Shown in pieces: positions 1-64,000 of a stretch of 64,000 nt of DNA. Positions within the stretch are counted from its first letter, which is position 1, and each line of letters opens with the position of its first letter. The stretch comes from Brochothrix thermosphacta DSM 20171 = FSL F6-1036 (lineage in GTDB: Bacteria; Bacillota; Bacilli; Lactobacillales; Listeriaceae), in assembly GCF_036884295.1 (NCBI RefSeq), contig NZ_CP145608.1, positions 1,674,001 to 1,738,000 on the forward strand. Direction: 5' to 3'. Under the pieces are notes generated by a model. That model saw only the letters and a list, made by a program, of their open reading frames with translations, ran no database searches and was not told where the DNA came from. A program made the translations under genes and the position numbers.

Positions 1-602
1 ACGTCATTGACTGCTAAAGTTTCACTCGTTATTTTAAGCGTTTGTGAACCATTCACAATTGATAAAGTGGACGTTTTTGTCATTTTGGCAGTCACAGTCA
101 TTGGTGTAACTGGGTAATGGAGATGATGATTAATCGCACCGATTGTTATATTTTCAGCACCATATTTATAAGGGTCAGAACAAAAAAGTGTAAACGTACT
201 GATAATATTGTTCGAACTTCCTTCTACTGTATCCGCTGTTTCAAAGCGTCCATAGTAGGTTGTCGTCGGTTCGTCTTCAAATGAAATAGCGACATCTTCA
301 TCACGATACAAACGAAACATCAACTCTTTAAAATCGCGTTGTAATTCTAACGCATTCTTATTCTGAAGTTTATAAGTGACAGTGATGATACGTGCAGGCA
401 ATCGTTGATTCGTAATAATTGCACCAATTTGTGCTTCTGTACTTTCCAAAACAATGGATGTCATTTCGCGACCTTCAACTTTTAATGTTGTATAACCTTC
501 CAATATATCTTCCAACAAAAATCCATCATAACGCATAGCTGATGTTGGTATATACTTCATTTTTCTAAATGGATCTTTTTTTACATCTTTAAATGTGTAC
601 AT
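1..602 (-). CDS. Distal tail protein (Dit, siphovirus tail family), 3' part outside window
   Basis: The reading frame is open from an ATG at 602 down to the window edge (about 200 codons, no stop), preceded by AGGAGGTGA. The translation begins MYTFKDVKKDPFRKMKYIPT and shows the beta-rich N-terminal half typical of phage distal tail proteins: a ring-forming domain with runs such as LPARIITVTYKLQNK and RLYRDEDVAISFEDEP. Dit caps the tail tube and joins it to the tip and receptor-binding complex. It lies 15 bp downstream of the tape measure gene, the canonical order in siphovirus tail modules and in F-type tailocins. Family assignment rests on position and fold-like pattern, not on a catalytic motif. 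The C-terminus is not visible. Confidence 0.8.
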   Translation of the reverse strand, partial: MYTFKDVKKDPFRKMKYIPTSAMRYDGFLLEDILEGYTTLKVEGREMTSIVLESTEAQIGAIITNQRLPARIITVTYKLQNKNALELQRDFKELMFRLYRDEDVAISFEDEPTTTYYGRFETADTVEGSSNNIISTFTLFCSDPYKYGAENITIGAINHHLHYPVTPMTVTAKMTKTSTLSIVNGSQTLKITSETLAVND

Positions 603-617
603 CTAAAAACTCACCTC

Positions 618-2003
618 CTAAATTTGCATATTGATTTGTGTTTCGCCACCCATCGCATCAGAAATATCTGCAACAAATGCTGTGAAATTTTGTTTGCCAA
701 TATTAACTACGAACTGGGCGGGTTGTGTTGTTGCAGTATTACTTTGACTCGCATCAGCTGTAAACGAAGCACTAATGGAATGGCTCATGCCATTAACATT
801 ACTCATAACGTCGCCAAAACCATTTTGCAAACCTTTATCAAGACCAAACATAATACTTTGACCATTTTCAACGAGTAAACGTTTGTCATATGAAATTGGC
901 CCTTTATGGTCTTTAATCCAATCCCCGATGCCACTAACGAATTTTTTACCCGCTTCCCATGCGGCTTTCAACCCATTAACAAATCCATCAATGATTGCTT
1001 TACCAGCATCAACTAAACTAAATTCTTTTATGATGTTAAACACACCAATCATTTTGTCGATAAAACCAGCTACTTTGTCAACGCCACCTTGGAAAAAACC
1101 AACAATACTATTCCAACAATCGCCTAAAAAGTTTGCCACCGCATTAAATGCTGCGATAGTCTTCGCTTTAATCGTATCCCAATGTCTAATTATTAAACCA
1201 ACCACAATACCGATAGGTCCTCCTAATATAGACAAAAGAGCGCCTCCCCATTTTTTGAAAAAGTCAACAATTGCAGTAAAGATAGCGACTGCTTTTTCTT
1301 TTATTGCCGTCCACAAATTCGAAAGAAATTCGCTAATTTTTTCCCAGTTTTCATATACGAGTATTGCAACTGCAGCTAATGCCATAATTGCAAGGACTGC
1401 TATTCCCATTGGACTAGATACAAGCTTTAGTCCGTCTTTAAAAAGATCAATCGATGCTTTCACAGTCGCTATCGTTTCTGCTACTTTAATCAACACGACA
1501 ACAACTGTCCCAACTGTGAGAAAGGCGGCAACTAAAGCCGTGATAATTGGAATCAACGTTTCACTATGTTCTTGAAAATAACTGAGAAAAACCATGACTG
1601 GTTCCATTAATTTCGGGATATACGAGATGATAACGCCAAACCCTTGATCGATCACCGAGACAATTTGACTAATAACGCTATTTATCTGGGTAACAAGTTC
1701 ATCAAAGGCACCTAAATCAGCAGATTTAAGTGTTTTTGCAATTTCTAAAAAGACATTATTTAACCCATTGTCGATGGCACCCTCGATATCACCCATCGCT
1801 GTTTTAGAACCTTCTGAAATTGAACTGAACACGCCAATCTTATCAAATATTCCTGCGAGTGCTGAACCCATTTCTGCTATTTTTTGTGCTGCACCAAATG
1901 ATACATCAGCTATTTCTTTTGTTTTATCAATGGCTGTTGTAATTCCAGAAACAAAACCATTATTGTCTATATTTAATTCCATGCCTGTTTTATTAGTTCC
2001 CAT
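618..2003 (-). CDS. Tail tape measure protein, short
   Basis: This 461-residue protein sits at the tape-measure position between the tail chaperones and Dit. The N-terminal third is helical. Two strongly hydrophobic blocks follow, at about residues 150-225 and 235-275, with runs such as GTVVVVLIKVAE and LAIMALAAVAILVY. They are followed by amphipathic helical repeats (AIFTAIVDFFKKW, AAFNAVANFLGDCW, IVGFFQGGVDKVAGF) and a Ser/Thr/Gln-rich tail. Tape measure proteins set tail length at very roughly 0.15 nm per residue, so this one implies a short tail near 70 nm (inference). Many siphophage tape measures exceed 600 residues. Short length fits a tailocin or a small phage. The ATG at 2003 has an AGGAAAGGAG ribosome site. 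Confidence 0.82.
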   Translation of the reverse strand: MGTNKTGMELNIDNNGFVSGITTAIDKTKEIADVSFGAAQKIAEMGSALAGIFDKIGVFSSISEGSKTAMGDIEGAIDNGLNNVFLEIAKTLKSADLGAFDELVTQINSVISQIVSVIDQGFGVIISYIPKLMEPVMVFLSYFQEHSETLIPIITALVAAFLTVGTVVVVLIKVAETIATVKASIDLFKDGLKLVSSPMGIAVLAIMALAAVAILVYENWEKISEFLSNLWTAIKEKAVAIFTAIVDFFKKWGGALLSILGGPIGIVVGLIIRHWDTIKAKTIAAFNAVANFLGDCWNSIVGFFQGGVDKVAGFIDKMIGVFNIIKEFSLVDAGKAIIDGFVNGLKAAWEAGKKFVSGIGDWIKDHKGPISYDKRLLVENGQSIMFGLDKGLQNGFGDVMSNVNGMSHSISASFTADASQSNTATTQPAQFVVNIGKQNFTAFVADISDAMGGETQINMQI

Positions 2004-2017
2004 TTTTTTCTCCTTTC

Positions 2018-2311
2018 CTATTTATTCGCTTTCATCATTAAATCTGAAAAGTCGTTATCCTTTAATGCTTCTTCTTCCTGACCTAACACCATTCTTTCAC
2101 GTTTCGCATAGTCATAAAATTTTTCAAATGATGTGTAATACGGCCGCATTTCTTTGCCCATTTTTTTCGTAGCTTTAACTTGTTGTGCTAGCCAAGCGGC
2201 TTTATGCAGCACATAGTCTTCGTCTACCATCTTTAATTGAAATGCCGTCATCTTGAGCGTGTATTCATAAAATGTCATACGCTCAATTTTTTTTAGTTCT
2301 GTCATGTTCAA
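2018..2311 (-). CDS. Tail assembly chaperone, downstream (gpT-like) frame
   Basis: This 97-codon frame begins at a TTG-AAC-ATG with no convincing ribosome site. It is rich in Lys, Tyr and Glu (MRPYYTSFEKFYDY). It lies in the -1 frame relative to the upstream chaperone ORF, and that -1 frame is open without a stop from the GGGAAAG site at 2407-2413 through to the stop at 2018. It is therefore most likely not translated on its own but as the C-terminal part of a frameshift product of about 231 residues (102 from the first ORF plus 129). In phages the long form recruits the tape measure protein while the tail tube assembles. It lies 14 bp upstream of the tape measure gene. Confidence 0.78.
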   Translation of the reverse strand: MNMTELKKIERMTFYEYTLKMTAFQLKMVDEDYVLHKAAWLAQQVKATKKMGKEMRPYYTSFEKFYDYAKRERMVLGQEEEALKDNDFSDLMMKANK

Positions 2312-2364
2312 ATGTCGAAAGCAATTAATAATAATTTGTTCATAGTTTTCGAGTGAATTGAGGA

Positions 2365-2712
2365 TTATTTTGTTTTCATCGCTTTTTTCGTATCTCTGGC
2401 TATTAGCTTTCCCGCGTTGTTACTTTCGATCTCGGCCAAGGTTTCCTCAAATACTTTTTCGATTTTATCACACGATTCTAAATAACTTTCAATATCTTCT
2501 AATGCTGGTCGTTTCGCCTCTGTTGAAGTGGCACAATGCAATACATCAGCTAGCGCTACAATACTACCTGAATGAATTTCAATTAGTTTTGTTGATAATC
2601 CAGTACCAAATTTCATGCCGTTGTTTTCGATAAAAAACTTTTTATCCAATTCACGTACAAACTTAATTCCAAAAATAAACACCTTAACTTCTCCATTAAT
2701 CTTTAACTCCAT
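2365..2712 (-). CDS. Tail assembly chaperone, upstream (gpG-like) frame
   Basis: A 115-residue acidic-to-basic small protein beginning MELKINGEVKVFIFGIKFVR, with ribosome site AAAGGAGGAAT. The N-terminal beta strands and the central NGMKFGTGLSTKL run resemble the tail assembly chaperone family of Gram-positive siphophages. It follows the major tail protein and precedes the gpT-like frame, the invariant order of tail modules. Its last 14 codons overlap a slippery heptamer at codons 101-102. A fraction of ribosomes should slip back one base to make the longer form. Confidence 0.8.
   Translation of the reverse strand: MELKINGEVKVFIFGIKFVRELDKKFFIENNGMKFGTGLSTKLIEIHSGSIVALADVLHCATSTEAKRPALEDIESYLESCDKIEKVFEETLAEIESNNAGKLIARDTKKAMKTK
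2407..2413 (-). other. Programmed -1 frameshift site GGGAAAG
   Basis: On the minus strand the zero-frame codons read GCG GGA AAG, i.e. the heptamer G_GGA_AAG, the same heptamer used in the lambda G/GT frameshift. The -1 frame is open from here into the downstream chaperone ORF. Confidence 0.8.
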
Positions 2713-2730
2713 TACAATTCCTCCTTTAGT

Positions 2731-2760
2731 AATAAAAAGAAGCTAGGTTTCCCTAGCTTC
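2731..2760 (-). terminator. Terminator after the major tail protein gene
   Basis: GAAGCTAGG-TTTC-CCTAGCTTC is a perfect 9-bp stem (2739-2760). In the minus direction it is followed by TTTTTATT. It lies between the major tail protein and chaperone genes and would give more transcript for the abundant tube protein than for the downstream genes. Confidence 0.85.
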
Positions 2761-2793
2761 TACTTGTATAGTTGATATAATTTTATCGATCTG

Positions 2794-3318
2794 TTAATTA
2801 TTATTCCCAGCAGGTTCTTCAGCTTTGACCGTGTCTTTAAACACGTATGACACCACATTCGCTTGTTCCTCAGTCAAAGTTGCATAACCTTTTTGTCCGA
2901 CACCATTAATAGCAAATTCCATTTCTAGTGCTAGACCATCCTCAGAATTGGATGTTTTTGAAAAACTTGAAACATAACCTTGGAAATATGTTGCTTTAAA
3001 TTTATCACTGTTTTTTTCTGTGCCTTTTTCTGCTTTATCAATCTCCCAAATTTCGATAATTTCAGCTGCATCGAAAGCATCATCTAATTCATCAATGTAG
3101 GTATCTCCTTTGGCAATAATCGATGTCGCTGAAAACTCATAAACAATCGGTGCCATATTTTGCAATGGACCGTCCTTGGTCGGAACTGCTTCATTGTCAC
3201 GGCTTTTAGCATTACTATGTTCCGTTTGGAATGCCATCTTCCAAGCTGCCCCATCCTTTTCATTTTTTAAAATACGGTATAATAGAATAACGTCAATTCC
3301 TTTTTTTGCTTCAGTCAT
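2794..3318 (-). CDS. Major tail (tube) protein
   Basis: A 174-residue protein starting MTEAKKGIDVILLYRILK at the ATG at 3318, behind AAGGGAG with good spacing. The frame stays open 28 codons further upstream (to 3402) but without a ribosome site, so the internal ATG is preferred. The pattern is that of TP901-1-like major tail proteins: an N-terminal RILKN strand, then QNMAPIVYEFSATSIIAKGD, EIWEIDKAEKG, ATYFQGYVSSF and GYATLTEEQ. It forms the tail tube. LmaA of the Listeria monocin locus belongs to this class and holds the same position after an ArpU-like gene. A strong terminator follows. Confidence 0.82.
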   Translation of the reverse strand: MTEAKKGIDVILLYRILKNEKDGAAWKMAFQTEHSNAKSRDNEAVPTKDGPLQNMAPIVYEFSATSIIAKGDTYIDELDDAFDAAEIIEIWEIDKAEKGTEKNSDKFKATYFQGYVSSFSKTSNSEDGLALEMEFAINGVGQKGYATLTEEQANVVSYVFKDTVKAEEPAGNNN

Positions 3319-3517
3319 TTTTAAAATCTCCCTTTTAATAGTTTTTTTAATCTTTGTTTGCTTCGCTTGCTCTGCAGTGGCAGCGTTGCTGAAATATTTC
3401 ATTTTTCATTAACATGTTAACAATTTACTGCGCATTTGATACCAACGTGTTTTATTTAACGTCCACAACAATCATAAACGGACGAGCAAGTCTTAAAGAT
3501 GTTCCCCAGTAAAATTA

Positions 3518-3676
3518 AGCTTTTCTGCTGTTTGAAACTCTTAACTACTATCATCTTAACACCTTATTTCACCTAAAAAGTGTCTTCTTAATACCTTGAT
3601 AGTACGGAGAAAATTCATTGCTTTTTCTTTCTTATTTTATCCCATAAAAAAGATACTAGCTCTTTTGCTGGTATCT
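3518..3676. repeat. Direct repeat copy 1 (about 160 bp)
   Basis: Nearly identical to 3685-3844, offset 167 bp, with only a few mismatches. Both begin AGCTTTTCTGCTGTTTGAAA and end with the hairpin AGATACTAGC...GCTGGTATCT. Confidence 0.93.
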
Positions 3677-3678
3677 TC
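3646..3678 (-). terminator. Terminator in repeat copy 1
   Basis: Same hairpin as at 3812-3845, again followed by a T-run in the minus direction. It gives a second stop signal before the tail operon. Confidence 0.8.
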
Positions 3679-3684
3679 ATCGAT

Positions 3685-3844
3685 AGCTTTTCTGCTGTTT
3701 GAAACTCTTAACTACTATCATCTTAACACCTTATTTCACCTAAAAAGTGTCTTCTTAATACCTCGATAATACGGAGAAAATTCGTTGCTTTTCCTTTCTT
3801 ATTTTATCCCATAAAAAAAGATACTAGCTCTTTTGCTGGTATCT
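3685..3844. repeat. Direct repeat copy 2 (about 160 bp)
   Basis: Second copy of the 3518-3676 unit, with differences such as CTCGATAAT for CTTGATAGT and one extra A before the hairpin. The tandem arrangement implies a recent local duplication. Confidence 0.93.
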
Positions 3845-3845
3845 C
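3812..3845 (-). terminator. Terminator in repeat copy 2
   Basis: Minus-strand stem AGATACCAGC...GCTAGTATCT followed by TTTTTTAT, directly downstream of the ArpU-like gene. Confidence 0.8.
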
Positions 3846-3866
3846 GTTAATAGAAATTTTGAACGT

Positions 3867-4358
3867 CTATGTTGTTACTCTTTGTTCAATTCCTAATTCA
3901 CATGCAAAGTCAGTCACTGCCATATTCAGTTCCATATGGTATGTAGTGTGCTCAATCATTAATTTTTCCATTATCCTAGTTTTATTAGACCCAATAATAA
4001 ACTTGTCCACGAATATAACTTTACGTCGTTCTCTTCGTTCAGGATCCAAAACACATTCGATTCGTTCCAATCCCTGATTGATTTTTTTTACAAAGTATTC
4101 CATCTTTTCAAATTTCTCAATATTATCTAATGCTGCACTTTCTGTTGTACTATGGAAGTCATTACCATATGTTGGAGGCACAATAGAATAACTTGCGGTC
4201 ACCTTTGGAGCTGCTCTCACACCTGCTTTTATGGCTTCTTGTTTATAGGCGGTTATAAGTAATTCCACATTTTTGACAGTTTTCCTCATACTTAAATCAC
4301 TTGGTCGTACTTCTTTGTAGTTTTCTAATTCAATCATTAAGTTGTCTTGTGTGCTCAT
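3867..4358 (-). CDS. ArpU/RinA-like phage late transcription activator
   Basis: 163 residues from an ATG with AAAGGAGG just upstream. The C-terminal third (ERRKVIFVDKFIIGS, KTRIMEKLMIEHTTYHMELN) resembles the sigma-region-4-like helix-turn-helix of ArpU-type regulators, which turn on late phage genes. Its location immediately upstream of the tail module, with terminators between, suggests it activates the tail operon from a promoter in 3419-3517. In the Listeria monocin locus an ArpU-like lma gene occupies this position. The assignment comes from the HTH-like pattern and context, so moderate confidence. Confidence 0.65.
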   Translation of the reverse strand: MSTQDNLMIELENYKEVRPSDLSMRKTVKNVELLITAYKQEAIKAGVRAAPKVTASYSIVPPTYGNDFHSTTESAALDNIEKFEKMEYFVKKINQGLERIECVLDPERRERRKVIFVDKFIIGSNKTRIMEKLMIEHTTYHMELNMAVTDFACELGIEQRVTT

Positions 4359-4405
4359 TCATTGTCCTCCTTTTATTAGTAAAGTTAGTTTTTATAACAC
4401 TTATT

Positions 4406-4639
4406 TCATTGACAAGTAATCTCTAACAATGCGACATATAAAAACTCAACACTCGTTTCATGATGTTTATAGCGTTGATAGGAATAATGATCTCTATCTG
4501 CGCTTGATCGCACTTGTTTTTCCGTCTTTATTTTAATTACTTCATGACCACGAAGACGTGCATCAGCTAGCTTTTTAACAAATTCGATTTTATTTTTATT
4601 TTTAATGTAATAACGATTATTGATCATCGTTTTATTCAT
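4406..4639 (-). CDS. Small basic phage early protein, unknown function
   Basis: 77 residues, lysine/arginine-rich (RYYIKNKNKIEFVKKLADARLRGHEVIKIKTEKQVR), ending in LLEITCQ. It has a good ribosome site (AGGAGAG) before the ATG at 4639 and lies 47 bp upstream of the ArpU-like gene, so the two are probably co-transcribed. I do not recognise a domain. Position and charge suggest a small regulatory or nucleic-acid-binding protein (inference). Confidence 0.6.
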   Translation of the reverse strand: MNKTMINNRYYIKNKNKIEFVKKLADARLRGHEVIKIKTEKQVRSSADRDHYSYQRYKHHETSVEFLYVALLEITCQ

Positions 4640-4707
4640 TCGCCACTCTCCTCTGATTTTGTAAAGTTAATGAAAACGTTAGTGCTAAATAAACACACCA
4701 CACCACA

Positions 4708-4812
4708 TTACTTACCTTTTTTTACTAAATAAATATTTCCAATTAATAAAGCCGTTGTAGATATAATTGTGAAAAATAGTACCAATAATGAAAATTTTAA
4801 AATAACTGTCAC
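4708..4812 (-). CDS. Possible 34-residue single-pass membrane peptide
   Basis: A GTG-started frame encodes VTVILKFSLLVLFFTIISTT followed by ALLIGNIYLVKKGK: one hydrophobic helix with a basic C-terminal tail. The ribosome site is poor (GGAG only one base before the GTG). It lies between the Cro-like gene and the 77-residue gene, where prophages often carry tiny membrane proteins. An overlapping frame from ATG at 4824 is also open, so coding is uncertain. Confidence 0.3.
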   Translation of the reverse strand: MTVILKFSLLVLFFTIISTTALLIGNIYLVKKGK

Positions 4813-4881
4813 GCTCCATTTCTTATTTATTCTTAAAACAAATTTTTAACTTTAGATTCTATCTTATCTCACACCACGAAT

Positions 4882-4896
4882 ATGATTTAAAATCAT
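4882..4896. promoter_or_regulatory. Repressor operator-like palindrome (site A)
   Basis: ATGATTTAAAATCAT, 7-bp arms around a central base. It lies between the Cro-like gene and the genes downstream of it, so it may control a second minus-strand promoter. Confidence 0.65.
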
Positions 4897-4916
4897 ATCC
4901 AACGTGCAAAAACACC

Positions 4917-5114
4917 TTATTCTCTCTTAATACCAAGTATTTCATCAGATGTAACATTAAAATAAAGACATAATTTAACTATATTTTCAGCATTCATTGA
5001 TAGTGGATCTTTTTCCCAGTTGCTGATTGATGTCTGTGTTGTATCAATTTCTCTCGCTAAGGCTCGTTGAGACATCTTTCCATTTTTAGCTCGCAACTCT
5101 GCGATTGTTATCAA
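4917..5114 (-). CDS. Cro-like XRE-family regulator
   Basis: 65 residues that are almost wholly one helix-turn-helix domain: SQRALAREIDTTQTSISNWEK is the recognition region, followed by the dimerisation-type end LYFNVTSDEILGIKRE. The start is a TTG at 5114, with AGGAGG seven bases upstream. It is divergent from the CI-like repressor and shares with it an operator region containing three palindromes. Family knowledge: such proteins oppose the maintenance repressor. Whether it does so here is inferred. Confidence 0.8.
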   Translation of the reverse strand: MITIAELRAKNGKMSQRALAREIDTTQTSISNWEKDPLSMNAENIVKLCLYFNVTSDEILGIKRE

Positions 5115-5141
5115 CCTGCCACCTCCTGGTCATATCTCTAT

Positions 5142-5168
5142 GTTATATGATTTAAAATCACGTGTCAA
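5142..5168 (-). promoter_or_regulatory. Promoter of the Cro-like gene with operator B inside
   Basis: Minus-strand TTGACA (5163-5168) and TATAAC (5142-5147) flank the palindrome ATGATTTAAAATCA (5147-5160), so repressor binding would block polymerase. Confidence 0.65.
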
Positions 5169-5177
5169 TAAATATAT

Positions 5178-5192
5178 ATGATTTATTATCAT
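5178..5192. promoter_or_regulatory. Operator-like palindrome (site C)
   Basis: ATGATTTATTATCAT, a variant of the same 15-mer as sites A, B and D, between the two divergent promoters. Confidence 0.6.
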
Positions 5193-5246
5193 GCCACTAT
5201 CTTATAACTGTCTAGATTATTATTTAATACATTATAAAACAACAAC

Positions 5247-5275
5247 TTGATTTAAAATCATACCAATGATATATT
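5247..5275 (+). promoter_or_regulatory. Repressor promoter with operator D over the -35
   Basis: TTGATT (5247-5252), a 17-bp spacer, then TATATT (5270-5275). The palindrome TTGATTTAAAATCAT (5247-5261) covers the -35, giving negative autoregulation. Confidence 0.65.
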
Positions 5276-5298
5276 ATACTTATCAAAGGGGTGTTGAA

Positions 5299-5964
5299 AT
5301 GAGGACTTTAGGAAGTCGCATAAAATTTTTAAGAGAAAAAAAACATTTAACTCAAACAGAATTGGCTGAAAAAGTTGGCGCAAAAACTTATACTACTATA
5401 TCTAAATGGGAAAGTGACGAAAATTTCCCAAAAGGAAAGGATTTAAAAATCCTAGCAGAATTGTTTGGTGTTTCAGCAGATTTTCTCTTAGGAATAGAAC
5501 CATCCGTTCAAACTTTCCAAACATCTGAATGCCATGATACAGATATTGAACTTCCTCTATATGGTGACGTTGCTGCTGGGGCTCTAGCAGAGTTAGAAAG
5601 TATTGATGTATGGGATGTCAAAACCGTAAAATTACCAAAATTTTTGCTTCCACAATCGATGTTATCCGATAAGTTATTTGCTATGCATGTTAATGGAGAT
5701 TCAATGGATAAAATAATTCCTAACGGTTCATTAATTGTTGTAAAACCAATTGAACAATCGCTCTATAATGATGGTGATATTGTTGTTTTCAGCTATAATG
5801 GTGAATATTCATTAAAAAGATATCGTCCCAATGCCATGGAAGGTTTTGTATTATTTGAAGCTGATTCAATTAATCCTGATTTCAAAAATATCCCCATTAG
5901 TAAAAGTGAGTTATTTGAAGCGAATATGTATGGTAAAGTCGTTTTTTGTGGGATAACATTTTAA
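5299..5964 (+). CDS. CI/LexA-type self-cleaving repressor
   Basis: 221 residues. An N-terminal XRE helix-turn-helix (about residues 6-63, KKHLTQTELAEKVGAKTYTTISKWE) is followed by a peptidase S24 domain. The likely autocleavage bond is Ala93-Gly94 in VAAGALAE. The catalytic serine is Ser135 in NGDSMDK and the lysine is Lys173 in YSLKRY. This predicts RecA-triggered self-cleavage after DNA damage, releasing the divergent tail cluster. The open frame extends 11 codons upstream to 5266, but the -10 box lies there; ATG at 5299 follows AAAGGGGTG. It is the only plus-strand gene of the cluster and borders a housekeeping exporter gene, with no integrase. Confidence 0.88.
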   Translation: MRTLGSRIKFLREKKHLTQTELAEKVGAKTYTTISKWESDENFPKGKDLKILAELFGVSADFLLGIEPSVQTFQTSECHDTDIELPLYGDVAAGALAELESIDVWDVKTVKLPKFLLPQSMLSDKLFAMHVNGDSMDKIIPNGSLIVVKPIEQSLYNDGDIVVFSYNGEYSLKRYRPNAMEGFVLFEADSINPDFKNIPISKSELFEANMYGKVVFCGITF

Positions 5965-6040
5965 TCCTACTATTAGTTAAAATTGTTTTAAATAATGTCT
6001 GATAAAACTTAAAATCCGTCTGTAGTCTACGTATTTAAAA

Positions 6041-6070
6041 ACTCATTCCGAATATGGAATGAGTTCTTTT
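6041..6070. terminator. Bidirectional terminator
   Basis: ACTCATTCC-GAATAT-GGAATGAGT followed by TCTTTT on plus, with an A-rich left flank. It separates the phage-derived cluster from the lysE-like gene. Confidence 0.8.
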
Positions 6071-6091
6071 GTATACAAATATAGATCTTAC

Positions 6092-6721
6092 TTAAAAAAA
6101 TGCTTTTACTGACATATAAAATTCATATAAAAAGTAACAAGCAAAGCCTAACAATAAAATACCAGCTACAATCGAGCTCCATTTTATAGCTTTACGATTC
6201 ATAATTTTTCTTGTTAATGAAACAATGGACAGTAAACTAACATCATGTAACAATATACCACTCAAAATCCCTAATGCAACAATAAAAAATTGACTGTTAC
6301 TCTTTGTGTAGGAATCAGTTAATACAGTTCCAAATACTGTAACCCAAAAAACGAGGTTCCCTGGTGATACAGCTACAATAAGTCCATTTCGATATGTTTT
6401 AAAGAATGATTTATTTGTTTTTTCACCTGCTAAATTAATATCCTTATTCGCATTTTTGATAGAATCGTAGGCGATAAAAACCAGAAATACAGCTCCTATC
6501 AACCATAATGGGCTTTGAATATAAGGTAAAGAAAGAATATTAGCAAATCCTAAATAAAGTGCAATTATTAGTGCCACATCAATTGTCATACCACCAATAC
6601 CAACGGCCCATCCGTGTATAAATCCATTTTTCAAAGTCTGTTTTGTCATTTCTACACTTATCGCCCCCACCGGCATTGCGATTACCAAACCCACTAGTAA
6701 AGACGTAAAATAATTTTCCAT
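6092..6721 (-). CDS. LysE/RhtB-family amino acid exporter
   Basis: 209 residues with about six hydrophobic segments. The N-terminal signature is GLVIAMPVGAISVEMTKQTL followed by GFIHGWAVGIGG, and the central VAVSPGNLVFWVTVFG is typical of the LysE/RhtB superfamily (inner-membrane efflux of amino acids or related metabolites). Length matches the family norm of about 205. The ribosome site is TAAGGAGGAAT. The substrate cannot be told from sequence. It is a single-gene unit next to the phage-derived cluster and marks the start of ordinary chromosome. Confidence 0.88.
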   Translation of the reverse strand: MENYFTSLLVGLVIAMPVGAISVEMTKQTLKNGFIHGWAVGIGGMTIDVALIIALYLGFANILSLPYIQSPLWLIGAVFLVFIAYDSIKNANKDINLAGEKTNKSFFKTYRNGLIVAVSPGNLVFWVTVFGTVLTDSYTKSNSQFFIVALGILSGILLHDVSLLSIVSLTRKIMNRKAIKWSSIVAGILLLGFACYFLYEFYMSVKAFF

Positions 6722-7094
6722 GTATTCCTCCTTAATTATCTGTTTATTTTATTATGAAATTATCATAGCATAACAATACATATTTAATCTCTAAAATTGT
6801 ATAAAAATGCAAAATATGCTTGAAAGTGTCTTTTAGTATCAAAAATCCGACTTGTGCTTCATCCGCTAAACGCTTCTGTCTTTAAACTAACTAAAAAAAC
6901 TTGTTATCTCTATTTGATTAGAGAATAACAGTTTTTTATGAAATCAATCTTCCCAACCACAAAGTGTATATCCTTGATTTTTTGACTCTGTTAAAGTCAT
7001 TCCTTGTAAAGAATTAAGATTATTTGATTTTAAGTACTAAACACTTCATGCAGCAGGTCCTGCTTCAATCGTTAATAAATAATCCAAAATAAAA
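6722..7094. other. Gene-free stretch with decayed-looking fragments
   Basis: No intact gene is seen. A bidirectional hairpin with T-run (6893-6936) is clear. On the minus strand short frames resembling coding ends occur, e.g. SLQGMTLTESKNQGYTLCGW ending at 6945-6947, but they are interrupted by stops upstream. This may be a gene remnant. Confidence 0.4.
6893..6936. terminator. Hairpin terminator
   Basis: AAACTTGTTATCTCT...AGAGAATAACAGTTTTTT; stem with T-run on plus and A-run on the left flank. Confidence 0.7.
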
Positions 7095-7138
7095 ACAGTC
7101 ACTATTAAATTCTGAAAACTAGAATTTAACAATGACTG
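7095..7138 (-). terminator. Terminator after the 53-residue membrane gene
   Basis: A long near-perfect stem CAGTCATTGTTAAATTCT / AGAATTTAATAGTGACTG on the minus strand, followed by TTTTTATTTT. It begins three bases after the stop codon of the small gene. Confidence 0.85.
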
Positions 7139-7140
7139 CC

Positions 7141-7302
7141 TTATTTACTTTTAAAACAAATAGTAAAAATAAAACTGATCACTAAGCCGAACAACATTAG
7201 GATAACGAGTTCTCCCATTAAACTAACTTGGTCTTTTAAAAATTGATTAATTAAAATAACGCCTATAATAGCTGAAAGTAACAATAATCCAAATTTCCTC
7301 AA
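7141..7302 (-). CDS. Small two-helix membrane protein, unknown
   Basis: 53 residues from a TTG at 7302, preceded by AAGGGTG ten bases upstream. Two hydrophobic helices (LLLLSAIIGVILI and LVILMLFGLVISFIFTICF) are joined by a short polar loop (KDQVSLMGE), ending KSK. A strong terminator follows the stop immediately, which supports a real transcription unit. No family is recognised. Confidence 0.5.
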   Translation of the reverse strand: MRKFGLLLLSAIIGVILINQFLKDQVSLMGELVILMLFGLVISFIFTICFKSK

Positions 7303-7561
7303 TGATTCATGTCACCCTTTCTCCACTTTTACAGCACTATTATTATGTCAGTAACTAATTTTATCACATTTCGTTCAATTAAAGCGAATACACGGTAAGT
7401 CGTTACGTGTTTAGACACATGAATGTGGCGAAAATCGTACGTTCGGAATCTTGTATTGTTATATAGCTATTATTTCACTATACTAAGGGTGTGGTAGAGG
7501 AAAAAGGTATTTTTTAGAAAAACGCACTTTATTTTTATAATTCTCTTGCCTCAAAATAAAC

Positions 7562-7579
7562 GATAATATTTATATTATC
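7562..7579. promoter_or_regulatory. Perfect palindrome at the DoxX gene promoter
   Basis: GATAATAT-TT-ATATTATC, 8-bp arms, directly upstream of the ribosome site of the DoxX gene and overlapping a possible -10 (TATATT), with TTGCCT at 7546-7551. It looks like an operator for a dimeric repressor of unknown identity. Confidence 0.5.
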
Positions 7580-7594
7580 ATGGAGGAATTCATT

Positions 7595-8095
7595 ATGTTT
7601 AATTGGTTAAGAAGCAGTAAGATTGCAATGCCGATACTAACAGTTTTACGTGTCTATCTTGGAGTACAATGGTTCACATCTGGCTTCCACAAAATTTTTG
7701 GTGATACACCATTTGATGCCGGTGGTTTTATAGGTAATATTGTTAAAAATCCAGTTGTCGGACCTGAAGGCAACCAACTTTATCCAGCATACACTTGGTT
7801 TATGGAAACTTTTGCAGTAGGTAATAGTCAATTTTTCAGTTTCCTTGTAATGTGGGGCGAATTATTAATCGGCTTAGGTTTAATTGTTGGTTTATTCACA
7901 TCAACAGCTGCCTTTTTCGGAATCGTCATGAATTTCCTTTTCCTATTCGGTGGTACAGTTTCAGTAAATCCCCTCTATTTAATCCTCGGACTCCTCGTTT
8001 TAGTTGGCGGACGTAACTCAGGTACAATTGGCCTTGACTTCTACTTCCGCAAATATGTTTCACCTAAGTTGTTTAAACAAAGACAACATCGTTAA
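7595..8095 (+). CDS. DoxX-family membrane protein
   Basis: 166 residues from ATG at 7595 (GGAGG eight bases upstream; the frame extends 5 codons further but over the ribosome site). Four hydrophobic helices. The N-terminal VLRVYLGVQWFTSGFHKIFG and the GELLIGLGLIVGLF segment are DoxX/DoxD-like. Members are small integral membrane proteins, in some bacteria tied to thiol or redox stress. The function here is not shown. It is monocistronic, with its own terminator and a palindromic operator-like site. Confidence 0.82.
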   Translation: MFNWLRSSKIAMPILTVLRVYLGVQWFTSGFHKIFGDTPFDAGGFIGNIVKNPVVGPEGNQLYPAYTWFMETFAVGNSQFFSFLVMWGELLIGLGLIVGLFTSTAAFFGIVMNFLFLFGGTVSVNPLYLILGLLVLVGGRNSGTIGLDFYFRKYVSPKLFKQRQHR

Positions 8096-8108
8096 TTTTG
8101 ATACAACT

Positions 8109-8137
8109 TAAAAAGAGGCTAATGCCTCTTTTTTTTG
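8109..8137 (+). terminator. Terminator
   Basis: AAAAAGAGGC-TAAT-GCCTCTTTTTTTT after the DoxX gene. Confidence 0.9.
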
Positions 8138-8210
8138 CCTTCAAACAAATTATTTGGTTGTACAGGTAATTGAGTGTACTATTATGGTAATAAATGAATG
8201 AGGTGAACTT

Positions 8211-8813
8211 ATGAAAAAAGCATTAATTATTGGCGGTACAGGTACTATTGGTAGTGCAGTTGCAAAAGCTTTATCTACGACTCACGAGATCTTGATTGCG
8301 TCACGCTCTAGCGAGTACCAAGTTGACTTAGCATCACCTACGAGTATTAAAGCATTGTTTGATAAGGTAGGAACTGTTGATGCAGTTATTATCTCTGCTG
8401 GGGCCGCTCACTTTGGTCCATTAGCTACTATGACTCCTGAGGACAATCTGCTCAGTGCCAATAACAAGTTATTAGGACAAGTAAACACTGTTTTAATTGG
8501 CAAAGATTATGTTGCTGATAATGGTAGCTTCACACTGGTAACAGGGATCATTATGGATGAACCCATAAAAGATGGTGCCTCTGCTGCAATGGCAAATGCT
8601 GGTGTCAAAGCGTTTGCGAAATCTGCTGCGACAGAAATGCCACGTGGTATTCGTATCAATACAGTGAGCCCCACTGTTTTGGATGAATCTTGGTCTATTT
8701 ATAAAGATTATTTTGTCGGTTTTGAAACAGTATCTTCAAACAAAGTTGCTAACGCATTTGTCAAAAGTGTCAACGGTGTTCAAACTGGTCAAAGTTTTAC
8801 AGTTTATCAGTAG
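8211..8813 (+). CDS. Atypical short-chain dehydrogenase (Lin1944-like)
   Basis: 200 residues. The N-terminal GGTGTIGSAVAKAL is a nucleotide-binding glycine-rich loop. VIISAGAAHFG and the C-terminal RGIRINTVSPTV follow the classical SDR layout. The catalytic YxxxK is missing: the position is occupied by AAMANAGVKAFAKS, so Tyr and Lys are both replaced. This matches the Lin1944-like SDR subgroup, which lacks the usual active-site residues and has no settled function. Ribosome site GAGGTGAAC. Single gene with its own terminator. Confidence 0.82.
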   Translation: MKKALIIGGTGTIGSAVAKALSTTHEILIASRSSEYQVDLASPTSIKALFDKVGTVDAVIISAGAAHFGPLATMTPEDNLLSANNKLLGQVNTVLIGKDYVADNGSFTLVTGIIMDEPIKDGASAAMANAGVKAFAKSAATEMPRGIRINTVSPTVLDESWSIYKDYFVGFETVSSNKVANAFVKSVNGVQTGQSFTVYQ

Positions 8814-8864
8814 CTCCATTATTTCAAAAAATAATACATCATATTTATAAAATACAAAGTATTT

Positions 8865-8906
8865 AAAAAACCAGTTATAGAGCTTCGGCTCAACAACTGG
8901 TTTTTT
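8865..8906. terminator. Bidirectional terminator
   Basis: AAAACCAGTT...AACTGGTTTTTT with an inner GAGCTTCGGCTC hairpin, between convergent genes. Confidence 0.88.
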
Positions 8907-8915
8907 GTCAATTAT

Positions 8916-9176
8916 TTATACGCGTGGAATTTTATTACTTAAAATATTACCTGCGTGTTTTTTTTGACTGTTAGCATGCTTTAATTTATCAGGAGTAACA
9001 TCATTACCCTCTTTGTCTAAAATTTTCAATCCATCAATTGTTCCTAATACTTGGCCTCTTATTTCACCTAAGTATGCTTTACGTAATTTGAGTTGCTCTT
9101 TTGTTTCAGCGGGAGTTAAACCCTCTTCTTTCTTTTTCTTTGCTAAGGCATTAATTCGATTCAAATCTACTTTCAT
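8916..9176 (-). CDS. DUF896 / UPF0291 (YnzC-like) small protein
   Basis: 86 residues from ATG at 9176 (AAGGAGCG upstream; the frame continues to 9275 without a ribosome site). The MKVDLNRINALAKKKKEEGL and EQLKLRKAYLGEIRGQ motifs are the DUF896 signature: two helices and a basic tail. In Bacillus, YnzC is SOS-associated, but the function is unresolved. It lies 99 bp downstream of topB, on the same strand. Confidence 0.88.
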   Translation of the reverse strand: MKVDLNRINALAKKKKEEGLTPAETKEQLKLRKAYLGEIRGQVLGTIDGLKILDKEGNDVTPDKLKHANSQKKHAGNILSNKIPRV

Positions 9177-9275
9177 TGTAAATACGCTCCTTTTTTCTTG
9201 AACTCTTTGTCTAAGAATAGCATAATTTAACAACTGATGCCAATTTATAGGTTCAGATTGGTCAAACATTAGCAC

Positions 9276-11393
9276 TTAGCTCTTTTTTACTTTTGGTTTA
9301 AATGTGATGAATTCAAAAGCAACTTTATTTGCATCATCTAAAATAAGCACCGCATTGAATTTTTTACCTTTTTTACTAAGAAAGCCTTTTATTAAGGCTG
9401 TACGTCGTGATTTTAATAACTTACTACACATCGGACGACTGATTTTTTTATTAAGAATTTTTTTGTATATAACGAAGTCACATTTCTCACAGCCATACAC
9501 TTTAAATTTTTCTAAAACAGACGCACCACATGAGGGACAGATTCCTAACGGTTCCTCTGTCATCGGGATAGCAATTTTTTCAGTACCTATTTGTTCAGGT
9601 ACGGTAGCAATGAGATGCTGTATGAAACGTTGAATGCTGCCTAAGAAAGCTTCTTGTGTTCCCGTTTTATCATGGATTTTTTTTAAATAACTTTCCCATT
9701 TAGCGGTCATCTCTGCACTCGAAATTTCGACGCCTACAATTGCTTCACACAATATACTTCCCTTAGCAGTTACCTGCAGTTGATTTGCAGTTACTTCAAT
9801 ATAATCTTGACGCTTTAATGTTTCAAGAATACTTGCTCTCGTTGCTTCAGTTCCAATACCTTCAATTGCTTTTAAAATTGCTTTAGCTTCATCCTCAGCT
9901 GTGCGGCCGATATTCTTCATAGCCGTGATCAATGTCCCTTCAGTGTATGCAGGTGGTGCCTTGGTTTCAGCCTCTTTTTCATAAAGACGACTTTGAACAA
10001 CTTCATTAAGCTCAACAATTGGTAACTTTTCCTCATCTGTTTTTTTCTTAGCTGCTCCGATAATTTCTTTCCATCCTAGCTGTCTAATCATACGTCCCGT
10101 TGTTTTGAAGATTTGTGTATTAACATCCGTCAGTATAATTGTTTCATCATAGATATACGGTTGTGCAAAAATAGCTAGAGTTCGTCGTAATATTAAATGA
10201 TACAATCGTTGCTCCATTGGTCCCAACTTTGCTAGGGCAGCGGCAGTGGGTATTTTTTTTGTTGGGATAATCGCGTAATGTTCCTGAACTTTTGAAGCAT
10301 CAACATGACGTTTTGTTGCATAGTTTTGTGGGTCTTTAATTTCCACACCGGCACGCTCACAATAGCCTTCAAGATTTTTTTTCAAGTAAGCATATTCTGC
10401 TGGCGTAATGTAATGACAATCCGTTCGTGGATACGAGACTAATTTTTTTTCATATAACGTTTGAACAATCTTTAATGTCGTAGCCGGACTAACTTTATAT
10501 AACTTATTGGCTTGACTCTGTATATCAGACAATGAATAAAGACGTGGCGCATATTCCTTTTTTTCTTTTGTTTCCACTTTAGCAATACGAGCAGCTTGTT
10601 CCTGTTGATGAATCACATCGAATCCTTTAAAAAAATCTATCAACTCAGGCAGTGTTTTAAATGTATCTTTATATTTTCCAACATAGGTACCTTGTGCAGC
10701 ATTTACATGAATATATGCTTCAAAATAAGTTTGTGGTTCAAAATTTTCTATTTCTTGTTGACGTTGCCAGATTAAATATAGTGTAGGTGTCTGTACGCGT
10801 CCAATTGAAAAAACACCACTCAAACCTTTTTGTTGTAATAACAGTGTATAAAGTCGACTGATATTCATCCCAATTAGCCAATCACTAATTTGACGTGTTT
10901 GCGCTTCGATGTACGATGAAAAATAATCCTCGCCTGGTCGCAATGATTCAAAACCTTTCCGAATTTCATCATTTTCTAATGAGTTAATCCATAAACGTTT
11001 TGTGGGCTTATGTTCATTTCCACTGACCTTAATAATTGATCGTGCAATATTTTCACCTTCACGATCACTATCTGTCGCCACAATAATTTCATCAGCTTCG
11101 TCAAGGAGTCGTTTAACGATTCGAAATTGTGCGCGTTTATCTTTAGCGACCTTGAATTGATATGACTCAGGAAACATGGGCAACTCATTGAGCGACCACT
11201 TTTTCCATTCCGGTTTATAACTTTCTGGCGCTTGCAATTCAACCAGATGACCATAACCATAAGTGATTGCGACTTCATCTTCAAATAAAGCATCTTTAAT
11301 CAGAAAACCACCTTCAATTTTTTGTTTAGATTTAAAACTGTGGGCATAAGCTTTTGCTTGACTAGGTTTTTCTGCTAGAATTACAATTTTCAT
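9276..11393 (-). CDS. topB: DNA topoisomerase III
   Basis: 705 residues, type IA topoisomerase. The Toprim domain has AEKPSQAKAY at the N-terminus and the metal-binding ATDSDREGE at about 107-114. SIGRVQTPTL lies at about 196-205. The catalytic tyrosine is Tyr321 in VSYPRTDCHYIT. A C-terminal CPSCG...CEKC zinc-finger-like region is followed by a basic tail. It relaxes negative supercoils and decatenates DNA. ATG with AAGGAGA ten bases upstream. Length is normal for Firmicute TopB. Confidence 0.95.
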   Translation of the reverse strand: MKIVILAEKPSQAKAYAHSFKSKQKIEGGFLIKDALFEDEVAITYGYGHLVELQAPESYKPEWKKWSLNELPMFPESYQFKVAKDKRAQFRIVKRLLDEADEIIVATDSDREGENIARSIIKVSGNEHKPTKRLWINSLENDEIRKGFESLRPGEDYFSSYIEAQTRQISDWLIGMNISRLYTLLLQQKGLSGVFSIGRVQTPTLYLIWQRQQEIENFEPQTYFEAYIHVNAAQGTYVGKYKDTFKTLPELIDFFKGFDVIHQQEQAARIAKVETKEKKEYAPRLYSLSDIQSQANKLYKVSPATTLKIVQTLYEKKLVSYPRTDCHYITPAEYAYLKKNLEGYCERAGVEIKDPQNYATKRHVDASKVQEHYAIIPTKKIPTAAALAKLGPMEQRLYHLILRRTLAIFAQPYIYDETIILTDVNTQIFKTTGRMIRQLGWKEIIGAAKKKTDEEKLPIVELNEVVQSRLYEKEAETKAPPAYTEGTLITAMKNIGRTAEDEAKAILKAIEGIGTEATRASILETLKRQDYIEVTANQLQVTAKGSILCEAIVGVEISSAEMTAKWESYLKKIHDKTGTQEAFLGSIQRFIQHLIATVPEQIGTEKIAIPMTEEPLGICPSCGASVLEKFKVYGCEKCDFVIYKKILNKKISRPMCSKLLKSRRTALIKGFLSKKGKKFNAVLILDDANKVAFEFITFKPKVKKS

Positions 11394-11858
11394 CGTCTAC
11401 CAATCTCCTTAGTTTAACTCTCGTCCGCTCTTATTAAATGAGTGTATTCAAATTGTTGATAGTTGATTATTTCTAAATAATCAACTGTATATCTCAAACA
11501 AATATTTTTATTAGCTATGTATTTATTTTTCTTTTTTCACTTCCCTACCATTGTATCATTTCCTAGTGTCAGTGCAAAAACGTAATGTTCAGTTTTTCCA
11601 AGCCTAATCATTTCCAATTTTAAAATTAATATAGATACATTAACCTTAAAAAAAACACAAAAAACTTTCTATCAAAATGATAATAACCCTTTATTTTTAT
11701 CGGATTTAAAGGAAACGCTTACAACGTTGATTTGTCAATGATTTTATTTTTCGAAATTGTCAGTTTTTTTCTAAAAAAAGGTTTTTTTTTTGCATTTATA
11801 GGGTAAAATAAATGTGTAGCACGTAGGGATATTACTATACAATAAAAGGGGATGTTTT
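11394..11858. other. Gene-free divergent intergenic region
   Basis: 465 bp, very AT-rich, between topB (-) and the DUF2187 gene (+). It contains a tight hairpin AGTTGATTATT-TCTA-AATAATCAACT (11461-11486) in the topB leader. No gene is seen. Confidence 0.5.
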
Positions 11859-12083
11859 ATGATGGCATTATCAAGTATTTCTTTTGACAACCGAAGCAAA
11901 CAAGTAGACAAAGAAGTTCCATTTAATATTGGGGATGGCGTATCATTTATCCGAGGTGAAGTAATGTTTAAAGGTACTGTCACTAAAATGTATGATAATT
12001 CCGCACTTATTGAACTATTTGATACTCCAAATTACGAATTTAATAATACTGTATGTAATTTCAAGAGAATGCAGCTATTATAA
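11859..12083 (+). CDS. DUF2187 (YkvS-like) small protein
   Basis: 74 residues. A KOW/SH3-like small beta barrel is suggested by NIGDGVSFIRGEVMFKGTV, then TKMYDNSALIELFDT and CNFKRMQLL, as in DUF2187 proteins. Ribosome site AAGGGGATG before ATG-ATG. Single gene with a strong terminator. Function unknown. Confidence 0.7.
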   Translation: MMALSSISFDNRSKQVDKEVPFNIGDGVSFIRGEVMFKGTVTKMYDNSALIELFDTPNYEFNNTVCNFKRMQLL

Positions 12084-12092
12084 CTAAATATC

Positions 12093-12125
12093 AAAAGTCC
12101 TACAGTCAATTGTAGGACTTTTTTA
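12093..12125 (+). terminator. Terminator
   Basis: AAAAGTCCTACA-GTCAAT-TGTAGGACTTTTTT. Confidence 0.92.
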
Positions 12126-12334
12126 TGTTCTTTTTCTAAATTAAAAATATTAATATACAGCGTTTAGTAAACTTTTTATCAATCCGTCATCCCATTCACA
12201 AGATCAGGATGTTATACATTAAATTGTAACAAAGAGCAGTGTTCACACAGATGTCATATGTCTTACCGTTATAACTGTTATTTTCTGTTACACTTATTGT
12301 AGTAAGATATCAGTTAATGAAGGAGATGTTTTAG

Positions 12335-12565
12335 ATGGAACACGCAACTAAAGTTGGTATTAAAGGTAATTACTATGATATTTCAATTCGAGAAGTGATT
12401 AGTAATATTGCTTTTACCATTGTTTATAATCCCTTAACTATTACAGATATTGATCAGGCAGATGAATGGGTTACTTCTAGCGCTAATGGTAAATGTATTC
12501 ACAAAATTTCGGCTATAGAGCATGATACGCGTAAAAATACACGTCGTATTTTCCTTAAAGAATAG
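12335..12565 (+). CDS. Hypothetical 76-residue protein
   Basis: Starts MEHATKVGIKGNYYDISIRE behind AAGGAGATG and ends RKNTRRIFLKE. Mixed alpha/beta composition, no membrane segment, no motif I recognise. It is an isolated transcription unit: a 200-bp upstream gap, and a strong bidirectional terminator directly downstream. The good ribosome site and terminator make it likely real. Confidence 0.65.
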   Translation: MEHATKVGIKGNYYDISIREVISNIAFTIVYNPLTITDIDQADEWVTSSANGKCIHKISAIEHDTRKNTRRIFLKE

Positions 12566-12579
12566 TAAAATAAGCAATA

Positions 12580-12638
12580 TAAAAATACCAGTAGATAAAA
12601 CACTGTAAAAAGTGAACGATCTACTGGTATTTTTTATA
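12580..12638. terminator. Bidirectional terminator
   Basis: AAAAATACCAGTAGAT ... ATCTACTGGTATTTTTTA, between convergent genes. Confidence 0.9.
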
Positions 12639-12666
12639 TTTTAACGCTCTTTCGTTTTGTATCACT

Positions 12667-13602
12667 TTAATTTCTTTGCGATAAACTATGAGCTGTCATA
12701 CCAAACACAACAACAATTAGCCCTATCCAAGCACTAAATGATGGAACAGCTGAATTTAAAATAAGTAGTCCTAATATAAAAGAAAACACCGCCTCCATTG
12801 ATTGTGTAGCTTCAACGGCAGCCAGCTCTTTCATTCTTCCTTGTGTTAAGTCTGTTGCTTTGAAAAAAAGTAGTGTGGCAATAACACCTGAAAAGAGAGC
12901 TATTATAATTGAATTAGACACTTGTGACATCGAAGGAATACCTGAACGAGTACCTGCAATAATTGATAAAATCAGCCATGTGGGTAAACTGCATAAAGTC
13001 ATTCCTAACACACGCTCAAACACGTTTAGACGACCTTCTGTCACTTCCATCATTTTACGATTACCATAGGGGTAAGCAAATGCCGCGATAATAATTGGTA
13101 AAGTACCTAGCACTATCCCTTTCAATCCAACCGTTGTCGCATGTGATACTTCCATTATAATAATACCTACAATAATAACACCTGACCAACATAATCCTGT
13201 AAGAGGAATCCGACCTTTGACTTTAACAATACCTGTGGCCGTTTGAATTTTTTCATAGAACAGCGGCGACATTAATGCACCGGCTACTATTGTAATCTGC
13301 CAAGTTCCTGCAACCAACCATCCTGGTGAATAATCAGCAGCAAAGCATAATGGTGCATAAAAAAGACCAAACCCAATTTGGCTGTAAATGAACCAAGCAA
13401 AGGGTCGTTTTTTTATTTCTGACCACATCTTTTTAAAACCACTTTTAAATAAAACAAGCAGCAGCAAAAATGGAACCATAAAAAAATAACGTAAAGATGC
13501 ACTCCACATCCAATCACCACCTAAGTCAGACATCAATTGATTGATCACAAATGTAAAAGCAAAAAAGAACGCTGCAATAATACCAATAATAATCGCTCTC
13601 AT
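12667..13602 (-). CDS. DMT-superfamily (EmrE-type) efflux transporter
   Basis: 311 residues with ten hydrophobic helices. The N-terminal IIGIIAAFFFAFTFVINQLM, the central YSPGWLVAGTWQITIVAG and the C-terminal ATQSMEAVFSFILGLLIL are typical of ten-helix drug/metabolite transporters. The substrate is unknown. ATG preceded by GGAGGGGGATT. Single gene, divergent from the YcxB-like gene. Confidence 0.85.
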   Translation of the reverse strand: MRAIIIGIIAAFFFAFTFVINQLMSDLGGDWMWSASLRYFFMVPFLLLLVLFKSGFKKMWSEIKKRPFAWFIYSQIGFGLFYAPLCFAADYSPGWLVAGTWQITIVAGALMSPLFYEKIQTATGIVKVKGRIPLTGLCWSGVIIVGIIIMEVSHATTVGLKGIVLGTLPIIIAAFAYPYGNRKMMEVTEGRLNVFERVLGMTLCSLPTWLILSIIAGTRSGIPSMSQVSNSIIIALFSGVIATLLFFKATDLTQGRMKELAAVEATQSMEAVFSFILGLLILNSAVPSFSAWIGLIVVVFGMTAHSLSQRN

Positions 13603-13726
13603 AATCCCCCTCCAGTCTTCTATTTCTCTATATTATCATAAAATCTTCAGGAGGAATTCCTTTTCTTAATACGAAGTCCATATGCTATAATAATACCAGT
13701 ACAGTTAACAGAAAAGGAGCTTTTGA

Positions 13727-14251
13727 ATGACTGAACACTTTGATATCACAACACATACCTTAATTGCTTACCAAGATCAAAAATTAAGAAACTCTAAAAT
13801 ATTCCTCGCCTTTCGTTGGATATATAGCCTCCTTCTTACGTTCGTAGTGACGATGCTTGCATTTTTATATGACGTGAATTTGGTCGTTATTGGCTGGCTC
13901 GCCTTAGGATTATTTTTAGTTTTTACATTCATCTTTTGTTTTACGCCTTTATTCGCTATGGTATTAACAGGTATCAGTAGAAAAATGACCAAGGTTGAAC
14001 GCTTCCCGGTAACAATCGCATTGACAAAGGAAGGTCTCACTCAAACAATCAATGACCGTGTCCTCTTTATTAATTGGTCCGACTTCAAGCGAATTTATAA
14101 CGACGACGAATACTTTTTTTTAGCTACTAAAAATGATGTTTGTCCTTTACCATTATCAAGCACAGAAAATACAAAGCGTTTGATTTATCAAAATATTAAA
14201 GCAAACGCCCCCAAATGCAAAGGTATCGAAAAGTTAAAGATTAGTAAATAA
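13727..14251 (+). CDS. YcxB-like membrane protein
   Basis: 174 residues. Two transmembrane helices at about 27-50 and 55-85 are followed by a cytoplasmic domain with ALTKEGLTQTINDRVLFINWSDFKRIYND. That is the YcxB-like pattern, a PH-like fold with a strand ending in a Trp before the acidic loop. Ribosome site AAAGGAGC. Function unknown. Confidence 0.72.
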   Translation: MTEHFDITTHTLIAYQDQKLRNSKIFLAFRWIYSLLLTFVVTMLAFLYDVNLVVIGWLALGLFLVFTFIFCFTPLFAMVLTGISRKMTKVERFPVTIALTKEGLTQTINDRVLFINWSDFKRIYNDDEYFFLATKNDVCPLPLSSTENTKRLIYQNIKANAPKCKGIEKLKISK

Positions 14252-14376
14252 AAAATGTTTTTTAAAATAAATTGTTTAGTCTCTATGTACAGGGGTAATA
14301 ATACCATATAGTTATTGAATAACTATACTTTCATATATCTCTCCCCCTATTGAGATAATGAATACCCCTACTCTTG

Positions 14377-14404
14377 GCGACTTTTAAAAAGTCGTCTTTT
14401 TTTG
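14377..14404 (+). terminator. Terminator
   Basis: GGCGACTTTT-AAAAAGTCGTC followed by TTTTTTT, upstream of the Ser/Thr-rich gene. Confidence 0.75.
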
Positions 14405-14434
14405 TTTCATAATGTTATTACAGGAGGAATTTTT

Positions 14435-14926
14435 ATGATAGTAACCCTAATATTAATTGGTCTTACTCTTTTTGCTATTGGATTTTTGTTTATCGTCATA
14501 CGCTTTTTTAACCACAAGCCTAAGAGAAAATTCATTATAACGGCTCTAGTAGGTTTTTTATTAGTTGCTATAGGTGTTTTTCTTACCCCCGGCACTGAGA
14601 CTGACAAACCAACTGAATCAAAAAAAACTACAGAGTCTTCTTCAACCACTCATTCTTCAAATATTGACAGCACTAGCAATTCTCAAACAACTTCAACAGT
14701 TCCTATTCAATCTTCGACAACAACTAGCACTACAACTGAAAATTCACTATCATCTACTAGCAGTTCAAGCAATACAAACACTACACCTGATACAACCGAC
14801 ACGGTAACGAGTACTTCTATCGAGACAACAACTGAATCATCTACTTCTACGACTGAAAGTAGCTCTAGCACTAACGAACAAATAGAAAATGCAACGACTG
14901 ATTCTACACCCGAAGGAACTGAATAA
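14435..14926 (+). CDS. Membrane-anchored Ser/Thr-rich protein
   Basis: 163 residues from ATG at 14435 (AGGAGGAAT upstream). Two hydrophobic helices (about 3-24 and 35-52) flank a short basic loop (NHKPKRK). Then comes a 110-residue disordered domain made almost wholly of Ser, Thr, Asn, Gln, Glu and Pro, ending DSTPEGTE. The topology would put this domain outside the membrane. It looks like a stalk or mucin-like surface segment with no globular domain. No family is recognised. Low-complexity DNA makes phase-variable length plausible (inference). Confidence 0.65.
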   Translation: MIVTLILIGLTLFAIGFLFIVIRFFNHKPKRKFIITALVGFLLVAIGVFLTPGTETDKPTESKKTTESSSTTHSSNIDSTSNSQTTSTVPIQSSTTTSTTTENSLSSTSSSSNTNTTPDTTDTVTSTSIETTTESSTSTTESSSSTNEQIENATTDSTPEGTE

Positions 14927-14956
14927 ATTTTTTCCTCTTTAATCCATTGTTAACTA

Positions 14957-14988
14957 AACAACTGCACATTATGTGGTTGTTTTTTTAT
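14957..14988 (+). terminator. Terminator
   Basis: AACAACTGCACA-TTA-TGTGGTTGTTTTTTT. Confidence 0.85.
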
Positions 14989-15032
14989 GTTTTAATAGGG
15001 TACCTATTCATTGTATACGTATAAATTCAAAT

Positions 15033-15063
15033 GAAAAAACACGCCTTTAAAAAGCGTGTTTGA
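15033..15063 (-). terminator. Terminator after the MarR gene
   Basis: Minus strand AACACGC-TTTTTAAAG-GCGTGTTTTTTC. Confidence 0.85.
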
Positions 15064-15075
15064 AGCCTTACTTTA

Positions 15076-15498
15076 CTATAAATGTATTTTTCGATTTAAT
15101 TTATTAAACAAATCCAAAAATTGTACTTTTTCTGCCTCAGTCAATTCACCTAATACATCAGTGTTTACTCGTGTGTCCAATTCGCTTGCTTCTTTCAGTG
15201 CTATTTCACCTGCAGCAGTGATTGCTAAACGTGTAATTCGGCGATCATTTTTATCATAAATACGTTCTGCATAGTTTTCTCGTACAATGATAGTCGCTAT
15301 GTTAGTCATCGCACCTGGCGTCACGTTCAAAAAATGAGCCATATCACTTTGTTTTTGAGGACCTTTATCGCGTAACTCACCTAATACCAATAACGCTGAA
15401 ATACTGATGCGATGTGGAAATTCGTCAGACCAAATTTTCATTAACGCTGTTGTATAATGATTGATTGTGTATATAAGTTCAATATTTTTTTGATTCAT
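15076..15498 (-). CDS. MarR-family transcriptional regulator
   Basis: 140 residues. The winged helix-turn-helix spans about 30-100: ALLVLGELRDKGPQKQSDMAHFLNVTPGAMTNIATIIVRE, then the wing ERIYDKNDRRITRLAITAAGE with the conserved D-x-R-D-x-R-like NDRR. The terminal helices form the dimer interface. It probably represses its own or a nearby gene. It is not adjacent to an obvious target. Its only close neighbours are the Ser/Thr-rich gene downstream on the opposite strand and ysnB upstream. Confidence 0.88.
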   Translation of the reverse strand: MNQKNIELIYTINHYTTALMKIWSDEFPHRISISALLVLGELRDKGPQKQSDMAHFLNVTPGAMTNIATIIVRENYAERIYDKNDRRITRLAITAAGEIALKEASELDTRVNTDVLGELTEAEKVQFLDLFNKLNRKIHL

Positions 15499-15540
15499 TA
15501 TCTATTTACCTCCTCTTTATTAGATGACAAAACATATACA

Positions 15541-15571
15541 AAAAAACCATAGTTAGCCACTACGGTTTCTG
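15541..15571 (-). terminator. Terminator of the murI-rdgB-ysnB operon
   Basis: Minus strand AACCGTAGTGGCTAACTATGGTT followed by TTTTTGT. Confidence 0.85.
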
Positions 15572-15576
15572 AGAAT

Positions 15577-16086
15577 TTATTTTTTAAATATTTGTGTAAG
15601 ATCTGTTAAGACTTTATCAGAATCATCCAAAAATGTAACAATAATTTCAGTGCCGGTATCTTCTACCAAAGCATAAGTTTTTTCAAAACGTCCACGCGGC
15701 AATGAAATACTGCCAGGATTAAGGTATAGAATACCTGCGTTATACTCACATCCAAGCTCGTGTGTATGTCCAAAGAAGACATATTCTGCTTTGCGACTTT
15801 TAGCTCGATCACGTAAAATAACCAAATTCATCTTGATATTAAACAAGTGACCATGTGTTACTAAAATCTTGTGATTATCTACTTCACCGAACCACTCAGT
15901 GGGATAAATACGTCCAAAATCACAATTACCTCGTACAATATTATATCCTTCAACTGCTATATCATCGGCCTCAAGTTCAGAATCTCCGCAATGGAAAAAG
16001 GCATCAACCTTACCAGTATACATTTCTTTTAAATGCAATAACGCTTCACGGTTACCATGATTATCACTGACAACTAAAACTTTCAT
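15577..16086 (-). CDS. ysnB: YsnB/YfcE-type metallophosphoesterase
   Basis: 169 residues. Calcineurin-like phosphodiesterase of the MJ0936/YfcE family. The motifs are all in order: SDNHGN (residues 7-12), HCGDSE, RGNCD, VTHGHLF and FGHTHELG, which bind two metals. LNPGSISLPRG near the end is family-typical. It is third in the order murI-rdgB-ysnB, as in the Bacillus racE-ysnA-ysnB operon. The physiological substrate is unknown. Confidence 0.9.
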   Translation of the reverse strand: MKVLVVSDNHGNREALLHLKEMYTGKVDAFFHCGDSELEADDIAVEGYNIVRGNCDFGRIYPTEWFGEVDNHKILVTHGHLFNIKMNLVILRDRAKSRKAEYVFFGHTHELGCEYNAGILYLNPGSISLPRGRFEKTYALVEDTGTEIIVTFLDDSDKVLTDLTQIFKK

Positions 16087-16212
16087 TCTGTGCTTCCCTT
16101 CTCTACATATATTACTAACATTGTCGCATGATTTTTATCTTTTGACTAGTCATTTTATTGCAAAAAAACATTTTTATTTTAAGTTAGTTTTTTTTATTTA
16201 AAAAAATATTAT

Positions 16213-16821
16213 TTATTTACTTAAAGATAGTAGGAGTTGCGGTAAATCCTTCGCCATTTTTTGGATAGCTTTTCCGCGATGACTAATGATGTTTTTTTCA
16301 CTCATAGTTAATTCTGCTGTCGTTTTAGAGAGTTGTGGCACCAAGAAATATGGATCATATCCAAAACCAGCACTTCCTCTTGGTTCAAGTAATATTTCCC
16401 CTTCAATAGATCCTTCATAAAAGCGTGTTTCTTCATTGGGCACTGCGACAGCAATTGTACAATCAAATCGAGCCGCACGCTCTTCGCGACTAAATTTTTC
16501 AAGGGCTTTAACTAATTTTTCATTATTGTTTGCATCGTTAGCAGGCTCTCCAGCATAACGCGCTGAATATACACCAGGTGCGCCATTTAAAGCAACAACA
16601 CTTAGACCGGAATCATCACTTATAACGGCTTGATTTGTCAATTTAGCGATTGCTTCTGCTTTCAAAGCAGCATTTTCACGGAAAGTTGTACCTGTTTCTT
16701 CAATCTCTGGCAATTCAGGATAATCATTTAATGTTTCAATGACTACGCCATAATCCTCAAAAAGGGCTTTAAATTCTAAGGCTTTGCCTTCATTATGTGT
16801 TGCTATTAATAATTTTTTCAT
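16213..16821 (-). CDS. rdgB: XTP/dITP diphosphatase (non-canonical purine NTP pyrophosphatase)
   Basis: 202 residues from ATG at 16821 (GGGAGA eight bases upstream; a TTG two codons earlier is less well placed). Ham1/RdgB motifs: ATHNEGKALEFKAL at the N-terminus, SDDSGLSVVALNGAPGVYSARYAG, GFGYDPYFLVP and SHRGKA. It hydrolyses dITP and XTP to monophosphates, keeping deaminated purines out of DNA. It starts within a few bases of the murI stop, so translation is probably coupled. Confidence 0.94.
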   Translation of the reverse strand: MKKLLIATHNEGKALEFKALFEDYGVVIETLNDYPELPEIEETGTTFRENAALKAEAIAKLTNQAVISDDSGLSVVALNGAPGVYSARYAGEPANDANNNEKLVKALEKFSREERAARFDCTIAVAVPNEETRFYEGSIEGEILLEPRGSAGFGYDPYFLVPQLSKTTAELTMSEKNIISHRGKAIQKMAKDLPQLLLSLSK

Positions 16822-16823
16822 TA

Positions 16824-17633
16824 TCAAAATCTCCCTTGTCCAATTTTAACATATTCTACTTCTAAATTAGGGACGTCAAGCCAATCACGTGCTATTCCCC
16901 CAAATATTTTAGTTGAACCTGTTGTGAAAAAGCGATGTTGATTCTTTTCACCCGAAACATTACGTAATGAAAAGTAATCTAACAACATGCTGACTTCACT
17001 TGCCGTTTCTAAGCCTGGATTAATTACCTTGACGGATGAACCTAGTACATTTTCAATGATTGGTTGTAACAACGGGTAATGTGTACAACCTAAAACAAAA
17101 GTATCTACACCACTATTTTTAAAGGGGCGTAGTGTTTGGGCAACAATTTTTTTAGCAACTGAACCTTTATACTCGGAACTTTCTACGACAGGCGCAAATT
17201 TTGGACAAGCAAGGGTTTGAACTTTTATTGTGTGATCTAATAGATCAAGCGCACTATTATATGCTTGGCTTTTAATCGTTCCTTCAGTTCCTATAACACC
17301 GATTTGATTATTTTTAGTAGCCTTTAGTGCTGCACGCGCACCTGGTTGAATGACACCAACAACAGGAATAGCAACATGCTCTCTTATATACTGTAAAGCG
17401 GCAGCTGTAGCCGTATTACAGGCGATTACTAACAGCTTAATATCATGTTCTAACAGGTAATTTGTCATATCCATTGTAAATTCTTTCACTTGTTCCGTAT
17501 CTCGCGGTCCATATGGACAACGCAATGTATCTCCTAAGTAACAGATGTTTTCATTAGGTAACTGTCTTAAAATTTCTTGTGCAACAGTTAAGCCTCCCAC
17601 ACCTGAATCAATTACACCGATTGGTTGATTCAT
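16824..17633 (-). CDS. murI: Glutamate racemase
   Basis: 269 residues from ATG at 17633 (GGAGCG upstream). It makes D-glutamate for peptidoglycan. [13 protein letters not shown] starts the protein. The two catalytic cysteines are Cys72 in [10 protein letters not shown] and Cys183 in [22 protein letters not shown] is also family-typical. It heads the murI-rdgB-ysnB operon. Confidence 0.95.
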
Positions 17634-17845
17634 AATTTTTCGCTCCAATTTTCAAATTGATATTGCTTCTCTCTATTTTGACTAATTTCCCTTACATTTT
17701 CAAGTCAAAAACCTTTAAATTAAGATTTAAATGCTGCTTTAATTTTAAATTCACAGTTCGATCACTTAATTTGACTCTTTTTACATTTTCATTTGTATTT
17801 ATAAGACAATCGTTTATAATTGAGTACGAATGAAAGGAGCTAACT

Positions 17846-18313
17846 ATGACTGAATCAAACACAACACCCTCATCCACACTCGGTTATGAATTGATGCGAC
17901 ACTTTGTTTTACCTGACCTTTTAGGGCATGAAGCGAGCGGATTGCTCTATTTATTAGGTAAAAACTTAGGACGTAAATTTACTATGTCATCAATTCCAGA
18001 GCTACAGATTTTTTTTAATGAGGCTGGCTGGGGTTCATTAACTGTAGAAAAAGAGAAAAAAGATACCTGCCATTTTATATTATCTGGTGACCCTGTTGAA
18101 AAAGCATTCGCTTTAAATACAGAACACTCATTTAATTTAGAAGCTGGTTTTTTAGCAGCAAACTTTGCTAGTCAAACTGGTTTTTATACTGAAGCCACTG
18201 AAGAAATTAACCATAAAAAAAGCACCGTCATACTCATTGTAAAATGGGATCGTAAAGAATACGATGCCAATGCGAGCATAGACAGTACCAAAGAAGACTC
18301 TATATCAAATTAA
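17846..18313 (+). CDS. yslB: YslB-like DUF2507 protein
   Basis: 155 residues. GYELMRHFVLPDLLGHEASGLLYLLGKNLGRKF followed by a V4R-like small-molecule-binding region (EAGFLAANFASQTGFYTEATEE) is the DUF2507/YslB pattern. In Bacillus it lies beside the racE region, as here. Ribosome site AAAGGAGC. Function unknown. Its 3' end overlaps the convergent HAD gene by 14 bp. Confidence 0.8.
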   Translation: MTESNTTPSSTLGYELMRHFVLPDLLGHEASGLLYLLGKNLGRKFTMSSIPELQIFFNEAGWGSLTVEKEKKDTCHFILSGDPVEKAFALNTEHSFNLEAGFLAANFASQTGFYTEATEEINHKKSTVILIVKWDRKEYDANASIDSTKEDSISN

Positions 18314-19070
18314 GGTGTTTCAAACCTTTCATAATACCATCTTCATCCACGTGGTCGGTTATATAATCGGCCACTTTTTTCAACGCTTCTTTTCCATTTC
18401 CCATTGCCACACCACACCCTACCGCTTGTAACATTTCATAATCGTTCATGCCATCTCCAAACGCATAGGCGTTTTCTATCGCAATATTAAGCTCACTTAA
18501 AAGTGCTTTAATACCATCTGCTTTTGAACCATTTGCTGGAATAACATCCATCGACTGATCATGCCAACGCACAAAACGATAATTTTCAAAGGCTGCATTA
18601 TAACTCATGTCATGTGAATCATCTGCAAATAACATCATCTGATAAATTTCATTATCTGTTGTGAAATCGGAGACCACTTCTGGGTAAGAAATATTGACAG
18701 AATTTAAAGCTTTTTTAACCACTTCGTTATTGGGTTCATCAAAAGCAATCATATGATGACTCGCAAATACTAGGGCGTGATTTTTTGCTTTTGTTAGCTC
18801 TTTTAATTGTGCCAATTCTGCCATGGGCATAGGATTAGTATACACAATCTCACCTTTGTGAGTCACATATTGTCCGTTATAACAAACAATCGTATCCACA
18901 TTAAGTTCATCACAAATTTTAGTTACTGTGAAAGGTGAACGGCCCGTAGCTAAAGCCACTTTAATGCCTTTACTTTGTAGTAAAGCGATACTTTCTTTTG
19001 TAGATTCCGGAATTTTATTTTGAGTATTATACAATGTTCCATCTACATCAAAAAACACTATCTTAGTCAT
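18300..19070 (-). CDS. Cof-type HAD-superfamily phosphatase
   Basis: 256 residues. HAD motif I is FFDVDGTLYNTQ (Asp8/Asp10), motif II ALATGRSP, motif III lysine in NGSKADGIKAL, and motif IV FGDGMNDYEMLQAV. The central cap is type C2b as in Cof/YkrA proteins. It dephosphorylates sugar phosphates or related small molecules. The exact substrate is not readable. It is tail-to-tail with yslB. Confidence 0.9.
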   Translation of the reverse strand: MTKIVFFDVDGTLYNTQNKIPESTKESIALLQSKGIKVALATGRSPFTVTKICDELNVDTIVCYNGQYVTHKGEIVYTNPMPMAELAQLKELTKAKNHALVFASHHMIAFDEPNNEVVKKALNSVNISYPEVVSDFTTDNEIYQMMLFADDSHDMSYNAAFENYRFVRWHDQSMDVIPANGSKADGIKALLSELNIAIENAYAFGDGMNDYEMLQAVGCGVAMGNGKEALKKVADYITDHVDEDGIMKGLKHLNLI

Positions 19071-19585
19071 ATTAATTCTTAACTCCTTTAGTTTAATTTT
19101 TTAAATGTTATACGCTAACATTATAACATGAATGTAACTTCCTCTTTAGACTGGCTCGATTCATTCTAATATAAAGGGCTCTTTTGATATATTCTGAATA
19201 CCCTATAACAAAATCTACAGCATACCTAAAAAACAAATAATTCAATGTCCCCTTGTTTTTAATGGGTTTATAAATTATTTGTTAGTGTGCTTCTCAATTT
19301 TATGGTAAACTGTTAATGAAAGATTTGTTCGGATAAATTGATGAAACTTATTACATACGCGTTGACCTTGTTGCAGTATCACTTCTATTTGAAAACAATT
19401 TTTGTCAAAAATTACTTTTAGAATAGTTGTTCATGTTGCAAAAATAAAATGGAGCATCCCTTTTGGTGATGTTTAGTTAATTATACGCCTAAAAGAATAA
19501 GTACTTATCCTTCAAACTTTAAATTAGAGTTAAGAGGTTTTTCCTCATAAAAATATATTTCAAACACACAAAGGAGCAAATTAAA
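19071..19585. other. Long leader/promoter region of rpoY-rnjA
   Basis: 515 bp with no supported gene. It has an 11-bp inverted repeat AACAAATAATT (19232-19242) / AATTATTTGTT (19273-19283) and a possible -10 TAAACT at 19306-19311. If that promoter is used, the rpoY mRNA leader is about 270 nt. Confidence 0.45.
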
Positions 19586-19795
19586 ATGATATACAAAGTA
19601 TTTTATCAAGAAAACATGATTGAAACACCATTGCGCGAAAACACAAAAAGCTTAATGATCGAGGCTAGTTCTATCGAGGACGTTCGAAAAAAATTAACAA
19701 ACCATGGTTACAATATTGAATTTATCGAAATGATGCGAGATGCCCAAATCGCATTTGAAAAAAATGACCCTGACTTTAAGTTAGAGGAAATCTAG
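19586..19795 (+). CDS. rpoY: RNA polymerase epsilon subunit
   Basis: 69 residues, starting MIYKVFYQENMIETPLRENT and ending DPDFKLEEI. This is the DUF1447/YkzG family now known as RpoY, a small accessory subunit of Firmicute RNA polymerase. RENTKSLMIEASSIEDVRKKL is typical. AAAGGAGC ribosome site. It lies six bases before rnjA, the conserved arrangement. Confidence 0.93.
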   Translation: MIYKVFYQENMIETPLRENTKSLMIEASSIEDVRKKLTNHGYNIEFIEMMRDAQIAFEKNDPDFKLEEI

Positions 19796-19801
19796 ATCGA
19801 A

Positions 19802-21478
19802 ATGAAGCTTGTAAAAAATAATGAAACTGCAGTCTTTGCTCTCGGTGGCTTAGGCGAAATCGGTAAAAATATGTACTGTGTTCAATTTCAAGATGAAATC
19901 ATCGTAATTGACGCAGGTATTAAGTTTCCAGAAGATGACTTGTTGGGCATTGATTACGTCATCCCTGATTATACTTACCTGATTGAAAATGCAGACAAAG
20001 TCAAAGGTGTCTTTATCACGCATGGTCATGAGGATCATATTGGTGGTATTCCTTTCTTACTTAAACAGGTTAACTTGCCAATTTATGCTACGAAGTTAGC
20101 ACTTGGCTTAATTAGAAATAAACTTGAAGAACATGGCCTTTTACGAACTGCTGAATTAATTGAATTCAACGAAGATGATGTCTTCAAGTTCCGTAAAACA
20201 AGTGTTTCTTTCTACCGTACAACTCACAGTATTCCAGATGCATTTGGTGTCGTAGTTAAAACACCTTCAGGTAATATTGTTGAAACAGGTGATTTTAAAT
20301 TTGATTTCACTCCGGTTGGTCAACCTGCTAACATTACTAAAATGGCAGAGCTTGGTAAAGAAGGCGTTTTATGCTTACTTGCAGATAGTACAAATGCTAC
20401 GGTACCACAATTCACGATGTCTGAAAAAATCGTTGGCGATAGCATCAAAGATATTTTTGAAACTGTTGATGGTCGTATTATTTTCGCTACTTTCGCCTCA
20501 AATATGCACCGTGTACAACAAGTGGTCGAAGCTGCTATTGAAAAAGGTCGTAAAATCGCTGTTTTTGGACGTAGTATGGAATCCGCACTTGAAATTGGTC
20601 AAGAGCTAGGTTACATCGCTGCACCAAAAAATACCTTTATCGATGCTCACCAAATCAAACGTTTACCAGCAAACCAAGTATGTATCTTATGTACGGGTAG
20701 TCAAGGTGAACCAATGGCTGCATTATCACGTATTGCCAATGGTACTCACCGTCAAATCCAAATACAACCTGGCGATACAGTTGTATTCTCATCTTCTCCT
20801 ATTCCTGGTAACACGGTTGGAATCAACAAAACAATCAACCGTCTATACCAAGCAGGTGCGGATGTTATCCATGGTAAATTAAACAATATCCATACATCAG
20901 GTCACGGTGGTATGGAAGAACAAAAATTAATGCTTCGCTTAATGAAGCCTAAATATTTCATGCCTGTCCATGGTGAATACCGCATGCTAAAAAGCCATCA
21001 ACAAACGGCGATTAACTGTGATGTTCCTGCAGACAATACTTTCGTTCTTGGTAACGGTGATGTTTTAGCGCTAACTGCTGATTCTGCACGTATTGCTGGT
21101 CGTGTACCTTCTGGTACTATCTATGTTGATGGAAAAGGAATTGGCGATATTGGTAGCATTGTTTTACGCGATCGCCGTATCCTTTCAGAAGATGGTATTG
21201 TACTCGTAGTTACAACGGTCGATTTTGAAAATCAACGTGTAATGTCTGGTCCAGATATTATTTCTCGAGGATTCGTCTACATGCGTGAATCAGGATCATT
21301 AATTAATGATGCTCAAGCACTGATTACTCGTCGATTACAAAAAGCGATGAATAGCGATAAAGAAGTCACTCGTCACGATATTAAATCATTAGTGATTGAT
21401 ACATTAAACCCATACTTTTATGACAAAACAAAACGTCGTCCGATGTTATTACCTGTCATTATGGAATACGATAAATAA
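19802..21478 (+). CDS. rnjA: Ribonuclease J1
   Basis: 558 residues. Metallo-beta-lactamase/beta-CASP RNase with the zinc motif HGHEDH at 74-79. [10 protein letters not shown]-type (here [12 protein letters not shown]), [20 protein letters not shown] and [20 protein letters not shown] follow. The C-terminal HTSGHGG and MPVHGEYRM complete the active site. It has 5'-3' exo- and endonuclease activity in mRNA turnover and rRNA maturation. The start has only a distant GAGG inside the rpoY end, so translation is probably coupled to rpoY. Confidence 0.96.
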
Positions 21479-21490
21479 TAGTTAATAATT

Positions 21491-21547
21491 AAAAACTAGA
21501 CCGCTTAACTTCTGTATAAACAGGAGTAAGTGCTCTAGTTTTTTTGT
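21491..21547 (+). terminator. Terminator after rnjA
   Basis: AAAACTAGA...TCTAGTTTTTTTG with an inner CTTCTGT-ATAA-ACAGGAG hairpin. Confidence 0.85.
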
Positions 21548-21560
21548 GCTGTTATCGTTG

Positions 21561-21660
21561 CGATAACAGTATGGGTGCTGACATTGTTGCGAAGAAATGA
21601 GCTTTACAAGGACAGTATGGGTGCTAATATCGTAGCGAATTCATTCGCTTTACGAGAGTA
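21561..21660. repeat. 100-bp direct repeat, copy 1
   Basis: Starts CGATAACAGTATGGGTGCTG and ends CGCTTTACGAGAGTA. Copy 2 at 21846-21945 differs at one position (GTATGGG/GTATAGG). A partial copy lies at 21672-21720. Confidence 0.95.
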
Positions 21661-21671
21661 GTATGGGACGG

Positions 21672-21720
21672 TGCTGACATTGTTGCGAAGATATGAGCTT
21701 TACAAGGACAGTATGGGACG
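21672..21720. repeat. Partial copy of the 100-bp repeat
   Basis: GTGCTGACATTGTTGCGAAG onward, with ATATGAG for AAATGAG. It diverges after the GGACAGTATGGG core. Confidence 0.88.
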
Positions 21721-21730
21721 GAGCGACAGC

Positions 21731-22096
21731 GAGTACCATTCCTCATGTTAGATGCTTTAAGAGTACCACTCCTCATGTTAGATGCTTTAAGAGTACCACT
21801 CCTTTTGTTCAGTCACATAAGCATCACTCAACACTTATGAAATTACGATAACAGTATGGGTGCTGACATTGTTGCGAAGAAATGAGCTTTACAAGGACAG
21901 TATAGGTGCTAATATCGTAGCGAATTCATTCGCTTTACGAGAGTACCATTCCTTTTGTTAATGTCTTAAGAGTACCACTCCTCATGTTAGATGCTTTAAG
22001 AGTACCAATCCTTTTATTAATAACTTAAGAGTACCATTCCTTTTGTTAATAACTTAAGAGTATCATTCCTTCAATGAAGCGAGTACCACTCCTTTT
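21731..22096. repeat. 29-30 bp repeat family GAGTACCAYTCCT..., nine copies
   Basis: GAGTACCA[CT]TCCT[CT]ATGTTAGATGCTTTAA-like units start at 21731, 21761, 21791, 21941, 21970, 22000, 22029, 22058 and 22081. Runs have a 29-30 bp period, broken by the second 100-bp repeat. The whole unit repeats, with no unique spacers. It occupies the gap between the convergent rnjA and ktrA genes. Confidence 0.93.
21846..21945. repeat. 100-bp direct repeat, copy 2
   Basis: Ninety-nine of 100 positions match 21561-21660. It contains the palindrome GCGAATTCATTCGC-like hairpin. Confidence 0.95.
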
Positions 22097-22146
22097 GTTA
22101 TCTCCTTCTAAGTATCTCTCTCAGATTTAATAGTTTACGCGTATAT

Positions 22147-22192
22147 TAAAAGGACCCTAAAAATCAGATTAAACATCTAATTTTCAAGGTCC
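22147..22192 (-). terminator. Terminator after ktrA
   Basis: Minus strand GGACCTTGAAAATTAGAT...ATCTGATTTTTAGGGTCC followed by TTTTAAT. Confidence 0.75.
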
Positions 22193-22214
22193 ATTCACAC
22201 TATTAAATTAATTT

Positions 22215-22892
22215 TTAATCTAGTTTCTCTTTCAATCGTTCAATGTCTGTGTCCGCACCAATAACCATCAAAGTATCGTTCACTTTGATATATTCTGTGG
22301 GTTCAGGATTTACAATCATAACACCTGCACGGCGAATAGCAACAACATTAAGGCCATATTCAGAGCGCACTCTCAAATCGATCAATGTTCGTTCTTTAAA
22401 GCGAGGGTTAGCAACTGATAACTCTACTAAACTATACTCATGACTTAATTCTAAATAGTCTATCACATTACGTGACGCTATATAATGCGCAATGCGTCGT
22501 CCCATATCTCTCTCAGGAAAGACAATACGATCGGCACCGATTTTAGATAAAACTTTACCATGACTTTCATTTTGAGCCTTAACAGTAACGTGTTTAACGC
22601 CCATTTCTTTCAGCAATAAAGTGATTAAGATACTGGCTTCAACATCCTCACCAATTGCCACAACAACATGGTCAAAGTTACGTATCCCTAAGTTATTCAA
22701 TACATTTTCATCCATTGAGTTTCCGATAACCGCATGTGTTGCAATATTTGCATACACATTCACCCGTTCTTCATTGATATCAATTGCGAGAACTTCCTTC
22801 CCCAAATCAATCAACGTTTCACAAATACTACCGCCAAAACGACCAAGGCCGATCACCGCATAGTTTTCATCTTCTTCACGATATTTTACCAA
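22215..22892 (-). CDS. ktrA: Potassium uptake regulatory subunit KtrA/KtrC (RCK)
   Basis: 225 residues. The N-terminal Rossmann RCK-N domain begins YAVIGLGRFGGSICETL, with the acidic residue of AIDINEERV binding the nucleotide ribose. THAVIGNSMDENVL and VVAIGEDVEASI are close to Bacillus KtrA. A C-terminal RCK-C domain starts near 140. It gates a KtrB/KtrD membrane partner, which is not in this window. TTG start behind AAGGAGCG. It lies 14 bp after liaR, the same neighbourhood as in Listeria. Whether it is KtrA or KtrC cannot be told. Confidence 0.88.
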   Translation of the reverse strand: MVKYREEDENYAVIGLGRFGGSICETLIDLGKEVLAIDINEERVNVYANIATHAVIGNSMDENVLNNLGIRNFDHVVVAIGEDVEASILITLLLKEMGVKHVTVKAQNESHGKVLSKIGADRIVFPERDMGRRIAHYIASRNVIDYLELSHEYSLVELSVANPRFKERTLIDLRVRSEYGLNVVAIRRAGVMIVNPEPTEYIKVNDTLMVIGADTDIERLKEKLD

Positions 22893-22906
22893 ATTAATCG
22901 CTCCTT

Positions 22907-23539
22907 CTACTCAACGAGTTGATGTTTAAATGCATAAATAACCGCTTGTGTACGATCTTGTACATTTAGTTTAGATAATATATTGCTGACATGTGTTTTA
23001 ACTGTTTTCAGTGTAATAAACAACTCATCTGCAATTTCTTGATTAGACTTACCTTTAGTGATTAACAATAAGATTTCTTTCTCACGCTTGGTTAATTCCT
23101 CATGTAGAGGTGTTTCTTGTACGCGTGTTAAACGTTTCATCATTTTACCGGTTACCTCAGGCTCCAATACTGAATCGCCCTTATAAGTCATTCTGATAGC
23201 GTTAGCGATTTCTCGTGCTGCTGATGTTTTTAACAAGTACGATTTAGCACCTGCCTCTAATGCCGGATAAACCTTCTCATCATCAATAAAACTTGTGACA
23301 ATGATTATTTTCGCTTCAGGCCAGGCTGACATTATCTCACGAGTTGCCTCGATACCATCCATCTCATCCATCACTAAATCCATTAAAATAATATCAGGTT
23401 TTAATGCCAATGCTTTTGCGACACCTATTTTTCCGTTTTCAGCTTCACCAACCACTTCGATATCTGATTGAACAGCTAAATAAGCAGAAACACCCATTCG
23501 TACCATTTCATGATCATCTACTAACATTACACTAATCAA
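22907..23539 (-). CDS. liaR: LiaR/VraR response regulator
   Basis: 210 residues. I prefer the TTG at 23539, which has AGAAGG eight bases upstream and aligns [13 protein letters not shown] with Bacillus LiaR. A GTG at 23548 is the alternative. The receiver has Asp8/Asp9 and phospho-acceptor Asp54 in [12 protein letters not shown]. The C-terminal NarL/LuxR HTH is [20 protein letters not shown] followed by [20 protein letters not shown]. It responds to cell-envelope stress with LiaS. It overlaps the liaS stop by 8 bp. Confidence 0.92.
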
Positions 23540-24590
23540 TCGAATCACCTTCTACAATCGGAATTTTTATTTCAACACTCGTCCCTTTATTAGGAAAACT
23601 AATAATTTTTAAAGTCCCACCAATTTCATTGATTCGTTCATGAACATTTTGAAGTCCATATGAACCTGGATTAGCATTGAAGTCTTTCACTTCGAAACCC
23701 TTACCATCGTCAACGACACGTAAAATAGCAACATTTTTAACTTGTCCAAAATAGACGCTTAAGTGATTTGCTTTTGCATGCCGCATTGTATTGCTAATTA
23801 ATTCTTGAACAACCCGAAATAAATGATTTTCCAAAGCGGGTTGAAACGCAATCGGTTCAATTTTCCAAGTCATCTCTAAAGGTAATTTAGATTGTAGCTC
23901 ACGCAATAAACCTTCAATTCCTTGTTGCAATGATTTTCCTTCAAGCAAAACAGGACGAAGGTGTAATAATAACGCACGCATTTCAGATTGCGATTCATTA
24001 ATCGTTTTTTCAATCATTTCTAACTGTTTGGCGATCATCGGTGGCAATGTTGAGTCATCAACCGTCTCATTGACAGCCGATAACATCATCGTTGCAGCAA
24101 AGAGCTGTTGGCTAACCGAGTCATGTAATTCACGAGCCAAACGCTGACGTTCATTCATTAATATCTCTTCTTTTGTTTTCGCAGACAATCCGCCTTCTGA
24201 TTGCTCAGAAAGTTGTTGTGAGGCAAGCACCTGACGTTGATAACGCTCTTGTAACTCTGTAATTGAACGTTGAATCCACTGTATTTCCTTAAAATCGCTC
24301 GTTCGCTCAGTTTCTTTGTTTTCAACTAAAGGATTAGCCACACGAATTTGTCGTTCGACATTATCCAATTGTTTACGAATATTCGTTGCGACGACGCCTC
24401 CAATGACAACACCAATTACAACAGCTACTACTATTAATAAAACACCGAGTGGTAAACCAAAATAGGCTTGTTTCCAAAATACTTGATTAAGTGTTAATGA
24501 TGTTGTTGCAATCAACGTGATTAGGGTCCCTAAAGTCATGCCAACCATTGCTAAAAGACCAATGATAATTCCGCCTTTGAACAAACTCAT
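23532..24590 (-). CDS. liaS: LiaS/VraS sensor histidine kinase
   Basis: 352 residues. Two transmembrane helices (about 8-32 and 44-66) have almost no extracellular loop, the intramembrane-sensing type. A HAMP-like linker follows. The phospho-acceptor is His156 in [14 protein letters not shown] (HisKA_3). The ATP-binding domain has an N-box in [14 protein letters not shown] and DDGKGFE and [11 protein letters not shown]. It senses cell-wall stress and is inhibited by LiaF in Bacillus. It starts with an ATGA overlap at the liaF stop. Confidence 0.94.
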
Positions 24591-25306
24591 ACGTGCATCA
24601 CCTCAAGTTCACCAACAATAACCGAAACAACTAGTTTAATTTTATAAGTTGCCTCATGGTAATTTTCGGAATAGTGCACAAGCGTTTCCTGTCTCAGCGT
24701 TTTCACAGCATCACTTTCAGGATAATTCAGTTGACCAGAAAATGCAGAATAATCTAATGCTACGCCAACGTCTACTGGTACAACAATACGCATATCACCA
24801 ACAAGACCTCGAATTATCGCTGTATTTTCACCTGGGGGCAACACTGTATTCCCTAAATCGATGATCACATCACCAATACCAAACTGAATATTGATATCAT
24901 TCCATTCGAATGGTGATTCACCGAAATGGTACTCACCAATTATTTTATTTTTTGATACAACAGTATCTTTATGAATAGCTTCAGCTTCTTTTATTTGAAC
25001 TGATATTAAATCAGCTGTGCGTTTCATCTTCAACAAATGACGAATAAAGACGATTAGAACAATTAAAACACCAATACGAAAACTAATCGTTCCACCAATC
25101 GCTAATATAATACACACTACACCTGCCCAAAACAGAAAACTACGCTGTCTTGTATGATTTAATTTGTTGCGGCGGTGCATCAAAAAAACAAGTGAAAAGC
25201 CAACAATTAACAATATGAACAAACTGCGTTGAAAAAGCAATTCAACGACTGTTGCAAGCATAAAGATCATTAGTAATCGTGCATAAAGTTGGCGTTTACC
25301 TTTCAT
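24587..25306 (-). CDS. liaF: LiaF/VraT-like regulatory membrane protein
   Basis: 239 residues. Three to four N-terminal hydrophobic helices (about 10-95) are followed by a cytoplasmic beta-rich domain (DUF2154-like): FHFGESPFEW-like YHFGESPFEWNDINIQFGIG, DVIIDLGNTVLPPGEN, and VVPVDVGVALDYSAFSGQLN. In Bacillus LiaF holds LiaS inactive; in staphylococci the homologue VraT is needed for response. First gene of liaF-liaS-liaR-ktrA, all within overlapping or very close reach. AAGGAGGTAAACG ribosome site. Confidence 0.9.
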   Translation of the reverse strand: MKGKRQLYARLLMIFMLATVVELLFQRSLFILLIVGFSLVFLMHRRNKLNHTRQRSFLFWAGVVCIILAIGGTISFRIGVLIVLIVFIRHLLKMKRTADLISVQIKEAEAIHKDTVVSKNKIIGEYHFGESPFEWNDINIQFGIGDVIIDLGNTVLPPGENTAIIRGLVGDMRIVVPVDVGVALDYSAFSGQLNYPESDAVKTLRQETLVHYSENYHEATYKIKLVVSVIVGELEVMHV

Positions 25307-25405
25307 TCGTTTACCTCCTTAAACATACTCTCGTTTAAGTATATGTCTTTTGCTCTGTTTTGTAGCGACCCCTACGACTGATTATCACTGCGACTTAGGA
25401 CTGAT

Positions 25406-26332
25406 TTATTCACCTTCGTCTTCAGTAGTAACCTCTGTCTCAGTTTCACTTACAGGTGCAACAAGTTTCGTCCACCCATCAGCTTGCGTAATTTTACGGC
25501 CTTTCATTAGTTGGCCTAACGCGCGTTTAAATTGCGCTTTACTAATACCAAATTTAGCTTTAATTTCATCAGGTGATGATTTGTCAGTATAAGGCATTTC
25601 ACCATCCATACGAACTAAGTAAGCTTCAATCATACCTGCATCTTCGCCTAATGCTTCATGCGCACGTTTACGCAATGATATATTTAAAGATCCATCCGGA
25701 CGAACAGCTACAACACGTCCATTAACGTATTCGCCTAAACGCGGTTCAATGTCACGTTCTGTTTCATGCACAAATGCTAAATAAGCTTCGTCAGTAATTA
25801 AGAAGCTTCCAGAACGAATTAAGCGATAAATAGTTCCTGAAATATCAGTGTTCTTCAATTCAGGAGCCGCTTTCTTGATTGTCGTTTTAATAACTTCTTC
25901 TGTTGCAAGAACGCCCCATAAACGATCTTTTTGATCAACTCGTAATGACAGCAGTAAACGATCACCTTTTTTAGGCCATATTTGTTTAAGTGGTGGCATA
26001 TCATCCATTGATACAACAATATCTTTTGGTAAACCAATATTTACAAACACACCTAAATCACGACGAACAGCTACAACTTCACCCCAGCTATAACGACCAA
26101 TTTGTACCTTTGGAATAATTGTTGTCGCTACAACACTTTGATCTTGATCATTTAGAATAAAGACTTCTAACTCTTCCTCAAGTTCAACTGTTTGATCTTC
26201 TTTTAGATATTCGCGTGGTAATTTGTAAACATCCTCGTAACCATCTGCTACAAATATATTTTTTTCATCCATATTTTTCACAACAACTTTAAGCGTTGTA
26301 CCTAAATATTTTGTTTGTCCGTAATTTTCCAT
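25406..26332 (-). CDS. cvfB: CvfB/YitL-like S1-domain RNA-binding protein
   Basis: 308 residues with several S1-like barrels (about 70-140 and 150-215; VGRYSWG-type start IGRYSWGEVVAVRRDLGVFV, then YVNGRVVAVRPDGSLNISLR) and a C-terminal winged helix (IKAKFGISKAQFKRALGQLM). This is the CvfB family, linked to virulence and RNA metabolism in staphylococci. The C-terminal tail is acidic (TEDEGE). Monocistronic, on the strand of liaFSR but 99 bp upstream. Confidence 0.9.
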   Translation of the reverse strand: MENYGQTKYLGTTLKVVVKNMDEKNIFVADGYEDVYKLPREYLKEDQTVELEEELEVFILNDQDQSVVATTIIPKVQIGRYSWGEVVAVRRDLGVFVNIGLPKDIVVSMDDMPPLKQIWPKKGDRLLLSLRVDQKDRLWGVLATEEVIKTTIKKAAPELKNTDISGTIYRLIRSGSFLITDEAYLAFVHETERDIEPRLGEYVNGRVVAVRPDGSLNISLRKRAHEALGEDAGMIEAYLVRMDGEMPYTDKSSPDEIKAKFGISKAQFKRALGQLMKGRKITQADGWTKLVAPVSETETEVTTEDEGE

Positions 26333-26508
26333 TTCTCGTCACCCTCTCAACTCTTTCATCCTTTATTATAACTTACTTTTAAACGGATTACATTACTCTA
26401 TCTAAAACTAATGATGAGCATTACTAATTTTCGCTCACCCCTTGAGTTTAGTGTATAATACAAAGTAACACTAAAACTACGAAAAGAGGTGACAGAAACA
26501 GCTGTTTC

Positions 26509-26841
26509 ATGACAGGTGTTTCATACAAAATGAAACAAAATAATTTTATTCCTGGTGTTATCACTGGTTTAGTACTGGGACATTTAGCTTATCATTACGT
26601 AATAGAACCTCGTAAGCGAATAGACCCTGAACTTGTACTAAATTCTTTGAAAGCACAATTAAAAAATACTCACCCGATTAAAAATTCATGGATTTCTTAT
26701 ACACCGGAAAATTTCAAACATCATGGTGTTATTACCGAAGTCTATCGCGGCGGTCTAGCAGATGATCTTTTTACAGATCGTTACGAATTTGTCGCTGAAT
26801 CTAAATCAGGCACTTTAATCGACCTCTATAAAGTTATCTAA
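26509..26841 (+). CDS. Small membrane-anchored protein, unknown
   Basis: 110 residues from ATG at 26509; an internal ATG at 26530 may be the true start, since neither has ideal spacing from AGAGGTG or AGGTG. The N-terminal hydrophobic helix is FIPGVITGLVLGHLAYHYVI. A small beta domain follows (HHGVITEVYRGGLADDLFTD and RYEFVAESKSGTLIDLYKVI), which resembles a PepSY-type fold only weakly. It is divergent from cvfB and convergent with trmB. A perfect palindrome GAAACAGCTGTTTC (26494-26507) precedes the start. Confidence 0.65.
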   Translation: MTGVSYKMKQNNFIPGVITGLVLGHLAYHYVIEPRKRIDPELVLNSLKAQLKNTHPIKNSWISYTPENFKHHGVITEVYRGGLADDLFTDRYEFVAESKSGTLIDLYKVI

Positions 26842-26851
26842 CGTAAAAAAG

Positions 26852-26899
26852 AAAACAGGCTGTTGTAGTCGTATTTTGACTACTCCAACCTGTTTTTTA
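26852..26899. terminator. Bidirectional terminator
   Basis: AAAACAGG...TAGTCGTATTTTGACTA...CCTGTTTTTTA between convergent genes. Confidence 0.88.
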
Positions 26900-27538
26900 T
26901 TATTTAAATTGAACTTCACAGCGATAAATTGGTTGTCCTTTAGCAGAAAATTTTTGTTCATATTCTGTTTGGACATTACCTTCCATTTCTGATTGATGCA
27001 AGTCAAGACTCAAATATTCTAAACTTAAACCAAAGTTAGTAAAACTGATTAATGAATATTCAAACAAACCACGGTTATCTGTTTTGAAGTGAATTTCTTT
27101 ACCTGTTTCTAATACATCTTTATACGATGTTAAAAAAGGTGCAGATGTCAGACGACGTTTTTCATGACGTTTTTTAGGCCATGGATCTGAAAAATTCAAG
27201 TAAACCTGATCGATTTCACCTTTTTCAAAAAACTCGGAAACAAGGGCACCATCTGTCGGCAACAATTTTATATTCGTTAGTTTCTTATCAATAATTTTAT
27301 CTAATACATCAATCATGACACTCTTTTGGATTTCAATACCCAGATAGTTAATGTCTGGATGCAGTTCAGCCATACCTGTGATAAATTGACCTTTACCAGT
27401 TCCTATTTCAATATGAATAGGTTGGTCGTTGCCAAACAGTTGAGACCATTTCCCCTTCATTTCTTCGGGTTTCATAATAACGTGTTCAGGATGAGACTCA
27501 AGTTTTTCTTGAGCCCACGGTTTATTTCTTAAGCGCAT
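26900..27538 (-). CDS. trmB: tRNA (guanine-N7-)-methyltransferase
   Basis: 212 residues. SAM-binding [15 protein letters not shown] (about 41-55), [11 protein letters not shown], the Asp in [16 protein letters not shown] (the TrmB hallmark) and [13 protein letters not shown]. It methylates G46 of tRNA. Start ATG behind GAGGAG. It lies two bases downstream of the ytmP-like kinase gene, the same pair order as ytmP-trmB in Bacillus. Confidence 0.95.
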
Positions 27539-27540
27539 TT

Positions 27541-28335
27541 TTATAACTCCTCATCATTTAATACTTTTTCTAATTTGATTAACCATTTATTCATTTCATT
27601 TAAACGGCCACTATTATGCTTTGTTTTAATCGTTAAAATAACATTGCATAACATGTACCATTTCAATTTGACTTGCAACAATGGCGTCATGCTCATTCCA
27701 TATGTTTCGAGCCATTTTGACCAATTTTCTTTGGGTATGTATCGATACAATAACATGCTTAAATCAACACTAACATCTGATAAAACAGCCCCGTCCCAAT
27801 CAACAAGAAACAGCTCATCTTCATCAGATAGCAGCCAATTGTTATGATTAACATCACCGTGACAAACAACTGCAGTCATAGCACTAGCAACAAGTGTTTG
27901 GTTACTTTCAAGATAACGTAACGCTTGCTTAATTTGAGGATGTAAGCTCAATACATCAGCCATATCTGTTTTGACATGCGTTAGCCAATCATTGGGATAC
28001 ATCACATGCGCATCAATTTTTTTCAATAAAATATTGAGTGCGCGTGAGGTATGAATGCGTTGCATCATATCAATCACACGTGGGCTTGTCATTTCCTCGT
28101 GAGTGAATAAATGACCATTTGCCCATTTTTGAGCAGTAATGACATCACCATTCTCTAATCTTTGCGTCCATTTTAAACGAGGCACAAAACCTTCAGCCGA
28201 TAAAACTGCCAAAAATGGTGTTGAGTTTCTCTTTAGGAAAAACTTTCCTTCATGATTTGTTGCAAAATATGCCTGACCGGATTCACCACCTGCTGGCTGT
28301 AAATCATCCCATTGTCGACCTAAATAATTTGTCAT
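27541..28335 (-). CDS. ytmP: YtmP-like aminoglycoside/choline phosphotransferase-family kinase
   Basis: 264 residues. Protein-kinase-like APH fold: the Brenner motif is [16 protein letters not shown] and the metal-binding motif is [30 protein letters not shown] supplies the lysine/glutamate N-lobe. The substrate is unknown. Co-transcribed with trmB. Confidence 0.85.
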
Positions 28336-28812
28336 CCGTTTTGTGCCCCCCTTTCACCTAATAATAACCAACCACTCAACTTTAGCTAGGGTTGGTTTAT
28401 TGCTGCTAGTATTCCAAAACAATTATTTGGATACTTTAATCTGTGAAAAAAAGCTTAATGTTTTTTCTTTAACAAAATAACATCTTTCTTTTATTTCGCA
28501 AACATAAACAACCAACCATCTGAAATTAGCGGCTGTTTTCCCCATTCTATTTACTCTACTTCTATATTCTAAAGCGTTACGTAGGTTTCGTCAAGACAAC
28601 AAACGTTCGTTTTATTAAAACAATGCTTTGTCACTGTTATCATTTTTTTCATAGACTTTTATTCTCTCAAAAAAAAGCTTATCACTCTTATAAAGAGTAA
28701 TAAGCTTTTAAATCGAATGAAAATAACAATTAATATTTTAATTCTAACAACGTAGCCAAAATACTATTTTTACAGCATCCTTAGTATTTGTCTTCCGGCT
28801 CAAACTGTCGTA
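28336..28812. other. Gene-free intergenic region
   Basis: 477 bp between dat (-) and ytmP (-). It has an 8-bp-arm hairpin AACCAACC/GGTTGGTT (28366-28397) and a clear hairpin AAAGCTTAT-CACTCTTATAAAGAGT-AATAAGCTTT (28674-28712), probably a terminator for dat. No open frame of note. Confidence 0.5.
28674..28712. terminator. Hairpin terminator downstream of dat
   Basis: Long stem AAAAAAGCTTATCACTCT / AGAGTAATAAGCTTTTAA, usable in both directions. Confidence 0.65.
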
Positions 28813-29664
28813 TTAAGCTTTTCCACATTCTTGCTCAATTCTTAAGTCGTAACGACGTTGAATTTCAGCAGTAATCAGACCACGTTTACCATTACCGACA
28901 GGTTTTCCATCAATCTCAATAATTGGTGTTGCGTCATGTCCCGTGCTAGCAAGAATTGCTTCATCTGCTTGGAAAAGCTCATCAAGCATAAAGGCTTCTT
29001 CTTTTACAGGGATATTTGCATCAGCAATAGCATCCATAATCACCATACGTGTTATACCTGGTAATACGAGATTTGTTAATGGATGCGTTTTAACAACGCC
29101 ATCTTTTACAATTAAGAGCGTAGAAGCTGAACATTCAGTAACAAGGCCATCACGGTGAAGAATCGCTTCTTCCGCACCAACTTTAGCTGCCTTTGTTTTT
29201 GCCATGCAGTTACCAATTAAGTTAAGCGTTTTAATGTCGCAACGTAACCAACGCACATCATCAGCTGTAACTGTTGATACACCTTCTTCTAACATCGCTA
29301 AATCACGTTTATAGATTTTTGTATGACCTGTTAAAACAGCTTCTACATCATCAGGAAAAGCATGATTACGGGGTTCTTGCACCCCACGAGTTAGTTGGAA
29401 ATAGACGTGTCCGTCAACAACATTATTAGCTTTAATTAAATCATAGATTAATGTTGTTAATTTTTCACGATCATAAGGCATTACTAAATCCATTTTTTCT
29501 GCACTTGAATAAAAACGATCCATATGCTCTTTTTCAGTAAACAATTTACCATTTAAGACACGAATGACTTCATAAATGCCATCACCGAATTGATACCCAC
29601 GATCTGAAATGCTAACATTTGCATCTGCAGAATTAATAATTTGATCCTTTACTAATACTTTCAT
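28813..29664 (-). CDS. dat: D-amino acid aminotransferase
   Basis: 283 residues from ATG at 29664 (AAGGGGTG upstream). Class IV PLP transaminase. DRGYQFGDGIYEVIRV at the N-terminus and the PLP lysine Lys145 in CDIKTLNLIGN match Bacillus D-AAT. ECSASTLLIV and LPGITRMVIMDA bind the cofactor phosphate. It makes D-glutamate and D-alanine interconvertible for peptidoglycan. It lies 27 bp after pepV, the Listeria order. Confidence 0.94.
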   Translation of the reverse strand: MKVLVKDQIINSADANVSISDRGYQFGDGIYEVIRVLNGKLFTEKEHMDRFYSSAEKMDLVMPYDREKLTTLIYDLIKANNVVDGHVYFQLTRGVQEPRNHAFPDDVEAVLTGHTKIYKRDLAMLEEGVSTVTADDVRWLRCDIKTLNLIGNCMAKTKAAKVGAEEAILHRDGLVTECSASTLLIVKDGVVKTHPLTNLVLPGITRMVIMDAIADANIPVKEEAFMLDELFQADEAILASTGHDATPIIEIDGKPVGNGKRGLITAEIQRRYDLRIEQECGKA

Positions 29665-29691
29665 CGCATTCACCCCTTAATTTAAATTGTT

Positions 29692-31098
29692 TTATTTTGC
29701 TAATTCGTAGATTGCTTCTGCATAAATAACAGAGGCTCTCACTAAATCTTCCCAAACTGAATATTCATTTTTTTGGTGCATTGTATCTGCTGCACCTGGG
29801 AATGCTGCACCAAAAGCAACTGCTTCTTTCAAATAACGGGCATATGTTCCGCCACCAATTGAAAGTAATTCTGATTTAGCACCTGTTTGTTTTTCATAAA
29901 CTTTAGCTAAAGTACTCACCAAGAATGAATCCCCATCTACATGTGAAGGTTTTTCATCTTCAAATAAAGTGATTTTCCCATTAAATGCCAATGCTTTTTC
30001 AGCGATAGTATTTTTAGCTTCGGTCATATCAAATGTGTAAGGGTAACGGAAGTTAAGGCCAAATTTACCACCATCTTTGTTAAATGATAATAAACCAACA
30101 TTCATTGTAAGATCCCCTGATTCATCCTCTGCTGCGATACCAAAGTGCTCAGCACGAGAATCTTCATACAAGTATTTCATTGCAAACGAAACAAAATCGT
30201 TAGCAGAACCTGCAATGTCATAGCCAGAAAGGAATTCGAGTAACGCTAAACCAGCATTAACACCCTTACGTGGTTCCATTGCGTGTGCTGATTTACCAAT
30301 TACTTGGATTTTCACAGTATCGTTTTCAGCGACAATGTTACCTTCAACATTGTTATCTTCAATATATTTATTGAATGAAGCAACCATTGCAGCTGTATCA
30401 CCCACTTTATTTAATGTTGCTTTTGCATCTGCAGCTACCATGTTATAACGTTCACCTGAAATAAATTCAGCTAATTCAAACTCACATTTTTCAGCAAGCA
30501 CTTTATTTTCAAATGAAACATCAACAGATGAAATACCTTTTTCCGTGTTAATAATTGGAAATTCTGCATCAGGAGCAAATGCAATTGTTGGCATTTCTTC
30601 TTTTTCCAAGTATGTTTTTAGGCAGCTCATACCGCTTTCTTCATCAGAACCGATAAATAAACGAATACGTTTTGAAACGGGTAATCCTAATTCTTTAATA
30701 ATTTTCATACCGTAATAAGCAGCAATTGTTGGACCTTTATCATCACTTACACCACGTGCAAATAACTTACCGTCGCGCATTTCTGGTTCATAAGGTGCAG
30801 AATCCCAACCGTCACCTTCAGGGACAACATCAACGTGTCCAAGAATACCCACGATTTCTTCGCCTTGACCAAACTCAATATGTCCGGCAACATCTTCAAC
30901 TACTTTTGTTTCAAAACCATCTTTTTGACCCATTGTCATCATGAAATCCAAAGCTTCTTTTGGACCAGGGCCGAATGGTGCACCAGCAACTGCTTTCGCA
31001 TCGTCACGTACACTACGGATACGTAAAAGGTCTTTTAAGTCTTCCAACATTGCATCTTGTCGAGACTCTACCTCGTGTTTCCAATTAACGTTTGTCAT
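29692..31098 (-). CDS. pepV: Dipeptidase PepV (M20 family)
   Basis: 468 residues. Di-zinc M20 peptidase. The zinc ligands are in GHVDVVPEGDGW and RGVSDDKGPTIA. GSDEESGMSCLKTYL holds the catalytic Glu pair. IGGGTYARYLKEAVAFGAAFPG is near the C-terminus. It cleaves dipeptides in the cytoplasm. GGGGAGAT ribosome site. It forms a unit with dat. Confidence 0.95.
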   Translation of the reverse strand: MTNVNWKHEVESRQDAMLEDLKDLLRIRSVRDDAKAVAGAPFGPGPKEALDFMMTMGQKDGFETKVVEDVAGHIEFGQGEEIVGILGHVDVVPEGDGWDSAPYEPEMRDGKLFARGVSDDKGPTIAAYYGMKIIKELGLPVSKRIRLFIGSDEESGMSCLKTYLEKEEMPTIAFAPDAEFPIINTEKGISSVDVSFENKVLAEKCEFELAEFISGERYNMVAADAKATLNKVGDTAAMVASFNKYIEDNNVEGNIVAENDTVKIQVIGKSAHAMEPRKGVNAGLALLEFLSGYDIAGSANDFVSFAMKYLYEDSRAEHFGIAAEDESGDLTMNVGLLSFNKDGGKFGLNFRYPYTFDMTEAKNTIAEKALAFNGKITLFEDEKPSHVDGDSFLVSTLAKVYEKQTGAKSELLSIGGGTYARYLKEAVAFGAAFPGAADTMHQKNEYSVWEDLVRASVIYAEAIYELAK

Positions 31099-31269
31099 TT
31101 CTATCTCCCCATTCTTTATACATTCATCAATATTATTGATACTCCTCCATTTTACACGTTTTCAGATGATTAATCTAATTTTTTTAACATCTCTACCCTT
31201 ATCAATTTTAATTAGCGGAAATAGCATTATACTAGTAGTGAGACTACTTATAAAAAGGAGGATAATCCT

Positions 31270-32097
31270 ATGACTACAATTAGCTTAGATAATATTCAAC
31301 CCCTTATTCCTGAACGTCTTTCCAATTCCTATAAAGGCAGCTACGGCCAGATACTTATTATTGGTGGCTCAGAGCGATATGGTGGTGCGGCGATGATTGC
31401 CGCTGAAGCCTGTGTGAAAAGTGGGGCTGGTCTAACTACTGCAGCAGTTGCTCAAAATGTTCGTTCATCGTTACGTTCACGACTCCCCGAATGTATGACC
31501 TTAGACTTCACAGATTTACCTGAGGTATTATATGCTGTAAAAAAAGCTGACACCGTATTAATTGGGCCAGGTTTAGGTCTAGATAATCATGCTAAAAAGG
31601 TGTTTGAAAAAGTATGTCACGTTATCCAACCTCATCAAACATTAATTTTAGATGCGGATGCCCTAACTTTATACAGTTTGATGGAACCCCAGATTAATAC
31701 TAAAAAACGGATTATGACTCCTCATTTAGGCGAATGGCGTCGATTGGCCAAAAAGAGTTTAAAAGCAGAAACCGAAGAGACTTTATTAGCTGATCAAAAA
31801 CGTTTAGAACCAATCCTTGTCATTAAAAGTTCACGCACCCGTGTCTACTTCGACAACACGGCTTATCGTTATACTGTTGGTAATCCTGCCCAAGCTACCG
31901 GGGGAATGGGGGATTGTTTAGCGGGTATCATTGCAGGGCTTTCAGGGCAACTCGCTTCACCGCTCGATGCTACTTTAGCAGGCGTCTTTATTCACAGTGC
32001 TATTGCTGATGATTTAGCAAAAAAACGTTATGTTGTTTTACCTACTGAAATAATAAACACTCTGCCTTTTTATCTCAAAAGTTTGAGCCTCAACTAA
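31270..32097 (+). CDS. nnrD: ADP-dependent NAD(P)H-hydrate dehydratase
   Basis: 275 residues. Ribokinase-like fold of the YjeF C-terminal family. HKGSYGQ-type start YKGSYGQILIIGGSERYGGA, then VKSGAGLTTAA, IGPGLG, LDADAL, TPHLGEW and GMGDCLAGIIAGL at the nucleotide site. It repairs hydrated NAD(P)H using ADP or ATP. There is no N-terminal epimerase domain; in Firmicutes that is often separate. Divergent from pepV. Confidence 0.93.
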   Translation: MTTISLDNIQPLIPERLSNSYKGSYGQILIIGGSERYGGAAMIAAEACVKSGAGLTTAAVAQNVRSSLRSRLPECMTLDFTDLPEVLYAVKKADTVLIGPGLGLDNHAKKVFEKVCHVIQPHQTLILDADALTLYSLMEPQINTKKRIMTPHLGEWRRLAKKSLKAETEETLLADQKRLEPILVIKSSRTRVYFDNTAYRYTVGNPAQATGGMGDCLAGIIAGLSGQLASPLDATLAGVFIHSAIADDLAKKRYVVLPTEIINTLPFYLKSLSLN

Positions 32098-32108
32098 TTT
32101 TCTTCAAA

Positions 32109-32154
32109 AAAATAGGCTGCTTGCCCTCTATTAAAAGAGAGCAAGTAGCCTATT
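32109..32154. terminator. Bidirectional terminator
   Basis: AATAGGCTGCTTGCCCTC...GAGCAAGTAGCCTATT between convergent nnrD and folD. Confidence 0.88.
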
Positions 32155-32163
32155 AAGCGTTTA

Positions 32164-33015
32164 TTATTGTGCAGAACGTTCAGCTGAAATAAGTGTATTT
32201 TCTAATAACATTGTAATTGTCATAGGTCCCACTCCTCCAGGCACTGGTGTGATAAAACCAGCAACTTCTTGGCAATCATCAAAATCAACATCACCACAAA
32301 GTTTATTATTTTCATCACGGTCCATTCCAACATCAATGACGATGGCACCTTGTTTAATGTGTTCTTTCTTAATAAATTTAGCAAGGCCCGTAGCAACTAC
32401 TAATATATCAGCGCGCTTCGTAACACTTGGTAAATCTTTCGTCCGTGAATGAGCGATGGTCACTGTTGCATTTTCTTGCAATAATAATTGCGCGACTGGT
32501 TTCCCAACAATATTACTACGCCCCACAATGACAGCTTCTTTACCTTCAATTGATTCACCAGTAGATTTAATCAAACGAATGATTCCTGCTGGTGTACATG
32601 GCACAAAGGCCTCTTTACCAATAGATAAATTACCGACATTAATCGGGTGAAAACCATCCACATCTTTAGTTGGATCAATCGCGTCAAGCACTAAATCAGA
32701 ATCAATTCCAGTTGGTAACGGTAGCTGCACCAATATACCGTGCACCGTTTCATCCTGATTTAATTTTTCGACAACAGCAAGTAAATCAGCTTGCGTCACT
32801 GTTGCATCAAGGCGAATAACTTCAGAATTCATCCCTGCATCAGCTGTGCGCTTTTCCTTATTGCGAACATAGACTTGCGACGCTTGATCCTCACCTACTA
32901 AAACAACTGTTAAACCTGGTGTAATACCTGTTTTTTCTTTGAATTCTGCAACGCGTTTGGTAATTGATACTTGTGTTTCTGCTGCAATTTGTTTTCCATT
33001 GATGATGTGACTCAT
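32164..33015 (-). CDS. folD: Methylenetetrahydrofolate dehydrogenase/cyclohydrolase
   Basis: 283 residues from ATG at 33015 (GGAGGGC upstream; the frame is open 14 codons further). FolD motifs: [16 protein letters not shown] with the catalytic Lys, [10 protein letters not shown]-type [53 protein letters not shown] and [14 protein letters not shown]. It supplies one-carbon units and works with the glycine cleavage system also encoded here. Confidence 0.96.
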
Positions 33016-33089
33016 TGTTTGCCCTCCACTCAATTCGGTTAATTGTATTCGTATCATTCTTTATCAAACACTAACACACGCTTTTTTTA

Positions 33090-33473
33090 TTAAATTGTTT
33101 CAGCGATGTTAGAAATAACACCGTTAACAAATTTACGTGATTGATCATCACCAAATAAACGTGATAAATCAACTGCTTCGTTGATTACAACACTCTTAGG
33201 TGTTTCTTTGTCGAACATCAATTCATATGTCGCAATACGTAAAATAACAAGATCTACTTTGTTAATTCGCTCAATACGCCATTTCACTAAATGTTCTTTA
33301 ATTTTTTCATCAAGCTCTGCTTCTTTGGCTAAAGTCCCTTTGACGATTCCCATTAGGTATTCGTCTGGCTCAGAGATTACATTGTTTACAGCCACTTCGA
33401 CAGTTAAAGCCTCATCAAAATTAAATTGGAATAAGATTTGAACTGCTTTCTCTCGTGCTTCACGTCTTTTCAT
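33090..33473 (-). CDS. nusB: Transcription antitermination protein NusB
   Basis: 127 residues, all-helical. RREAREKAVQILFQF at the N-terminus, RIERINKVDLVILRIATYEL and the C-terminal VINEAVDLSRLFGDDQSRKFVNGVI are the NusB signatures. It binds boxA RNA in rRNA antitermination. It lies 39 bp after yqhY, in the conserved acc-yqhY-nusB-folD string. Confidence 0.95.
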   Translation of the reverse strand: MKRREAREKAVQILFQFNFDEALTVEVAVNNVISEPDEYLMGIVKGTLAKEAELDEKIKEHLVKWRIERINKVDLVILRIATYELMFDKETPKSVVINEAVDLSRLFGDDQSRKFVNGVISNIAETI

Positions 33474-33512
33474 AGCTTCTACTTTTCTCCTCTATTTGCA
33501 CAGCATCTGCGA

Positions 33513-33887
33513 TTAATGACCGATGTCATGCTTGGCAATTTGCACATCAATTACATGAACATTGACTTCTCTAATATCAAGATTAGTCATTGTAAATATT
33601 GTTGATTGAACATTTTCTTGTACTTTTTCAGCAACAAGTGGCAATGCTTTTCCATACGCAACGGTAATATAAACATCAACAACGATTGCATCGTTTATCA
33701 TATCTATTTTAACACCTTTTGTATAATTTACACGACCAAATTTTTCTGCAAGGGCATTGTAGAACGTGCCATGCATCTCAACGACACCATCAACATCACT
33801 AGCAGCAATACCTGCAATCACACCAAGAACTTCTGGTGCCACTTCAATTTGACCTAATTCTTTCGGCTGTGTTTGAGTACCTATCAT
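33513..33887 (-). CDS. yqhY: Asp23/Gls24-family protein YqhY
   Basis: 124 residues from ATG at 33887 (GGGAGGTG seven bases upstream). QIEVAPEVLGVIAGIAASDV and VYITVAYGKALPLVAEKVQENVQ are the Asp23/DUF322 pattern. Family members are alkaline-shock or membrane-associated proteins. Its conserved place between accC and nusB suggests a link to fatty-acid synthesis control (inference). Confidence 0.9.
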   Translation of the reverse strand: MIGTQTQPKELGQIEVAPEVLGVIAGIAASDVDGVVEMHGTFYNALAEKFGRVNYTKGVKIDMINDAIVVDVYITVAYGKALPLVAEKVQENVQSTIFTMTNLDIREVNVHVIDVQIAKHDIGH

Positions 33888-33907
33888 TTGAATCACCTCC
33901 CGAATTA

Positions 33908-35266
33908 TTACGCGTTATTATTCATTACATCATAGGTTTCTAAAAATTTCGTGTTAAAATCAGCATCGATAAATTTTTCATGATTCAACACACGTTGATG
34001 GAAAGGAATGGTTGTTTTAACTCCTTCAATACTGAATTCAGCAAGCGCTCGTTTCATACGCGCAATTGCTTCTTCACGTGTATCACCATGAACAATGAGC
34101 TTAGCAACCATTGAATCATAGTAAGGTGGAATACGGTAACCAGGGTAAGCGGCTGAATCGACACGTACGCCGTAACCGCCTGGTGGTAAGTAGAAATTAA
34201 TTAAGCCAGCTGAAGGCATAAAGTTGTTTGTTGGATCTTCTGCATTAATACGACATTCGATTGCCCAACCATTGCTCTTCAAATCTTCTTGTTTCACACT
34301 TAATGGGTTATTATTAGCGATTGAAATCATTTCTTTAATCAAATCAATGCCATAAACCATTTCAGTAACTGGATGCTCTACTTGGATACGCGTGTTCATT
34401 TCCATGAAGTAAAACTTGTTTTGATGATAATCAAAAATAAATTCGATTGTTCCTGCACCTGAATAATTTACAGCTTGGGCAGCTTTAACAGCAGCGTCAC
34501 CCATTTCAGCACGTAAATCATCATTCAAGGCTGGCGATGGACATTCTTCAATTAATTTTTGCATACGGCGTTGAACTGTACAATCACGTTCACCAACATA
34601 AACTGCATTCCCAAAGTTATCTGCCATTACTTGAATTTCTACATGACGGAAATCTTCAATGAATTTTTCAAGGTAAACACCTGGGTTACCAAAAGCAGCG
34701 GCTGCTTCTTTTTGTGTAATTGTTACGCCTTCGATAAGCTCTTTCTCATCGCGTGCAACACGAATACCTTTACCGCCACCACCTGCAGTTGCTTTGATGA
34801 TAACTGGGTAGCCAATACCTTCAGCAACTTCGCATGCGTTCTCGATACTTTCAACAATTCCCACAGAACCTGGAACGACTGGCACACCAGCTGCACGCAT
34901 TGTTTCACGCGCTTCATCTTTAGTACCCATTTGTGAAATAGCTTCTGGTGAGGGACCGATAAAGATCAGTTTACACTCGCGACAAATTTCAGCAAAATCA
35001 GGGTTCTCAGATAAGAAACCATAGCCTGGGTGAATCGCATCACAATCAGTAAGTTTTGCAACGCTGACAATGTTGCTTGTGTTTAAGTAACTTTCTGTAG
35101 ATGGTGCTGGACCAACACAGTATGCTTCATCTGCTAATTGTACATGCAATGCATCTTGATCAGCAGTTGAATAAATCGCTACACTTTCAATACCTAATTC
35201 TTTACAGGCACGAATAATACGAACAGCGATTTCTCCACGGTTAGCAATTAAAATACGCTTAATCAT
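33908..35266 (-). CDS. accC: Acetyl-CoA carboxylase, biotin carboxylase subunit
   Basis: 452 residues. ATP-grasp enzyme: NRGEIAVRIIRACKELG, HPGYGFLSENPDFA, the glycine-rich ATP loop KATAGGGGKGIRVA, EKFIEDFRHVEIQV, and EMNTRIQVEHPVTEMV. It carboxylates the biotin on AccB, the first step of malonyl-CoA formation. It lies 14 bp after accB. Confidence 0.96.
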   Translation of the reverse strand: MIKRILIANRGEIAVRIIRACKELGIESVAIYSTADQDALHVQLADEAYCVGPAPSTESYLNTSNIVSVAKLTDCDAIHPGYGFLSENPDFAEICRECKLIFIGPSPEAISQMGTKDEARETMRAAGVPVVPGSVGIVESIENACEVAEGIGYPVIIKATAGGGGKGIRVARDEKELIEGVTITQKEAAAAFGNPGVYLEKFIEDFRHVEIQVMADNFGNAVYVGERDCTVQRRMQKLIEECPSPALNDDLRAEMGDAAVKAAQAVNYSGAGTIEFIFDYHQNKFYFMEMNTRIQVEHPVTEMVYGIDLIKEMISIANNNPLSVKQEDLKSNGWAIECRINAEDPTNNFMPSAGLINFYLPPGGYGVRVDSAAYPGYRIPPYYDSMVAKLIVHGDTREEAIARMKRALAEFSIEGVKTTIPFHQRVLNHEKFIDADFNTKFLETYDVMNNNA

Positions 35267-35280
35267 TTTTTTCGTCCCCT

Positions 35281-35745
35281 TTAATCTTCTTTAATTTTAA
35301 ATAACGGTTGATCAAATTCTACAAGCTGACCACTCTCAGCAAGAATTTCGACAACTTCACCACTAACATCTGATTTGATTTCATTAAATAATTTCATTGC
35401 TTCAATTATACAAACAACTTGGCCTTTTGATACACGATCGCCAACTTTTACAAAATCAGGTACATCTGGGCTTGAAGCGCTGTAGAATGTTCCTACCATT
35501 GGTGATTTAATTGCAGTTCCAGCTGTTTCTTGTGGTTGTGTAGCAACAGGTGCTGCTGGCGCTTCCACTGCTGGTGCTGTTTGTTGTACTTGTGGCGCTT
35601 GAACAATTGCAGCTGGGGCAGCTGTTACGAGTTGTTCTTCTTTTTTAAGTGATAATTCCCCTTGCTCTGTTTTGAATTTAAACTCTGTTAAGCTCGACTC
35701 ATCAACTAACGAAATAATTTCTTTAATCTCTTTTAACGATAACAT
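35281..35745 (-). CDS. accB: Biotin carboxyl carrier protein
   Basis: 154 residues from ATG at 35745 (AAGGGAG upstream; the frame extends 24 codons further without a start signal). The N-terminal domain is [19 protein letters not shown]. An Ala/Pro/Gln-rich linker spans about 45-85. The C-terminal biotinyl domain contains the modified lysine in [11 protein letters not shown]. It is first in accB-accC-yqhY-nusB-folD. The efp gene that usually precedes it is absent. Confidence 0.95.
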
Positions 35746-36036
35746 TATATGCACTCCCTTAATTTTGTTGTTTAGTTTACTACATAAAATAATGACATGA
35801 TTGCAGACTGAAGACAAACGTCAAATGAAGTTGCTCCTACTTGTTTACTCGGTTTTTTCTACCCCAAATTCACACGTGGCCCCTGGCAATTCAACGTTTC
35901 CATTCAGTCTTCCTAACTTATAGAAGCATTGCTCAAACATACATTTTATTCTCTATAAGTTCAATGACTTCTAATATACCATTAAAAATGTACATTCATC
36001 GATTAATTTTAGCACATTTTTACATATTATAAAATA
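35746..36036. other. Leader region of accB where efp is normally found
   Basis: About 290 bp between accB and the terminator of the pepP-like gene. No elongation factor P frame or remnant is readable on either strand. It includes a less AT-rich patch (about 35850-35910) of unknown role, perhaps an mRNA leader. Confidence 0.5.
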
Positions 36037-36075
36037 AAAACTGCCCTTTATCTTTTAACTTAGATAAAGAACAGC
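36037..36075 (-). terminator. Terminator after the Xaa-Pro peptidase gene
   Basis: Minus strand CTGTTCTTTATCT...AGATAAAGGGCAG followed by TTTTTATTTT. Confidence 0.85.
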
Positions 36076-36102
36076 CTGAATTTTGGTATTTAAAAGTGAT
36101 GT

Positions 36103-37164
36103 TTATAAGATAATCAAATCTTTTGGTGAATGTGTTAAGACCTCAATACCATCCGTTTTGATAAGGATATCATCTTCAATACGCACGCCACCGATTCCCG
36201 GTAAATAAATACCTGGTTCATCTGTAATAATATTCCCCGCTTCTATCACATGCGGTGATTTTGCTGAAGCATTCGGTCCTTCATGAATTTCTAGTCCAAT
36301 ACCGTGACCTAACGAATGTCCAAAGGCTTCGCCGTATCCTGCTGCTGTAATTACATCACGTGCAATTTTATCAATCTCGATACCTGTTTGACCAGCACGA
36401 ACTTGATCGATCACCGCTAAGTTTGCTTTAAGTGTTACATCATAGATTTCGCGTAACTTATCGCTTGGTTCACCAACCGCGATTGTACGTGTCATATCCG
36501 AAACATACCCATTGTAATAACAACCAAAATCAAGCGTAACAAAATCACCTGTTTCGATTATTTTATTCGATGCGACACCATGTGGCATTGCTGAACGATG
36601 TCCAGATGCTACGATTGTATCAAACGATGCACCTGTTGCACCTTGTCTCATCATATTAAACAATAACTCATTCGATACTTCTTGTTCAGTTACTCCTGGA
36701 CGAATAAAATCTAAAATTGCACTAAACGCGTTATCACTAATAGCGATAGCTTGTTTAACGACTTCTATTTCAGCAGCATCTTTCACCATACGTAATGCTT
36801 CAAAAAGACCACTTACTGGTTCAAGATTAACTCCAAATGATTTCACTAATTCTTGTTTTAATGTCACAGTTACATAATCCGCTTCATAGTGTAGCGTTTT
36901 CAATTGATGCGTTTGTAAACATTTGTTAGCTTCTTCAAACATTGACGAATGATGCTCTACGACTGTAAATTCACTACATTCAGCAGTCGCCTGTTCAGTA
37001 TAGCGGAAATCCGTAATAAAGTAAGCGGCCTCCTGAGTAATAATTGCAATACCAGTTGATCCAGTAAAACCTGTCGCATAGCGCAGATTATAAGGACTTG
37101 TCACAAGTACGGATTCAATCCCTTGTTCGTCCATTTTCTTGCGTATTTTCTCTATTCTTTGCAT
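36103..37164 (-). CDS. Xaa-Pro aminopeptidase family protein (YqhT-like, M24)
   Basis: 353 residues. Creatinase N-terminal domain (about 1-125), then the M24 pita-bread domain with metal ligands in TLDFGCYYNGYVSDMTRTIA, GHSLGHGIGLEIHEGP, DEPGIYLPG and GGVRIEDDILI. It removes N-terminal residues preceding proline. Ribosome site AAAGGGGATG. In Bacillus and Listeria this gene is followed by efp and accB; here a terminator follows instead. Confidence 0.92.
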   Translation of the reverse strand: MQRIEKIRKKMDEQGIESVLVTSPYNLRYATGFTGSTGIAIITQEAAYFITDFRYTEQATAECSEFTVVEHHSSMFEEANKCLQTHQLKTLHYEADYVTVTLKQELVKSFGVNLEPVSGLFEALRMVKDAAEIEVVKQAIAISDNAFSAILDFIRPGVTEQEVSNELLFNMMRQGATGASFDTIVASGHRSAMPHGVASNKIIETGDFVTLDFGCYYNGYVSDMTRTIAVGEPSDKLREIYDVTLKANLAVIDQVRAGQTGIEIDKIARDVITAAGYGEAFGHSLGHGIGLEIHEGPNASAKSPHVIEAGNIITDEPGIYLPGIGGVRIEDDILIKTDGIEVLTHSPKDLIIL

Positions 37165-37299
37165 GATAACATCCCCTTTATCTTTAGATATATACTGCTT
37201 CAGTATACCATATTTTAGTCCTGTTAGAATATTCTAACAATACTTACTTTTTTATTAGATATCTGTTTCACTTTGTTATAGCATTAACTGTTTTTATGC

Positions 37300-37305
37300 T
37301 ATACT
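37300..37305 (+). promoter_or_regulatory. Extended -10 box upstream of yqhQ
   Basis: TGCTATACT, an extended -10, about 30 bp before the ribosome site of yqhQ. Confidence 0.5.
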
Positions 37306-37342
37306 AATAGTTATCTTTTACAGACAGAAAGGAAGCACAAAC

Positions 37343-38320
37343 ATGAGTGAATCTAAGAGTGTTTATGGGGGCCAGGCTGTCATCGAAGGTGTGATGTTTG
37401 GTACTGGAAAACACACAGTTACTGCCGTTCGTCACGCGGATGACAGTCTGAGTTATTACTATTTAGAAAGACAATCAAAACCATGGGCGCAAAAATTAAA
37501 AAAAGTGCCTCTTATCCGTGGAGTAATTGCTTTGTTAGAATCGACTAAAATCGGTGGACAACATTTAAATTATTCAGCGGAACAACAAGAAGAACCGGAA
37601 AAAGAACCAGAAAAGAAACGTTCAAAAATCATTGATACGAGCCTTTATATTGGTATTGCGATATTGGGAGTATTCACCTTCCTCTTCGCTAAATTCGCTT
37701 TAACCTTAATCCCTGTTTTTTTAGCAGGTCTTCTACAACCAATTTTCCCTGGACATGCCTTACAAGTTGTCTTAGAAAGTGTTTTCAAACTGATTTTATT
37801 GGTTACTTATTTGTTAGCAATTTCACAAACAAAGTTGATAAAAACAGTTTTTCAATATCATGGATCAGAACACAAGGTCATTAATTGTTATGAAAGTGGA
37901 CAAGAACTCACGGTTGCTAATGTCCAAAAAGCAACGCGTCTACATTATCGCTGTGGTTCAAGTTTTATTTTATTTACAGTGATCATTGGCATGTTTGTTT
38001 ATTTCTTCTTCCCAACCGATCCATTTTGGTTACGGATATTATCTCGTATTCTTTTAATTCCAGTTGTTATGGGAATTTCTTTCGAAGTATTGCAGGCAAC
38101 AAATAAATGTCGTAATATTCCTGTTTTAAAGTACTTGGGGTATCCAGGTTTATGGTTACAGCTTCTAACGACAAAAGAACCCACAGATAAACAAGTTGAA
38201 GTTGCAATTGCTTCTTTCAAAGCACTACAAGAAATCGAACATACGCCATCTTTATTGGAAACAGATGCTCGTTTCGTGAAAGCGGATCCTTTATTAGCAG
38301 GAAAGATTGTCAGTAATTAG
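37343..38320 (+). CDS. yqhQ: DUF1385 membrane protein YqhQ
   Basis: 325 residues. VYGGQAVIEGVMFGTGKHTV at the N-terminus, IRGVIALLESTKIGGQHLNY, then four or more membrane helices (about 95-150 and 200-260) and QYHGSEHKVINCYESGQELT define DUF1385. YHGAEHK-type His/Cys residues may bind metal. Function unknown. Position beside pepP and the rhodanese gene is conserved with Bacillus yqhQ/yqhL. Confidence 0.9.
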   Translation: MSESKSVYGGQAVIEGVMFGTGKHTVTAVRHADDSLSYYYLERQSKPWAQKLKKVPLIRGVIALLESTKIGGQHLNYSAEQQEEPEKEPEKKRSKIIDTSLYIGIAILGVFTFLFAKFALTLIPVFLAGLLQPIFPGHALQVVLESVFKLILLVTYLLAISQTKLIKTVFQYHGSEHKVINCYESGQELTVANVQKATRLHYRCGSSFILFTVIIGMFVYFFFPTDPFWLRILSRILLIPVVMGISFEVLQATNKCRNIPVLKYLGYPGLWLQLLTTKEPTDKQVEVAIASFKALQEIEHTPSLLETDARFVKADPLLAGKIVSN

Positions 38321-38415
38321 TATAATTTAAAAATAAACAGAAATATCTCTTTATTAACAACACAACTATCGCTATAATTAAGAGGTATTGAATTAACTAA
38401 GAAGAGGTGTCACTA

Positions 38416-38796
38416 TTGAAATTCTTGATTACACTATTGGTGGTTATTGCCGCTATTGTTCTTTACCAACTCTATTTTGTTGTTCGCGCACGACGTATTG
38501 TTACGCGCTTAACAGAAGATGAATTCAAACAAGGGTATCGTAAAGCTCAATTAATTGATGTTCGTGAACAACGTGAATTTGACGCAGGACATATTCTAGG
38601 TGCTCGTAACATTCCTTTTTCACAATTCCGTCAACGTTCTAATGAACTTCGTACAGATTTACCAATCTACATTTATTGCCAAGGTTCTGCTCGTAGCAAC
38701 CGTTTCGCTATCAAAATGGCGAAAAAAGGTGCAAAAGATATCTACCAACTTAAAGGTGGTTATCAAGGGTGGAAAGGTAAAACAAAAGCAAAATAA
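38416..38796 (+). CDS. yqhL: Membrane-anchored rhodanese-like protein YqhL
   Basis: 126 residues. The start is taken at TTG 38416, nine bases after AGAGG; the GTG at 38407 touches the ribosome site. N-terminal transmembrane helix (FLITLLVVIAAIVLYQLYFV), then a rhodanese domain: LIDVREQREFDAGHILGARN and the active-site loop YCQGSARS with the persulfide cysteine, then LKGGYQGWKG. Probably a sulfur carrier at the membrane. Confidence 0.9.
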   Translation: MKFLITLLVVIAAIVLYQLYFVVRARRIVTRLTEDEFKQGYRKAQLIDVREQREFDAGHILGARNIPFSQFRQRSNELRTDLPIYIYCQGSARSNRFAIKMAKKGAKDIYQLKGGYQGWKGKTKAK

Positions 38797-38819
38797 GGCA
38801 GTTATCACTTTATTTATTT

Positions 38820-38859
38820 AAAAAGACTATTTCCATCAAATGGGAATAGTCTTTTTTTG
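38820..38859 (+). terminator. Terminator
   Basis: AAAAAGACTATTTCC-ATCAAAT-GGGAATAGTCTTTTTTT. Confidence 0.92.
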
Positions 38860-38956
38860 TTTTTTACATCTACTCATAATAAAAGTGAGACATCTTTTTT
38901 CCAATTCATTTCATCTTCGTACTCACTAAGATAGCTATTTTATCTCTCCTGAGATG

Positions 38957-39000
38957 AAAAATGCCCCCACTCTTGCATGATACACAAGAACGGGGGTTAT
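38957..39000 (-). terminator. Terminator of the malic enzyme gene
   Basis: Minus strand AACCCCCGTTCTTG...CAAGAGTGGGGGCATTTTT, with unusually GC-rich arms. Confidence 0.88.
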
Positions 39001-39015
39001 GTTTATTCGATATTC

Positions 39016-40647
39016 TTAATGATAGGTTGCTTCCCACATCTTCTCACGTACTGCTGTTTCAGCATCAGTAATTGTGATGGTATTGAGTTTCTCTGAGACG
39101 GCTTGCTTCACAACAGCTGTTGCTACTGCTAACGATGCGTGTTGTAAATCAGCTACTTTCGGCAATAGCGGTGCACCTACAACACTCGTATCAACTAAAT
39201 TAGCTACGGCATTCGCTGCAGCACTAAGCATTCCCATTGTAATTCGTTCTGCCTGACAAACGACAGCTCCTAATCCTAACCCTGGGTACAATAACGCATT
39301 GTTAGCTTGTCCAATTGTGTAAGTCACACCTTTGTAGTCAACAGGTGCAAACGGACTGCCTGTCACTACGAGGGCTTGTCCATTAGTCCACTTGATAATG
39401 TCTTCTGGTTTAGCTTCAGATAAGCGGGTTGGGTTTGATAACGGAATAATGGCGGGTTGTTCTGATACCTCAGCCATTGCTCTGACAACATCTTCTGTAA
39501 AGGCACCTGTAACACCTGATGCACCAATTAACATGGTGGGTTTAAGTTGTTTAATAACTGCGACTAAATCTGTCGTATCAAGGTCACCTAATTCTGAACG
39601 TTCATGTGCAAACTGTTTTTGCCCGTCTGTTAAATCCTCATGCTCAGTTGTCACAAGGCCAAAACGATCATAAATAAAGAGTTGCTGTTTAATCACGGCT
39701 TCATCTTGCCCACTTTGGCGTGACATTTCATCTAAGAGTTGTGTTGCGACACCAATCCCTGCTGTTCCACCACCAAAAATGAGAATGCGTTGTGATGGTA
39801 GTTTGATGTTTGCTGCTTTTGAGGCAGACACAGCGGCTGCTACAACCATAATTCCTGTGCCTTGTATATCGTCATTAAATGTTAAATAATCGTTGCGATA
39901 TTTTTCTAAGATACGTGCTGCATTTTCACGACCAAAATCTTCCCAGTGCAACAATACATTCGGATAATTTGTTGTCATTGTTTGCACAATTGTTTCAATA
40001 AACGTATCAAAACGTTCGCCACGCACTCGCTCATGACGATTACCCAGATAAAACGGGTCATTAATTAATGCCTCGTTGTTTGTCCCAACATCCAATACGA
40101 CAGGTAATACTTCAGCAGGGTTCACTTTTGCTGCCACTGTATAGACAGCTAGTTTACCAATGGCAATATTCACACCATTAATTCCCCAGTCTCCAATTCC
40201 AAGTACGCCTTCACCATCGGTAATGACAATCATTTTTATATGAGGGTTTTCAGAGGCACGCTGTTTTACAATTCGTTGAATTACGGACGTTGAATCGTTG
40301 ATTGATAAAAATAACGCATCCTTTGGTGATGTGTAATCTTCATTGTATCGAATGACAGCATCGCCAATCGTAGGCGTGTAAATAACAGGTAACATTTCCG
40401 TGACATGTGCGCCAATTAAATGATAAAACAACACACGGTTTGTATCATATAACCCCATTAAAAAGAGGTGTTGACTCATCGCATCCGCTTTCGCTAAAAA
40501 TTGTTGATAGGCCTGTTCACTTTGTTGCTCAATTGTTTGAATGGCTGGTGGCAATAAACCTTCCAAACCGTATGTTTCACGTTCTGCTTTTGTAAAAGCT
40601 GTTCCTTTATTGGTCATGGCATTGTTTAATCGAGTTAACGCGTCCAT
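39016..40647 (-). CDS. Malolactic enzyme / NAD-dependent malic enzyme
   Basis: 543 residues. Malic-enzyme fold: LPVIYTPTIGDAVIRYNEDY (N-domain), VITDGEGVLGIGDWG, DVGTNN, EDFGRENAARILEKYR, TFNDDIQGTGIMVVAA, the NAD loop IFGGGTAGIGVATQLL and PLSNPTRLSEAKPED. Length (about 540) and the LNNAMTNKGTAFTKAERE start match LAB malolactic enzymes, which convert L-malate directly to L-lactate. The NAD-malic enzyme reaction cannot be excluded from sequence. No malate permease or LysR regulator is next to it. Confidence 0.87.
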   Translation of the reverse strand: MDALTRLNNAMTNKGTAFTKAERETYGLEGLLPPAIQTIEQQSEQAYQQFLAKADAMSQHLFLMGLYDTNRVLFYHLIGAHVTEMLPVIYTPTIGDAVIRYNEDYTSPKDALFLSINDSTSVIQRIVKQRASENPHIKMIVITDGEGVLGIGDWGINGVNIAIGKLAVYTVAAKVNPAEVLPVVLDVGTNNEALINDPFYLGNRHERVRGERFDTFIETIVQTMTTNYPNVLLHWEDFGRENAARILEKYRNDYLTFNDDIQGTGIMVVAAAVSASKAANIKLPSQRILIFGGGTAGIGVATQLLDEMSRQSGQDEAVIKQQLFIYDRFGLVTTEHEDLTDGQKQFAHERSELGDLDTTDLVAVIKQLKPTMLIGASGVTGAFTEDVVRAMAEVSEQPAIIPLSNPTRLSEAKPEDIIKWTNGQALVVTGSPFAPVDYKGVTYTIGQANNALLYPGLGLGAVVCQAERITMGMLSAAANAVANLVDTSVVGAPLLPKVADLQHASLAVATAVVKQAVSEKLNTITITDAETAVREKMWEATYH

Positions 40648-40750
40648 AAGTCATCTCCTTTAGTCGAATACGGTTAGCTAAGGCTCCGCTTCTATTACAA
40701 CTATATTATACCTCAAAACGAACGAAGCTTGAAGAACGAGTCTTCTATAC

Positions 40751-41539
40751 TTACTTTTCTAGCTGATATAATTCAGGACGACGATCTGCAAAAATAGGAA
40801 TACGTCCCCGAGCTTCTGCTACCTGCTCTAAATCTAAGTTTGCACTTAAGAAACGTTCTTCGGCATCTGCTTCTGCAATAATCTCTCCCCAAGGGTTAAC
40901 TATTAAAGAATGTCCAGCAAAAATATTTTCTGGATTGTTACCACAAACATTGATACCAACTACAAAACATTGGTTTTCAATTGCGCGGGCTTGTAACAAG
41001 GTACGCCAATGATGCAGTCGAGGCTCTGGCCATTGTGCGGGCACATACAATACGTGCGCTCCTTTTAACGCATGATGTCTTTGCCACTCACTGAAGCGTA
41101 AATCGTAACAAATAGCGCTGCTTTGCTTAATGCCATCCAGTTCAAAAAGATGTTCCATTCTACCAGCGGTTAGATACTTATCTTCAGCCATCAAACCAAA
41201 CAAATGTACCTTATCGTACTGGCTCAATAATTTGCCTGTGCGATCATACACGTACGTTCGATTGTAAAATTCCCCCTCTTCTTTTACTGCAACTGAACCA
41301 CCAATAATATTCACTTTTAACTGTTCTGCGAGTTTCGACAATAAGTATTGGGTTTCTTTACCCTTTTCATCGGCAATTGTTGCTAATTCTGTTAAGGCAT
41401 AACCAGTGTTCCACATTTCAGGTAATATTATCACATCAGTTCCAGTTTGAGCCGCAGTTTTTATTTTTGTAGCAACGTTTTTAAAATTGGTCTTTGGGTC
41501 TCCAAAAGCAACTGACATCTGTATACACGTTATTTCCAT
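40751..41539 (-). CDS. mtnU: Carbon-nitrogen hydrolase (omega-amidase-like, MtnU)
   Basis: 262 residues. Nitrilase superfamily triad visible: Glu41 in LPEMWNTGY, Lys110 in QYDKVHLF and Cys144 in AICYDLRF. PAQWPEPRLHHWRTLLQARA and IVNPWGEII complete the fold. MtnU-type enzymes deamidate the 2-oxoacid amide left by glutamine transamination. It is divergent from an mtnE-like aminotransferase, the expected partner. Confidence 0.88.
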   Translation of the reverse strand: MEITCIQMSVAFGDPKTNFKNVATKIKTAAQTGTDVIILPEMWNTGYALTELATIADEKGKETQYLLSKLAEQLKVNIIGGSVAVKEEGEFYNRTYVYDRTGKLLSQYDKVHLFGLMAEDKYLTAGRMEHLFELDGIKQSSAICYDLRFSEWQRHHALKGAHVLYVPAQWPEPRLHHWRTLLQARAIENQCFVVGINVCGNNPENIFAGHSLIVNPWGEIIAEADAEERFLSANLDLEQVAEARGRIPIFADRRPELYQLEK

Positions 41540-41660
41540 CCGTTTTTCCCCCTCGATTTGTTCATTCTTTTATTATAACGCATTTTCCGATTATGCTATA
41601 GACAGAAAATTCCGATAGCTGTAAAATAGAACTCATTACAGTGAGAGAAAGGTGACCTTA

Positions 41661-42827
41661 ATGAAATTATCCCAACGTATGAAAAAACTTCCACCGCAAT
41701 TTTTTGCAACGCTTGTTCGTAATGTCAACTTAGCGAAAGCTGAAGGTCGCGATATTATTAATCTCGGTCAAGGAAATCCTGACCAACCAACGCCTCCCCA
41801 TATCGTAGCAAAATTACAGGAAAGTGCCGCTTTACCTAAAAATCATGGTTACGGTCCTTTTACTGGCCTGGATACATTCAAAGCTGCTGTCGCAACATTT
41901 TACCAGCGTGAATATAATGTAACACTAGATCCAACATCAGAAGTCGCAATTATATTCGGTAGTAAAACAGGTTTAGTTGAATTGCCACTTTGTTTAATGG
42001 ATCCTGGCGATGCCATGCTTTTACCTGACCCTGGTTATCCTGACTACCTTAGTGGACCAGCTTTATTTGACACAGAAATCATTTCAATGCCTCTAGAAGA
42101 AAAAAATGACTTTTTACCCGATTACACAAGACTTATTGAAGCTGATAAAAAACGTGCGGAGTGGCTTTACTTAAATTATCCTAACAATCCGACTGGCGCA
42201 ATCGCAACACCGGCATTTTTTGCTGAAACAGTTGCTTTAGCGAAAAAACACACGATTGGCGTACTTCATGATTTTGCCTATGGCGCGATTGGGTTTGATG
42301 GCGTAAAACCTCCTAGTTTTCTCGAAACACCTGGCGCTAAAGAGGTCGGGATAGAACTTTATACCTTATCTAAAACATATAATATGGCTGGTTGGCGTGT
42401 TGGGTTTGCAGTTGGAAATGCCACTGCAATCGAAGCAATCAACCTTGTACAAGATCATTTATTTGTCAGTCTCTTTCCTGCTATTCAAGAAGCAGCAATC
42501 GAAGCTTTATTGGGTGATCAGCAAAATGTGACGGATTTAGTCGCACGTTATGAAAAACGCCGCAATGCTTTAATAAGTGGTTGCCAAGCTATCGGTTGGG
42601 AGGTTGCGGCTCCTCAGGGTTCTTTTTTTGCTTGGTTACCGGTTCCAAACGGCTATACAAGCACTGACTTCACAGCGCTATTACTTAATGAAGCAGATGT
42701 TGCAGTAGCCGATGGTAGTGGTTTTGGTACATATGGCGAAGGTTATATTCGCGTGAGTTTATTAATTGATGAAAAACGTATCGCTGAAGCACTGACACGA
42801 ATTGCAGCCTTACATTTATTCGATTAA
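41661..42827 (+). CDS. mtnE: PLP-dependent aminotransferase (MtnE-like)
   Basis: 388 residues from ATG at 41661 (AAAGGTGA upstream). Fold-type I transaminase: INLGQGNPDQPTP, YGPFTGLDTFKAA, LNYPNNPTGA, DFAYGAIGFDG, the PLP lysine in YTLSKTYNMAGWRVGFAVG, and a C-terminal IRVSLLIDEKRI. In Bacillus the homologue makes methionine from KMTB using glutamine. None of the other methionine-salvage genes (mtnA, K, W, X, B, D) is nearby, so the substrate may differ. Confidence 0.85.
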   Translation: MKLSQRMKKLPPQFFATLVRNVNLAKAEGRDIINLGQGNPDQPTPPHIVAKLQESAALPKNHGYGPFTGLDTFKAAVATFYQREYNVTLDPTSEVAIIFGSKTGLVELPLCLMDPGDAMLLPDPGYPDYLSGPALFDTEIISMPLEEKNDFLPDYTRLIEADKKRAEWLYLNYPNNPTGAIATPAFFAETVALAKKHTIGVLHDFAYGAIGFDGVKPPSFLETPGAKEVGIELYTLSKTYNMAGWRVGFAVGNATAIEAINLVQDHLFVSLFPAIQEAAIEALLGDQQNVTDLVARYEKRRNALISGCQAIGWEVAAPQGSFFAWLPVPNGYTSTDFTALLLNEADVAVADGSGFGTYGEGYIRVSLLIDEKRIAEALTRIAALHLFD

Positions 42828-42897
42828 ATTATTTGAGTTTATTGCTTTTTTGCGTTTTAATGAGTGTAAGTAGTGGATTAAAAAGGGGTTGATTAAC

Positions 42898-43281
42898 ATG
42901 CCATTACTCGCATTTGATGGCGAGTGTCTACTCTGCCATTCGTTTATCCGTGTCTTGTTACGGCTTGATCGCAAAGAAATGTTTCAACTTACTTCTATCG
43001 ATTCCGACTATTTTAAAGAACGTATAAAAAAACAGCCTGTTGATGTAACCATTGATAGCGTTATTCTGTTTAGCGATACTTCTGTCTACTATGAATCAAC
43101 GGCTATTATCGAAACATTAAGACAGCTACCGTTCATCGGTCGATTGGCGCCATTAGGTTATCTTATTCCCAAAGGTAGACGTGATAAGCTTTATCGATTG
43201 ATTGCGAAACATCGTAAAAAAAAGACATTACCTCTCGTTTGTCCACTGGTTCCTTTAGAGTGGCGACATCGTATTAAATAA
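42898..43281 (+). CDS. DCC family thiol-disulfide oxidoreductase-like (DUF393)
   Basis: 127 residues from ATG at 42898 (AAGGGG upstream). The N-terminal FDGECLLCHSFIRVLLRLD has the DxxCxxC motif that defines the DCC family, and the middle SVYYESTAIIETLRQLPFIG is typical. Thioredoxin-like; role unknown. It follows mtnE by 70 bp on the same strand and ends at a bidirectional terminator. Confidence 0.88.
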   Translation: MPLLAFDGECLLCHSFIRVLLRLDRKEMFQLTSIDSDYFKERIKKQPVDVTIDSVILFSDTSVYYESTAIIETLRQLPFIGRLAPLGYLIPKGRRDKLYRLIAKHRKKKTLPLVCPLVPLEWRHRIK

Positions 43282-43282
43282 A

Positions 43283-43331
43283 AAAACCGTCTCTTTTCCA
43301 ACACAATTGTGCGGATAAGAGACGGTTTTAC
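43283..43331. terminator. Bidirectional terminator
   Basis: AAACCGTCTCTTTTCC...GGATAAGAGACGGTTT between convergent genes. Confidence 0.9.
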
Positions 43332-43337
43332 TTATGT

Positions 43338-44504
43338 TTATTTAGCAGTATACAAACGCATATGTTCTTTCATACCCACTAACTTAATGGGTGCTTGATC
43401 TAATTTTTCATCGATACTGTAGTCAGAACCATCTGTCGGTAAAGTCGCTTTAAATAGTTCCTCATATTCTGGAATACTTAAGCGTTTACGTTGTGCCAGT
43501 TGTTCAGTATGCGCCGCTGTATATAATTGATTAGCGAAACCTTCAACGAGTGTCGCACTGAAAAATTCTGCAACAGCTCCTGATCCATAACTGAACAAGC
43601 CTAAACGTGAACCTTCTGTTAACGTCGTTTGATGTTCAAGGAGAGACATTAATCCAAGATAAAGTGAGCCCGTATAAATATTACCAATTTGTCGACTGTA
43701 TTTTGTGCTTAATTGATAATAGTTTAACAGTTCCGCTTGTTTTTCTTCATCAACGGTAGTTATGATCGTATCCAATGCTTTTTTGCCCATTTTTGTATAA
43801 GGTAAATGGAAACATAATGCTTCAAAATCAGCAAGAGATAATCCTGTTTTTTCGGTGTAAGTTGCCCACATTTCCTCAAAGAAATGAACATACTGTTCAG
43901 TCGAATATTTGCCTTGAACAACAGCTGTTTCAGAATAAAGAGGACGCCAAAAATCCATAATATCTTCTGTCATGTAAACATTGTCATTATTAAATGCTAA
44001 ACAACGTGGATTAGCAGTGACTAACATCGCTACTGCCCCTGCGCCTTGCGTTGGTTCACCTGGTGTTGATAAGCCATAACGCGCAATATCTGATCCGATC
44101 ACCAATGCTTTTTTATCAGGATGCGCTGCGACGTGATTTTGCGCATAACTTAATCCTGCTGTCGCTGCATAACATGCCTCTTTAAATTCAATTGCACGCG
44201 CATGTTTAGGTAAACCTAACAAACGATGAATATACACTGCCCCTGCTTTCGAGTGATCGATGCCTGACTCTGAGGCAAAAATGACCAAATCAATCGCCGC
44301 GATATCTTCTGGTGTTAATAGGTTAAGCGCTGCATTTGCTCCCATTGTTACTGCATCTTGGCTTAATGGGGCGAAGCCCATTTGATCTTGCCCAATACCA
44401 ATTGTAAACTTGTTGGGATCAATTTCACGCGCTTCCGCTAATTCGACCATATCGACATAAAAGGCTGGCGTGTAAAAACTCATTTTATCAATACCTATTT
44501 TCAT
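43338..44504 (-). CDS. mvaS: Hydroxymethylglutaryl-CoA synthase
   Basis: 388 residues from ATG at 44504 (AAAGGTG upstream; a GTG at 44513 overlaps that site). Bacterial HMG-CoA synthase: MKIGIDKMSFYTPAFYVDMV, IGIGQDQMGFAP, catalytic Cys111 in EFKEACYAATAGL, CFHLPYTKMGKKA with the active-site His, and IGNIYTGSLYLGL. It condenses acetoacetyl-CoA with acetyl-CoA in the mevalonate pathway. Divergent from the thiolase/HMG-CoA reductase pair. Confidence 0.95.
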   Translation of the reverse strand: MKIGIDKMSFYTPAFYVDMVELAEAREIDPNKFTIGIGQDQMGFAPLSQDAVTMGANAALNLLTPEDIAAIDLVIFASESGIDHSKAGAVYIHRLLGLPKHARAIEFKEACYAATAGLSYAQNHVAAHPDKKALVIGSDIARYGLSTPGEPTQGAGAVAMLVTANPRCLAFNNDNVYMTEDIMDFWRPLYSETAVVQGKYSTEQYVHFFEEMWATYTEKTGLSLADFEALCFHLPYTKMGKKALDTIITTVDEEKQAELLNYYQLSTKYSRQIGNIYTGSLYLGLMSLLEHQTTLTEGSRLGLFSYGSGAVAEFFSATLVEGFANQLYTAAHTEQLAQRKRLSIPEYEELFKATLPTDGSDYSIDEKLDQAPIKLVGMKEHMRLYTAK

Positions 44505-44694
44505 TGTGGACACCTTTTTCTTAGTTTATTTTTTGTTTGTGAGTATGTCCTTAGTCTATTAAAAATTCGACTTAAAAACAACTGATTTGAGCGTTTTTCC
44601 TGAATATTCTTTATTATTCTCTCTAAATGTCACAAATTTTGTAAGCGGTAACGTAAAATACACCCTTTTCTTTCGTATTATTGTTTTAAAATGC

Positions 44695-44700
44695 TATAAT
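44695..44700 (+). promoter_or_regulatory. Extended -10 of the thiolase-mvaA operon
   Basis: TGCTATAAT (44692-44700), 40 bp before the thiolase ATG, with no strong -35. Confidence 0.55.
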
Positions 44701-44739
44701 AACAGGGCAATTACTACGTATTACAAAAGGAGACTTCCC

Positions 44740-45906
44740 ATGAAAGATATTGTTATTGTTAGCACTGCTCGTTCACCTATTGGAAAATTTGGCGGTATGT
44801 TTAAAGACGTTTCTGCTGTTGAACTTGGTTCAAATGTAATCAAAACGGCATTACAACGCGCAAACATTTCTCCTGAGAGTGTTGATCAAGTTATATTCGG
44901 CAACGTTTTACAAGCCGGACTTGGTCAAAATCCTGCACGACAAGCCGCAATACACGCCGGCATCCCTCATTCTGCACCTGCGATGACGGTTAATGAAGTA
45001 TGTGGTTCTGGGCTCAAAGCTGTCATTCTTGGTCGACAAGCGATTCAATTAGGCGAAGCAACAACTGTTGTTGTTGGCGGTACTGAAAATATGACGCGAG
45101 CACCCTTATTGCTCAATCGTTATGACAAAGAGGCTTTTGCACCTGAAAAATTAACTGATAGTATGTTTTTTGATGGTTTAACAGATGCGTTTGGCCATTA
45201 TGCGATGGGCATCACTGCTGAAAATGCAGCAGATCACCATCATATTACACGTGAGCAGCAAGATTTATTTGCTTACGAATCACAACAAAAAGCAGCAAAG
45301 GCACAGCAAGAAGGCCTTTTTGATAAAGAAATATCACCTGTTACCTTGGCAGATGGAACGGTTGTCACACGTGATGAATCCATTCGACCACAAACAACTT
45401 TAGAAAAATTGAGTACCTTGAAGACTGTCTTCAAACGTGAGGGCTCAGTGACAGCCGGTAACTCTTCAACGATTAATGACGGTGCTTCAGCACTCGTATT
45501 AATGGATAAAGAAACAGCGATTGCACAAAACATTCCTTACCTTGCAACGATTAAAGCCTCTGCTGAAATTGGCATGGATCCTGCAATGATGGGATACGCG
45601 CCCTTTTATGCAGTGAATGCCTTATTAGAAAAAGCTGACCTTTCAATTGAAAAAATTGATTTATTTGAATTAAATGAAGCTTTTGCAGCACAATCATTAG
45701 CCGTTGTTACAGATTTGAAAATTCCTGCTAATAAAATAAATATCAATGGTGGTGCAATCGCTTTAGGCCATCCAATTGGTGCTTCTGGCGCACGTATTTT
45801 GACAACATTGATTACCAATCTTGAACAAACAAATACACACACAGGTATTGCTGGTCTTTGTGTTGGTGGCGGTATCGGCCTTGCCCTTCTCGTTACACGC
45901 GATTAA
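44740..45906 (+). CDS. Acetyl-CoA C-acetyltransferase (thiolase)
   Basis: 388 residues from ATG at 44740 (AAAAGGAGA upstream; the frame is open 51 codons further but spans the promoter). Biosynthetic thiolase: STARSPIGKFGGMFKD, nucleophile Cys88 in NEVCGSGLKAV, GGTENMTRAP, NGGAIALGHPIGASGAR with the catalytic His, and the second cysteine in GLCVGGGIG. It makes acetoacetyl-CoA for mvaS. Followed 23 bp later by mvaA; in enterococci the two are fused as mvaE. Confidence 0.94.
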   Translation: MKDIVIVSTARSPIGKFGGMFKDVSAVELGSNVIKTALQRANISPESVDQVIFGNVLQAGLGQNPARQAAIHAGIPHSAPAMTVNEVCGSGLKAVILGRQAIQLGEATTVVVGGTENMTRAPLLLNRYDKEAFAPEKLTDSMFFDGLTDAFGHYAMGITAENAADHHHITREQQDLFAYESQQKAAKAQQEGLFDKEISPVTLADGTVVTRDESIRPQTTLEKLSTLKTVFKREGSVTAGNSSTINDGASALVLMDKETAIAQNIPYLATIKASAEIGMDPAMMGYAPFYAVNALLEKADLSIEKIDLFELNEAFAAQSLAVVTDLKIPANKININGGAIALGHPIGASGARILTTLITNLEQTNTHTGIAGLCVGGGIGLALLVTRD

Positions 45907-45929
45907 ATGACAAAAACGAGGTGAATACT

Positions 45930-47201
45930 ATGGCAAAATTTTATCAACAGTCACTCGCTGAACGTCACGCGACATTAATAGCAGAACAACGCCTTACAGC
46001 AACACAAATTGAGCAACTTAAAGCTGCGGCTATTATTGCCCCTGAGGTTGCAGACAGTATGATTGAAAATCAAATTGGACAATTTCCGTTACCACTAGGA
46101 CTTGCTTTCAACTTTCTTATCGATGAAACATCTTATGTTGTTCCAATGGTAACTGAAGAACCTTCTGTCATTGCAGCAAGTAGTAATGCTGCAAAAATCG
46201 TGCAAGCCAATGGCGGTTTTACAACAACTATTCAAGAACGTGCCATGATTGGACAACTCATTTTCACTGATGTATCCGATTACGAAGCGGCTATCTTATT
46301 AGTTCAAGAAAAAGAAGCGGCACTCATCGAGATTGCCAATACTGCTCAGCCATCACTTGTAAAACGTGGAGGTGGCCTCCGTCGCATAGAGACACGCATC
46401 ATTACGGATGATGATCATCAACCCGCTTATTTCACGGTACACCTTGTAGTTGACGTTCAAGAGGCAATGGGCGCCAATATGATGAACACTATCCTCGAAG
46501 CGACGGCTACACCGCTTAAAGAATGGTTGGACAGCGCTGTTTTAATGCAAATACTGAGTAATTTTGCAGACACCTCTTTGGTTACTGCAACTTGCCGTAT
46601 TGAGCCACACACTTTAACAACCACTCGTTTTGAAGGAGAATGGTTGGCAAAACGCATTGCAGAAGCTACTCGGTATGCGCACCTCGACCCTTACCGTGCA
46701 GCAACGCATAACAAAGGCATTATGAATGGTGTTGACGCTGTCGTGCTGGCTAGCGGGAATGACACACGTGCAATTGAAGCGGGAGCTCATGCCTTTGCTG
46801 TGAGAGATGGACGTTACCGTGGCTTATCAGACTGGAAGGTTGCAGAAAATGGCGATTTAGTGGGACAACTCACTCTACCGTTACCCGTTGGTTCAGTTGG
46901 CGGTGCAATCAGTGTCTTGCCCTTGGCACAATTAACACAACAAATTTTAGGTATCTCAACAGCTAATAAACTGGCGCGTGTGATTGTATCAGTCGGGCTT
47001 GCTCAAAATTTAGCGGCTTTAAAAGCGTTGGTGTCTGAAGGGATTCAAAAAGGGCATATGTCCTTACAAGTTAAATCGTTAGCCCTTTCTGCTGGTGCTA
47101 CTGAAAGTGAATTACCATTAGTTGTTGCTGCATTATTAGAAAATAAACAATTAAATTTAGAAAATGCGCATACGATTATTGCACAACTTCGCCAAAACTA
47201 A
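45930..47201 (+). CDS. mvaA: Hydroxymethylglutaryl-CoA reductase, class II
   Basis: 423 residues from ATG at 45930 (ACGAGGTGA upstream). ENQIGQFPLPLGLAFNFLID is the class II hallmark. The catalytic Glu77 is in VTEEPSVIAASSNAA. The Lys and Asp are in ATHNKGIMNGVDAVVLASGND (around 265-285), and the C-terminal His is in KGHMSLQVKSLALSAGA. LTLPLPVGSVGGA is also typical. It reduces HMG-CoA to mevalonate. The downstream pathway enzymes are not in the window. Confidence 0.95.
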   Translation: MAKFYQQSLAERHATLIAEQRLTATQIEQLKAAAIIAPEVADSMIENQIGQFPLPLGLAFNFLIDETSYVVPMVTEEPSVIAASSNAAKIVQANGGFTTTIQERAMIGQLIFTDVSDYEAAILLVQEKEAALIEIANTAQPSLVKRGGGLRRIETRIITDDDHQPAYFTVHLVVDVQEAMGANMMNTILEATATPLKEWLDSAVLMQILSNFADTSLVTATCRIEPHTLTTTRFEGEWLAKRIAEATRYAHLDPYRAATHNKGIMNGVDAVVLASGNDTRAIEAGAHAFAVRDGRYRGLSDWKVAENGDLVGQLTLPLPVGSVGGAISVLPLAQLTQQILGISTANKLARVIVSVGLAQNLAALKALVSEGIQKGHMSLQVKSLALSAGATESELPLVVAALLENKQLNLENAHTIIAQLRQN

Positions 47202-47237
47202 AAAATCACGTCCCCAGAAAGGGACGTGATTTTTTGT
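47200..47237 (+). terminator. Terminator after mvaA
   Basis: AAAAATCACGTCCC-CAGAAA-GGGACGTGATTTTTT. Confidence 0.93.
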
Positions 47238-47241
47238 GCTC

Positions 47242-47472
47242 TTACAAATAAAAACTAACAATTACTAATAAACTGGCGCTAAAACTGATGACTCCCCACT
47301 CAAAATGTCGCATACGTAATTCTCCTACACATACTACAATGGTAATAATAAGAAATAGAATCAACCATCCCACAGGATAATTAAGTCCAAAGCCATCGTG
47401 CACCACATCTATTAGAAAAAGAGAAAATAACAGTAAGTAGGTCACGGCTAAAAAGCCTTTTAATTTTGTCAT
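47242..47472 (-). CDS. Small three-helix membrane protein, unknown
   Basis: 76 residues, three hydrophobic helices: LAVTYLLLFSLFLIDVV, YPVGWLILFLIITIVVCVGE and WGVISFSASLLVIVSFYL. Ribosome site AGAGGTGC before the ATG. It is isolated between mvaA (convergent) and gcvPB (same strand, 68 bp upstream). No family is recognised. Confidence 0.7.
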   Translation of the reverse strand: MTKLKGFLAVTYLLLFSLFLIDVVHDGFGLNYPVGWLILFLIITIVVCVGELRMRHFEWGVISFSASLLVIVSFYL

Positions 47473-47540
47473 CGTGCACCTCTTCTATGAATATCTGTTA
47501 TTTTATCCTTCATAATTTAAATAACTTTAGTCTTTTAATG

Positions 47541-49001
47541 TTAGTCTAATGGCCATACAATTTGTGGTTTACGCGCTGCCATTGCTTCATCTAAACGATG
47601 AATATAAGTTGTATGGGGTGCTTCTTGAATAATTTCTGGGTTCTCTTCTGCTTCTTTCGCAATTTGAATCATGATGTCACAGAAGTTATCTAAGGTTTCT
47701 TTTGATTCGGTTTCGGTCGGTTCAATCATCAACGCTTCTTCCACAATTAATGGGAAGTATGTTGTAGGTGGATGAATACCAAAATCAAGTAGACGTTTCG
47801 CAATATCTAATGTGCGGACACCTAATAATTTTTGGCGACGTCCACTTAACACAAACTCATGTTGACACGGTCCTTCAAATGGTAAATCATAGTGTGGTTT
47901 CAAACGTGCCATAATGTAGTTAGCGTTTAAAACAGCATTTTCAGTGACTAATTTCAAACCGATAGGTCCCATTGTACGAATGTAAGTATACGCACGTACA
48001 TTAATGCCAAAGTTACCATAAAATGGTTTCACGCGTCCGATAGATTGTGGACGATTGTATTCAAATACAAATTTATCTGCTTTCTTAAGCAGTACAGGTT
48101 TAGGTAAGAACGGAATCAAGTCGGCTTTAACACCTACAGGTCCAGAACCTGGTCCACCACCACCATGCGGTCCAGTGAATGTTTTATGCAAGTTCAAGTG
48201 AACCACATCAAAGCCCATGTCACCAGGACGTACTTTACTCATAACAGCGTTTAAGTTCGCACCATCATAATAAACTTTACCGCCTACTTCGTGAATAACG
48301 TCAGCAATTTTGACAATATCTTCTTCGAACAAACCAAGCGTATTCGGATTTGTTAACATCAATGCCGCTGTCGTATGATCAACCACACGACGAAGGTCAT
48401 CCACATCGACCATACCTTTATCATTCGATTTAACGGTGATGACTTCGAATCCGGCAACTGCTGCAGAAGCTGGGTTCGTTCCATGTGCAGAATCAGGGAT
48501 GATCACTTTGGTCCTTTGTGTATCTCCATTAGCAAGATGGAAAGCACGAATTAACATCAAGCCTGTCCACTCACCGTGTGCACCAGCGGCTGTTTGTAAG
48601 GTCACTTCATCCATACCCGTAATTTCTTTCAAGCTCTCTTGTAAATTATACATTAATTCCATTGCACCTTGAACTGTGTTTTCAGGCTGAAGCGGATGAA
48701 CATGGGCAAAACCATCTAGTCTTGCAGTCACTTCATTCACCTTTGGGTTGTATTTCATCGTACATGAACCAAGTGGATAAAAACCTGAATCGACGCCATG
48801 GTTATGGTTTGATAAGCGCGTATAATGACGAATTAAATCTAATTCGGCAAGTTCTGGCAATTCCGCAGGTGTTTGGCGGATGTTTTCTTCACCAAGAATA
48901 CTTGTAATATCAACAGTTGGCACATCAAGCGGCGGTAAACTATAGCTAATGCGGCCGGCTTTTGTTTGTTCAAAAATTAACGGTAACGTTTCAGTTGTCA
49001 T
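47541..49001 (-). CDS. gcvPB: Glycine dehydrogenase (decarboxylating) subunit 2
   Basis: 486 residues. P-protein C-terminal half: [30 protein letters not shown]-type [37 protein letters not shown], and the PLP lysine in [19 protein letters not shown]. It decarboxylates glycine and passes the aminomethyl group to H protein. Its ATG shares one base with the gcvPA stop (TAATG). Confidence 0.96.
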
Positions 49002-50347
49002 TATTTAGCCACCTCCAAAACTTTGATAAAACGATCAATTTCTGTTTTTGGAATTACTTCTGTTACAGCAATTAACATTTGATTATCTTTTCCAGCATAA
49101 TCACGGCCTAAATCATAACCACCGATAAAGCCTTCTTCAATCAACAAATCCTGTAAATCTGATACTGGTTTTGAAAATTCAACCACAAATTCATTAAATT
49201 GACGTGTGCCATAAGTCACATTAAAACCTTTTTCAGCAAACTGTTGACGTGCATATTGAGCCTTTTGGAAATTCAATGTTGCTGTTTCAACAAGGCCGTT
49301 TTTACCCAATGATGCCATTGCAATACTTGAAGCTAGAGCATTTAAAGCTTGATTTGAGCAGATGTTTGATGTCGCTTTATCACGACGAATATGTTGCTCA
49401 CGCGCTTGTAACGTTAATACAAAACCACGTTTACCATTTTCATCTGCCGTTTGACCCACCAAACGACCTGGTACTTTACGCATTAATTTTTTAGTCACAG
49501 CGAAGTAACCACAGTGCGGTCCACCAAAGGCTTCCGAAATACCGAACACTTGCGTATCACCCACAACAATATCAGCGCCAACTGCACCAGGTGGTGTTAA
49601 TAGACCTAACGCTAATGGATTAGATGAGGTGATAAGTAACGAATTGTTATCATGCGCTAAGTCCGCAAATACCTTTATGGGTTCTACTTGTCCTAAGAAG
49701 TTAGGGTACTGAACGATGACAGCTGCAGTATCATCCGTTAACAACGGTTTAAGTGCTTCTACATCTGTAATCCCATCTTGACTTGGTGCAATAACAACAT
49801 CCACACCACGTCCTTCACAATACGATTTTACAACGGCTTGGTATTCAGGATGAACAAGTTCACTCATGACAATTTGCGAACGTTTTTTCACGCCTGCAGC
49901 CAGTGCAGCTGCCTCACCAAGAGAAGTCCCTCCATCGTACATTGACGAATTGGCAATATCCATACCGGTAATGCGTGCGACCATCGTTTGAAATTCAAAG
50001 ATTGCTTGTAATTCGCCTTGAGAAATTTCAGGCTGATAAGGTGTATACGCTGTGTAAAATTCAGAACGTGAAATCATGCTATCAACGACGGCCGGAATTG
50101 CATGCGTATAAACACCTGCCCCAAGAAATGACGTATGGGTTGTTGTCGTTACATTTTTAGAAGCAAGACGTGATAACTCACGTACCAAACTATTTTCATC
50201 TGCGGCGGCTGGTATTTTCAAATCACCTTCAAAACGAACACTCTTTGGAATAGGTGAAAATAATGCCTCAACATCAGGGACACCTATTGTATCCAACATT
50301 TCTTTTTTATCAGTCTCTGTAAGAGGTAAATAACGGTATTGGTTCAT
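49001..50347 (-). CDS. gcvPA: Glycine dehydrogenase (decarboxylating) subunit 1
   Basis: 448 residues. P-protein N-terminal half: [73 protein letters not shown] and [20 protein letters not shown]. It is the structural partner of gcvPB. Ribosome site AAGGAGGAGAG. Twelve bp after gcvT. Confidence 0.96.
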
Positions 50348-50359
50348 TTTCTCTCCTCC

Positions 50360-51451
50360 TTAACGGCTACGTTTATAAAACGTTTTAGGTACTTTAACAG
50401 CATTTAACAAGCGTTTTCGTACTTGAATTTCAAATGTTTCTTCTTTGAAAACATCATGGTTGACCAATGCTAACGCAATGCTCTTTCCTAATGTTGGTGA
50501 TTGTGTCCCAGTAGTAACTACACCCACTTCAACTCCATCTTTCAACACAGGATAACCATGTCGCGGCACACCTTTATCAACTAATTCTAAACCGATAATA
50601 CGACGCATTTTACCTGTAGCTTTTTGATCAATCAATGCTTGCTGACCAATAAATTGAGGCTCTTTATCTAATTTGACTGCAAAACCTAAGCCTGCTTCTA
50701 GAGGTGAAATTGTTTCAGAAATTTCTTGCCCATATAATGATAAGGCAGCTTCAAAACGAAGTGTGTCTCGAGCCCCTAAACCAATCGGTTTCACATCATC
50801 TAATCGTGCAAAAAATTGCCATAACTCTAAGGCAGCTTCACTATTCATATATATTTCAAAACCATCTTCCCCTGTATATCCTGTGCGTGACACAATCACT
50901 TGATGACCTTCAATCATAACGTTCCCATCAAAATAAAATGGTTTCATATCATCAATAGGACGATCTGCATAACGTTGGACAATCGCTACTGCATGAGGCC
51001 CTTGGATTGCTATTTGTCCATATTCATCTGACACATTCTTTACTGTTACGTCAAAAGCATCAGCATGACTAGCTAACCATTGATAATCCTTTTCTGTGTT
51101 TGACGCATTCACAACTAGTAAATAATTTGTTTCTGAATGACGATAAACAATTAAATCATCTACACAACCACCATCTTCATAACACATAATGTTATATTGA
51201 GCTTGATTATCAGACATTTTACTTAGATCATTTGATAACAATTTTTGCAAGAAAGGTAGTGCATCATTGCCTCTTACTGTAATTTCACCCATGTGAGAAA
51301 CATCAAAAAGCCCCGCAGCTTCACGCACTGCTTGATGTTCTTCTTTTATCCCACTAAATTGGACAGGTAATTCCCATCCTCCAAAATCAATTGTTTTGCC
51401 GCCAAATTCACTATAACCCGCAAAAATCGGCGTGTGTTTTAACTCACTCAT
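50360..51451 (-). CDS. gcvT: Aminomethyltransferase (T protein)
   Basis: 363 residues from ATG at 51451 (AAAGGGGAC upstream; the apparent upstream extension runs into the riboswitch terminator). FAGYSEFGGKTIDFGGWELP, LFDVSHMGEI, YNIMCYEDGGCVDDLIVYR, SRTGYTGEDGFEIYM and GLGARDTLRFEAALSLYGQE bind the folate and aminomethyl group. It transfers the methylene to tetrahydrofolate. First gene of gcvT-gcvPA-gcvPB; no gcvH here. Confidence 0.96.
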   Translation of the reverse strand: MSELKHTPIFAGYSEFGGKTIDFGGWELPVQFSGIKEEHQAVREAAGLFDVSHMGEITVRGNDALPFLQKLLSNDLSKMSDNQAQYNIMCYEDGGCVDDLIVYRHSETNYLLVVNASNTEKDYQWLASHADAFDVTVKNVSDEYGQIAIQGPHAVAIVQRYADRPIDDMKPFYFDGNVMIEGHQVIVSRTGYTGEDGFEIYMNSEAALELWQFFARLDDVKPIGLGARDTLRFEAALSLYGQEISETISPLEAGLGFAVKLDKEPQFIGQQALIDQKATGKMRRIIGLELVDKGVPRHGYPVLKDGVEVGVVTTGTQSPTLGKSIALALVNHDVFKEETFEIQVRKRLLNAVKVPKTFYKRSR

Positions 51452-51490
51452 GGCTATGTCCCCTTTCAAAAGTTGCTTATTCTTCGCACA

Positions 51491-51531
51491 GAACAAAAAC
51501 AAGGACGCACAAAAAAACTGTGCGTCCCTGT
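51491..51531 (-). terminator. Riboswitch-controlled terminator
   Basis: Minus strand GGGACGCACAG-TTTTTTT-GTGCGTCC then TTGTTTTTG, between the glycine aptamer and gcvT. It should form when glycine is low. Confidence 0.88.
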
Positions 51532-51532
51532 T

Positions 51533-51650
51533 TTCCTGATCTTACATCAGAATTTCAGAGGCGTAACACGCATCGATCCTTTTGCCTGAGAGTTTCATGA
51601 GGATTCATTTGCCCCTTCGGCGATGCTTGCGCATTCTCTCGCGATACGTT
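51533..51650 (-). promoter_or_regulatory. Glycine riboswitch, single aptamer
   Basis: On the minus strand the conserved core is present: GCGAGAGAATGC (about 51632-51645), GCATCGCCGAAGGGGCAAAT, then AAACTCTCAGGCAAAAGGAT (51575-51595). Only one full aptamer is seen before the expression-platform terminator; many glycine riboswitches are tandem. It controls the glycine cleavage operon, turning it on at high glycine. Confidence 0.92.
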
Positions 51651-51679
51651 ATTCCACTAAAAGTATTTCTAACACTTCA

Positions 51680-51708
51680 ATAATACCATATTCATAATTG
51701 TTCGACAA
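51680..51708 (-). promoter_or_regulatory. Promoter of the gcv operon
   Basis: Minus strand TTGTCG (51703-51708), 17-bp spacer, TATTAT (51680-51685), about 30 bp upstream of the aptamer. Confidence 0.7.
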
Positions 51709-51789
51709 TACTTAACATTTAGTTAATTCAGCAAATATTAAACGCTTACTATTTATTAAAAGTGAACATTTGAGGTAGTTTGTCTGTTT

Positions 51790-51821
51790 AAAGTTCGCTT
51801 TTTAGATAAAAAGGACATTAT
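51790..51821 (+). promoter_or_regulatory. Possible ComK-type AT boxes upstream of comGA
   Basis: AAAG-TTCGC-TTTT (51790-51802) and AAAA-GGACA-TTAT (51809-51821) resemble two AAAAN5TTTT half-sites, each with one mismatch, 6 bp apart. Weak match; the position before comGA is the reason to note it. Confidence 0.35.
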
Positions 51822-51870
51822 TTGTACATGTCGAATAGGTAAGTTAACAAAATACCGAGGAGGTCGTCTT

Positions 51871-52869
51871 ATCGATATCGCCAAAATCTGTAACAATCTA
51901 ATTACAATGGCCTTAAAAAACAAGTACAGCGATATTCATTTCACTCCTAAAACGACCCATTACGCGCTTTATTTCCGCTCAAATGGAACACTTTCTTTTT
52001 TACAGAAGCTTTCACTTGAAATTTCTGAGCGTTGCATTACCTTTTTAAAATATAATAGTGGTCTTGATATTGGTGAACAACAACTTCCACAAAGCGGTCG
52101 TTATGAGTGGCCAGAGCTGACCGGAGTTTCAATTCGCATTTCTGTCATCCCTAATTATCGCTCATTGCCTTCATTAGTACTGCGATGTGTGTCACCTGTT
52201 CATCAATTACCACTTGCACTTTTTCAATATCAGGAAGCAAAATTAAAAGATTTAATCGCTCAGAAAAGTGGCTTACTACTTTTCAGCGGTGCAGTCGGAA
52301 GTGGTAAAACAGCAACGATATACAGCTTGTTAGAATATATCTCCCAAAAACCCTATAAAAATATCTTAACCATTGAAGACCCTGTTGAAATCCCCTCGCC
52401 TTTTCTCACTCAGTTTCAAATCAATCAAACTGCCGGCTTTTCTTTTGACGTTGCCTTACGCGCTACTTTACGACATGACCCTGACATCCTAATGATTGGT
52501 GAAATACGCGATAGTGAAACAGCTAAAATGGCGCTTCGGATGGCCTTGACGGGTCATCTTGTCGTCGCAACCATTCACTCCTCTCATTCACTTGGTGTTC
52601 TTTATCGTTTAAAAAACCTTGGATTACCACCAACAGATTTAAAACAAGCTTTACTCGCTATTATTTCCCAAAAATTTGTCCCGATACAACACCACTTGGT
52701 ACAACGCGCACTAATTTATGAAATACTCACAAAACCTGGGTTAACTTCTGAAATTTTATCCAATCGGCTCACCTTTAACGCTTTATACCAGAAGGGAGTT
52801 CTGTATGGCGTTATTCCAAAAACAACGGACAAAAAAATTCCAAGCGCTTTTTCTCCAACAGCTGAGTGA
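51871..52869 (+). CDS. comGA: Competence traffic ATPase ComGA
   Basis: About 332 residues if begun at ATC 51871, 320 from the first ATG (51907). AGGAGG lies seven bases before the ATC. The 12 extra in-frame codons read IDIAKICNNLIT, aligning with the N-terminus of Bacillus ComGA, so the ATC looks like the real start. GspE family: Walker A FSGAVGSGKTATIYSL, Asp box TIEDPVE, Walker B ILMIGEIRDSETA and His box TGHLVVATIHS. The C-terminal cysteine cluster of Bacillus ComGA is missing. It powers assembly of the DNA-uptake pseudopilus. It overlaps comGB by 65 bp. Confidence 0.92.
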   Translation: MDIAKICNNLITMALKNKYSDIHFTPKTTHYALYFRSNGTLSFLQKLSLEISERCITFLKYNSGLDIGEQQLPQSGRYEWPELTGVSIRISVIPNYRSLPSLVLRCVSPVHQLPLALFQYQEAKLKDLIAQKSGLLLFSGAVGSGKTATIYSLLEYISQKPYKNILTIEDPVEIPSPFLTQFQINQTAGFSFDVALRATLRHDPDILMIGEIRDSETAKMALRMALTGHLVVATIHSSHSLGVLYRLKNLGLPPTDLKQALLAIISQKFVPIQHHLVQRALIYEILTKPGLTSEILSNRLTFNALYQKGVLYGVIPKTTDKKIPSAFSPTAE

Positions 52870-53824
52870 TTTGCTGCATAACGGTTTAGCACTGGATCAC
52901 GCCTTAGCTTTTCTCACACGTATCCATCCGCAACAAGCTATTTTCTTTGCTAGTTTAAAAAAAGAACTCACAAACGGCGCCAGCTTTGATCGGTGTTTAG
53001 ATACATTACATTTCCCGGCTATTATCTGCTCACAGTTACACTTTGCCCAAACGCATTTACAATTTACCGAAACGCTCAAAAACTGTGCCGAGGGGTTAAA
53101 TTTCCAATTGCAACAAACACAATTTATTCGCCGCTTCATCCAATATCCTGCCGTTCTTTTTGTGCTACTTAGCGGTGTTATTTTAGTTTTACAAGCCTTT
53201 GTCGTCCCACAGATTGAAATGTTGTTCATACACACAAATGCGCCGCCTCCTGCAATTTTTAACCTTTTAAAATATGCCCATTTTTGGTTATTAGGTTCTG
53301 TGTGCATCACATTGCTTCTTATCTTTTTTTTCAAACAATGGCTTCAACAAAAAAACGCCTATCAACGTGCACTATTTTGGTGTCGCTTTCCTCTAACACG
53401 CAGACTCATGCCTTATTATTACACTCATTTATTTGCCCGTGAATTTGCACTACTTATCAAAAGCGGCCTCTCATTACAAAAAATCCTGAAGCTGAGCAGT
53501 ACTTCACATTATGGATTATTCAACCACATTGCGCGTCACATCAATGACGGCTTATTACAAGGGCTTCCTTTTGCCACACTTTTAAAAAATCACCCCTTGT
53601 TCCTACCCTTACTAGCAATTGTCATCCAACACGGGGAAGCAAGCGGCTTTTTGTCACAGGAACTAATGGCCTGCCATCGTTATTGTGAACAACTCCTCAA
53701 ACAACGGTTGCAGAAAATTGTCGGTTTAATTCAACCCTTGTTATTACTGTTAGTGGGCGGTTGTATTATTATCATTTACCTGAGTATCATGTTGCCATTA
53801 TTCGAAACAATTGAATATATTTAA
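52805..53824 (+). CDS. comGB: Competence pseudopilus platform protein ComGB
   Basis: 339 residues. GspF/PilC family: an N-terminal cytoplasmic domain (LQQLSDLLHNGLALDHALAF), three membrane helices (about 118-142, 160-180 and 310-333), and a repeat of the cytoplasmic domain (FAREFALLIKSGLSLQKIL). Ribosome site AGAAGGGAG inside comGA. In other Firmicutes comGC-GG follow directly; here a terminator follows, and those genes lie on the opposite strand. Confidence 0.93.
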   Translation: MALFQKQRTKKFQALFLQQLSDLLHNGLALDHALAFLTRIHPQQAIFFASLKKELTNGASFDRCLDTLHFPAIICSQLHFAQTHLQFTETLKNCAEGLNFQLQQTQFIRRFIQYPAVLFVLLSGVILVLQAFVVPQIEMLFIHTNAPPPAIFNLLKYAHFWLLGSVCITLLLIFFFKQWLQQKNAYQRALFWCRFPLTRRLMPYYYTHLFAREFALLIKSGLSLQKILKLSSTSHYGLFNHIARHINDGLLQGLPFATLLKNHPLFLPLLAIVIQHGEASGFLSQELMACHRYCEQLLKQRLQKIVGLIQPLLLLLVGGCIIIIYLSIMLPLFETIEYI

Positions 53825-53832
53825 AATGTAAA

Positions 53833-53887
53833 AAAAACGTTTGCCTTAGCCCCTGTTTCTCGGCTAATATGCAGACGTTTATTTTTT
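53833..53887. terminator. Shared terminator between comGB and comGG
   Basis: AAACGTTTGCCTTAGCC...GGCTAATATGCAGACGTTT then ATTTTTTT on plus, and A-rich (T-run on minus) on the other side. It sits at the left boundary of the inverted comGC-GG block. Confidence 0.8.
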
Positions 53888-54079
53888 TAACAACTGATTC
53901 ATTTCTTTGAGTCCTTTTTTTATTTCTGTGTGATATTTTTTAGTCAATTCAGATTGTGCTGTTCGTTCAATCCGAGCAAGAGATACAATACCTACAATAA
54001 TAAGTGAACATAATAAAATACACCCAATAGCATAAACATAAACAAAACCGTTACTGTTTCTTTTACGTTTTGATCTCAT
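53879..54079 (-). CDS. comGG: ComGG-like competence protein
   Basis: 66 residues from ATG at 54079 (AAGGGCG eight bases upstream). A basic start (RSKRKRNSNG) and one membrane helix (FVYVYAIGCILLCSLIIVGIV), then a helical charged tail. Prepilin-like in layout, lacking the clear GFTL motif. Identified by position as the last gene of the comGC-GD-GE-GF-GG string. It overlaps comGF. Shorter than Bacillus ComGG (about 124). Confidence 0.7.
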   Translation of the reverse strand: MRSKRKRNSNGFVYVYAIGCILLCSLIIVGIVSLARIERTAQSELTKKYHTEIKKGLKEMNQLLKK

Positions 54080-54512
54080 ATAAGCCACGCCCTTGCTTAA
54101 CCAAAAACCAATGAATCGTTGTTTTCTTTTTTTCAAAATAACTATCTTTAGAAAAGATATCATGCAACAAAGTAATATTTCCACCGTTAGTTGCTTTTAA
54201 CATTAACTTATCATTTTTCAATGTGAAAGTAAGCGTCTCAGTATTTTCAAGTTGCCATTTCATCGTTTTTGCAGATAAATCAATTTTTTTAACCGCTTGT
54301 TTTTCTGTTTGTAAATAGAGCACTAGCATGTGCCATTCCATATCTGCTTGTCGTTGTAACCACCGTTCATGAACTTGTGTAATGCCAAACATTACGCTTA
54401 CTGCCACCTTTAAAAAAACGGGCAATAATATTAATGCTATCAGACATTCAACGAGTGTGAAGCCATTCTTTTTCAACTTTTTGCTCTGTTCCTGTCCATC
54501 GTACTGTTCCAT
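54063..54512 (-). CDS. comGF: ComGF-like minor pseudopilin
   Basis: 149 residues. Type IV prepilin-like start KKNGFTLVECLIALILLPVF with Glu at +5, the site cut and methylated by ComC. The soluble domain (YLQTEKQAVKKIDLSAKTMK through to GGNITLLHDIF) fits ComGF. Overlaps comGE by 65 bp and comGG by 17 bp. Confidence 0.85.
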   Translation of the reverse strand: MEQYDGQEQSKKLKKNGFTLVECLIALILLPVFLKVAVSVMFGITQVHERWLQRQADMEWHMLVLYLQTEKQAVKKIDLSAKTMKWQLENTETLTFTLKNDKLMLKATNGGNITLLHDIFSKDSYFEKKKTTIHWFLVKQGRGLYEIKT

Positions 54513-54774
54513 TTTCCACCTCGATTTGCCATTGCGCGCCTATTTTATTTATCTGCCAACGATAATCCTGTTTATCAATTTGCATCACTCCTTTAGATTC
54601 AGTTGCTTCCCCTAATTGTTGCAACATAACTGCTAAAAGCTGATTATCCACTTTCACGTCATTCAAACTACGTTCACTGATGACAAATAATCCAACAAAC
54701 ATGCTGGCACATAAGATAATCAATACGAGCGCAAACAACTGTTCAATCAATAGGAAACCGTTCTGTTTTTTCAA
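54448..54774 (-). CDS. comGE: ComGE-like minor pseudopilin
   Basis: 108 residues. KKQNGFLLIEQLFALVLIIL is a prepilin-type leader with the conserved Gly/Phe and Glu. The rest is short and beta-rich, ending EKEWLHTR. Overlaps comGD (32 bp) and comGF (65 bp). Named by position and leader. Confidence 0.82.
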   Translation of the reverse strand: MKKQNGFLLIEQLFALVLIILCASMFVGLFVISERSLNDVKVDNQLLAVMLQQLGEATESKGVMQIDKQDYRWQINKIGAQWQIEVENGTVRWTGTEQKVEKEWLHTR

Positions 54775-55195
54775 TGCGTATTCGCCCCCATTTAATATGC
54801 ATTATTAGTCGATAAGTGAAATAGTTATCCTCAAAAACAAGTGTATTAAACTGATTAACTTCGCCGTTTGAATTATAGTGATAACGTTGCTTTGCCACTT
54901 TTACTTTTAAATCACTGTACTGTTCTGCAAAAATATTTTCTTCTGCCGATACGACTCTTTGTTCTTGTTTCACTAAATCATAAAACACAAACATATCACG
55001 CTGATCAGTGAGTGCTTTTATCTGAGCATACTGATGGTGTAATATACTGCGTTTCAATGAAAATTGCGCTGACATTTGCGAACGTATTTGTTCACCTCCA
55101 TGGATTGTATAACCAACCATCATCGTTACAATCACCAACACTACTAAAACCTCCAACAACGTCATTCCTTGCCTACTTAATACTGACATTCCCAT
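54743..55195 (-). CDS. comGD: ComGD-like minor pseudopilin
   Basis: About 150 residues from ATG at 55195 inside the comGC end; a second ATG at 55189 is equally possible. SRQGMTLLEVLVVLVIVTMM is the prepilin leader with cleavage after Gly. The following domain (RSQMSAQFSLKRSILHHQYA, FVFYDLVKQEQRVV) suits ComGD. Translation is coupled to comGC. Confidence 0.86.
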   Translation of the reverse strand: MGMSVLSRQGMTLLEVLVVLVIVTMMVGYTIHGGEQIRSQMSAQFSLKRSILHHQYAQIKALTDQRDMFVFYDLVKQEQRVVSAEENIFAEQYSDLKVKVAKQRYHYNSNGEVNQFNTLVFEDNYFTYRLIMHIKWGRIRIEKTERFPID

Positions 55196-55475
55196 TAGTT
55201 GAGATGATAATTTCACGTTGATCTGCACACTGATTTTGTCCCACTTTTAAATAGCCACGTGCTATTAGTTGTTCCATCGTAGGAACGTTTCCATCATCCA
55301 TTTGATATGCCATCACCTGATTTTCAATCATTTGACGTTGTGCCTCACACCCCTTACCTTGTGCAGATTCAGTGTGTTGCATAACATTTGGGAGTATCAA
55401 TAATAACAATGCTGAAATAATAATTAACACAATTAACATCTCAATGAGTGTAAACCCATTCTTTTTTCTACGCAT
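55173..55475 (-). CDS. comGC: ComGC major competence pseudopilin
   Basis: 100 residues. KKNGFTLIEMLIVLIIISAL is a perfect prepilin peptidase site. The two cysteines of the mature domain (GKGCEAQ and QNQCADQ) match the disulfide of ComGC. NQVMAYQMDDGNVPTMEQLI is family-typical. Strong ribosome site AGGAGGAGGAGAG. It starts the minus-strand comGC-GG block, 155 bp after the trhP2 stop, instead of following comGB on plus. Confidence 0.93.
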   Translation of the reverse strand: MRRKKNGFTLIEMLIVLIIISALLLLILPNVMQHTESAQGKGCEAQRQMIENQVMAYQMDDGNVPTMEQLIARGYLKVGQNQCADQREIIISTNGNVSIK

Positions 55476-55590
55476 CTCTCCTCCTCCTCTCCCTTCTTAT
55501 TATTGTTCTTGCCGCACTAATAGCTCTCCTTTCAATCGGCTAAGTTTGAAATTTGCGGCCTCTACCTCATTTATAAGCACCTCTTTGCGA

Positions 55591-55622
55591 ACAAAAAAAC
55601 TCACCCAAGTTGGGTGAGTTTT
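55591..55622 (-). terminator. Terminator after trhP2
   Basis: Minus strand ACTCACCCAACTTGGGTGAGT followed by TTTTTTG. It implies comGC needs its own promoter in about 55480-55590. Confidence 0.85.
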
Positions 55623-55630
55623 AGAGTAGA

Positions 55631-56866
55631 TTATTTCTTTTTACGAATCATATCGCCCGGACTCACTGGTTGTGAAACGGGCATATAAACGGGCATCATC
55701 GCATTGGGCGCTCGGTCAATCACTTCGTTATCTTCATTGCGCATACTTGTAATGATTTGTGAAAAGTGTTTGAATCCTGGGCCATAAAACTCGACTTCGT
55801 CTTCTACACTAAAGGCATTTCGTTGTTGCACAGTTGCTATTTTAGTTTGTTCATCATAGGCTAACACTTGTCCTACAAAGGCATAGACCGGTATCTTACG
55901 ACGCGGTCCAAACAACTGCTCGTTTTCTGATGGTCGTTGGTAATAAAACCCACTGGCTAATTCACGCTGTGCCACTTTCCATAATTCATCAATCCATTCT
56001 TGCTTACAGATATAATTTTCCGGATCTGCCATATAACTATCAACAGCCGCTTTGTAAACATTAGATACGGTTGATACATAATGAATTGATTTCATTCGTC
56101 CTTCAATTTTGAAACTGTTCACTCCATTTTGAATCAGATCAGGAATGTGTTCAATCATCGCCATATCGACTGAACTCATTGAAAAGGGTTCAACCTCAGT
56201 TCCTTGTGAGGTTAATGAACGTCTCTCTCCTGCCATTGGTAAATCAAATAAATCATATTTCCAACGACACGATTGCGAACAACCACCACGATTAGCATCA
56301 CGTTTCGACATATGGTTTGATAAAACGCAACGACCTGAATAAGAAATACACATGGCACCATGAATAAATGCCTCAATTTCAAAATCCGTGTTTTCACGCA
56401 TCTTCGCTATTTCTTCCATTGATACTTCACGTGCTAAAACAACACGCTCTAACCCTTCATCTTGCCAATAATTCAACGTCTCATAGTTAGTCGCTGAGGC
56501 TTGAGTTGATAAATGGACAGGTAACCCTGGCGCATCTGTAATACAAATTTCAATCAAAGCAGGATCCGATACAATCACAGCTGAAATCCCAATATCACGT
56601 AATTCTCTAAAAAAAGCGCCCGCTCCAGCAGCATCACCTTCGTGCGTGACCATATTGGCAGCAACATATACTTTTGCTTGATGTTCTTTGGCGTATGCAA
56701 CACCTTCACGCATTTCATCGTAGGTGAAGTTTCCAGCACGAGAACGTAAGCCATAGGCCTCTCCACCAATATAAACAGCATCTGCACCATAATGAATAGC
56801 TGTTTTTAATTTTTCTAATGTTCCTGCGGGTGCTAAAACCTCAGGTCTAATCAATTCTTTTTTCAT
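55631..56866 (-). CDS. trhP2: U32-family tRNA hydroxylation protein TrhP2 (YrrO-like)
   Basis: 411 residues. Peptidase U32 collagenase-like: RPEVLAPAGTLEKLKTAIHY at the N-terminus, the signature EAFIHGAMCISYSGRCVLSN followed by cysteines in RDANRGGCSQSCRWKYDL (iron-sulfur ligands), then FKIEGRMKSIHYVSTV. Homologues in Bacillus act with TrhP1 in prephenate-dependent 5-hydroxyuridine formation at tRNA position 34. The usual partner trmR (yrrM) is not adjacent. Confidence 0.88.
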   Translation of the reverse strand: MKKELIRPEVLAPAGTLEKLKTAIHYGADAVYIGGEAYGLRSRAGNFTYDEMREGVAYAKEHQAKVYVAANMVTHEGDAAGAGAFFRELRDIGISAVIVSDPALIEICITDAPGLPVHLSTQASATNYETLNYWQDEGLERVVLAREVSMEEIAKMRENTDFEIEAFIHGAMCISYSGRCVLSNHMSKRDANRGGCSQSCRWKYDLFDLPMAGERRSLTSQGTEVEPFSMSSVDMAMIEHIPDLIQNGVNSFKIEGRMKSIHYVSTVSNVYKAAVDSYMADPENYICKQEWIDELWKVAQRELASGFYYQRPSENEQLFGPRRKIPVYAFVGQVLAYDEQTKIATVQQRNAFSVEDEVEFYGPGFKHFSQIITSMRNEDNEVIDRAPNAMMPVYMPVSQPVSPGDMIRKKK

Positions 56867-56878
56867 ACTGACACACTC

Positions 56879-57799
56879 CTATTTCACTTCTTCGGGATCC
56901 ATTAAGAAGAATCCAGTATCGATGCTACGTTCTTGTGGATGTAATACCTGCAATTGGCTATCAAATTCAACTAAATGTTGTTCAGTTAATTCGCCTTTTT
57001 CTAGCAGTTTTTTCACACCAACGAATAATTCTGCAATTGCTACAAAAGCTGATTCTGATACAAACAAACCGTCTAATTTCCACGATGTAATATTGATGGC
57101 GCTTAAACGATCCATATAGCCCATCAAATTGACATCATGATTCGCAAAAATATGCGTACCATTCACGTCTTCATAAATTGAATACTGTGTATCTTTTTTA
57201 CGCGGCTCTGAGATAAACAACCCTCGTTCTTTACCAACTGATTCATCTGTCTTAACGTAATTAAGATAATTTTGAATGAGCGGTCGTCGCGATTGATGAA
57301 TACAAGCAGCACCATAGACTAAAAATGTCGCAGGAACTTCTAATGCTGGTGTTAGTTTAACAAGTTCTTCGTATGGGACTTCATGAGCCAACATACCACC
57401 CACAGCTCCACGTTTTGCCCAAAAATTAATTTGGCGTGCACTTACTACCATTGTTTGTGCATCATAAATATAAGGTAGCGCGTATTCAGGTTGCTTCATT
57501 ACCTGAAAAACACCAGGGTCTCCTGCCATAATTTCATCTACACCGATTTTCTTTAAAAAGGCTAGATAATCAGGAATCGCTTCCATTTGCTGATTATGCA
57601 TCAAACTATTAACCATTACACAAACTTTCGCATCATATGTATGCGCTAACTTCACTAATTGTTCTTGTTCTATTCGATTGAATGACTGCCCTAATCGTAA
57701 ACCAAATTGATCTTCCCCAAATAAAAGTTTATTCACACCGGCTTTTAACAACGCCTCAGCTTGTTCCAACGATTTAATCGTTGTGCTGATTTCTATCAT
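56879..57799 (-). CDS. trhP1: U32-family tRNA hydroxylation protein TrhP1 (YrrN-like)
   Basis: 306 residues. Shorter U32 protein: SLEQAEALLKAGVNKLLFGE, VNSLMHNQQMEAIPDYLAFL, EIMAGDPGVFQVMKQ and FLVYGAACIHQSRRPLIQNY. It lacks the long C-terminal part of TrhP2. Twelve bp upstream of trhP2, forming a two-gene unit. Confidence 0.86.
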   Translation of the reverse strand: MIEISTTIKSLEQAEALLKAGVNKLLFGEDQFGLRLGQSFNRIEQEQLVKLAHTYDAKVCVMVNSLMHNQQMEAIPDYLAFLKKIGVDEIMAGDPGVFQVMKQPEYALPYIYDAQTMVVSARQINFWAKRGAVGGMLAHEVPYEELVKLTPALEVPATFLVYGAACIHQSRRPLIQNYLNYVKTDESVGKERGLFISEPRKKDTQYSIYEDVNGTHIFANHDVNLMGYMDRLSAINITSWKLDGLFVSESAFVAIAELFVGVKKLLEKGELTEQHLVEFDSQLQVLHPQERSIDTGFFLMDPEEVK

Positions 57800-57939
57800 A
57801 TTCAGTTCCTCCTCGAGTTACAGCTTCTACTTGTTCAGTTTAACAAAATGCCTTCCTTTCAAACAGAGTAATAACCAGAATAGCATAAAAAAAGTAGTAA
57901 TTGTGACTATATTTTGTACATATATTACCCTAAATACAA

Positions 57940-57983
57940 AAAAAAGCTTATTTTCGTCGCGAGCGACAAAAACAAACTTTTTA
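57940..57983 (-). terminator. Terminator after glcK
   Basis: Minus strand AAAAGTTTGTTTTTGTCGC-TC-GCGACGAAAATAAGCTTTTTTTT; a long imperfect stem with a GC-rich tip. Confidence 0.8.
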
Positions 57984-58011
57984 TAACTTTAATTTTTAAT
58001 CATTTAGAAGA

Positions 58012-58977
58012 TTAGACTTCTGTTAACACTAATGAAGCGGCACCGATCATACCTGCATCATTGCCTAATGTTGCTAATGAAATTTTCGTACTGTGTTTCA
58101 CTGTGCTGAAAACATTTTTTTCAAACTCATCGCGAACAGGATCTAAAAGAATATCGCCTGCTGCTGAAACACCACCACCGATAACAATGCATGCTGGATT
58201 TAAAATATTACCAATATGACTTAAGGCAAAACCGAGGGCAGATGACACATAAGCTACAACTTCTTCTGCAAAAGGATCATACCCTTTTGCTGCATCAAAT
58301 ACATCTTTTGCTGATACTCGATTGTTCAATAAGACATCATCGCGTAATTTTGAGTTTGCTTTTGATGTGGGGGCTTTATGGCGTGCAACATGCATAACGC
58401 CTGTTGCAGAAGCAATTGTTTCTAAACAGCCACTTTTACCACACGTACAAGCAAAGCCATTTTCACGCGCAACAGTGACATGTCCAATTTCGCCACCTGC
58501 TCCTGCAACACCACGAACGATACGGTTATTCGCAATAACACCACCACCAACACCTGTACCAAGTGTCACAAAAACAACGTCTGGTTCACCGCCACCCGCA
58601 CCTTTCCATGCTTCACCTAATGCTGCAACGTTTGCATCATTGTCTAAAAAGACCGGTAAACCTGTTAGTGCTTGAAGCGACTTACTGATTGGCTGCACAG
58701 TTGTCCAATTAAGGTTGAATGCATTAACAACCGTTCCATCCGTATAATTGATTGAACCAGGCGTTCCCATTCCAATACCTGTGATATCACTTTTAGAGAG
58801 CTTTAATTCTGCCAGTTTCTCATTTAATGAATAGGCGATATCACCGACGATATGTGAGCCTGCGTCACTAATATTTGTTTTAATGGACCATTTTTCTTCA
58901 ATCTCACCTTTAGTACTTACCACTGCAAATTTAACGGATGTCCCACCGACATCAATACCTATTAATTTTTTAACCAT
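58012..58977 (-). CDS. glcK: Glucokinase (ROK family)
   Basis: 321 residues. IGIDVGGTSVKFAVV (phosphate loop), GIGMGTPGSIN, FLDNDANVAALGE with the catalytic Asp, TLGTGVGGGVI, EIGHVTV and the ROK zinc motif CTCGKSGCLE. It phosphorylates glucose that enters without PTS. It overlaps yqgQ by 16 bp, the conserved gluP-yqgQ-glcK order. Confidence 0.95.
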   Translation of the reverse strand: MVKKLIGIDVGGTSVKFAVVSTKGEIEEKWSIKTNISDAGSHIVGDIAYSLNEKLAELKLSKSDITGIGMGTPGSINYTDGTVVNAFNLNWTTVQPISKSLQALTGLPVFLDNDANVAALGEAWKGAGGGEPDVVFVTLGTGVGGGVIANNRIVRGVAGAGGEIGHVTVARENGFACTCGKSGCLETIASATGVMHVARHKAPTSKANSKLRDDVLLNNRVSAKDVFDAAKGYDPFAEEVVAYVSSALGFALSHIGNILNPACIVIGGGVSAAGDILLDPVRDEFEKNVFSTVKHSTKISLATLGNDAGMIGAASLVLTEV

Positions 58978-59183
58978 ACGCCTATTCCCCCATTTTCTTC
59001 TTCACGCAAGGCACCAAGTAGTACCAGTCGTGCAGATGCATATTCTTTTGAATCAATTAGCTTATGGTCCCATAATTCTGTCACTTCAGCCAACATCATT
59101 TGTAAGCTAGCTGTGCGGTTACCGACATAAATAAAGGCACCAAATTTTTTCAATAGTTGTTGGACATCGTAAACGTTATTCAT
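58962..59183 (-). CDS. yqgQ: DUF910 protein YqgQ
   Basis: 73 residues, helical: YDVQQLLKKFGAFIYVGNRT and EVTELWDHKLIDSKEYASAR are the YqgQ pattern. The C-terminus encodes GGIGVWLKN through the glcK start. Function unknown. Confidence 0.9.
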   Translation of the reverse strand: MNNVYDVQQLLKKFGAFIYVGNRTASLQMMLAEVTELWDHKLIDSKEYASARLVLLGALREEENGGIGVWLKN

Positions 59184-59201
59184 TGCTAAACACTCCTCAC
59201 C

Positions 59202-60731
59202 TTATTTGGCTGTGCGCAATTTATCATACAGATCCTTATATGAGGCGACATTACTTTGTTCACTTGCTTTTTTAGCTGCAGAAGTCGCTTGTTTTAACTG
59301 ACCTTCTGCTTGATAGGCTAATGCAAGGTTATAATACGCTTCTGGAAACTGTGGTTCTTTCTCAATTGCCGCTTGATAATTTACAATTGCCGCTGTGGTT
59401 TGATTTTCTTTCAACAATAGATTCCCCGCAAAAAAATCGCTTACATTATCATTATAGTTATTTTTTTGCATTACGCCAATGACTTTTTTTGCTTCAGCTG
59501 TTTTACCATGTTCCATATAATTGACTACAACTGAGTTTCCCGTGTCAGGGTTAGTGCTTTGATTCACATTGCGGAACCCGAGCATGATGAAAAATCCGAT
59601 AATCACTAGGGTAATTAGTGTATATCCCCAGCGTTTCCAATCAAAGTATTGGCCTTTAATCGCCACGATATAGGCAGCTAATAAACCACCAATTAAACCA
59701 CCGATATGGGCATATTGATCAACACTTGAGACCACAAAACCGTAAACCAAGTTAATACCTAAAAGTAATAATACATTGACACCTAGCGTTTTCCAGTAAA
59801 TTTGTGGTTTTTTAATAATAAGGTACAACAAAGCACCGAACAAACCAAAAATTGCACCACTTGCACCGGCAGATAAACTGTCAGAGTATACAAAACTTGC
59901 TATAACACCTGTTAAACCAGAGACAAAATAGATGATGAGGAAGCGCCAGCCTCCAAATATTTTTTCAACCATCGTCCCTAGAATAAAGAGCGATACCATA
60001 TTCATCAACAAATGTGTCATTCCAATGTGTATAAACGCCGGTGTAATAAAACGCCACCATTCACCTGCAACAATCAATTCATTAACTTTCGCGCCAAACA
60101 AAGCTAATACATACGTATTTGTGCTTCCGCCCATTAAAGTCATCGCTAAAAATACTAACGCATTCATTGCAATTAACACATACGTCCATAAGAATTGATC
60201 TTTCCATGTTTTCTTCACAGGCGCTTTTACATTGACACTCATATGCGTCACCATGTTCATTTTCAATTTTTCAATTTCCATTTGTGTTTGCGCTTCAATG
60301 GGTAATAGTTCCTTACTTCCAAAAACAAAAACATCACTTAACTTATCGATATCTTCTTTTTGTGTATCCGTTGCAATCACATAGTTATTTACTAAAATCG
60401 CTTTATCTTTGCTTTCCTTCTGATAATTATAGGCGCCACTTTCACCTAAAGGTTTTTCAGATAAATAGATATTCGTCAATTGCAATTTTGGACGATTCAA
60501 TTCTTTGCGGAATTGATTCATCACATTAACCATTTGCTCAAAATCACGTTCAACAAGCACTTTCCAAGTGACGTCTCTTTGTGAGATTCGAATAATTGGG
60601 TTTTGTTTATTTTTCTGATTTTCAAGCCATACTTCTAATTCTTCCTCATTAAAATGAATAATTCGATAGCCCTCATCAATAACTAAATGGGATGTGGTAT
60701 ACCAAAAAAGATACTCTACTGATATTTTCAC
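59202..60731 (-). CDS. gluP: Rhomboid protease GluP (YqgP-like) with TPR tail
   Basis: 509 residues. An N-terminal soluble domain (about 1-170), then a seven-helix rhomboid core. The catalytic serine is in SAGASGAIFGLFG and the histidine in QYAHIGGLIGGLLAAY. FIHIGMTHLLMNMVSLFILG is the HxxxN region. A C-terminal TPR region (about 405-509, AEAKKVIGVMQKNNYNDNVS and FPEAYYNLALAYQAEGQLKQ) follows. It cleaves membrane proteins. GTG start with a weak ribosome site. Confidence 0.92.
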   Translation of the reverse strand: MKISVEYLFWYTTSHLVIDEGYRIIHFNEEELEVWLENQKNKQNPIIRISQRDVTWKVLVERDFEQMVNVMNQFRKELNRPKLQLTNIYLSEKPLGESGAYNYQKESKDKAILVNNYVIATDTQKEDIDKLSDVFVFGSKELLPIEAQTQMEIEKLKMNMVTHMSVNVKAPVKKTWKDQFLWTYVLIAMNALVFLAMTLMGGSTNTYVLALFGAKVNELIVAGEWWRFITPAFIHIGMTHLLMNMVSLFILGTMVEKIFGGWRFLIIYFVSGLTGVIASFVYSDSLSAGASGAIFGLFGALLYLIIKKPQIYWKTLGVNVLLLLGINLVYGFVVSSVDQYAHIGGLIGGLLAAYIVAIKGQYFDWKRWGYTLITLVIIGFFIMLGFRNVNQSTNPDTGNSVVVNYMEHGKTAEAKKVIGVMQKNNYNDNVSDFFAGNLLLKENQTTAAIVNYQAAIEKEPQFPEAYYNLALAYQAEGQLKQATSAAKKASEQSNVASYKDLYDKLRTAK

Positions 60732-60876
60732 TGTTATTCAAACACTCACTTTCTTATCTAAACTCTCAACAGTATCATACCAAAAAATCGCCCTTTATAC
60801 CAAAACATCCATTCCAAACAAACACTTTTCTAAGAATTAACTTTCTTTTTTTATACACAGTCGTAACAGTAGCTTA

Positions 60877-60887
60877 TATTTATACAT
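60877..60887 (+). promoter_or_regulatory. ARG-box-like 11-mer, site 1
   Basis: TATTTATACAT, same sequence and orientation as 60908-60918. Confidence 0.6.
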
Positions 60888-60907
60888 GAAAAAGTTGTTT
60901 TAACTAA

Positions 60908-60918
60908 TATTTATACAT
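60908..60918 (+). promoter_or_regulatory. ARG-box-like 11-mer, site 2
   Basis: TATTTATACAT, just upstream of the argG -35. Confidence 0.65.
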
Positions 60919-60925
60919 TTTTAAC

Positions 60926-60954
60926 TTGCATGTTAATCGCCTAAGCGTTATGAT
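60926..60954 (+). promoter_or_regulatory. argGH promoter
   Basis: TTGCAT (60926-60931), 17-bp spacer, TATGAT (60949-60954). Confidence 0.8.
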
Positions 60955-60956
60955 GT

Positions 60957-60967
60957 ATGTATAAATA
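60957..60967 (-). promoter_or_regulatory. ARG-box-like 11-mer, site 3 (inverted)
   Basis: ATGTATAAATA, the exact reverse complement of sites 1 and 2, over the expected transcription start. Binding of an ArgR/AhrC hexamer across sites 2 and 3 would block the promoter. Confidence 0.65.
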
Positions 60968-61003
60968 TAAAAAAAATAGTATATATATACAGGAGGAGTT
61001 CAT

Positions 61004-62218
61004 ATGAAAGAGAAGGTAGTTTTAGCTTATTCAGGCGGTTTAGATACATCGGTAGCAATTAAATGGTTACAAGATAAAAATTATGATGTCATCGCAGTTT
61101 GTTTAAATGTCGGCGAAGGGAAAGATTTAGATTTTGTAAAAGAAAAAGCATTAACAGTTGGTGCAATTAAATCAATTGTTTTGGATGTTGTTGATGAATT
61201 CATTAACGATTACGCCTTAATCTCACTGCAAGCTCACACTTTATACGAAGGCGTTTATCCTTTGATTTCTGCTTTAAGCCGTCCCTTAATTGCTAAAAAA
61301 CTTGTCGAAATCGTTGAACAAGAAGGCGCTGTTGCTGTTGCTCACGGTTGTACGGGAAAAGGGAATGACCAAGTTCGTTTTGAAGTTTCTTTCCAAGCTT
61401 TGGCCCCGAATATTAAGGTATTGGCTCCTGTACGTGATTGGAAATGGTCACGTGAAGAAGAGATTGAATACGCTATTCAAAATGATATTCCCATCCCAAT
61501 TAACTTAGATAATCCTTATTCTGTTGATCAAAACTTATGGGGACGCGCCATTGAATGTGGTGTTTTAGAAGATCCTTGGGCTACACCACCTGCTGGTGCC
61601 TATGAATTAACAATCTCTGATTTAGAAGATGCTCCTGACCAACCAGAAATCATTGAGCTTTCATTTGAAAAAGGGGTGCCTTCTGCTCTTAATGGCCAGA
61701 CATTCACTGCAGCAGAAATCGTTGCACAACTAAATGACATTGCTGGTAAACATGGTGTTGGTCAAATTGATCACATTGAAAATCGTGTGGTAGGTATTAA
61801 ATCACGTGAACTTTACGAAGCTCCGGGGGCAATGACTTTGATCACAGCACATAAAGCACTTGAATCAATTACCTTAATTCAAGAAACGGCTCACTTTAAG
61901 CCTACTGTTGAATTACAGTTAACTCAAATGATTTATGATGGTCTATGGTTCAACCCTTTAACAAAAGCTCTGATTGCTTTTATTAAAGAAACACAAGAAA
62001 ACGTAACGGGAACTGTTCGTTTGAAATTATATAAAGGACAAGCCATTGTTGTCGGTCGTAAGTCACCCGTTTCACTTTATAACGAAAACCTTGCAACCTA
62101 TACTTCTGAAGATACATTCGACCAAGATGCAGCTGTTGGCTTTATCAAATTATGGGGCCTTTCTACTAAAGTAAATGCCGAAGTACAACTTCACGCAAAG
62201 AGTACTGTCCATGAGTAA
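61004..62218 (+). CDS. argG: Argininosuccinate synthase
   Basis: 404 residues. PP-loop [16 protein letters not shown] at 8-23, [34 protein letters not shown] and [18 protein letters not shown]. It joins citrulline and aspartate using ATP. AGGAGGAG ribosome site. First of the argGH operon; the 3' end overlaps argH by 8 bp. Confidence 0.97.
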
Positions 62219-63590
62219 TGCTAAACTGTGGGGTGGACGTTTTCAAGCTACCAATGAGGAATGGGTCGATTCCTTTGGTGCTTCGATTTCGTTTGATCAA
62301 GCACTCGTTTTAGAAGATATTCAAGGTAGTTTAGCTCACGTTAAGATGCTTGGCGCAACAGGAATTTTGCCAGAAGCTGATGTCTCACTTATTACAGAGG
62401 GTTTACAGACTTTAATGGAACAAGCTAAAAATTATCAGTTGGTCTATACTGTCGCAAATGAAGATATTCATCTCAATATCGAAAAATTACTGCACGATTT
62501 GATTGGACCTGTTGCTGGAAAACTCCATACTGGACGTAGCCGTAACGATCAAGTTGCAACTGACATGCACCTCTATTTGCTGAAACAAGTGCCGCTTGCT
62601 ACTGAATTAATTACAAAACTTCAAACGGTATTGATTGATTTAGCGGAACAGCATATTCACACTGTAATGCCAGGCTACACACATTTACAGCGTGCACAAC
62701 CGATTTCATTTGCCCACCATTTGATGGCTTATTTTTGGATGTTGGAACGTGATAAAGGCCGATTTGAAGATAGTATCAAACGGATTGATTTATTGCCCTT
62801 AGGCGCAGGTGCCTTAGCTGGGACTACTTTTCCGATTGATCGCCATCTCAGTGCCGAATTACTTGGGTTTTCAAAACCGTATGCGAACAGCTTAGATGCT
62901 GTCAGTGATCGTGATTTTTCAGTGGAGTACCTGAGTAACGCGGCTCTTGTAATGATGCATCTTTCGCGTTTTTGCGAAGAACTGATTTTATGGAGTAGTG
63001 ATGAATTTAAATTCATCGAGTTATCGGACACTTTCGCTACTGGTTCAAGTATTATGCCCCAAAAGAAAAATCCCGATATGGCTGAATTAATCCGTGGTAA
63101 GACGGGACGTGTATATGGTGATTTGGTGGGCTTACTAACCGTCCTAAAAGGATTATCTTTGGCATACAATAAAGATATGCAAGAGGATAAAGAAGGCGTA
63201 TTTGACACTGCACATACATTAGAAGGTGCCTTAACAATTATGGCAGGTATGATTGAAACGATGACTGTTAATGTCGCGCATTTAGAAGCTACCACGAAAC
63301 AGGATTTCTCTAACGCAACAGAACTGGCGGATTATTTAGCAGCGAAACAGTTACCCTTCCGTCAAGCGCACGAAATTGTGGGTCAGTTAGTGTTGTTTTG
63401 TATCCAAAATAATATTTACCTGGCTGATCTTAGTCTTGAAACGCTGCAAGCCGCGCATCCACTCTTCGAAGCGGATATCTTCACTGTCTTACAACCTGAA
63501 ACAGCTGTAGCAAGACGTAATAGTTATGGTGGCACTGGATTTGAACAAGTGAAAGCTCAAATCCATGAAGCAAAAGCTTTGCTTGCTTAA
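62211..63590 (+). CDS. argH: Argininosuccinate lyase
   Basis: 459 residues from ATG at 62211 within the argG end. [20 protein letters not shown] at the N-terminus, [53 protein letters not shown] and the fumarase-superfamily signature [20 protein letters not shown] with the catalytic Ser. It releases fumarate and arginine. A strong terminator ends the operon. Confidence 0.97.
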
Positions 63591-63598
63591 AAAACACA

Positions 63599-63652
63599 TA
63601 AAAACCGCTGCTCCAAAGTAGATGAAAATCTACAGGGGGAGCGGTTTTTTCA
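63599..63652 (+). terminator. Terminator of argGH
   Basis: AAAACCGCTGCTCC...GTAGATGAAAATCTAC...GGAGCGGTTTTTT. Confidence 0.92.
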
Positions 63653-63829
63653 TTGTAAATTAATGGGTTTGTCGCCAGTTTGATATCGTTGTACCTTCAG
63701 CTTTTTTAAATGCTCGAAAAAAAAATTTTCATCGTCTCCATTTTGAGCCAATTCAGCAGCTATCGCTTTACCAATCCCTTTTGTTGATCCTGTTACCAAT
63801 GCTGTTTTTCCATTCAAATTTAAATCCAA
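63650..63829 (-). pseudogene. Internally deleted SDR (short-chain dehydrogenase) remnant
   Basis: A 59-codon minus-strand frame begins LNLNGKTALVTGSTKGIGKA and IAAELAQNG, the first 30 residues of a classical SDR with its TGxxxGIG loop. It then jumps to DDENFFFEHLKKLKVQRYQT, which resembles a late segment of such enzymes, and stops at 63650. More than 150 residues including the catalytic YxxxK are missing. TTG start and no good ribosome site. Confidence 0.7.
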
Positions 63830-63880
63830 CGTTTATCACTACTTTCACATGACTTTATATAATTGACTTATATAAAGTGA

Positions 63881-64000
63881 TTGTACGCCACTAACGATTT
63901 AAAAAAACTAGCACAACACGACTACGAACTCGCATTTAGTGCCATTAAACTTGAAAAAAAATCTAAAAAAAGAAACCAACTGCGGCAACATCTCCCACAG
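63881..64000 (+). CDS. Possible partial CDS at the window edge
   Basis: An open frame from TTG 63881 reads LYATNDLKKLAQHDYELAFS then AIKLEKKSKKRNQLRQHLPQ to the edge without a stop. Composition looks coding (helical, basic), but the start signal is weak (AAAGTGA directly before the TTG), and the product is not recognised. It could be the tail of a decayed gene. Confidence 0.3.
   Translation, partial: MYATNDLKKLAQHDYELAFSAIKLEKKSKKRNQLRQHLPQ

Follow-up and report, generated by a model that had tools for sequence, protein, structure and literature searches.

The chromosome of Brochothrix thermosphacta DSM 20171 carries a locus of ~16.1 kb (1,663,847-1,679,964) that is probably an F-type, i.e. 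non-contractile, tailocin. It would go back to a single conversion of an NF5-like temperate phage that took place before the sampled B. thermosphacta strains diverged. By its gene content it looks like a weapon against related strains that would be triggered by DNA damage. The window, i.e. the whole stretch of 64,000 nucleotides analysed here, starts at chromosome position 1,674,001 and contains the right-hand third of the locus; coordinates below are window positions unless the chromosome is named.

Gene content and surroundings of the locus

The gene order was S24 repressor, Cro, a 77-aa protein, ArpU, tail tube, chaperones, tape measure, Dit and Tal, followed by BppU-anchored receptor-binding proteins, two holins, an amidase and a lysozyme. 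Profile searches and ORF reading recovered all genes named in the original prediction in the order and on the strands given there. Extension to the left of window position 1, which had been proposed as a check, yielded Tal, receptor-binding proteins, holins and endolysins and then the chromosomal genes msrA, tRNA-Arg, tig and clpX, while head and integrase genes were absent. To the right, the locus is bordered by housekeeping genes with doxX as the limit of the interval read. All ORFs from clpX/tRNA-Arg to doxX were read without encountering a terminase, portal, capsid, integrase or replication gene. Thus the lack of these genes, predicted from the window, holds for the entire interval, and head genes hidden to the left are ruled out by the 18 kb read up to clpX. 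No sheath was found among the genes of the locus; tube, chaperones, tape measure, Dit/Tal and receptor-binding proteins form a non-contractile tail gene set. The lysis cassette consists of an XhlA-like holin, a phiLC3-type holin, the amidase and the lysozyme.

The sole match to Terminase_3 in the genome was located at 303 kb in a separate prophage. This single NF5-like terminase and the tail terminator that the prophage also encodes would be what is expected of a true prophage or satellite that has its head genes elsewhere and joins tails and heads in trans. Yet the locus lacks an integrase, a replication and a packaging gene, so its own DNA would be neither packaged nor moved; moreover, the element has one genomic context and the strains share one deletion scar (see below). 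We consider assembly in trans extremely unlikely.

Tail genes

The tail genes of the window are on the minus strand. The major tail (tube) protein of 174 aa (2794..3318) was identified by TIGR02126 (TP901-1-type), PF06199 and the solved relative 9m7c Gp11. The mechanically assigned ORF start at 3402 was rejected because the alignment with 9m7c begins at residue 29 of the ORF and a ribosome-binding-like AAGGGAG precedes the ATG at 3318, where the protein probably starts. With this start the predicted distance of 548 bp between activator and tail genes is exact.

The N-terminal, G-like tail assembly chaperone of 115 aa (2365..2712) matched PF12363 Phage_TAC_12 and phrog_183. The C-terminal, T-like part (2018..2311) matched positions 136-236 of phrog_441, and its frame is open upstream to a -1 slippery heptamer G_GGA_AAG on the minus strand (2407..2413, read 2413-2407). 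The heptamer is in phase and is kept in the phages NF5 and BtpYZU03 and in the resident prophage of DSM 20171, which bears out the frameshift site of the original prediction. The T-like part is thus predicted to be made as a -1 fusion at GGGAAAG.

The tape measure protein (618..2003; phrog_58/305) has 461 aa, whereas the phage homologues have 674 aa with an N-terminal TMP_3 domain that is lost from the locus protein, as seen by an alignment gap. Likewise, in profile searches PF20155 matched the prophage and NF5 proteins, but not the tape measure of the locus. At 0.15 nm per residue, 461 aa would correspond to a tail of ~70 nm, compared to ~100 nm for NF5. A scan of the contig collection for relatives returned nothing beyond distant tape measures. 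Dit, the distal tail protein, is represented in the window by its N-terminal part (1..602; PF05709/PF22768, phrog_33); the full gene covers 1673835-1674602 of the chromosome and encodes 255 aa. Phmmer matched it to 9m8o Gp15 (3.4e-93) and TP901-1 ORF46 4v96 (1.1e-58). Altogether the solved structural homologues of the tail proteins were 9m7c, 9m8o, 9m7n, 9m7x and TP901-1 4v96. A tail terminator gene was searched for in the locus and is absent; the capping of the tube without it is unexplained, which counts against a tailocin.

The switch region

The S24 (LexA/CI-type) repressor gene (5266..5964, plus strand, likely start 5299) was identified by PF01381, PF00717 and phrog_4. On inspection by eye the sequence showed the motifs AAG, GDSMDK and YSLKRY, as would be expected of a self-cleaving repressor. 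A Cro-like regulator of 65 aa (PF01381 HTH_3) is encoded at 4917..5114 on the minus strand. A palindrome search revealed an operator-like palindrome, TGATTTAAAATCA, with a copy downstream of cro (4883..4895). The interval between cro and the repressor gene contains a putative operator region (5148..5260). It is delimited by two exact palindromes (5148-5160 and 5248-5260), with a degenerate copy between them (5176-5191). When the genome was searched with one mismatch allowed, three of the five distinct sites fell in the locus, which holds three exact copies.

The 77-aa protein (4406..4639, minus strand; phrog_33211) is the homologue of an NF5 gene adjoining rusA, with 71-72% nucleotide identity to the prophage and NF5; by this homology the gene is classed as a remnant of the early region. 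The ArpU-family late transcriptional activator (3867..4358, minus strand) scored above the cut-off of TIGR01637 and matched phrog_248. It is followed by a tandem 168-bp repeat with two copies (3518..3844, minus strand), recognized as a repeat and by a phage match. Each copy comprises a terminator hairpin (-10.4 kcal/mol, z -4.6) and an element also present after the activator gene of BtpYZU03; the number of copies varies from one to three between strains. The repeat tract is the probable ArpU-dependent late promoter region. A sigma-70 promoter scan gave 15 matches compared to 13.8 in shuffled sequences, i.e. no excess, and was left unused.

Deletion scar and phage origin

For the tail genes, the 77-aa gene and ArpU, the searches turned up NF5, BtpYZU03 and the resident prophage (290-324 kb) as the closest relatives. 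They share the gene order of the locus, and their tail genes are ~71-77% identical to it in DNA. However, the phages retain terminase, portal, capsid, neck, tail terminator and replication genes, and NF5 an integrase, all of which the locus lacks. On the minus strand upstream of the tail-tube gene we found a 39-bp stretch (3446..3484) with 92% identity to the resident prophage, 90% to BtpYZU03 and 87% to NF5. In all three phages its counterpart precedes the scaffold gene and has the minor head gene on its other side. The sequence identity marks the stretch as the scar of a head-gene deletion and the locus as a derivative of an NF5-like Brochothrix phage. The stretch was also considered as a structured RNA; this was rejected, as its fold energies did not differ from those of shuffled sequences. 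The scar was present in all six contigs that reach that far, so the polymorphism between strains largely post-dates the deletion. The locus would have originated by loss of the integrase, the early and replication genes and the block from terminase to tail terminator.

Comparison with the Listeria monocin and other tailocins

The original prediction regarded the locus as the equivalent of the Listeria monocin (ftb/lma; M35152). In organization this stands. The monocin, an F-type tailocin, is likewise a capsid-free, non-contractile, TP901-1-like tail locus. Both have a divergent switch, an ArpU-family activator, tube, two chaperones, tape measure, Dit, a Tal hub and then receptor-binding proteins, holin and endolysin; integrase, replication and head genes are absent. 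Both are chromosomal and largely fixed in their host group, and the monocin tape measure also lacks PF20155 (monocin features from PMC7076858 and PMC6872733).

Equivalence by descent did not hold. The tube belongs to phrog_238 as opposed to phrog_1407 in the monocin and the chaperones to phrog 183/441 as opposed to 2115/7423; the lysis proteins are also of other families. Tal is a protein of 912-937 aa (phrog 1067) with M23 and, in most strains, lysozyme domains, while monocin Tal (phrog 326, 381 aa) is the hub alone. BLASTP against the monocin showed weak tape-measure similarity and nothing else, and homology by descent was rejected at the sequence and family level. Further, a tail terminator is present in the monocin (phrog_176, weak) and missing here, the receptor-binding proteins are BppU-anchored unlike those of the monocin, and the tRNA-Arg/msrA/doxX region differs from the neighbours of the monocin. 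The monocin switch is composed of a CI-like repressor and the metalloprotease MpaR (PMC6872733), the Brochothrix switch of a single S24 repressor without metalloprotease. A conversion independent of the monocin, in which tube, chaperones and hub are each of a different family, appears to be the best reading.

F-pyocins are non-contractile tailocins of other bacteria. Rhizoviticin is described as another (PMC10811719). Both represent other phage lineages with Gram-negative producers and are likened here by description.

Proposed mode of action

We propose that the S24 repressor silences the element from the repeated operators. DNA damage would activate RecA and lead to self-cleavage of the repressor, whereupon ArpU would be produced and activate the late operon. 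Headless tails would be assembled from tube, tape measure, Dit, Tal and the BppU-anchored receptor-binding proteins, and holin and endolysins would lyse the producer cell. The freed tails may then bind to strains that match whichever receptor-binding module is carried, and breach the envelope of these cells.

Alternatively, the element might be induced for lysis or as a helper instead of killing, e.g. for release of cell contents or supply of tail parts and lysis enzymes to resident prophages. DSM 20171 indeed has a related prophage with tail genes ~71-76% identical in DNA and with the tail terminator that the locus lacks, and regulatory coupling of monocin and prophage has been shown in Listeria (PMC6872733). 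Yet the locus has no metalloprotease antirepressor, the operator-like sites are mostly confined to it, and pure lysis does not need diverse receptor-binding proteins. Thus, a helper role is very unlikely.

As for the tailocin itself, the terminator and the N-terminal part of the tape measure were discarded, so tube length and capping might be set anew or by a terminator borrowed from a cohabiting NF5-like prophage. That this applies and that, in addition, a spare 496-aa domain (see below) serves to store cassettes or to protect the producer as a decoy is a rather doubtful combination.

If particles are made, a TP901-1-like phage tail would have been turned into a bacteriocin a second time, independently, within the Listeriaceae. 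The locus would then be a clean convergent counterpart of the Listeria monocin and would provide a major meat-spoilage species with a weapon of narrow spectrum. With a common scar, phage relatives with solved tails, a series of strains in which tips have been swapped, and natural lesions, it lends itself well to the question of what a headless tail must keep or may lose to kill with respect to terminator, tape-measure N-terminal domain and enzymatic part of the hub.

Lesions, selection and exchange of receptor-binding modules

Genome papers class such regions as incomplete NF5 prophage: CD 337 and EBP 3070 carry an incomplete NF5 phage (18.8 kb) and TAP 175 an NF5 fraction (PMC6180393). The locus might accordingly be a functionless, decaying remnant, i.e. 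a shared ancient deletion derivative that is now eroding. In the window strain the structural genes are not all intact. Tal is broken by a 4-bp AAGT duplication with a frameshift after codon 383 and by a TCA>TAA nonsense change. These lesions are probably real and sequencing error is unlikely, because the published DSM 20171 assembly is a hybrid at 660x (PMC11321008). They fall after the hub, as judged from a Pfam hub coverage of 96-338, which survives, and the 381 aa of the monocin hub. The particle of this strain may be weakened or inactive since the enzymatic C-terminal part is cut off. A frameshifted tip gene had been named in advance as a sign of decay; it is found here, but Tal is open in six of the seven other strains. 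At least one lesion in some gene of the locus was seen in 6/8 strains, with firm nonsense changes in TMP, Tal and amidase of three strains; some lesions are single-base homopolymer indels in IMG/VR contigs and possibly sequencing errors.

The same headless core was found on seven other B. thermosphacta-like contigs with 97-99% identity, and the corresponding interval of the sister species is nearly empty. Under neutral decay ~275 nonsynonymous and 19.6 nonsense changes were expected in the core, but only 77 and 3 were seen (Poisson P ~5e-6 for nonsense changes). With a pN/pS of 0.28 (95% 0.20-0.40) the core genes are under purifying selection. Furthermore, the genes that remain are those a tailocin needs, and the exchange of receptor-binding modules had sharp borders and left the reading frames open. 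A decaying remnant is therefore unlikely.

The eight strains carry five receptor-binding types. Residues 1-180 of RBP1 are kept at 96-99% identity, the remainder mostly at 21-28% between types. Such swaps are also known in ordinary phages and hence are a point against a tailocin. By the measures above, selection maintains the locus as a function of the host, and its receptor-binding module has diversified. In some strains an extra, unanchored receptor-binding domain of 496 aa was located after the lysis genes.

Gene content of the locus

The locus lies on the single chromosomal contig of 2,564,037 bp from which the window, positions 1,674,001-1,738,000, was taken, part of a published hybrid Illumina/Nanopore assembly of DSM 20171 at 660x (PMC11321008). 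To the left of the S24 repressor gene (window 5266-5964, plus strand) a minus-strand series encodes Cro, a 77-aa protein, ArpU, tail tube, chaperones, tape measure and Dit, i.e. the switch and tail genes of the original prediction in the order it gave. The series was followed on L009, the same chromosome extended leftwards (window position plus 18,000). Here the minus strand carries, outside the window, the tail hub protein Tal (L009 17838-15078) and the main receptor-binding protein RBP1 with BppU_N and propeller domains (13095-15065), followed by a metallophosphoesterase (11972-13159), a second BppU protein (10388-11953), an XhlA-like holin (9971-10195), a phiLC3-type holin (9683-9967), an amidase (8867-9679) and a lysozyme (7847-8686). 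Beyond the lysozyme come msrA, the gene of a 104-aa protein, tRNA-Arg(TCT), tig and clpX. Genes for terminase, portal, capsid, neck, tail terminator, integrase or replication were detected neither in the locus nor leftwards to clpX. Thus the leftward extension bore out the expectation of receptor-binding proteins, holins and endolysins followed by chromosome without head genes. Elsewhere in the genome, an NF5-like prophage spanning about 290-324 kb holds the sole matches of Terminase_3 and of a tail terminator.

Both strains that possess the metallophosphoesterase gene show a 65-bp overlap, in a different frame, between it and the end of RBP1 (L009:11972-15065), and phrog_7158 couples a BppU-type N-terminus to a metallophosphoesterase. 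The overlap is possibly a frameshift fusion or the relic of one. The 104-aa protein encoded beside msrA, where the lysis genes end the locus (L009:6770-7084), is also present in strain contigs L061 and L064. It matches PF08951, the immunity domain of enterocin A, at 29 bits against a cut-off of 22.1, and probably confers immunity to class IIa bacteriocins.

Relation to the Listeria monocin and to NF5-like phages

The locus had been proposed to be the equivalent of the Listeria monocin in a related genus. L097, from a genome of the same family that was taken to be Listeria, showed the expected monocin gene order. Yet its tube, chaperones and Tal belong to other PHROGs than those of the DSM 20171 locus; what the two have in common is limited to the activator family, the broad Dit family and the tape-measure superfamily. 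In addition, directly ahead of its tube gene the monocin has a gene resembling a tail terminator (phrog_176, E 7e-4), and beside its repressor a metalloprotease gene, whose product is described as MpaR (PMC6872733); the Brochothrix locus lacks both genes. Equivalence by descent was rejected at the level of sequence and protein family; the two loci are convergent, not orthologous.

For the tail genes the closest relatives found were NF5, BtpYZU03 and the resident prophage, all phage matches being Brochothrix phages. Tube, Dit, Tal and RBP1 each have a solved structural counterpart, named Gp11, Gp15, Gp16 and Gp17, respectively. When viral contigs were scanned with the tape measure, seven matched with 98-99% identity and NF5 with 47%, and three further matches were distant. 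All seven share the headless arrangement and none has the tail terminator, which is present in NF5. Because these contigs are cut at predicted prophage borders, flanks are visible in some only. The tape measure has 461 aa versus 674 aa in the phages and lacks the N-terminal TMP_3 domain. Upstream of the tube gene a 39-bp segment, found in all six contigs reaching that far, is 87-92% identical to an element just before the scaffold gene of these three phages (NF5, BtpYZU03 and the resident prophage); it is a relic of the deleted head genes.

Taken together, the evidence makes the element most likely a species-level F-type tailocin, new to Brochothrix and domesticated independently. A literature search of incomplete coverage found no paper tying Brochothrix to tailocins. 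PMC6180393 lists two strains with an incomplete NF5 phage of 18.8 kb and a third with a fraction of NF5, which is plausibly this locus.

Control region

Palindromic repeats TGATTTAAAATCA lie between repressor and cro and directly after cro. All three exact copies are in the locus and none elsewhere in the window (0.54 expected at ≤1 mismatch). A whole-genome search with the 15-bp form at ≤1 mismatch gave five distinct sites, three of them in the locus. Between ArpU and the tube gene (window 3518-3844) is a late-promoter-like 168-bp tandem repeat bearing a terminator hairpin and an element also found after the activator gene of BtpYZU03. It occurs in one, two or three copies depending on the strain, a change that could tune expression. 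The -1 frameshift heptamer GGGAAAG of the chaperones is in phase and conserved.

Lesions and selection

Two changes disrupt Tal of DSM 20171: an AAGT duplication past the hub domain and, further on, a TCA>TAA codon. What remains is a 383-aa product followed by two open frames. Since Tal of the Listeria monocin has only 381 aa and consists of the hub domain, a hub-only particle may by analogy still assemble; that the DSM 20171 copy still makes an active particle is, in our judgement, possible though somewhat doubtful. In the relatives, lesions affect the chaperone (homopolymer) and second BppU start (L031), the amidase (nonsense, L032), ArpU (homopolymer) and metallophosphoesterase (L033), the tape measure (nonsense at codon 427, L034), and tape measure, Tal and amidase (L035), while the available parts of L029 and L030 look intact. 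Ion Torrent data underlie at least some published B. thermosphacta drafts (PMC6180393), which makes single-base homopolymer indels suspect and nonsense changes less so.

Selection was assessed on twelve core genes from up to eight strains, the synonymous spectrum setting the expected numbers; the counts exclude indels that shift the frame and the C-terminal portion of Tal. Nonsynonymous changes numbered 77 against 275 expected (ratio 0.28, bootstrap 0.20-0.40), nonsense changes 3 against 19.6 (ratio 0.15, Poisson P about 5e-6); a simpler mutation spectrum gave 0.34 and 0.23. Most of this variation post-dates head loss because the deletion scar is common to the strains. Frameshifted or absent tip and lysis genes had been named as marks of a decayed prophage; Tal is indeed frameshifted in DSM 20171, but the nonsense deficit of the core genes speaks against decay.

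Receptor-binding diversity

RBP1 is 96-99% identical over residues 1-180 and 21-28% between types beyond, except for one related pair (63-64%); eight strains hold five types. The L035 tip matches the 872-aa fibre of the resident prophage at 51%, therefore tips are exchanged with phages. A fixed base with swapped tips is predicted for a weapon with changing targets, and phages show the same pattern. Two strains that differ in main RBP1 type carry, after the endolysin, an intact 496-aa receptor-binding propeller domain without BppU anchor and with its own ribosome-binding-like site (L064:394-1884 in G038; L066 in G036, reverse complement start 2027). The copies are 99% identical to each other, and their identity to any RBP1 does not exceed about 30%; a spare cassette, a decoy or an extra tip are candidate readings.

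Chromosomal site

In a second Brochothrix genome, taken to be B. campestris, doxX lies within about 0.8 kb of tig and tRNA-Arg, while about 20 kb separate them in DSM 20171. In the L030 strain the tailocin flank is separated from a copy of the tRNA-Arg 3' end by another prophage, which has an integrase. The tRNA-Arg site is therefore probably a phage integration hot spot.

Between the att copy of the neighbouring prophage and the tailocin flank, one strain (G037, L061:5899-8191) has an ATPase and HNH gene pair matching the PADLOC models PtuA/PDC-M01A and PDC-M01B (Septu-like defence). Directly past the repressor, within the interval missing from the sister species, is a LysE-type transporter gene (window 6092-6721), whose closest sister-species match is on a different contig. 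Elsewhere on the chromosome (G000:C1:2542320-2542586) a second sequence is 72% identical to the C-terminal part of the repressor and likely marks a further S24-regulated element.

Follow-up and report, generated by a model that had tools for sequence, protein, structure and literature searches.

In the window, a stretch of 64,000 nucleotides from Brochothrix thermosphacta, the seven comG genes lie in two convergent units separated by a hairpin. The plus-strand unit comprises comGA, which encodes the pilus ATPase (51871..52869, with an apparent AUC start at 51871), and comGB, which encodes the pilus platform protein (52805..53824); the minus-strand unit comprises, from the hairpin outward, comGG (53879..54079, ATG at 54079), comGF (54063..54512), comGE (54448..54774), comGD (54743..55228, although translation may begin at 55195 or 55189) and the major pilin gene comGC (55173..55475). 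All seven frames are open, and the minus-strand block runs GC-GD-GE-GF-GG, as is normal, with overlaps of the usual kind; the window frames thus confirm the strands, order, overlaps and convergence described in the original prediction. The hairpin between the units (~53829-53889), absent from the list of an automatic terminator scan, is probably a bidirectional terminator, with a minimum free energy of −19.6 kcal/mol on the plus strand (z −4.9) and −17.8 kcal/mol on the minus strand (z −3.5). Upstream of comGC lie two U32-family peptidase genes (55631..57799, minus), separated from it by their own terminator hairpin (55596..55622, minus; z −5.5). The locus is bounded by two conserved flanks, gcvT (50360..51454, minus) on one side and glcK, yqgQ, and gluP (58012..60731, minus) on the other; a glycine-riboswitch-like sequence upstream of gcvT (51503-51660, minus) was recognised by eye.

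Family models support the identity of the principal components: ComGB and ComGC score above their NCBIfam cut-offs (255.2 bits vs. 240 and 100.2 bits vs. 75), ComGA falls just below its own (297.1 bits vs. 300), and the Pfam T2SSE and T2SSF models are satisfied by ComGA and ComGB. ComGD, ComGE, and ComGF each match their own model below cut-off. ComGG has no significant family-model match and is assigned as a minor pilin by position and by similarity to the sister locus (37-41% identity), that of G001, the only other genome of the genus compared, which belongs to another species (comG locus L033); ComGD, GE, GF, and GG all match this locus in tblastn. The window genome (G000) therefore carries the comG pilus gene set of ComGA ATPase, ComGB platform and ComGC major pilin, with its seven genes not in one co-directional operon, and it also encodes ComK, the prepilin peptidase (comC), ComEA, and ComEC, the comK, comC, and comEA-EB-EC frames all being open. 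A SigH-type gene occupies its customary position, flanked by yacP and nusG; its product scores below cut-off against both of its best models (179/294.8 and 200.6/212 bits).

When the window was compared with 20 loci around comGA from relatives, the order and strands of the G001 locus were the same throughout: gcvT minus, comGA and comGB plus, comGG to comGC minus, the U32 pair minus and glcK-yqgQ-gluP minus. Ten Listeria-family loci (L035-L044) have gcvT minus, comGA, comGB, and comGC plus, and glcK-yqgQ-gluP minus; in an eleventh (L034), foreign sequence is inserted in comGC. That the comGC-comGG block was inverted in place, as originally predicted, is borne out by these Listeria-type loci, in which comGC follows comGB on the same strand. 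Two accompanying claims hold in part: the pilin block alone is turned among the comG genes, but the U32 pair also sits between comGC and glcK, and the flanks have their usual orientation relative to the Listeria family only, as gcvT shares the comGA strand in 46 of the 120 surveyed loci that have comGA.

Because both genus genomes carry the same arrangement (G001 being the one other assembly of the genus available), the rearrangement is old and fixed in the genus and is not an artefact of assembly or a peculiarity of one strain. A local assembly inversion would have to have arisen both in the single-contig, 2.56 Mb window genome and in the separate assembly of the other species, where the locus lies on a 17 kb contig, and is extremely improbable. 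Only marginally less improbable is a phase-variable invertible segment, by which comGC-GG would flip orientation within living populations; the segment is compact and its internal order is kept, but there are no inverted repeats at its two ends and both species show the same orientation. Nothing convincing emerged when the breakpoints were searched for such repeats; within the window, the sole repeat pair that brackets the block measures 24 nt at 75% and lies in the comGB and comGC coding sequences. In G001, a 122-base unit is tandemly duplicated between comGB and comGG (L033 6560-6803). It was considered as an inversion agent and rejected; neither the window nor any other locus compared outside the G001 contig contains a match to it.

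The order of comG genes is nearly invariant across Bacilli. In a survey of 121 loci (the window plus sets of 20, 20, and 80, with at least two duplicates among them; the 80 are from named records, came from a ComGC alignment and include none of this genus), comGB and comGC point the same way in 116 loci and opposite ways in two, both of this genus. Foreign sequence interrupts comGC, which was not found, in two others (at ~11200 in L034 and ~3200-4850 in L152, the latter with an integrase-type gene), and one (L117) is without comGA and comGB. Among 70 further loci, eight of which repeat genomes of the first set, a same-strand pilin lies directly downstream in 67 and same-strand pilins lie further on in two; one (L249) has no pilin, and its stretch ends at a contig end. 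None of the 70 has opposite-strand pilins. A scan of genome contigs with ComGB alone gave no match. A search of open-licence PMC literature found no paper on this comG split; the arrangement is real, built of known parts and apparently undescribed.

The junction between comGC and glcK has changed in content as well as in orientation. In this genus it holds the relocated U32-peptidase pair, which in Listeria lies far away, at a distance of hundreds of kb (e.g., 912 kb vs. 1,281 kb in G019). Listeria-type genomes have a lipoprotein gene between comGG and glcK; a search for this gene, run without a positive control, gave no match in G000 or G001.

The reading favoured here, with a probability of roughly 0.55, is that an ancestral in-place inversion created two convergent pilus units under the same competence sigma factor. 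In the common ancestor of the genus, the comGC-comGG block would have flipped in place, the lipoprotein gene next to it would have been lost, and the U32-peptidase pair would have arrived at the same junction. The pilus would then be made from two units, comGA-GB for the motor and comGC-GG for the pilins, which meet at the common hairpin. Transcription of the pilin unit would begin in the short stretch that follows the U32 terminator, most likely at a sigma-H-type promoter of its own, which would place both units under the same competence sigma factor. This reading starts from what is seen directly, namely the arrangement in both genus genomes, the open window frames, a normal level of divergence and a genome that carries a SigH-type gene, comK, comC, and comEA-EB-EC. 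Its remaining parts (the promoters, their joint regulation and a working pilus) are inferred.

The comG operon of L. monocytogenes is transcribed from a sigma-H promoter (PMC4754846), and the sigma-H consensus was taken from the same report. In the window, a sigma-H-type promoter candidate for comGA (51810..51836, plus) consists of a 9-base and a 7-base element 11 nt apart, and a degenerate sigma-H-like site, not significant alone, lies upstream of comGC (55505..55532, minus) at a position homologous to a strong site in G001 (L033 8386-8412). The conserved core of the gap upstream of comGC is the block TTGAAAGGAGA, read as a −35 element. A small open frame noticed by eye in the same gap was discarded, as the sister species does not clearly preserve it. 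With a matrix built from 15 sites, some from the Listeria family and some published, and applied to 324,736 background positions, the window comGA site ranks first and the G001 comGC site third; the window comGC site scores 4.0 and the G001 comGA site 6.2, values that several control genes reach as well. Each species thus has one strong sigma-H site of two (comGA in the window, comGC in G001), and comEA, comC, and comK are without a good matrix-scored site in both species. Scanning with the published consensus alone gave no significant result at the four comG places in the two species (P = 0.093, 0.976, 1.000, and 0.125, the first of these at the window comGA), and P ≤0.05 in nine of ten Listeria-family control loci (L037 left out). 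A looser pattern, picked after the sites had been seen, has four matches genome-wide in G000, one of them at comGA (two with the reversed-pattern control), and three in G001, one of them at comGC (reversed-pattern control, one); none of the other five is placed as a promoter close before a gene. CGAATA, the −10 core as read here, is present ahead of comGA in 26 of the 108 loci, a count that tops those of all other 119 arrangements of its letters (next highest, 18). Matrix and pattern together point to a sigma-H promoter upstream of comGA in the window, a candidate only and one that is weak in G001. An ancestral sigma-H site may have stood before both units, each having since weakened in one species.

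These sites bear on the claim that the pilins must have a separate promoter and are thereby uncoupled from comGA control. A separate promoter is indeed needed, with read-through as an alternative; the uncoupling is not demonstrated, and the best comGC promoter candidate in G001 is sigma-H-type, like the candidate before comGA. Nor did a ComK box come to light: the scan gave nothing significant in any of the four regions upstream of the two units in the two species, although it misses some true cases, its controls reaching P ≤0.025 in five of seven Listeria-family loci and in none of three Bacillaceae. A less probable, though not negligible, alternative is that the inversion was fixed and the pilins are expressed either through transcripts that run on out of the U32 genes or from a vegetative promoter within the 120-base gap, truly uncoupled from comGA as originally predicted. 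The U32 pair does lie directly upstream of comGC on the same strand, TATAAA or TATTAT can be found by eye 17 nt past the T-run of the U32 terminator in both species, and the sigma-H-like site of the window comGC is weak; against this, a strong hairpin stands between the U32 genes and comGC, the T-run makes a poor −35 element, and the site before comGC in G001 is a good sigma-H match. In the reported B. thermosphacta transcriptome, comGC is described as induced in strain TAP175 and as not expressed in strain CD337 (PMC6856214).

Judged from its upstream sequence, comGA has an apparent AUC start in both species. No ATG, GTG, or TTG occurs in frame after the upstream stop and before the ATC (window 51871; L033 4513), and this ATC stands where Listeria has its ATG, preceded by a Shine-Dalgarno sequence; the first ATG of the window comGA, at 51907, is without one. 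Among the 92 of 119 loci that were testable (27 were left out), no canonical start lies 12-32 codons ahead of the motif in six: the two of this genus, three of Bacillaceae (L063, L064, and L069; two Rossellomorea and one Bacillus sp.) and L045, a probable false motif match. The open-licence PMC literature searched yielded nothing on an AUC start of comGA. It is conceivable, if doubtful, that the motor and pilin units are separately tuned, the AUC throttling the motor so that pilins are made without the full DNA-uptake machine; if this is true, the pilins could perhaps serve adhesion.

The same start codon could also mark a locus in decay, the inversion and the AUC being steps toward loss of function, an explanation that is likewise unlikely. 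In its favour are the AUC in both species, the reported lack of comGC expression in strain CD337 (PMC6856214) and broken frames in G001, where three of 12 com genes checked are affected (comGB and comGE in L033, comEC in L168), as is one of 18 other genes checked, gluP in L033. These broken frames, some of them at homopolymers, are draft errors or decay, which are inseparable because G001 is a draft, 85% complete and in 130 contigs. Decay is opposed by the intact state of all seven comG frames and of comK, comC, and comEA-EB-EC in the window genome, by the Shine-Dalgarno sequence kept before the AUC in both species and by comG divergence equal to that of Listeria pairs. Protein identity between the two genus members is 53% for ComGA, 46% for GB, 76% for GC, 44% for GD, 41% for GE, 39% for GF, 37% for GG, and 76% for GcvT, and the comG values fall inside the range of Listeria-family pairs with gcvT at 72-76%. 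The ratio of position-2 to position-3 changes for the genus pair is 0.18 in comGC, 0.34 in comGA and 0.08-0.31 in five flank genes; at 0.47-0.60 in comGD, GF, and GG, it indicates that the minor pilins evolve fast. The split pilus locus, on the favoured reading of two jointly controlled units, probably still works.

Listeria comGABCDEFG shares with the Brochothrix locus its seven genes, the pilin order, the gcvT and glcK-yqgQ-gluP neighbours and a sigma-H promoter before comGA (PMC4754846), but is a single co-directional operon rather than two convergent units, whereas here the U32 pair is inserted and the lipoprotein gene was not found. The comG loci of Bacillus and other Bacilli have homologous motor and pilin genes but, outside this genus, are co-directional in every surveyed locus that was readable. 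In Lactobacillus sakei and Staphylococcus aureus, a SigH-type factor likewise switches on comG (PMC3364868, PMC3486894), but through a single comG promoter region, where two candidate promoters are needed here. A lineage that split comG yet kept its genes suggests that pilus assembly needs no single transcript, and the split amounts to a natural experiment on whether the dosage of motor and pilins has to stay coupled.

The inversion also altered the relation of the pilin genes to replication. On the window plus strand the GC skew is negative, and three positions within the first 0.9 Mb of the genome give positive values; because these signs are opposite, the plus strand is the lagging strand at the window. 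The skew around comGA has the same sign in 11 Listeria-family loci. After the inversion, the pilin genes are on the leading strand, co-directional with replication, and comGA-GB stayed head-on, which makes a replication-orientation hypothesis testable.
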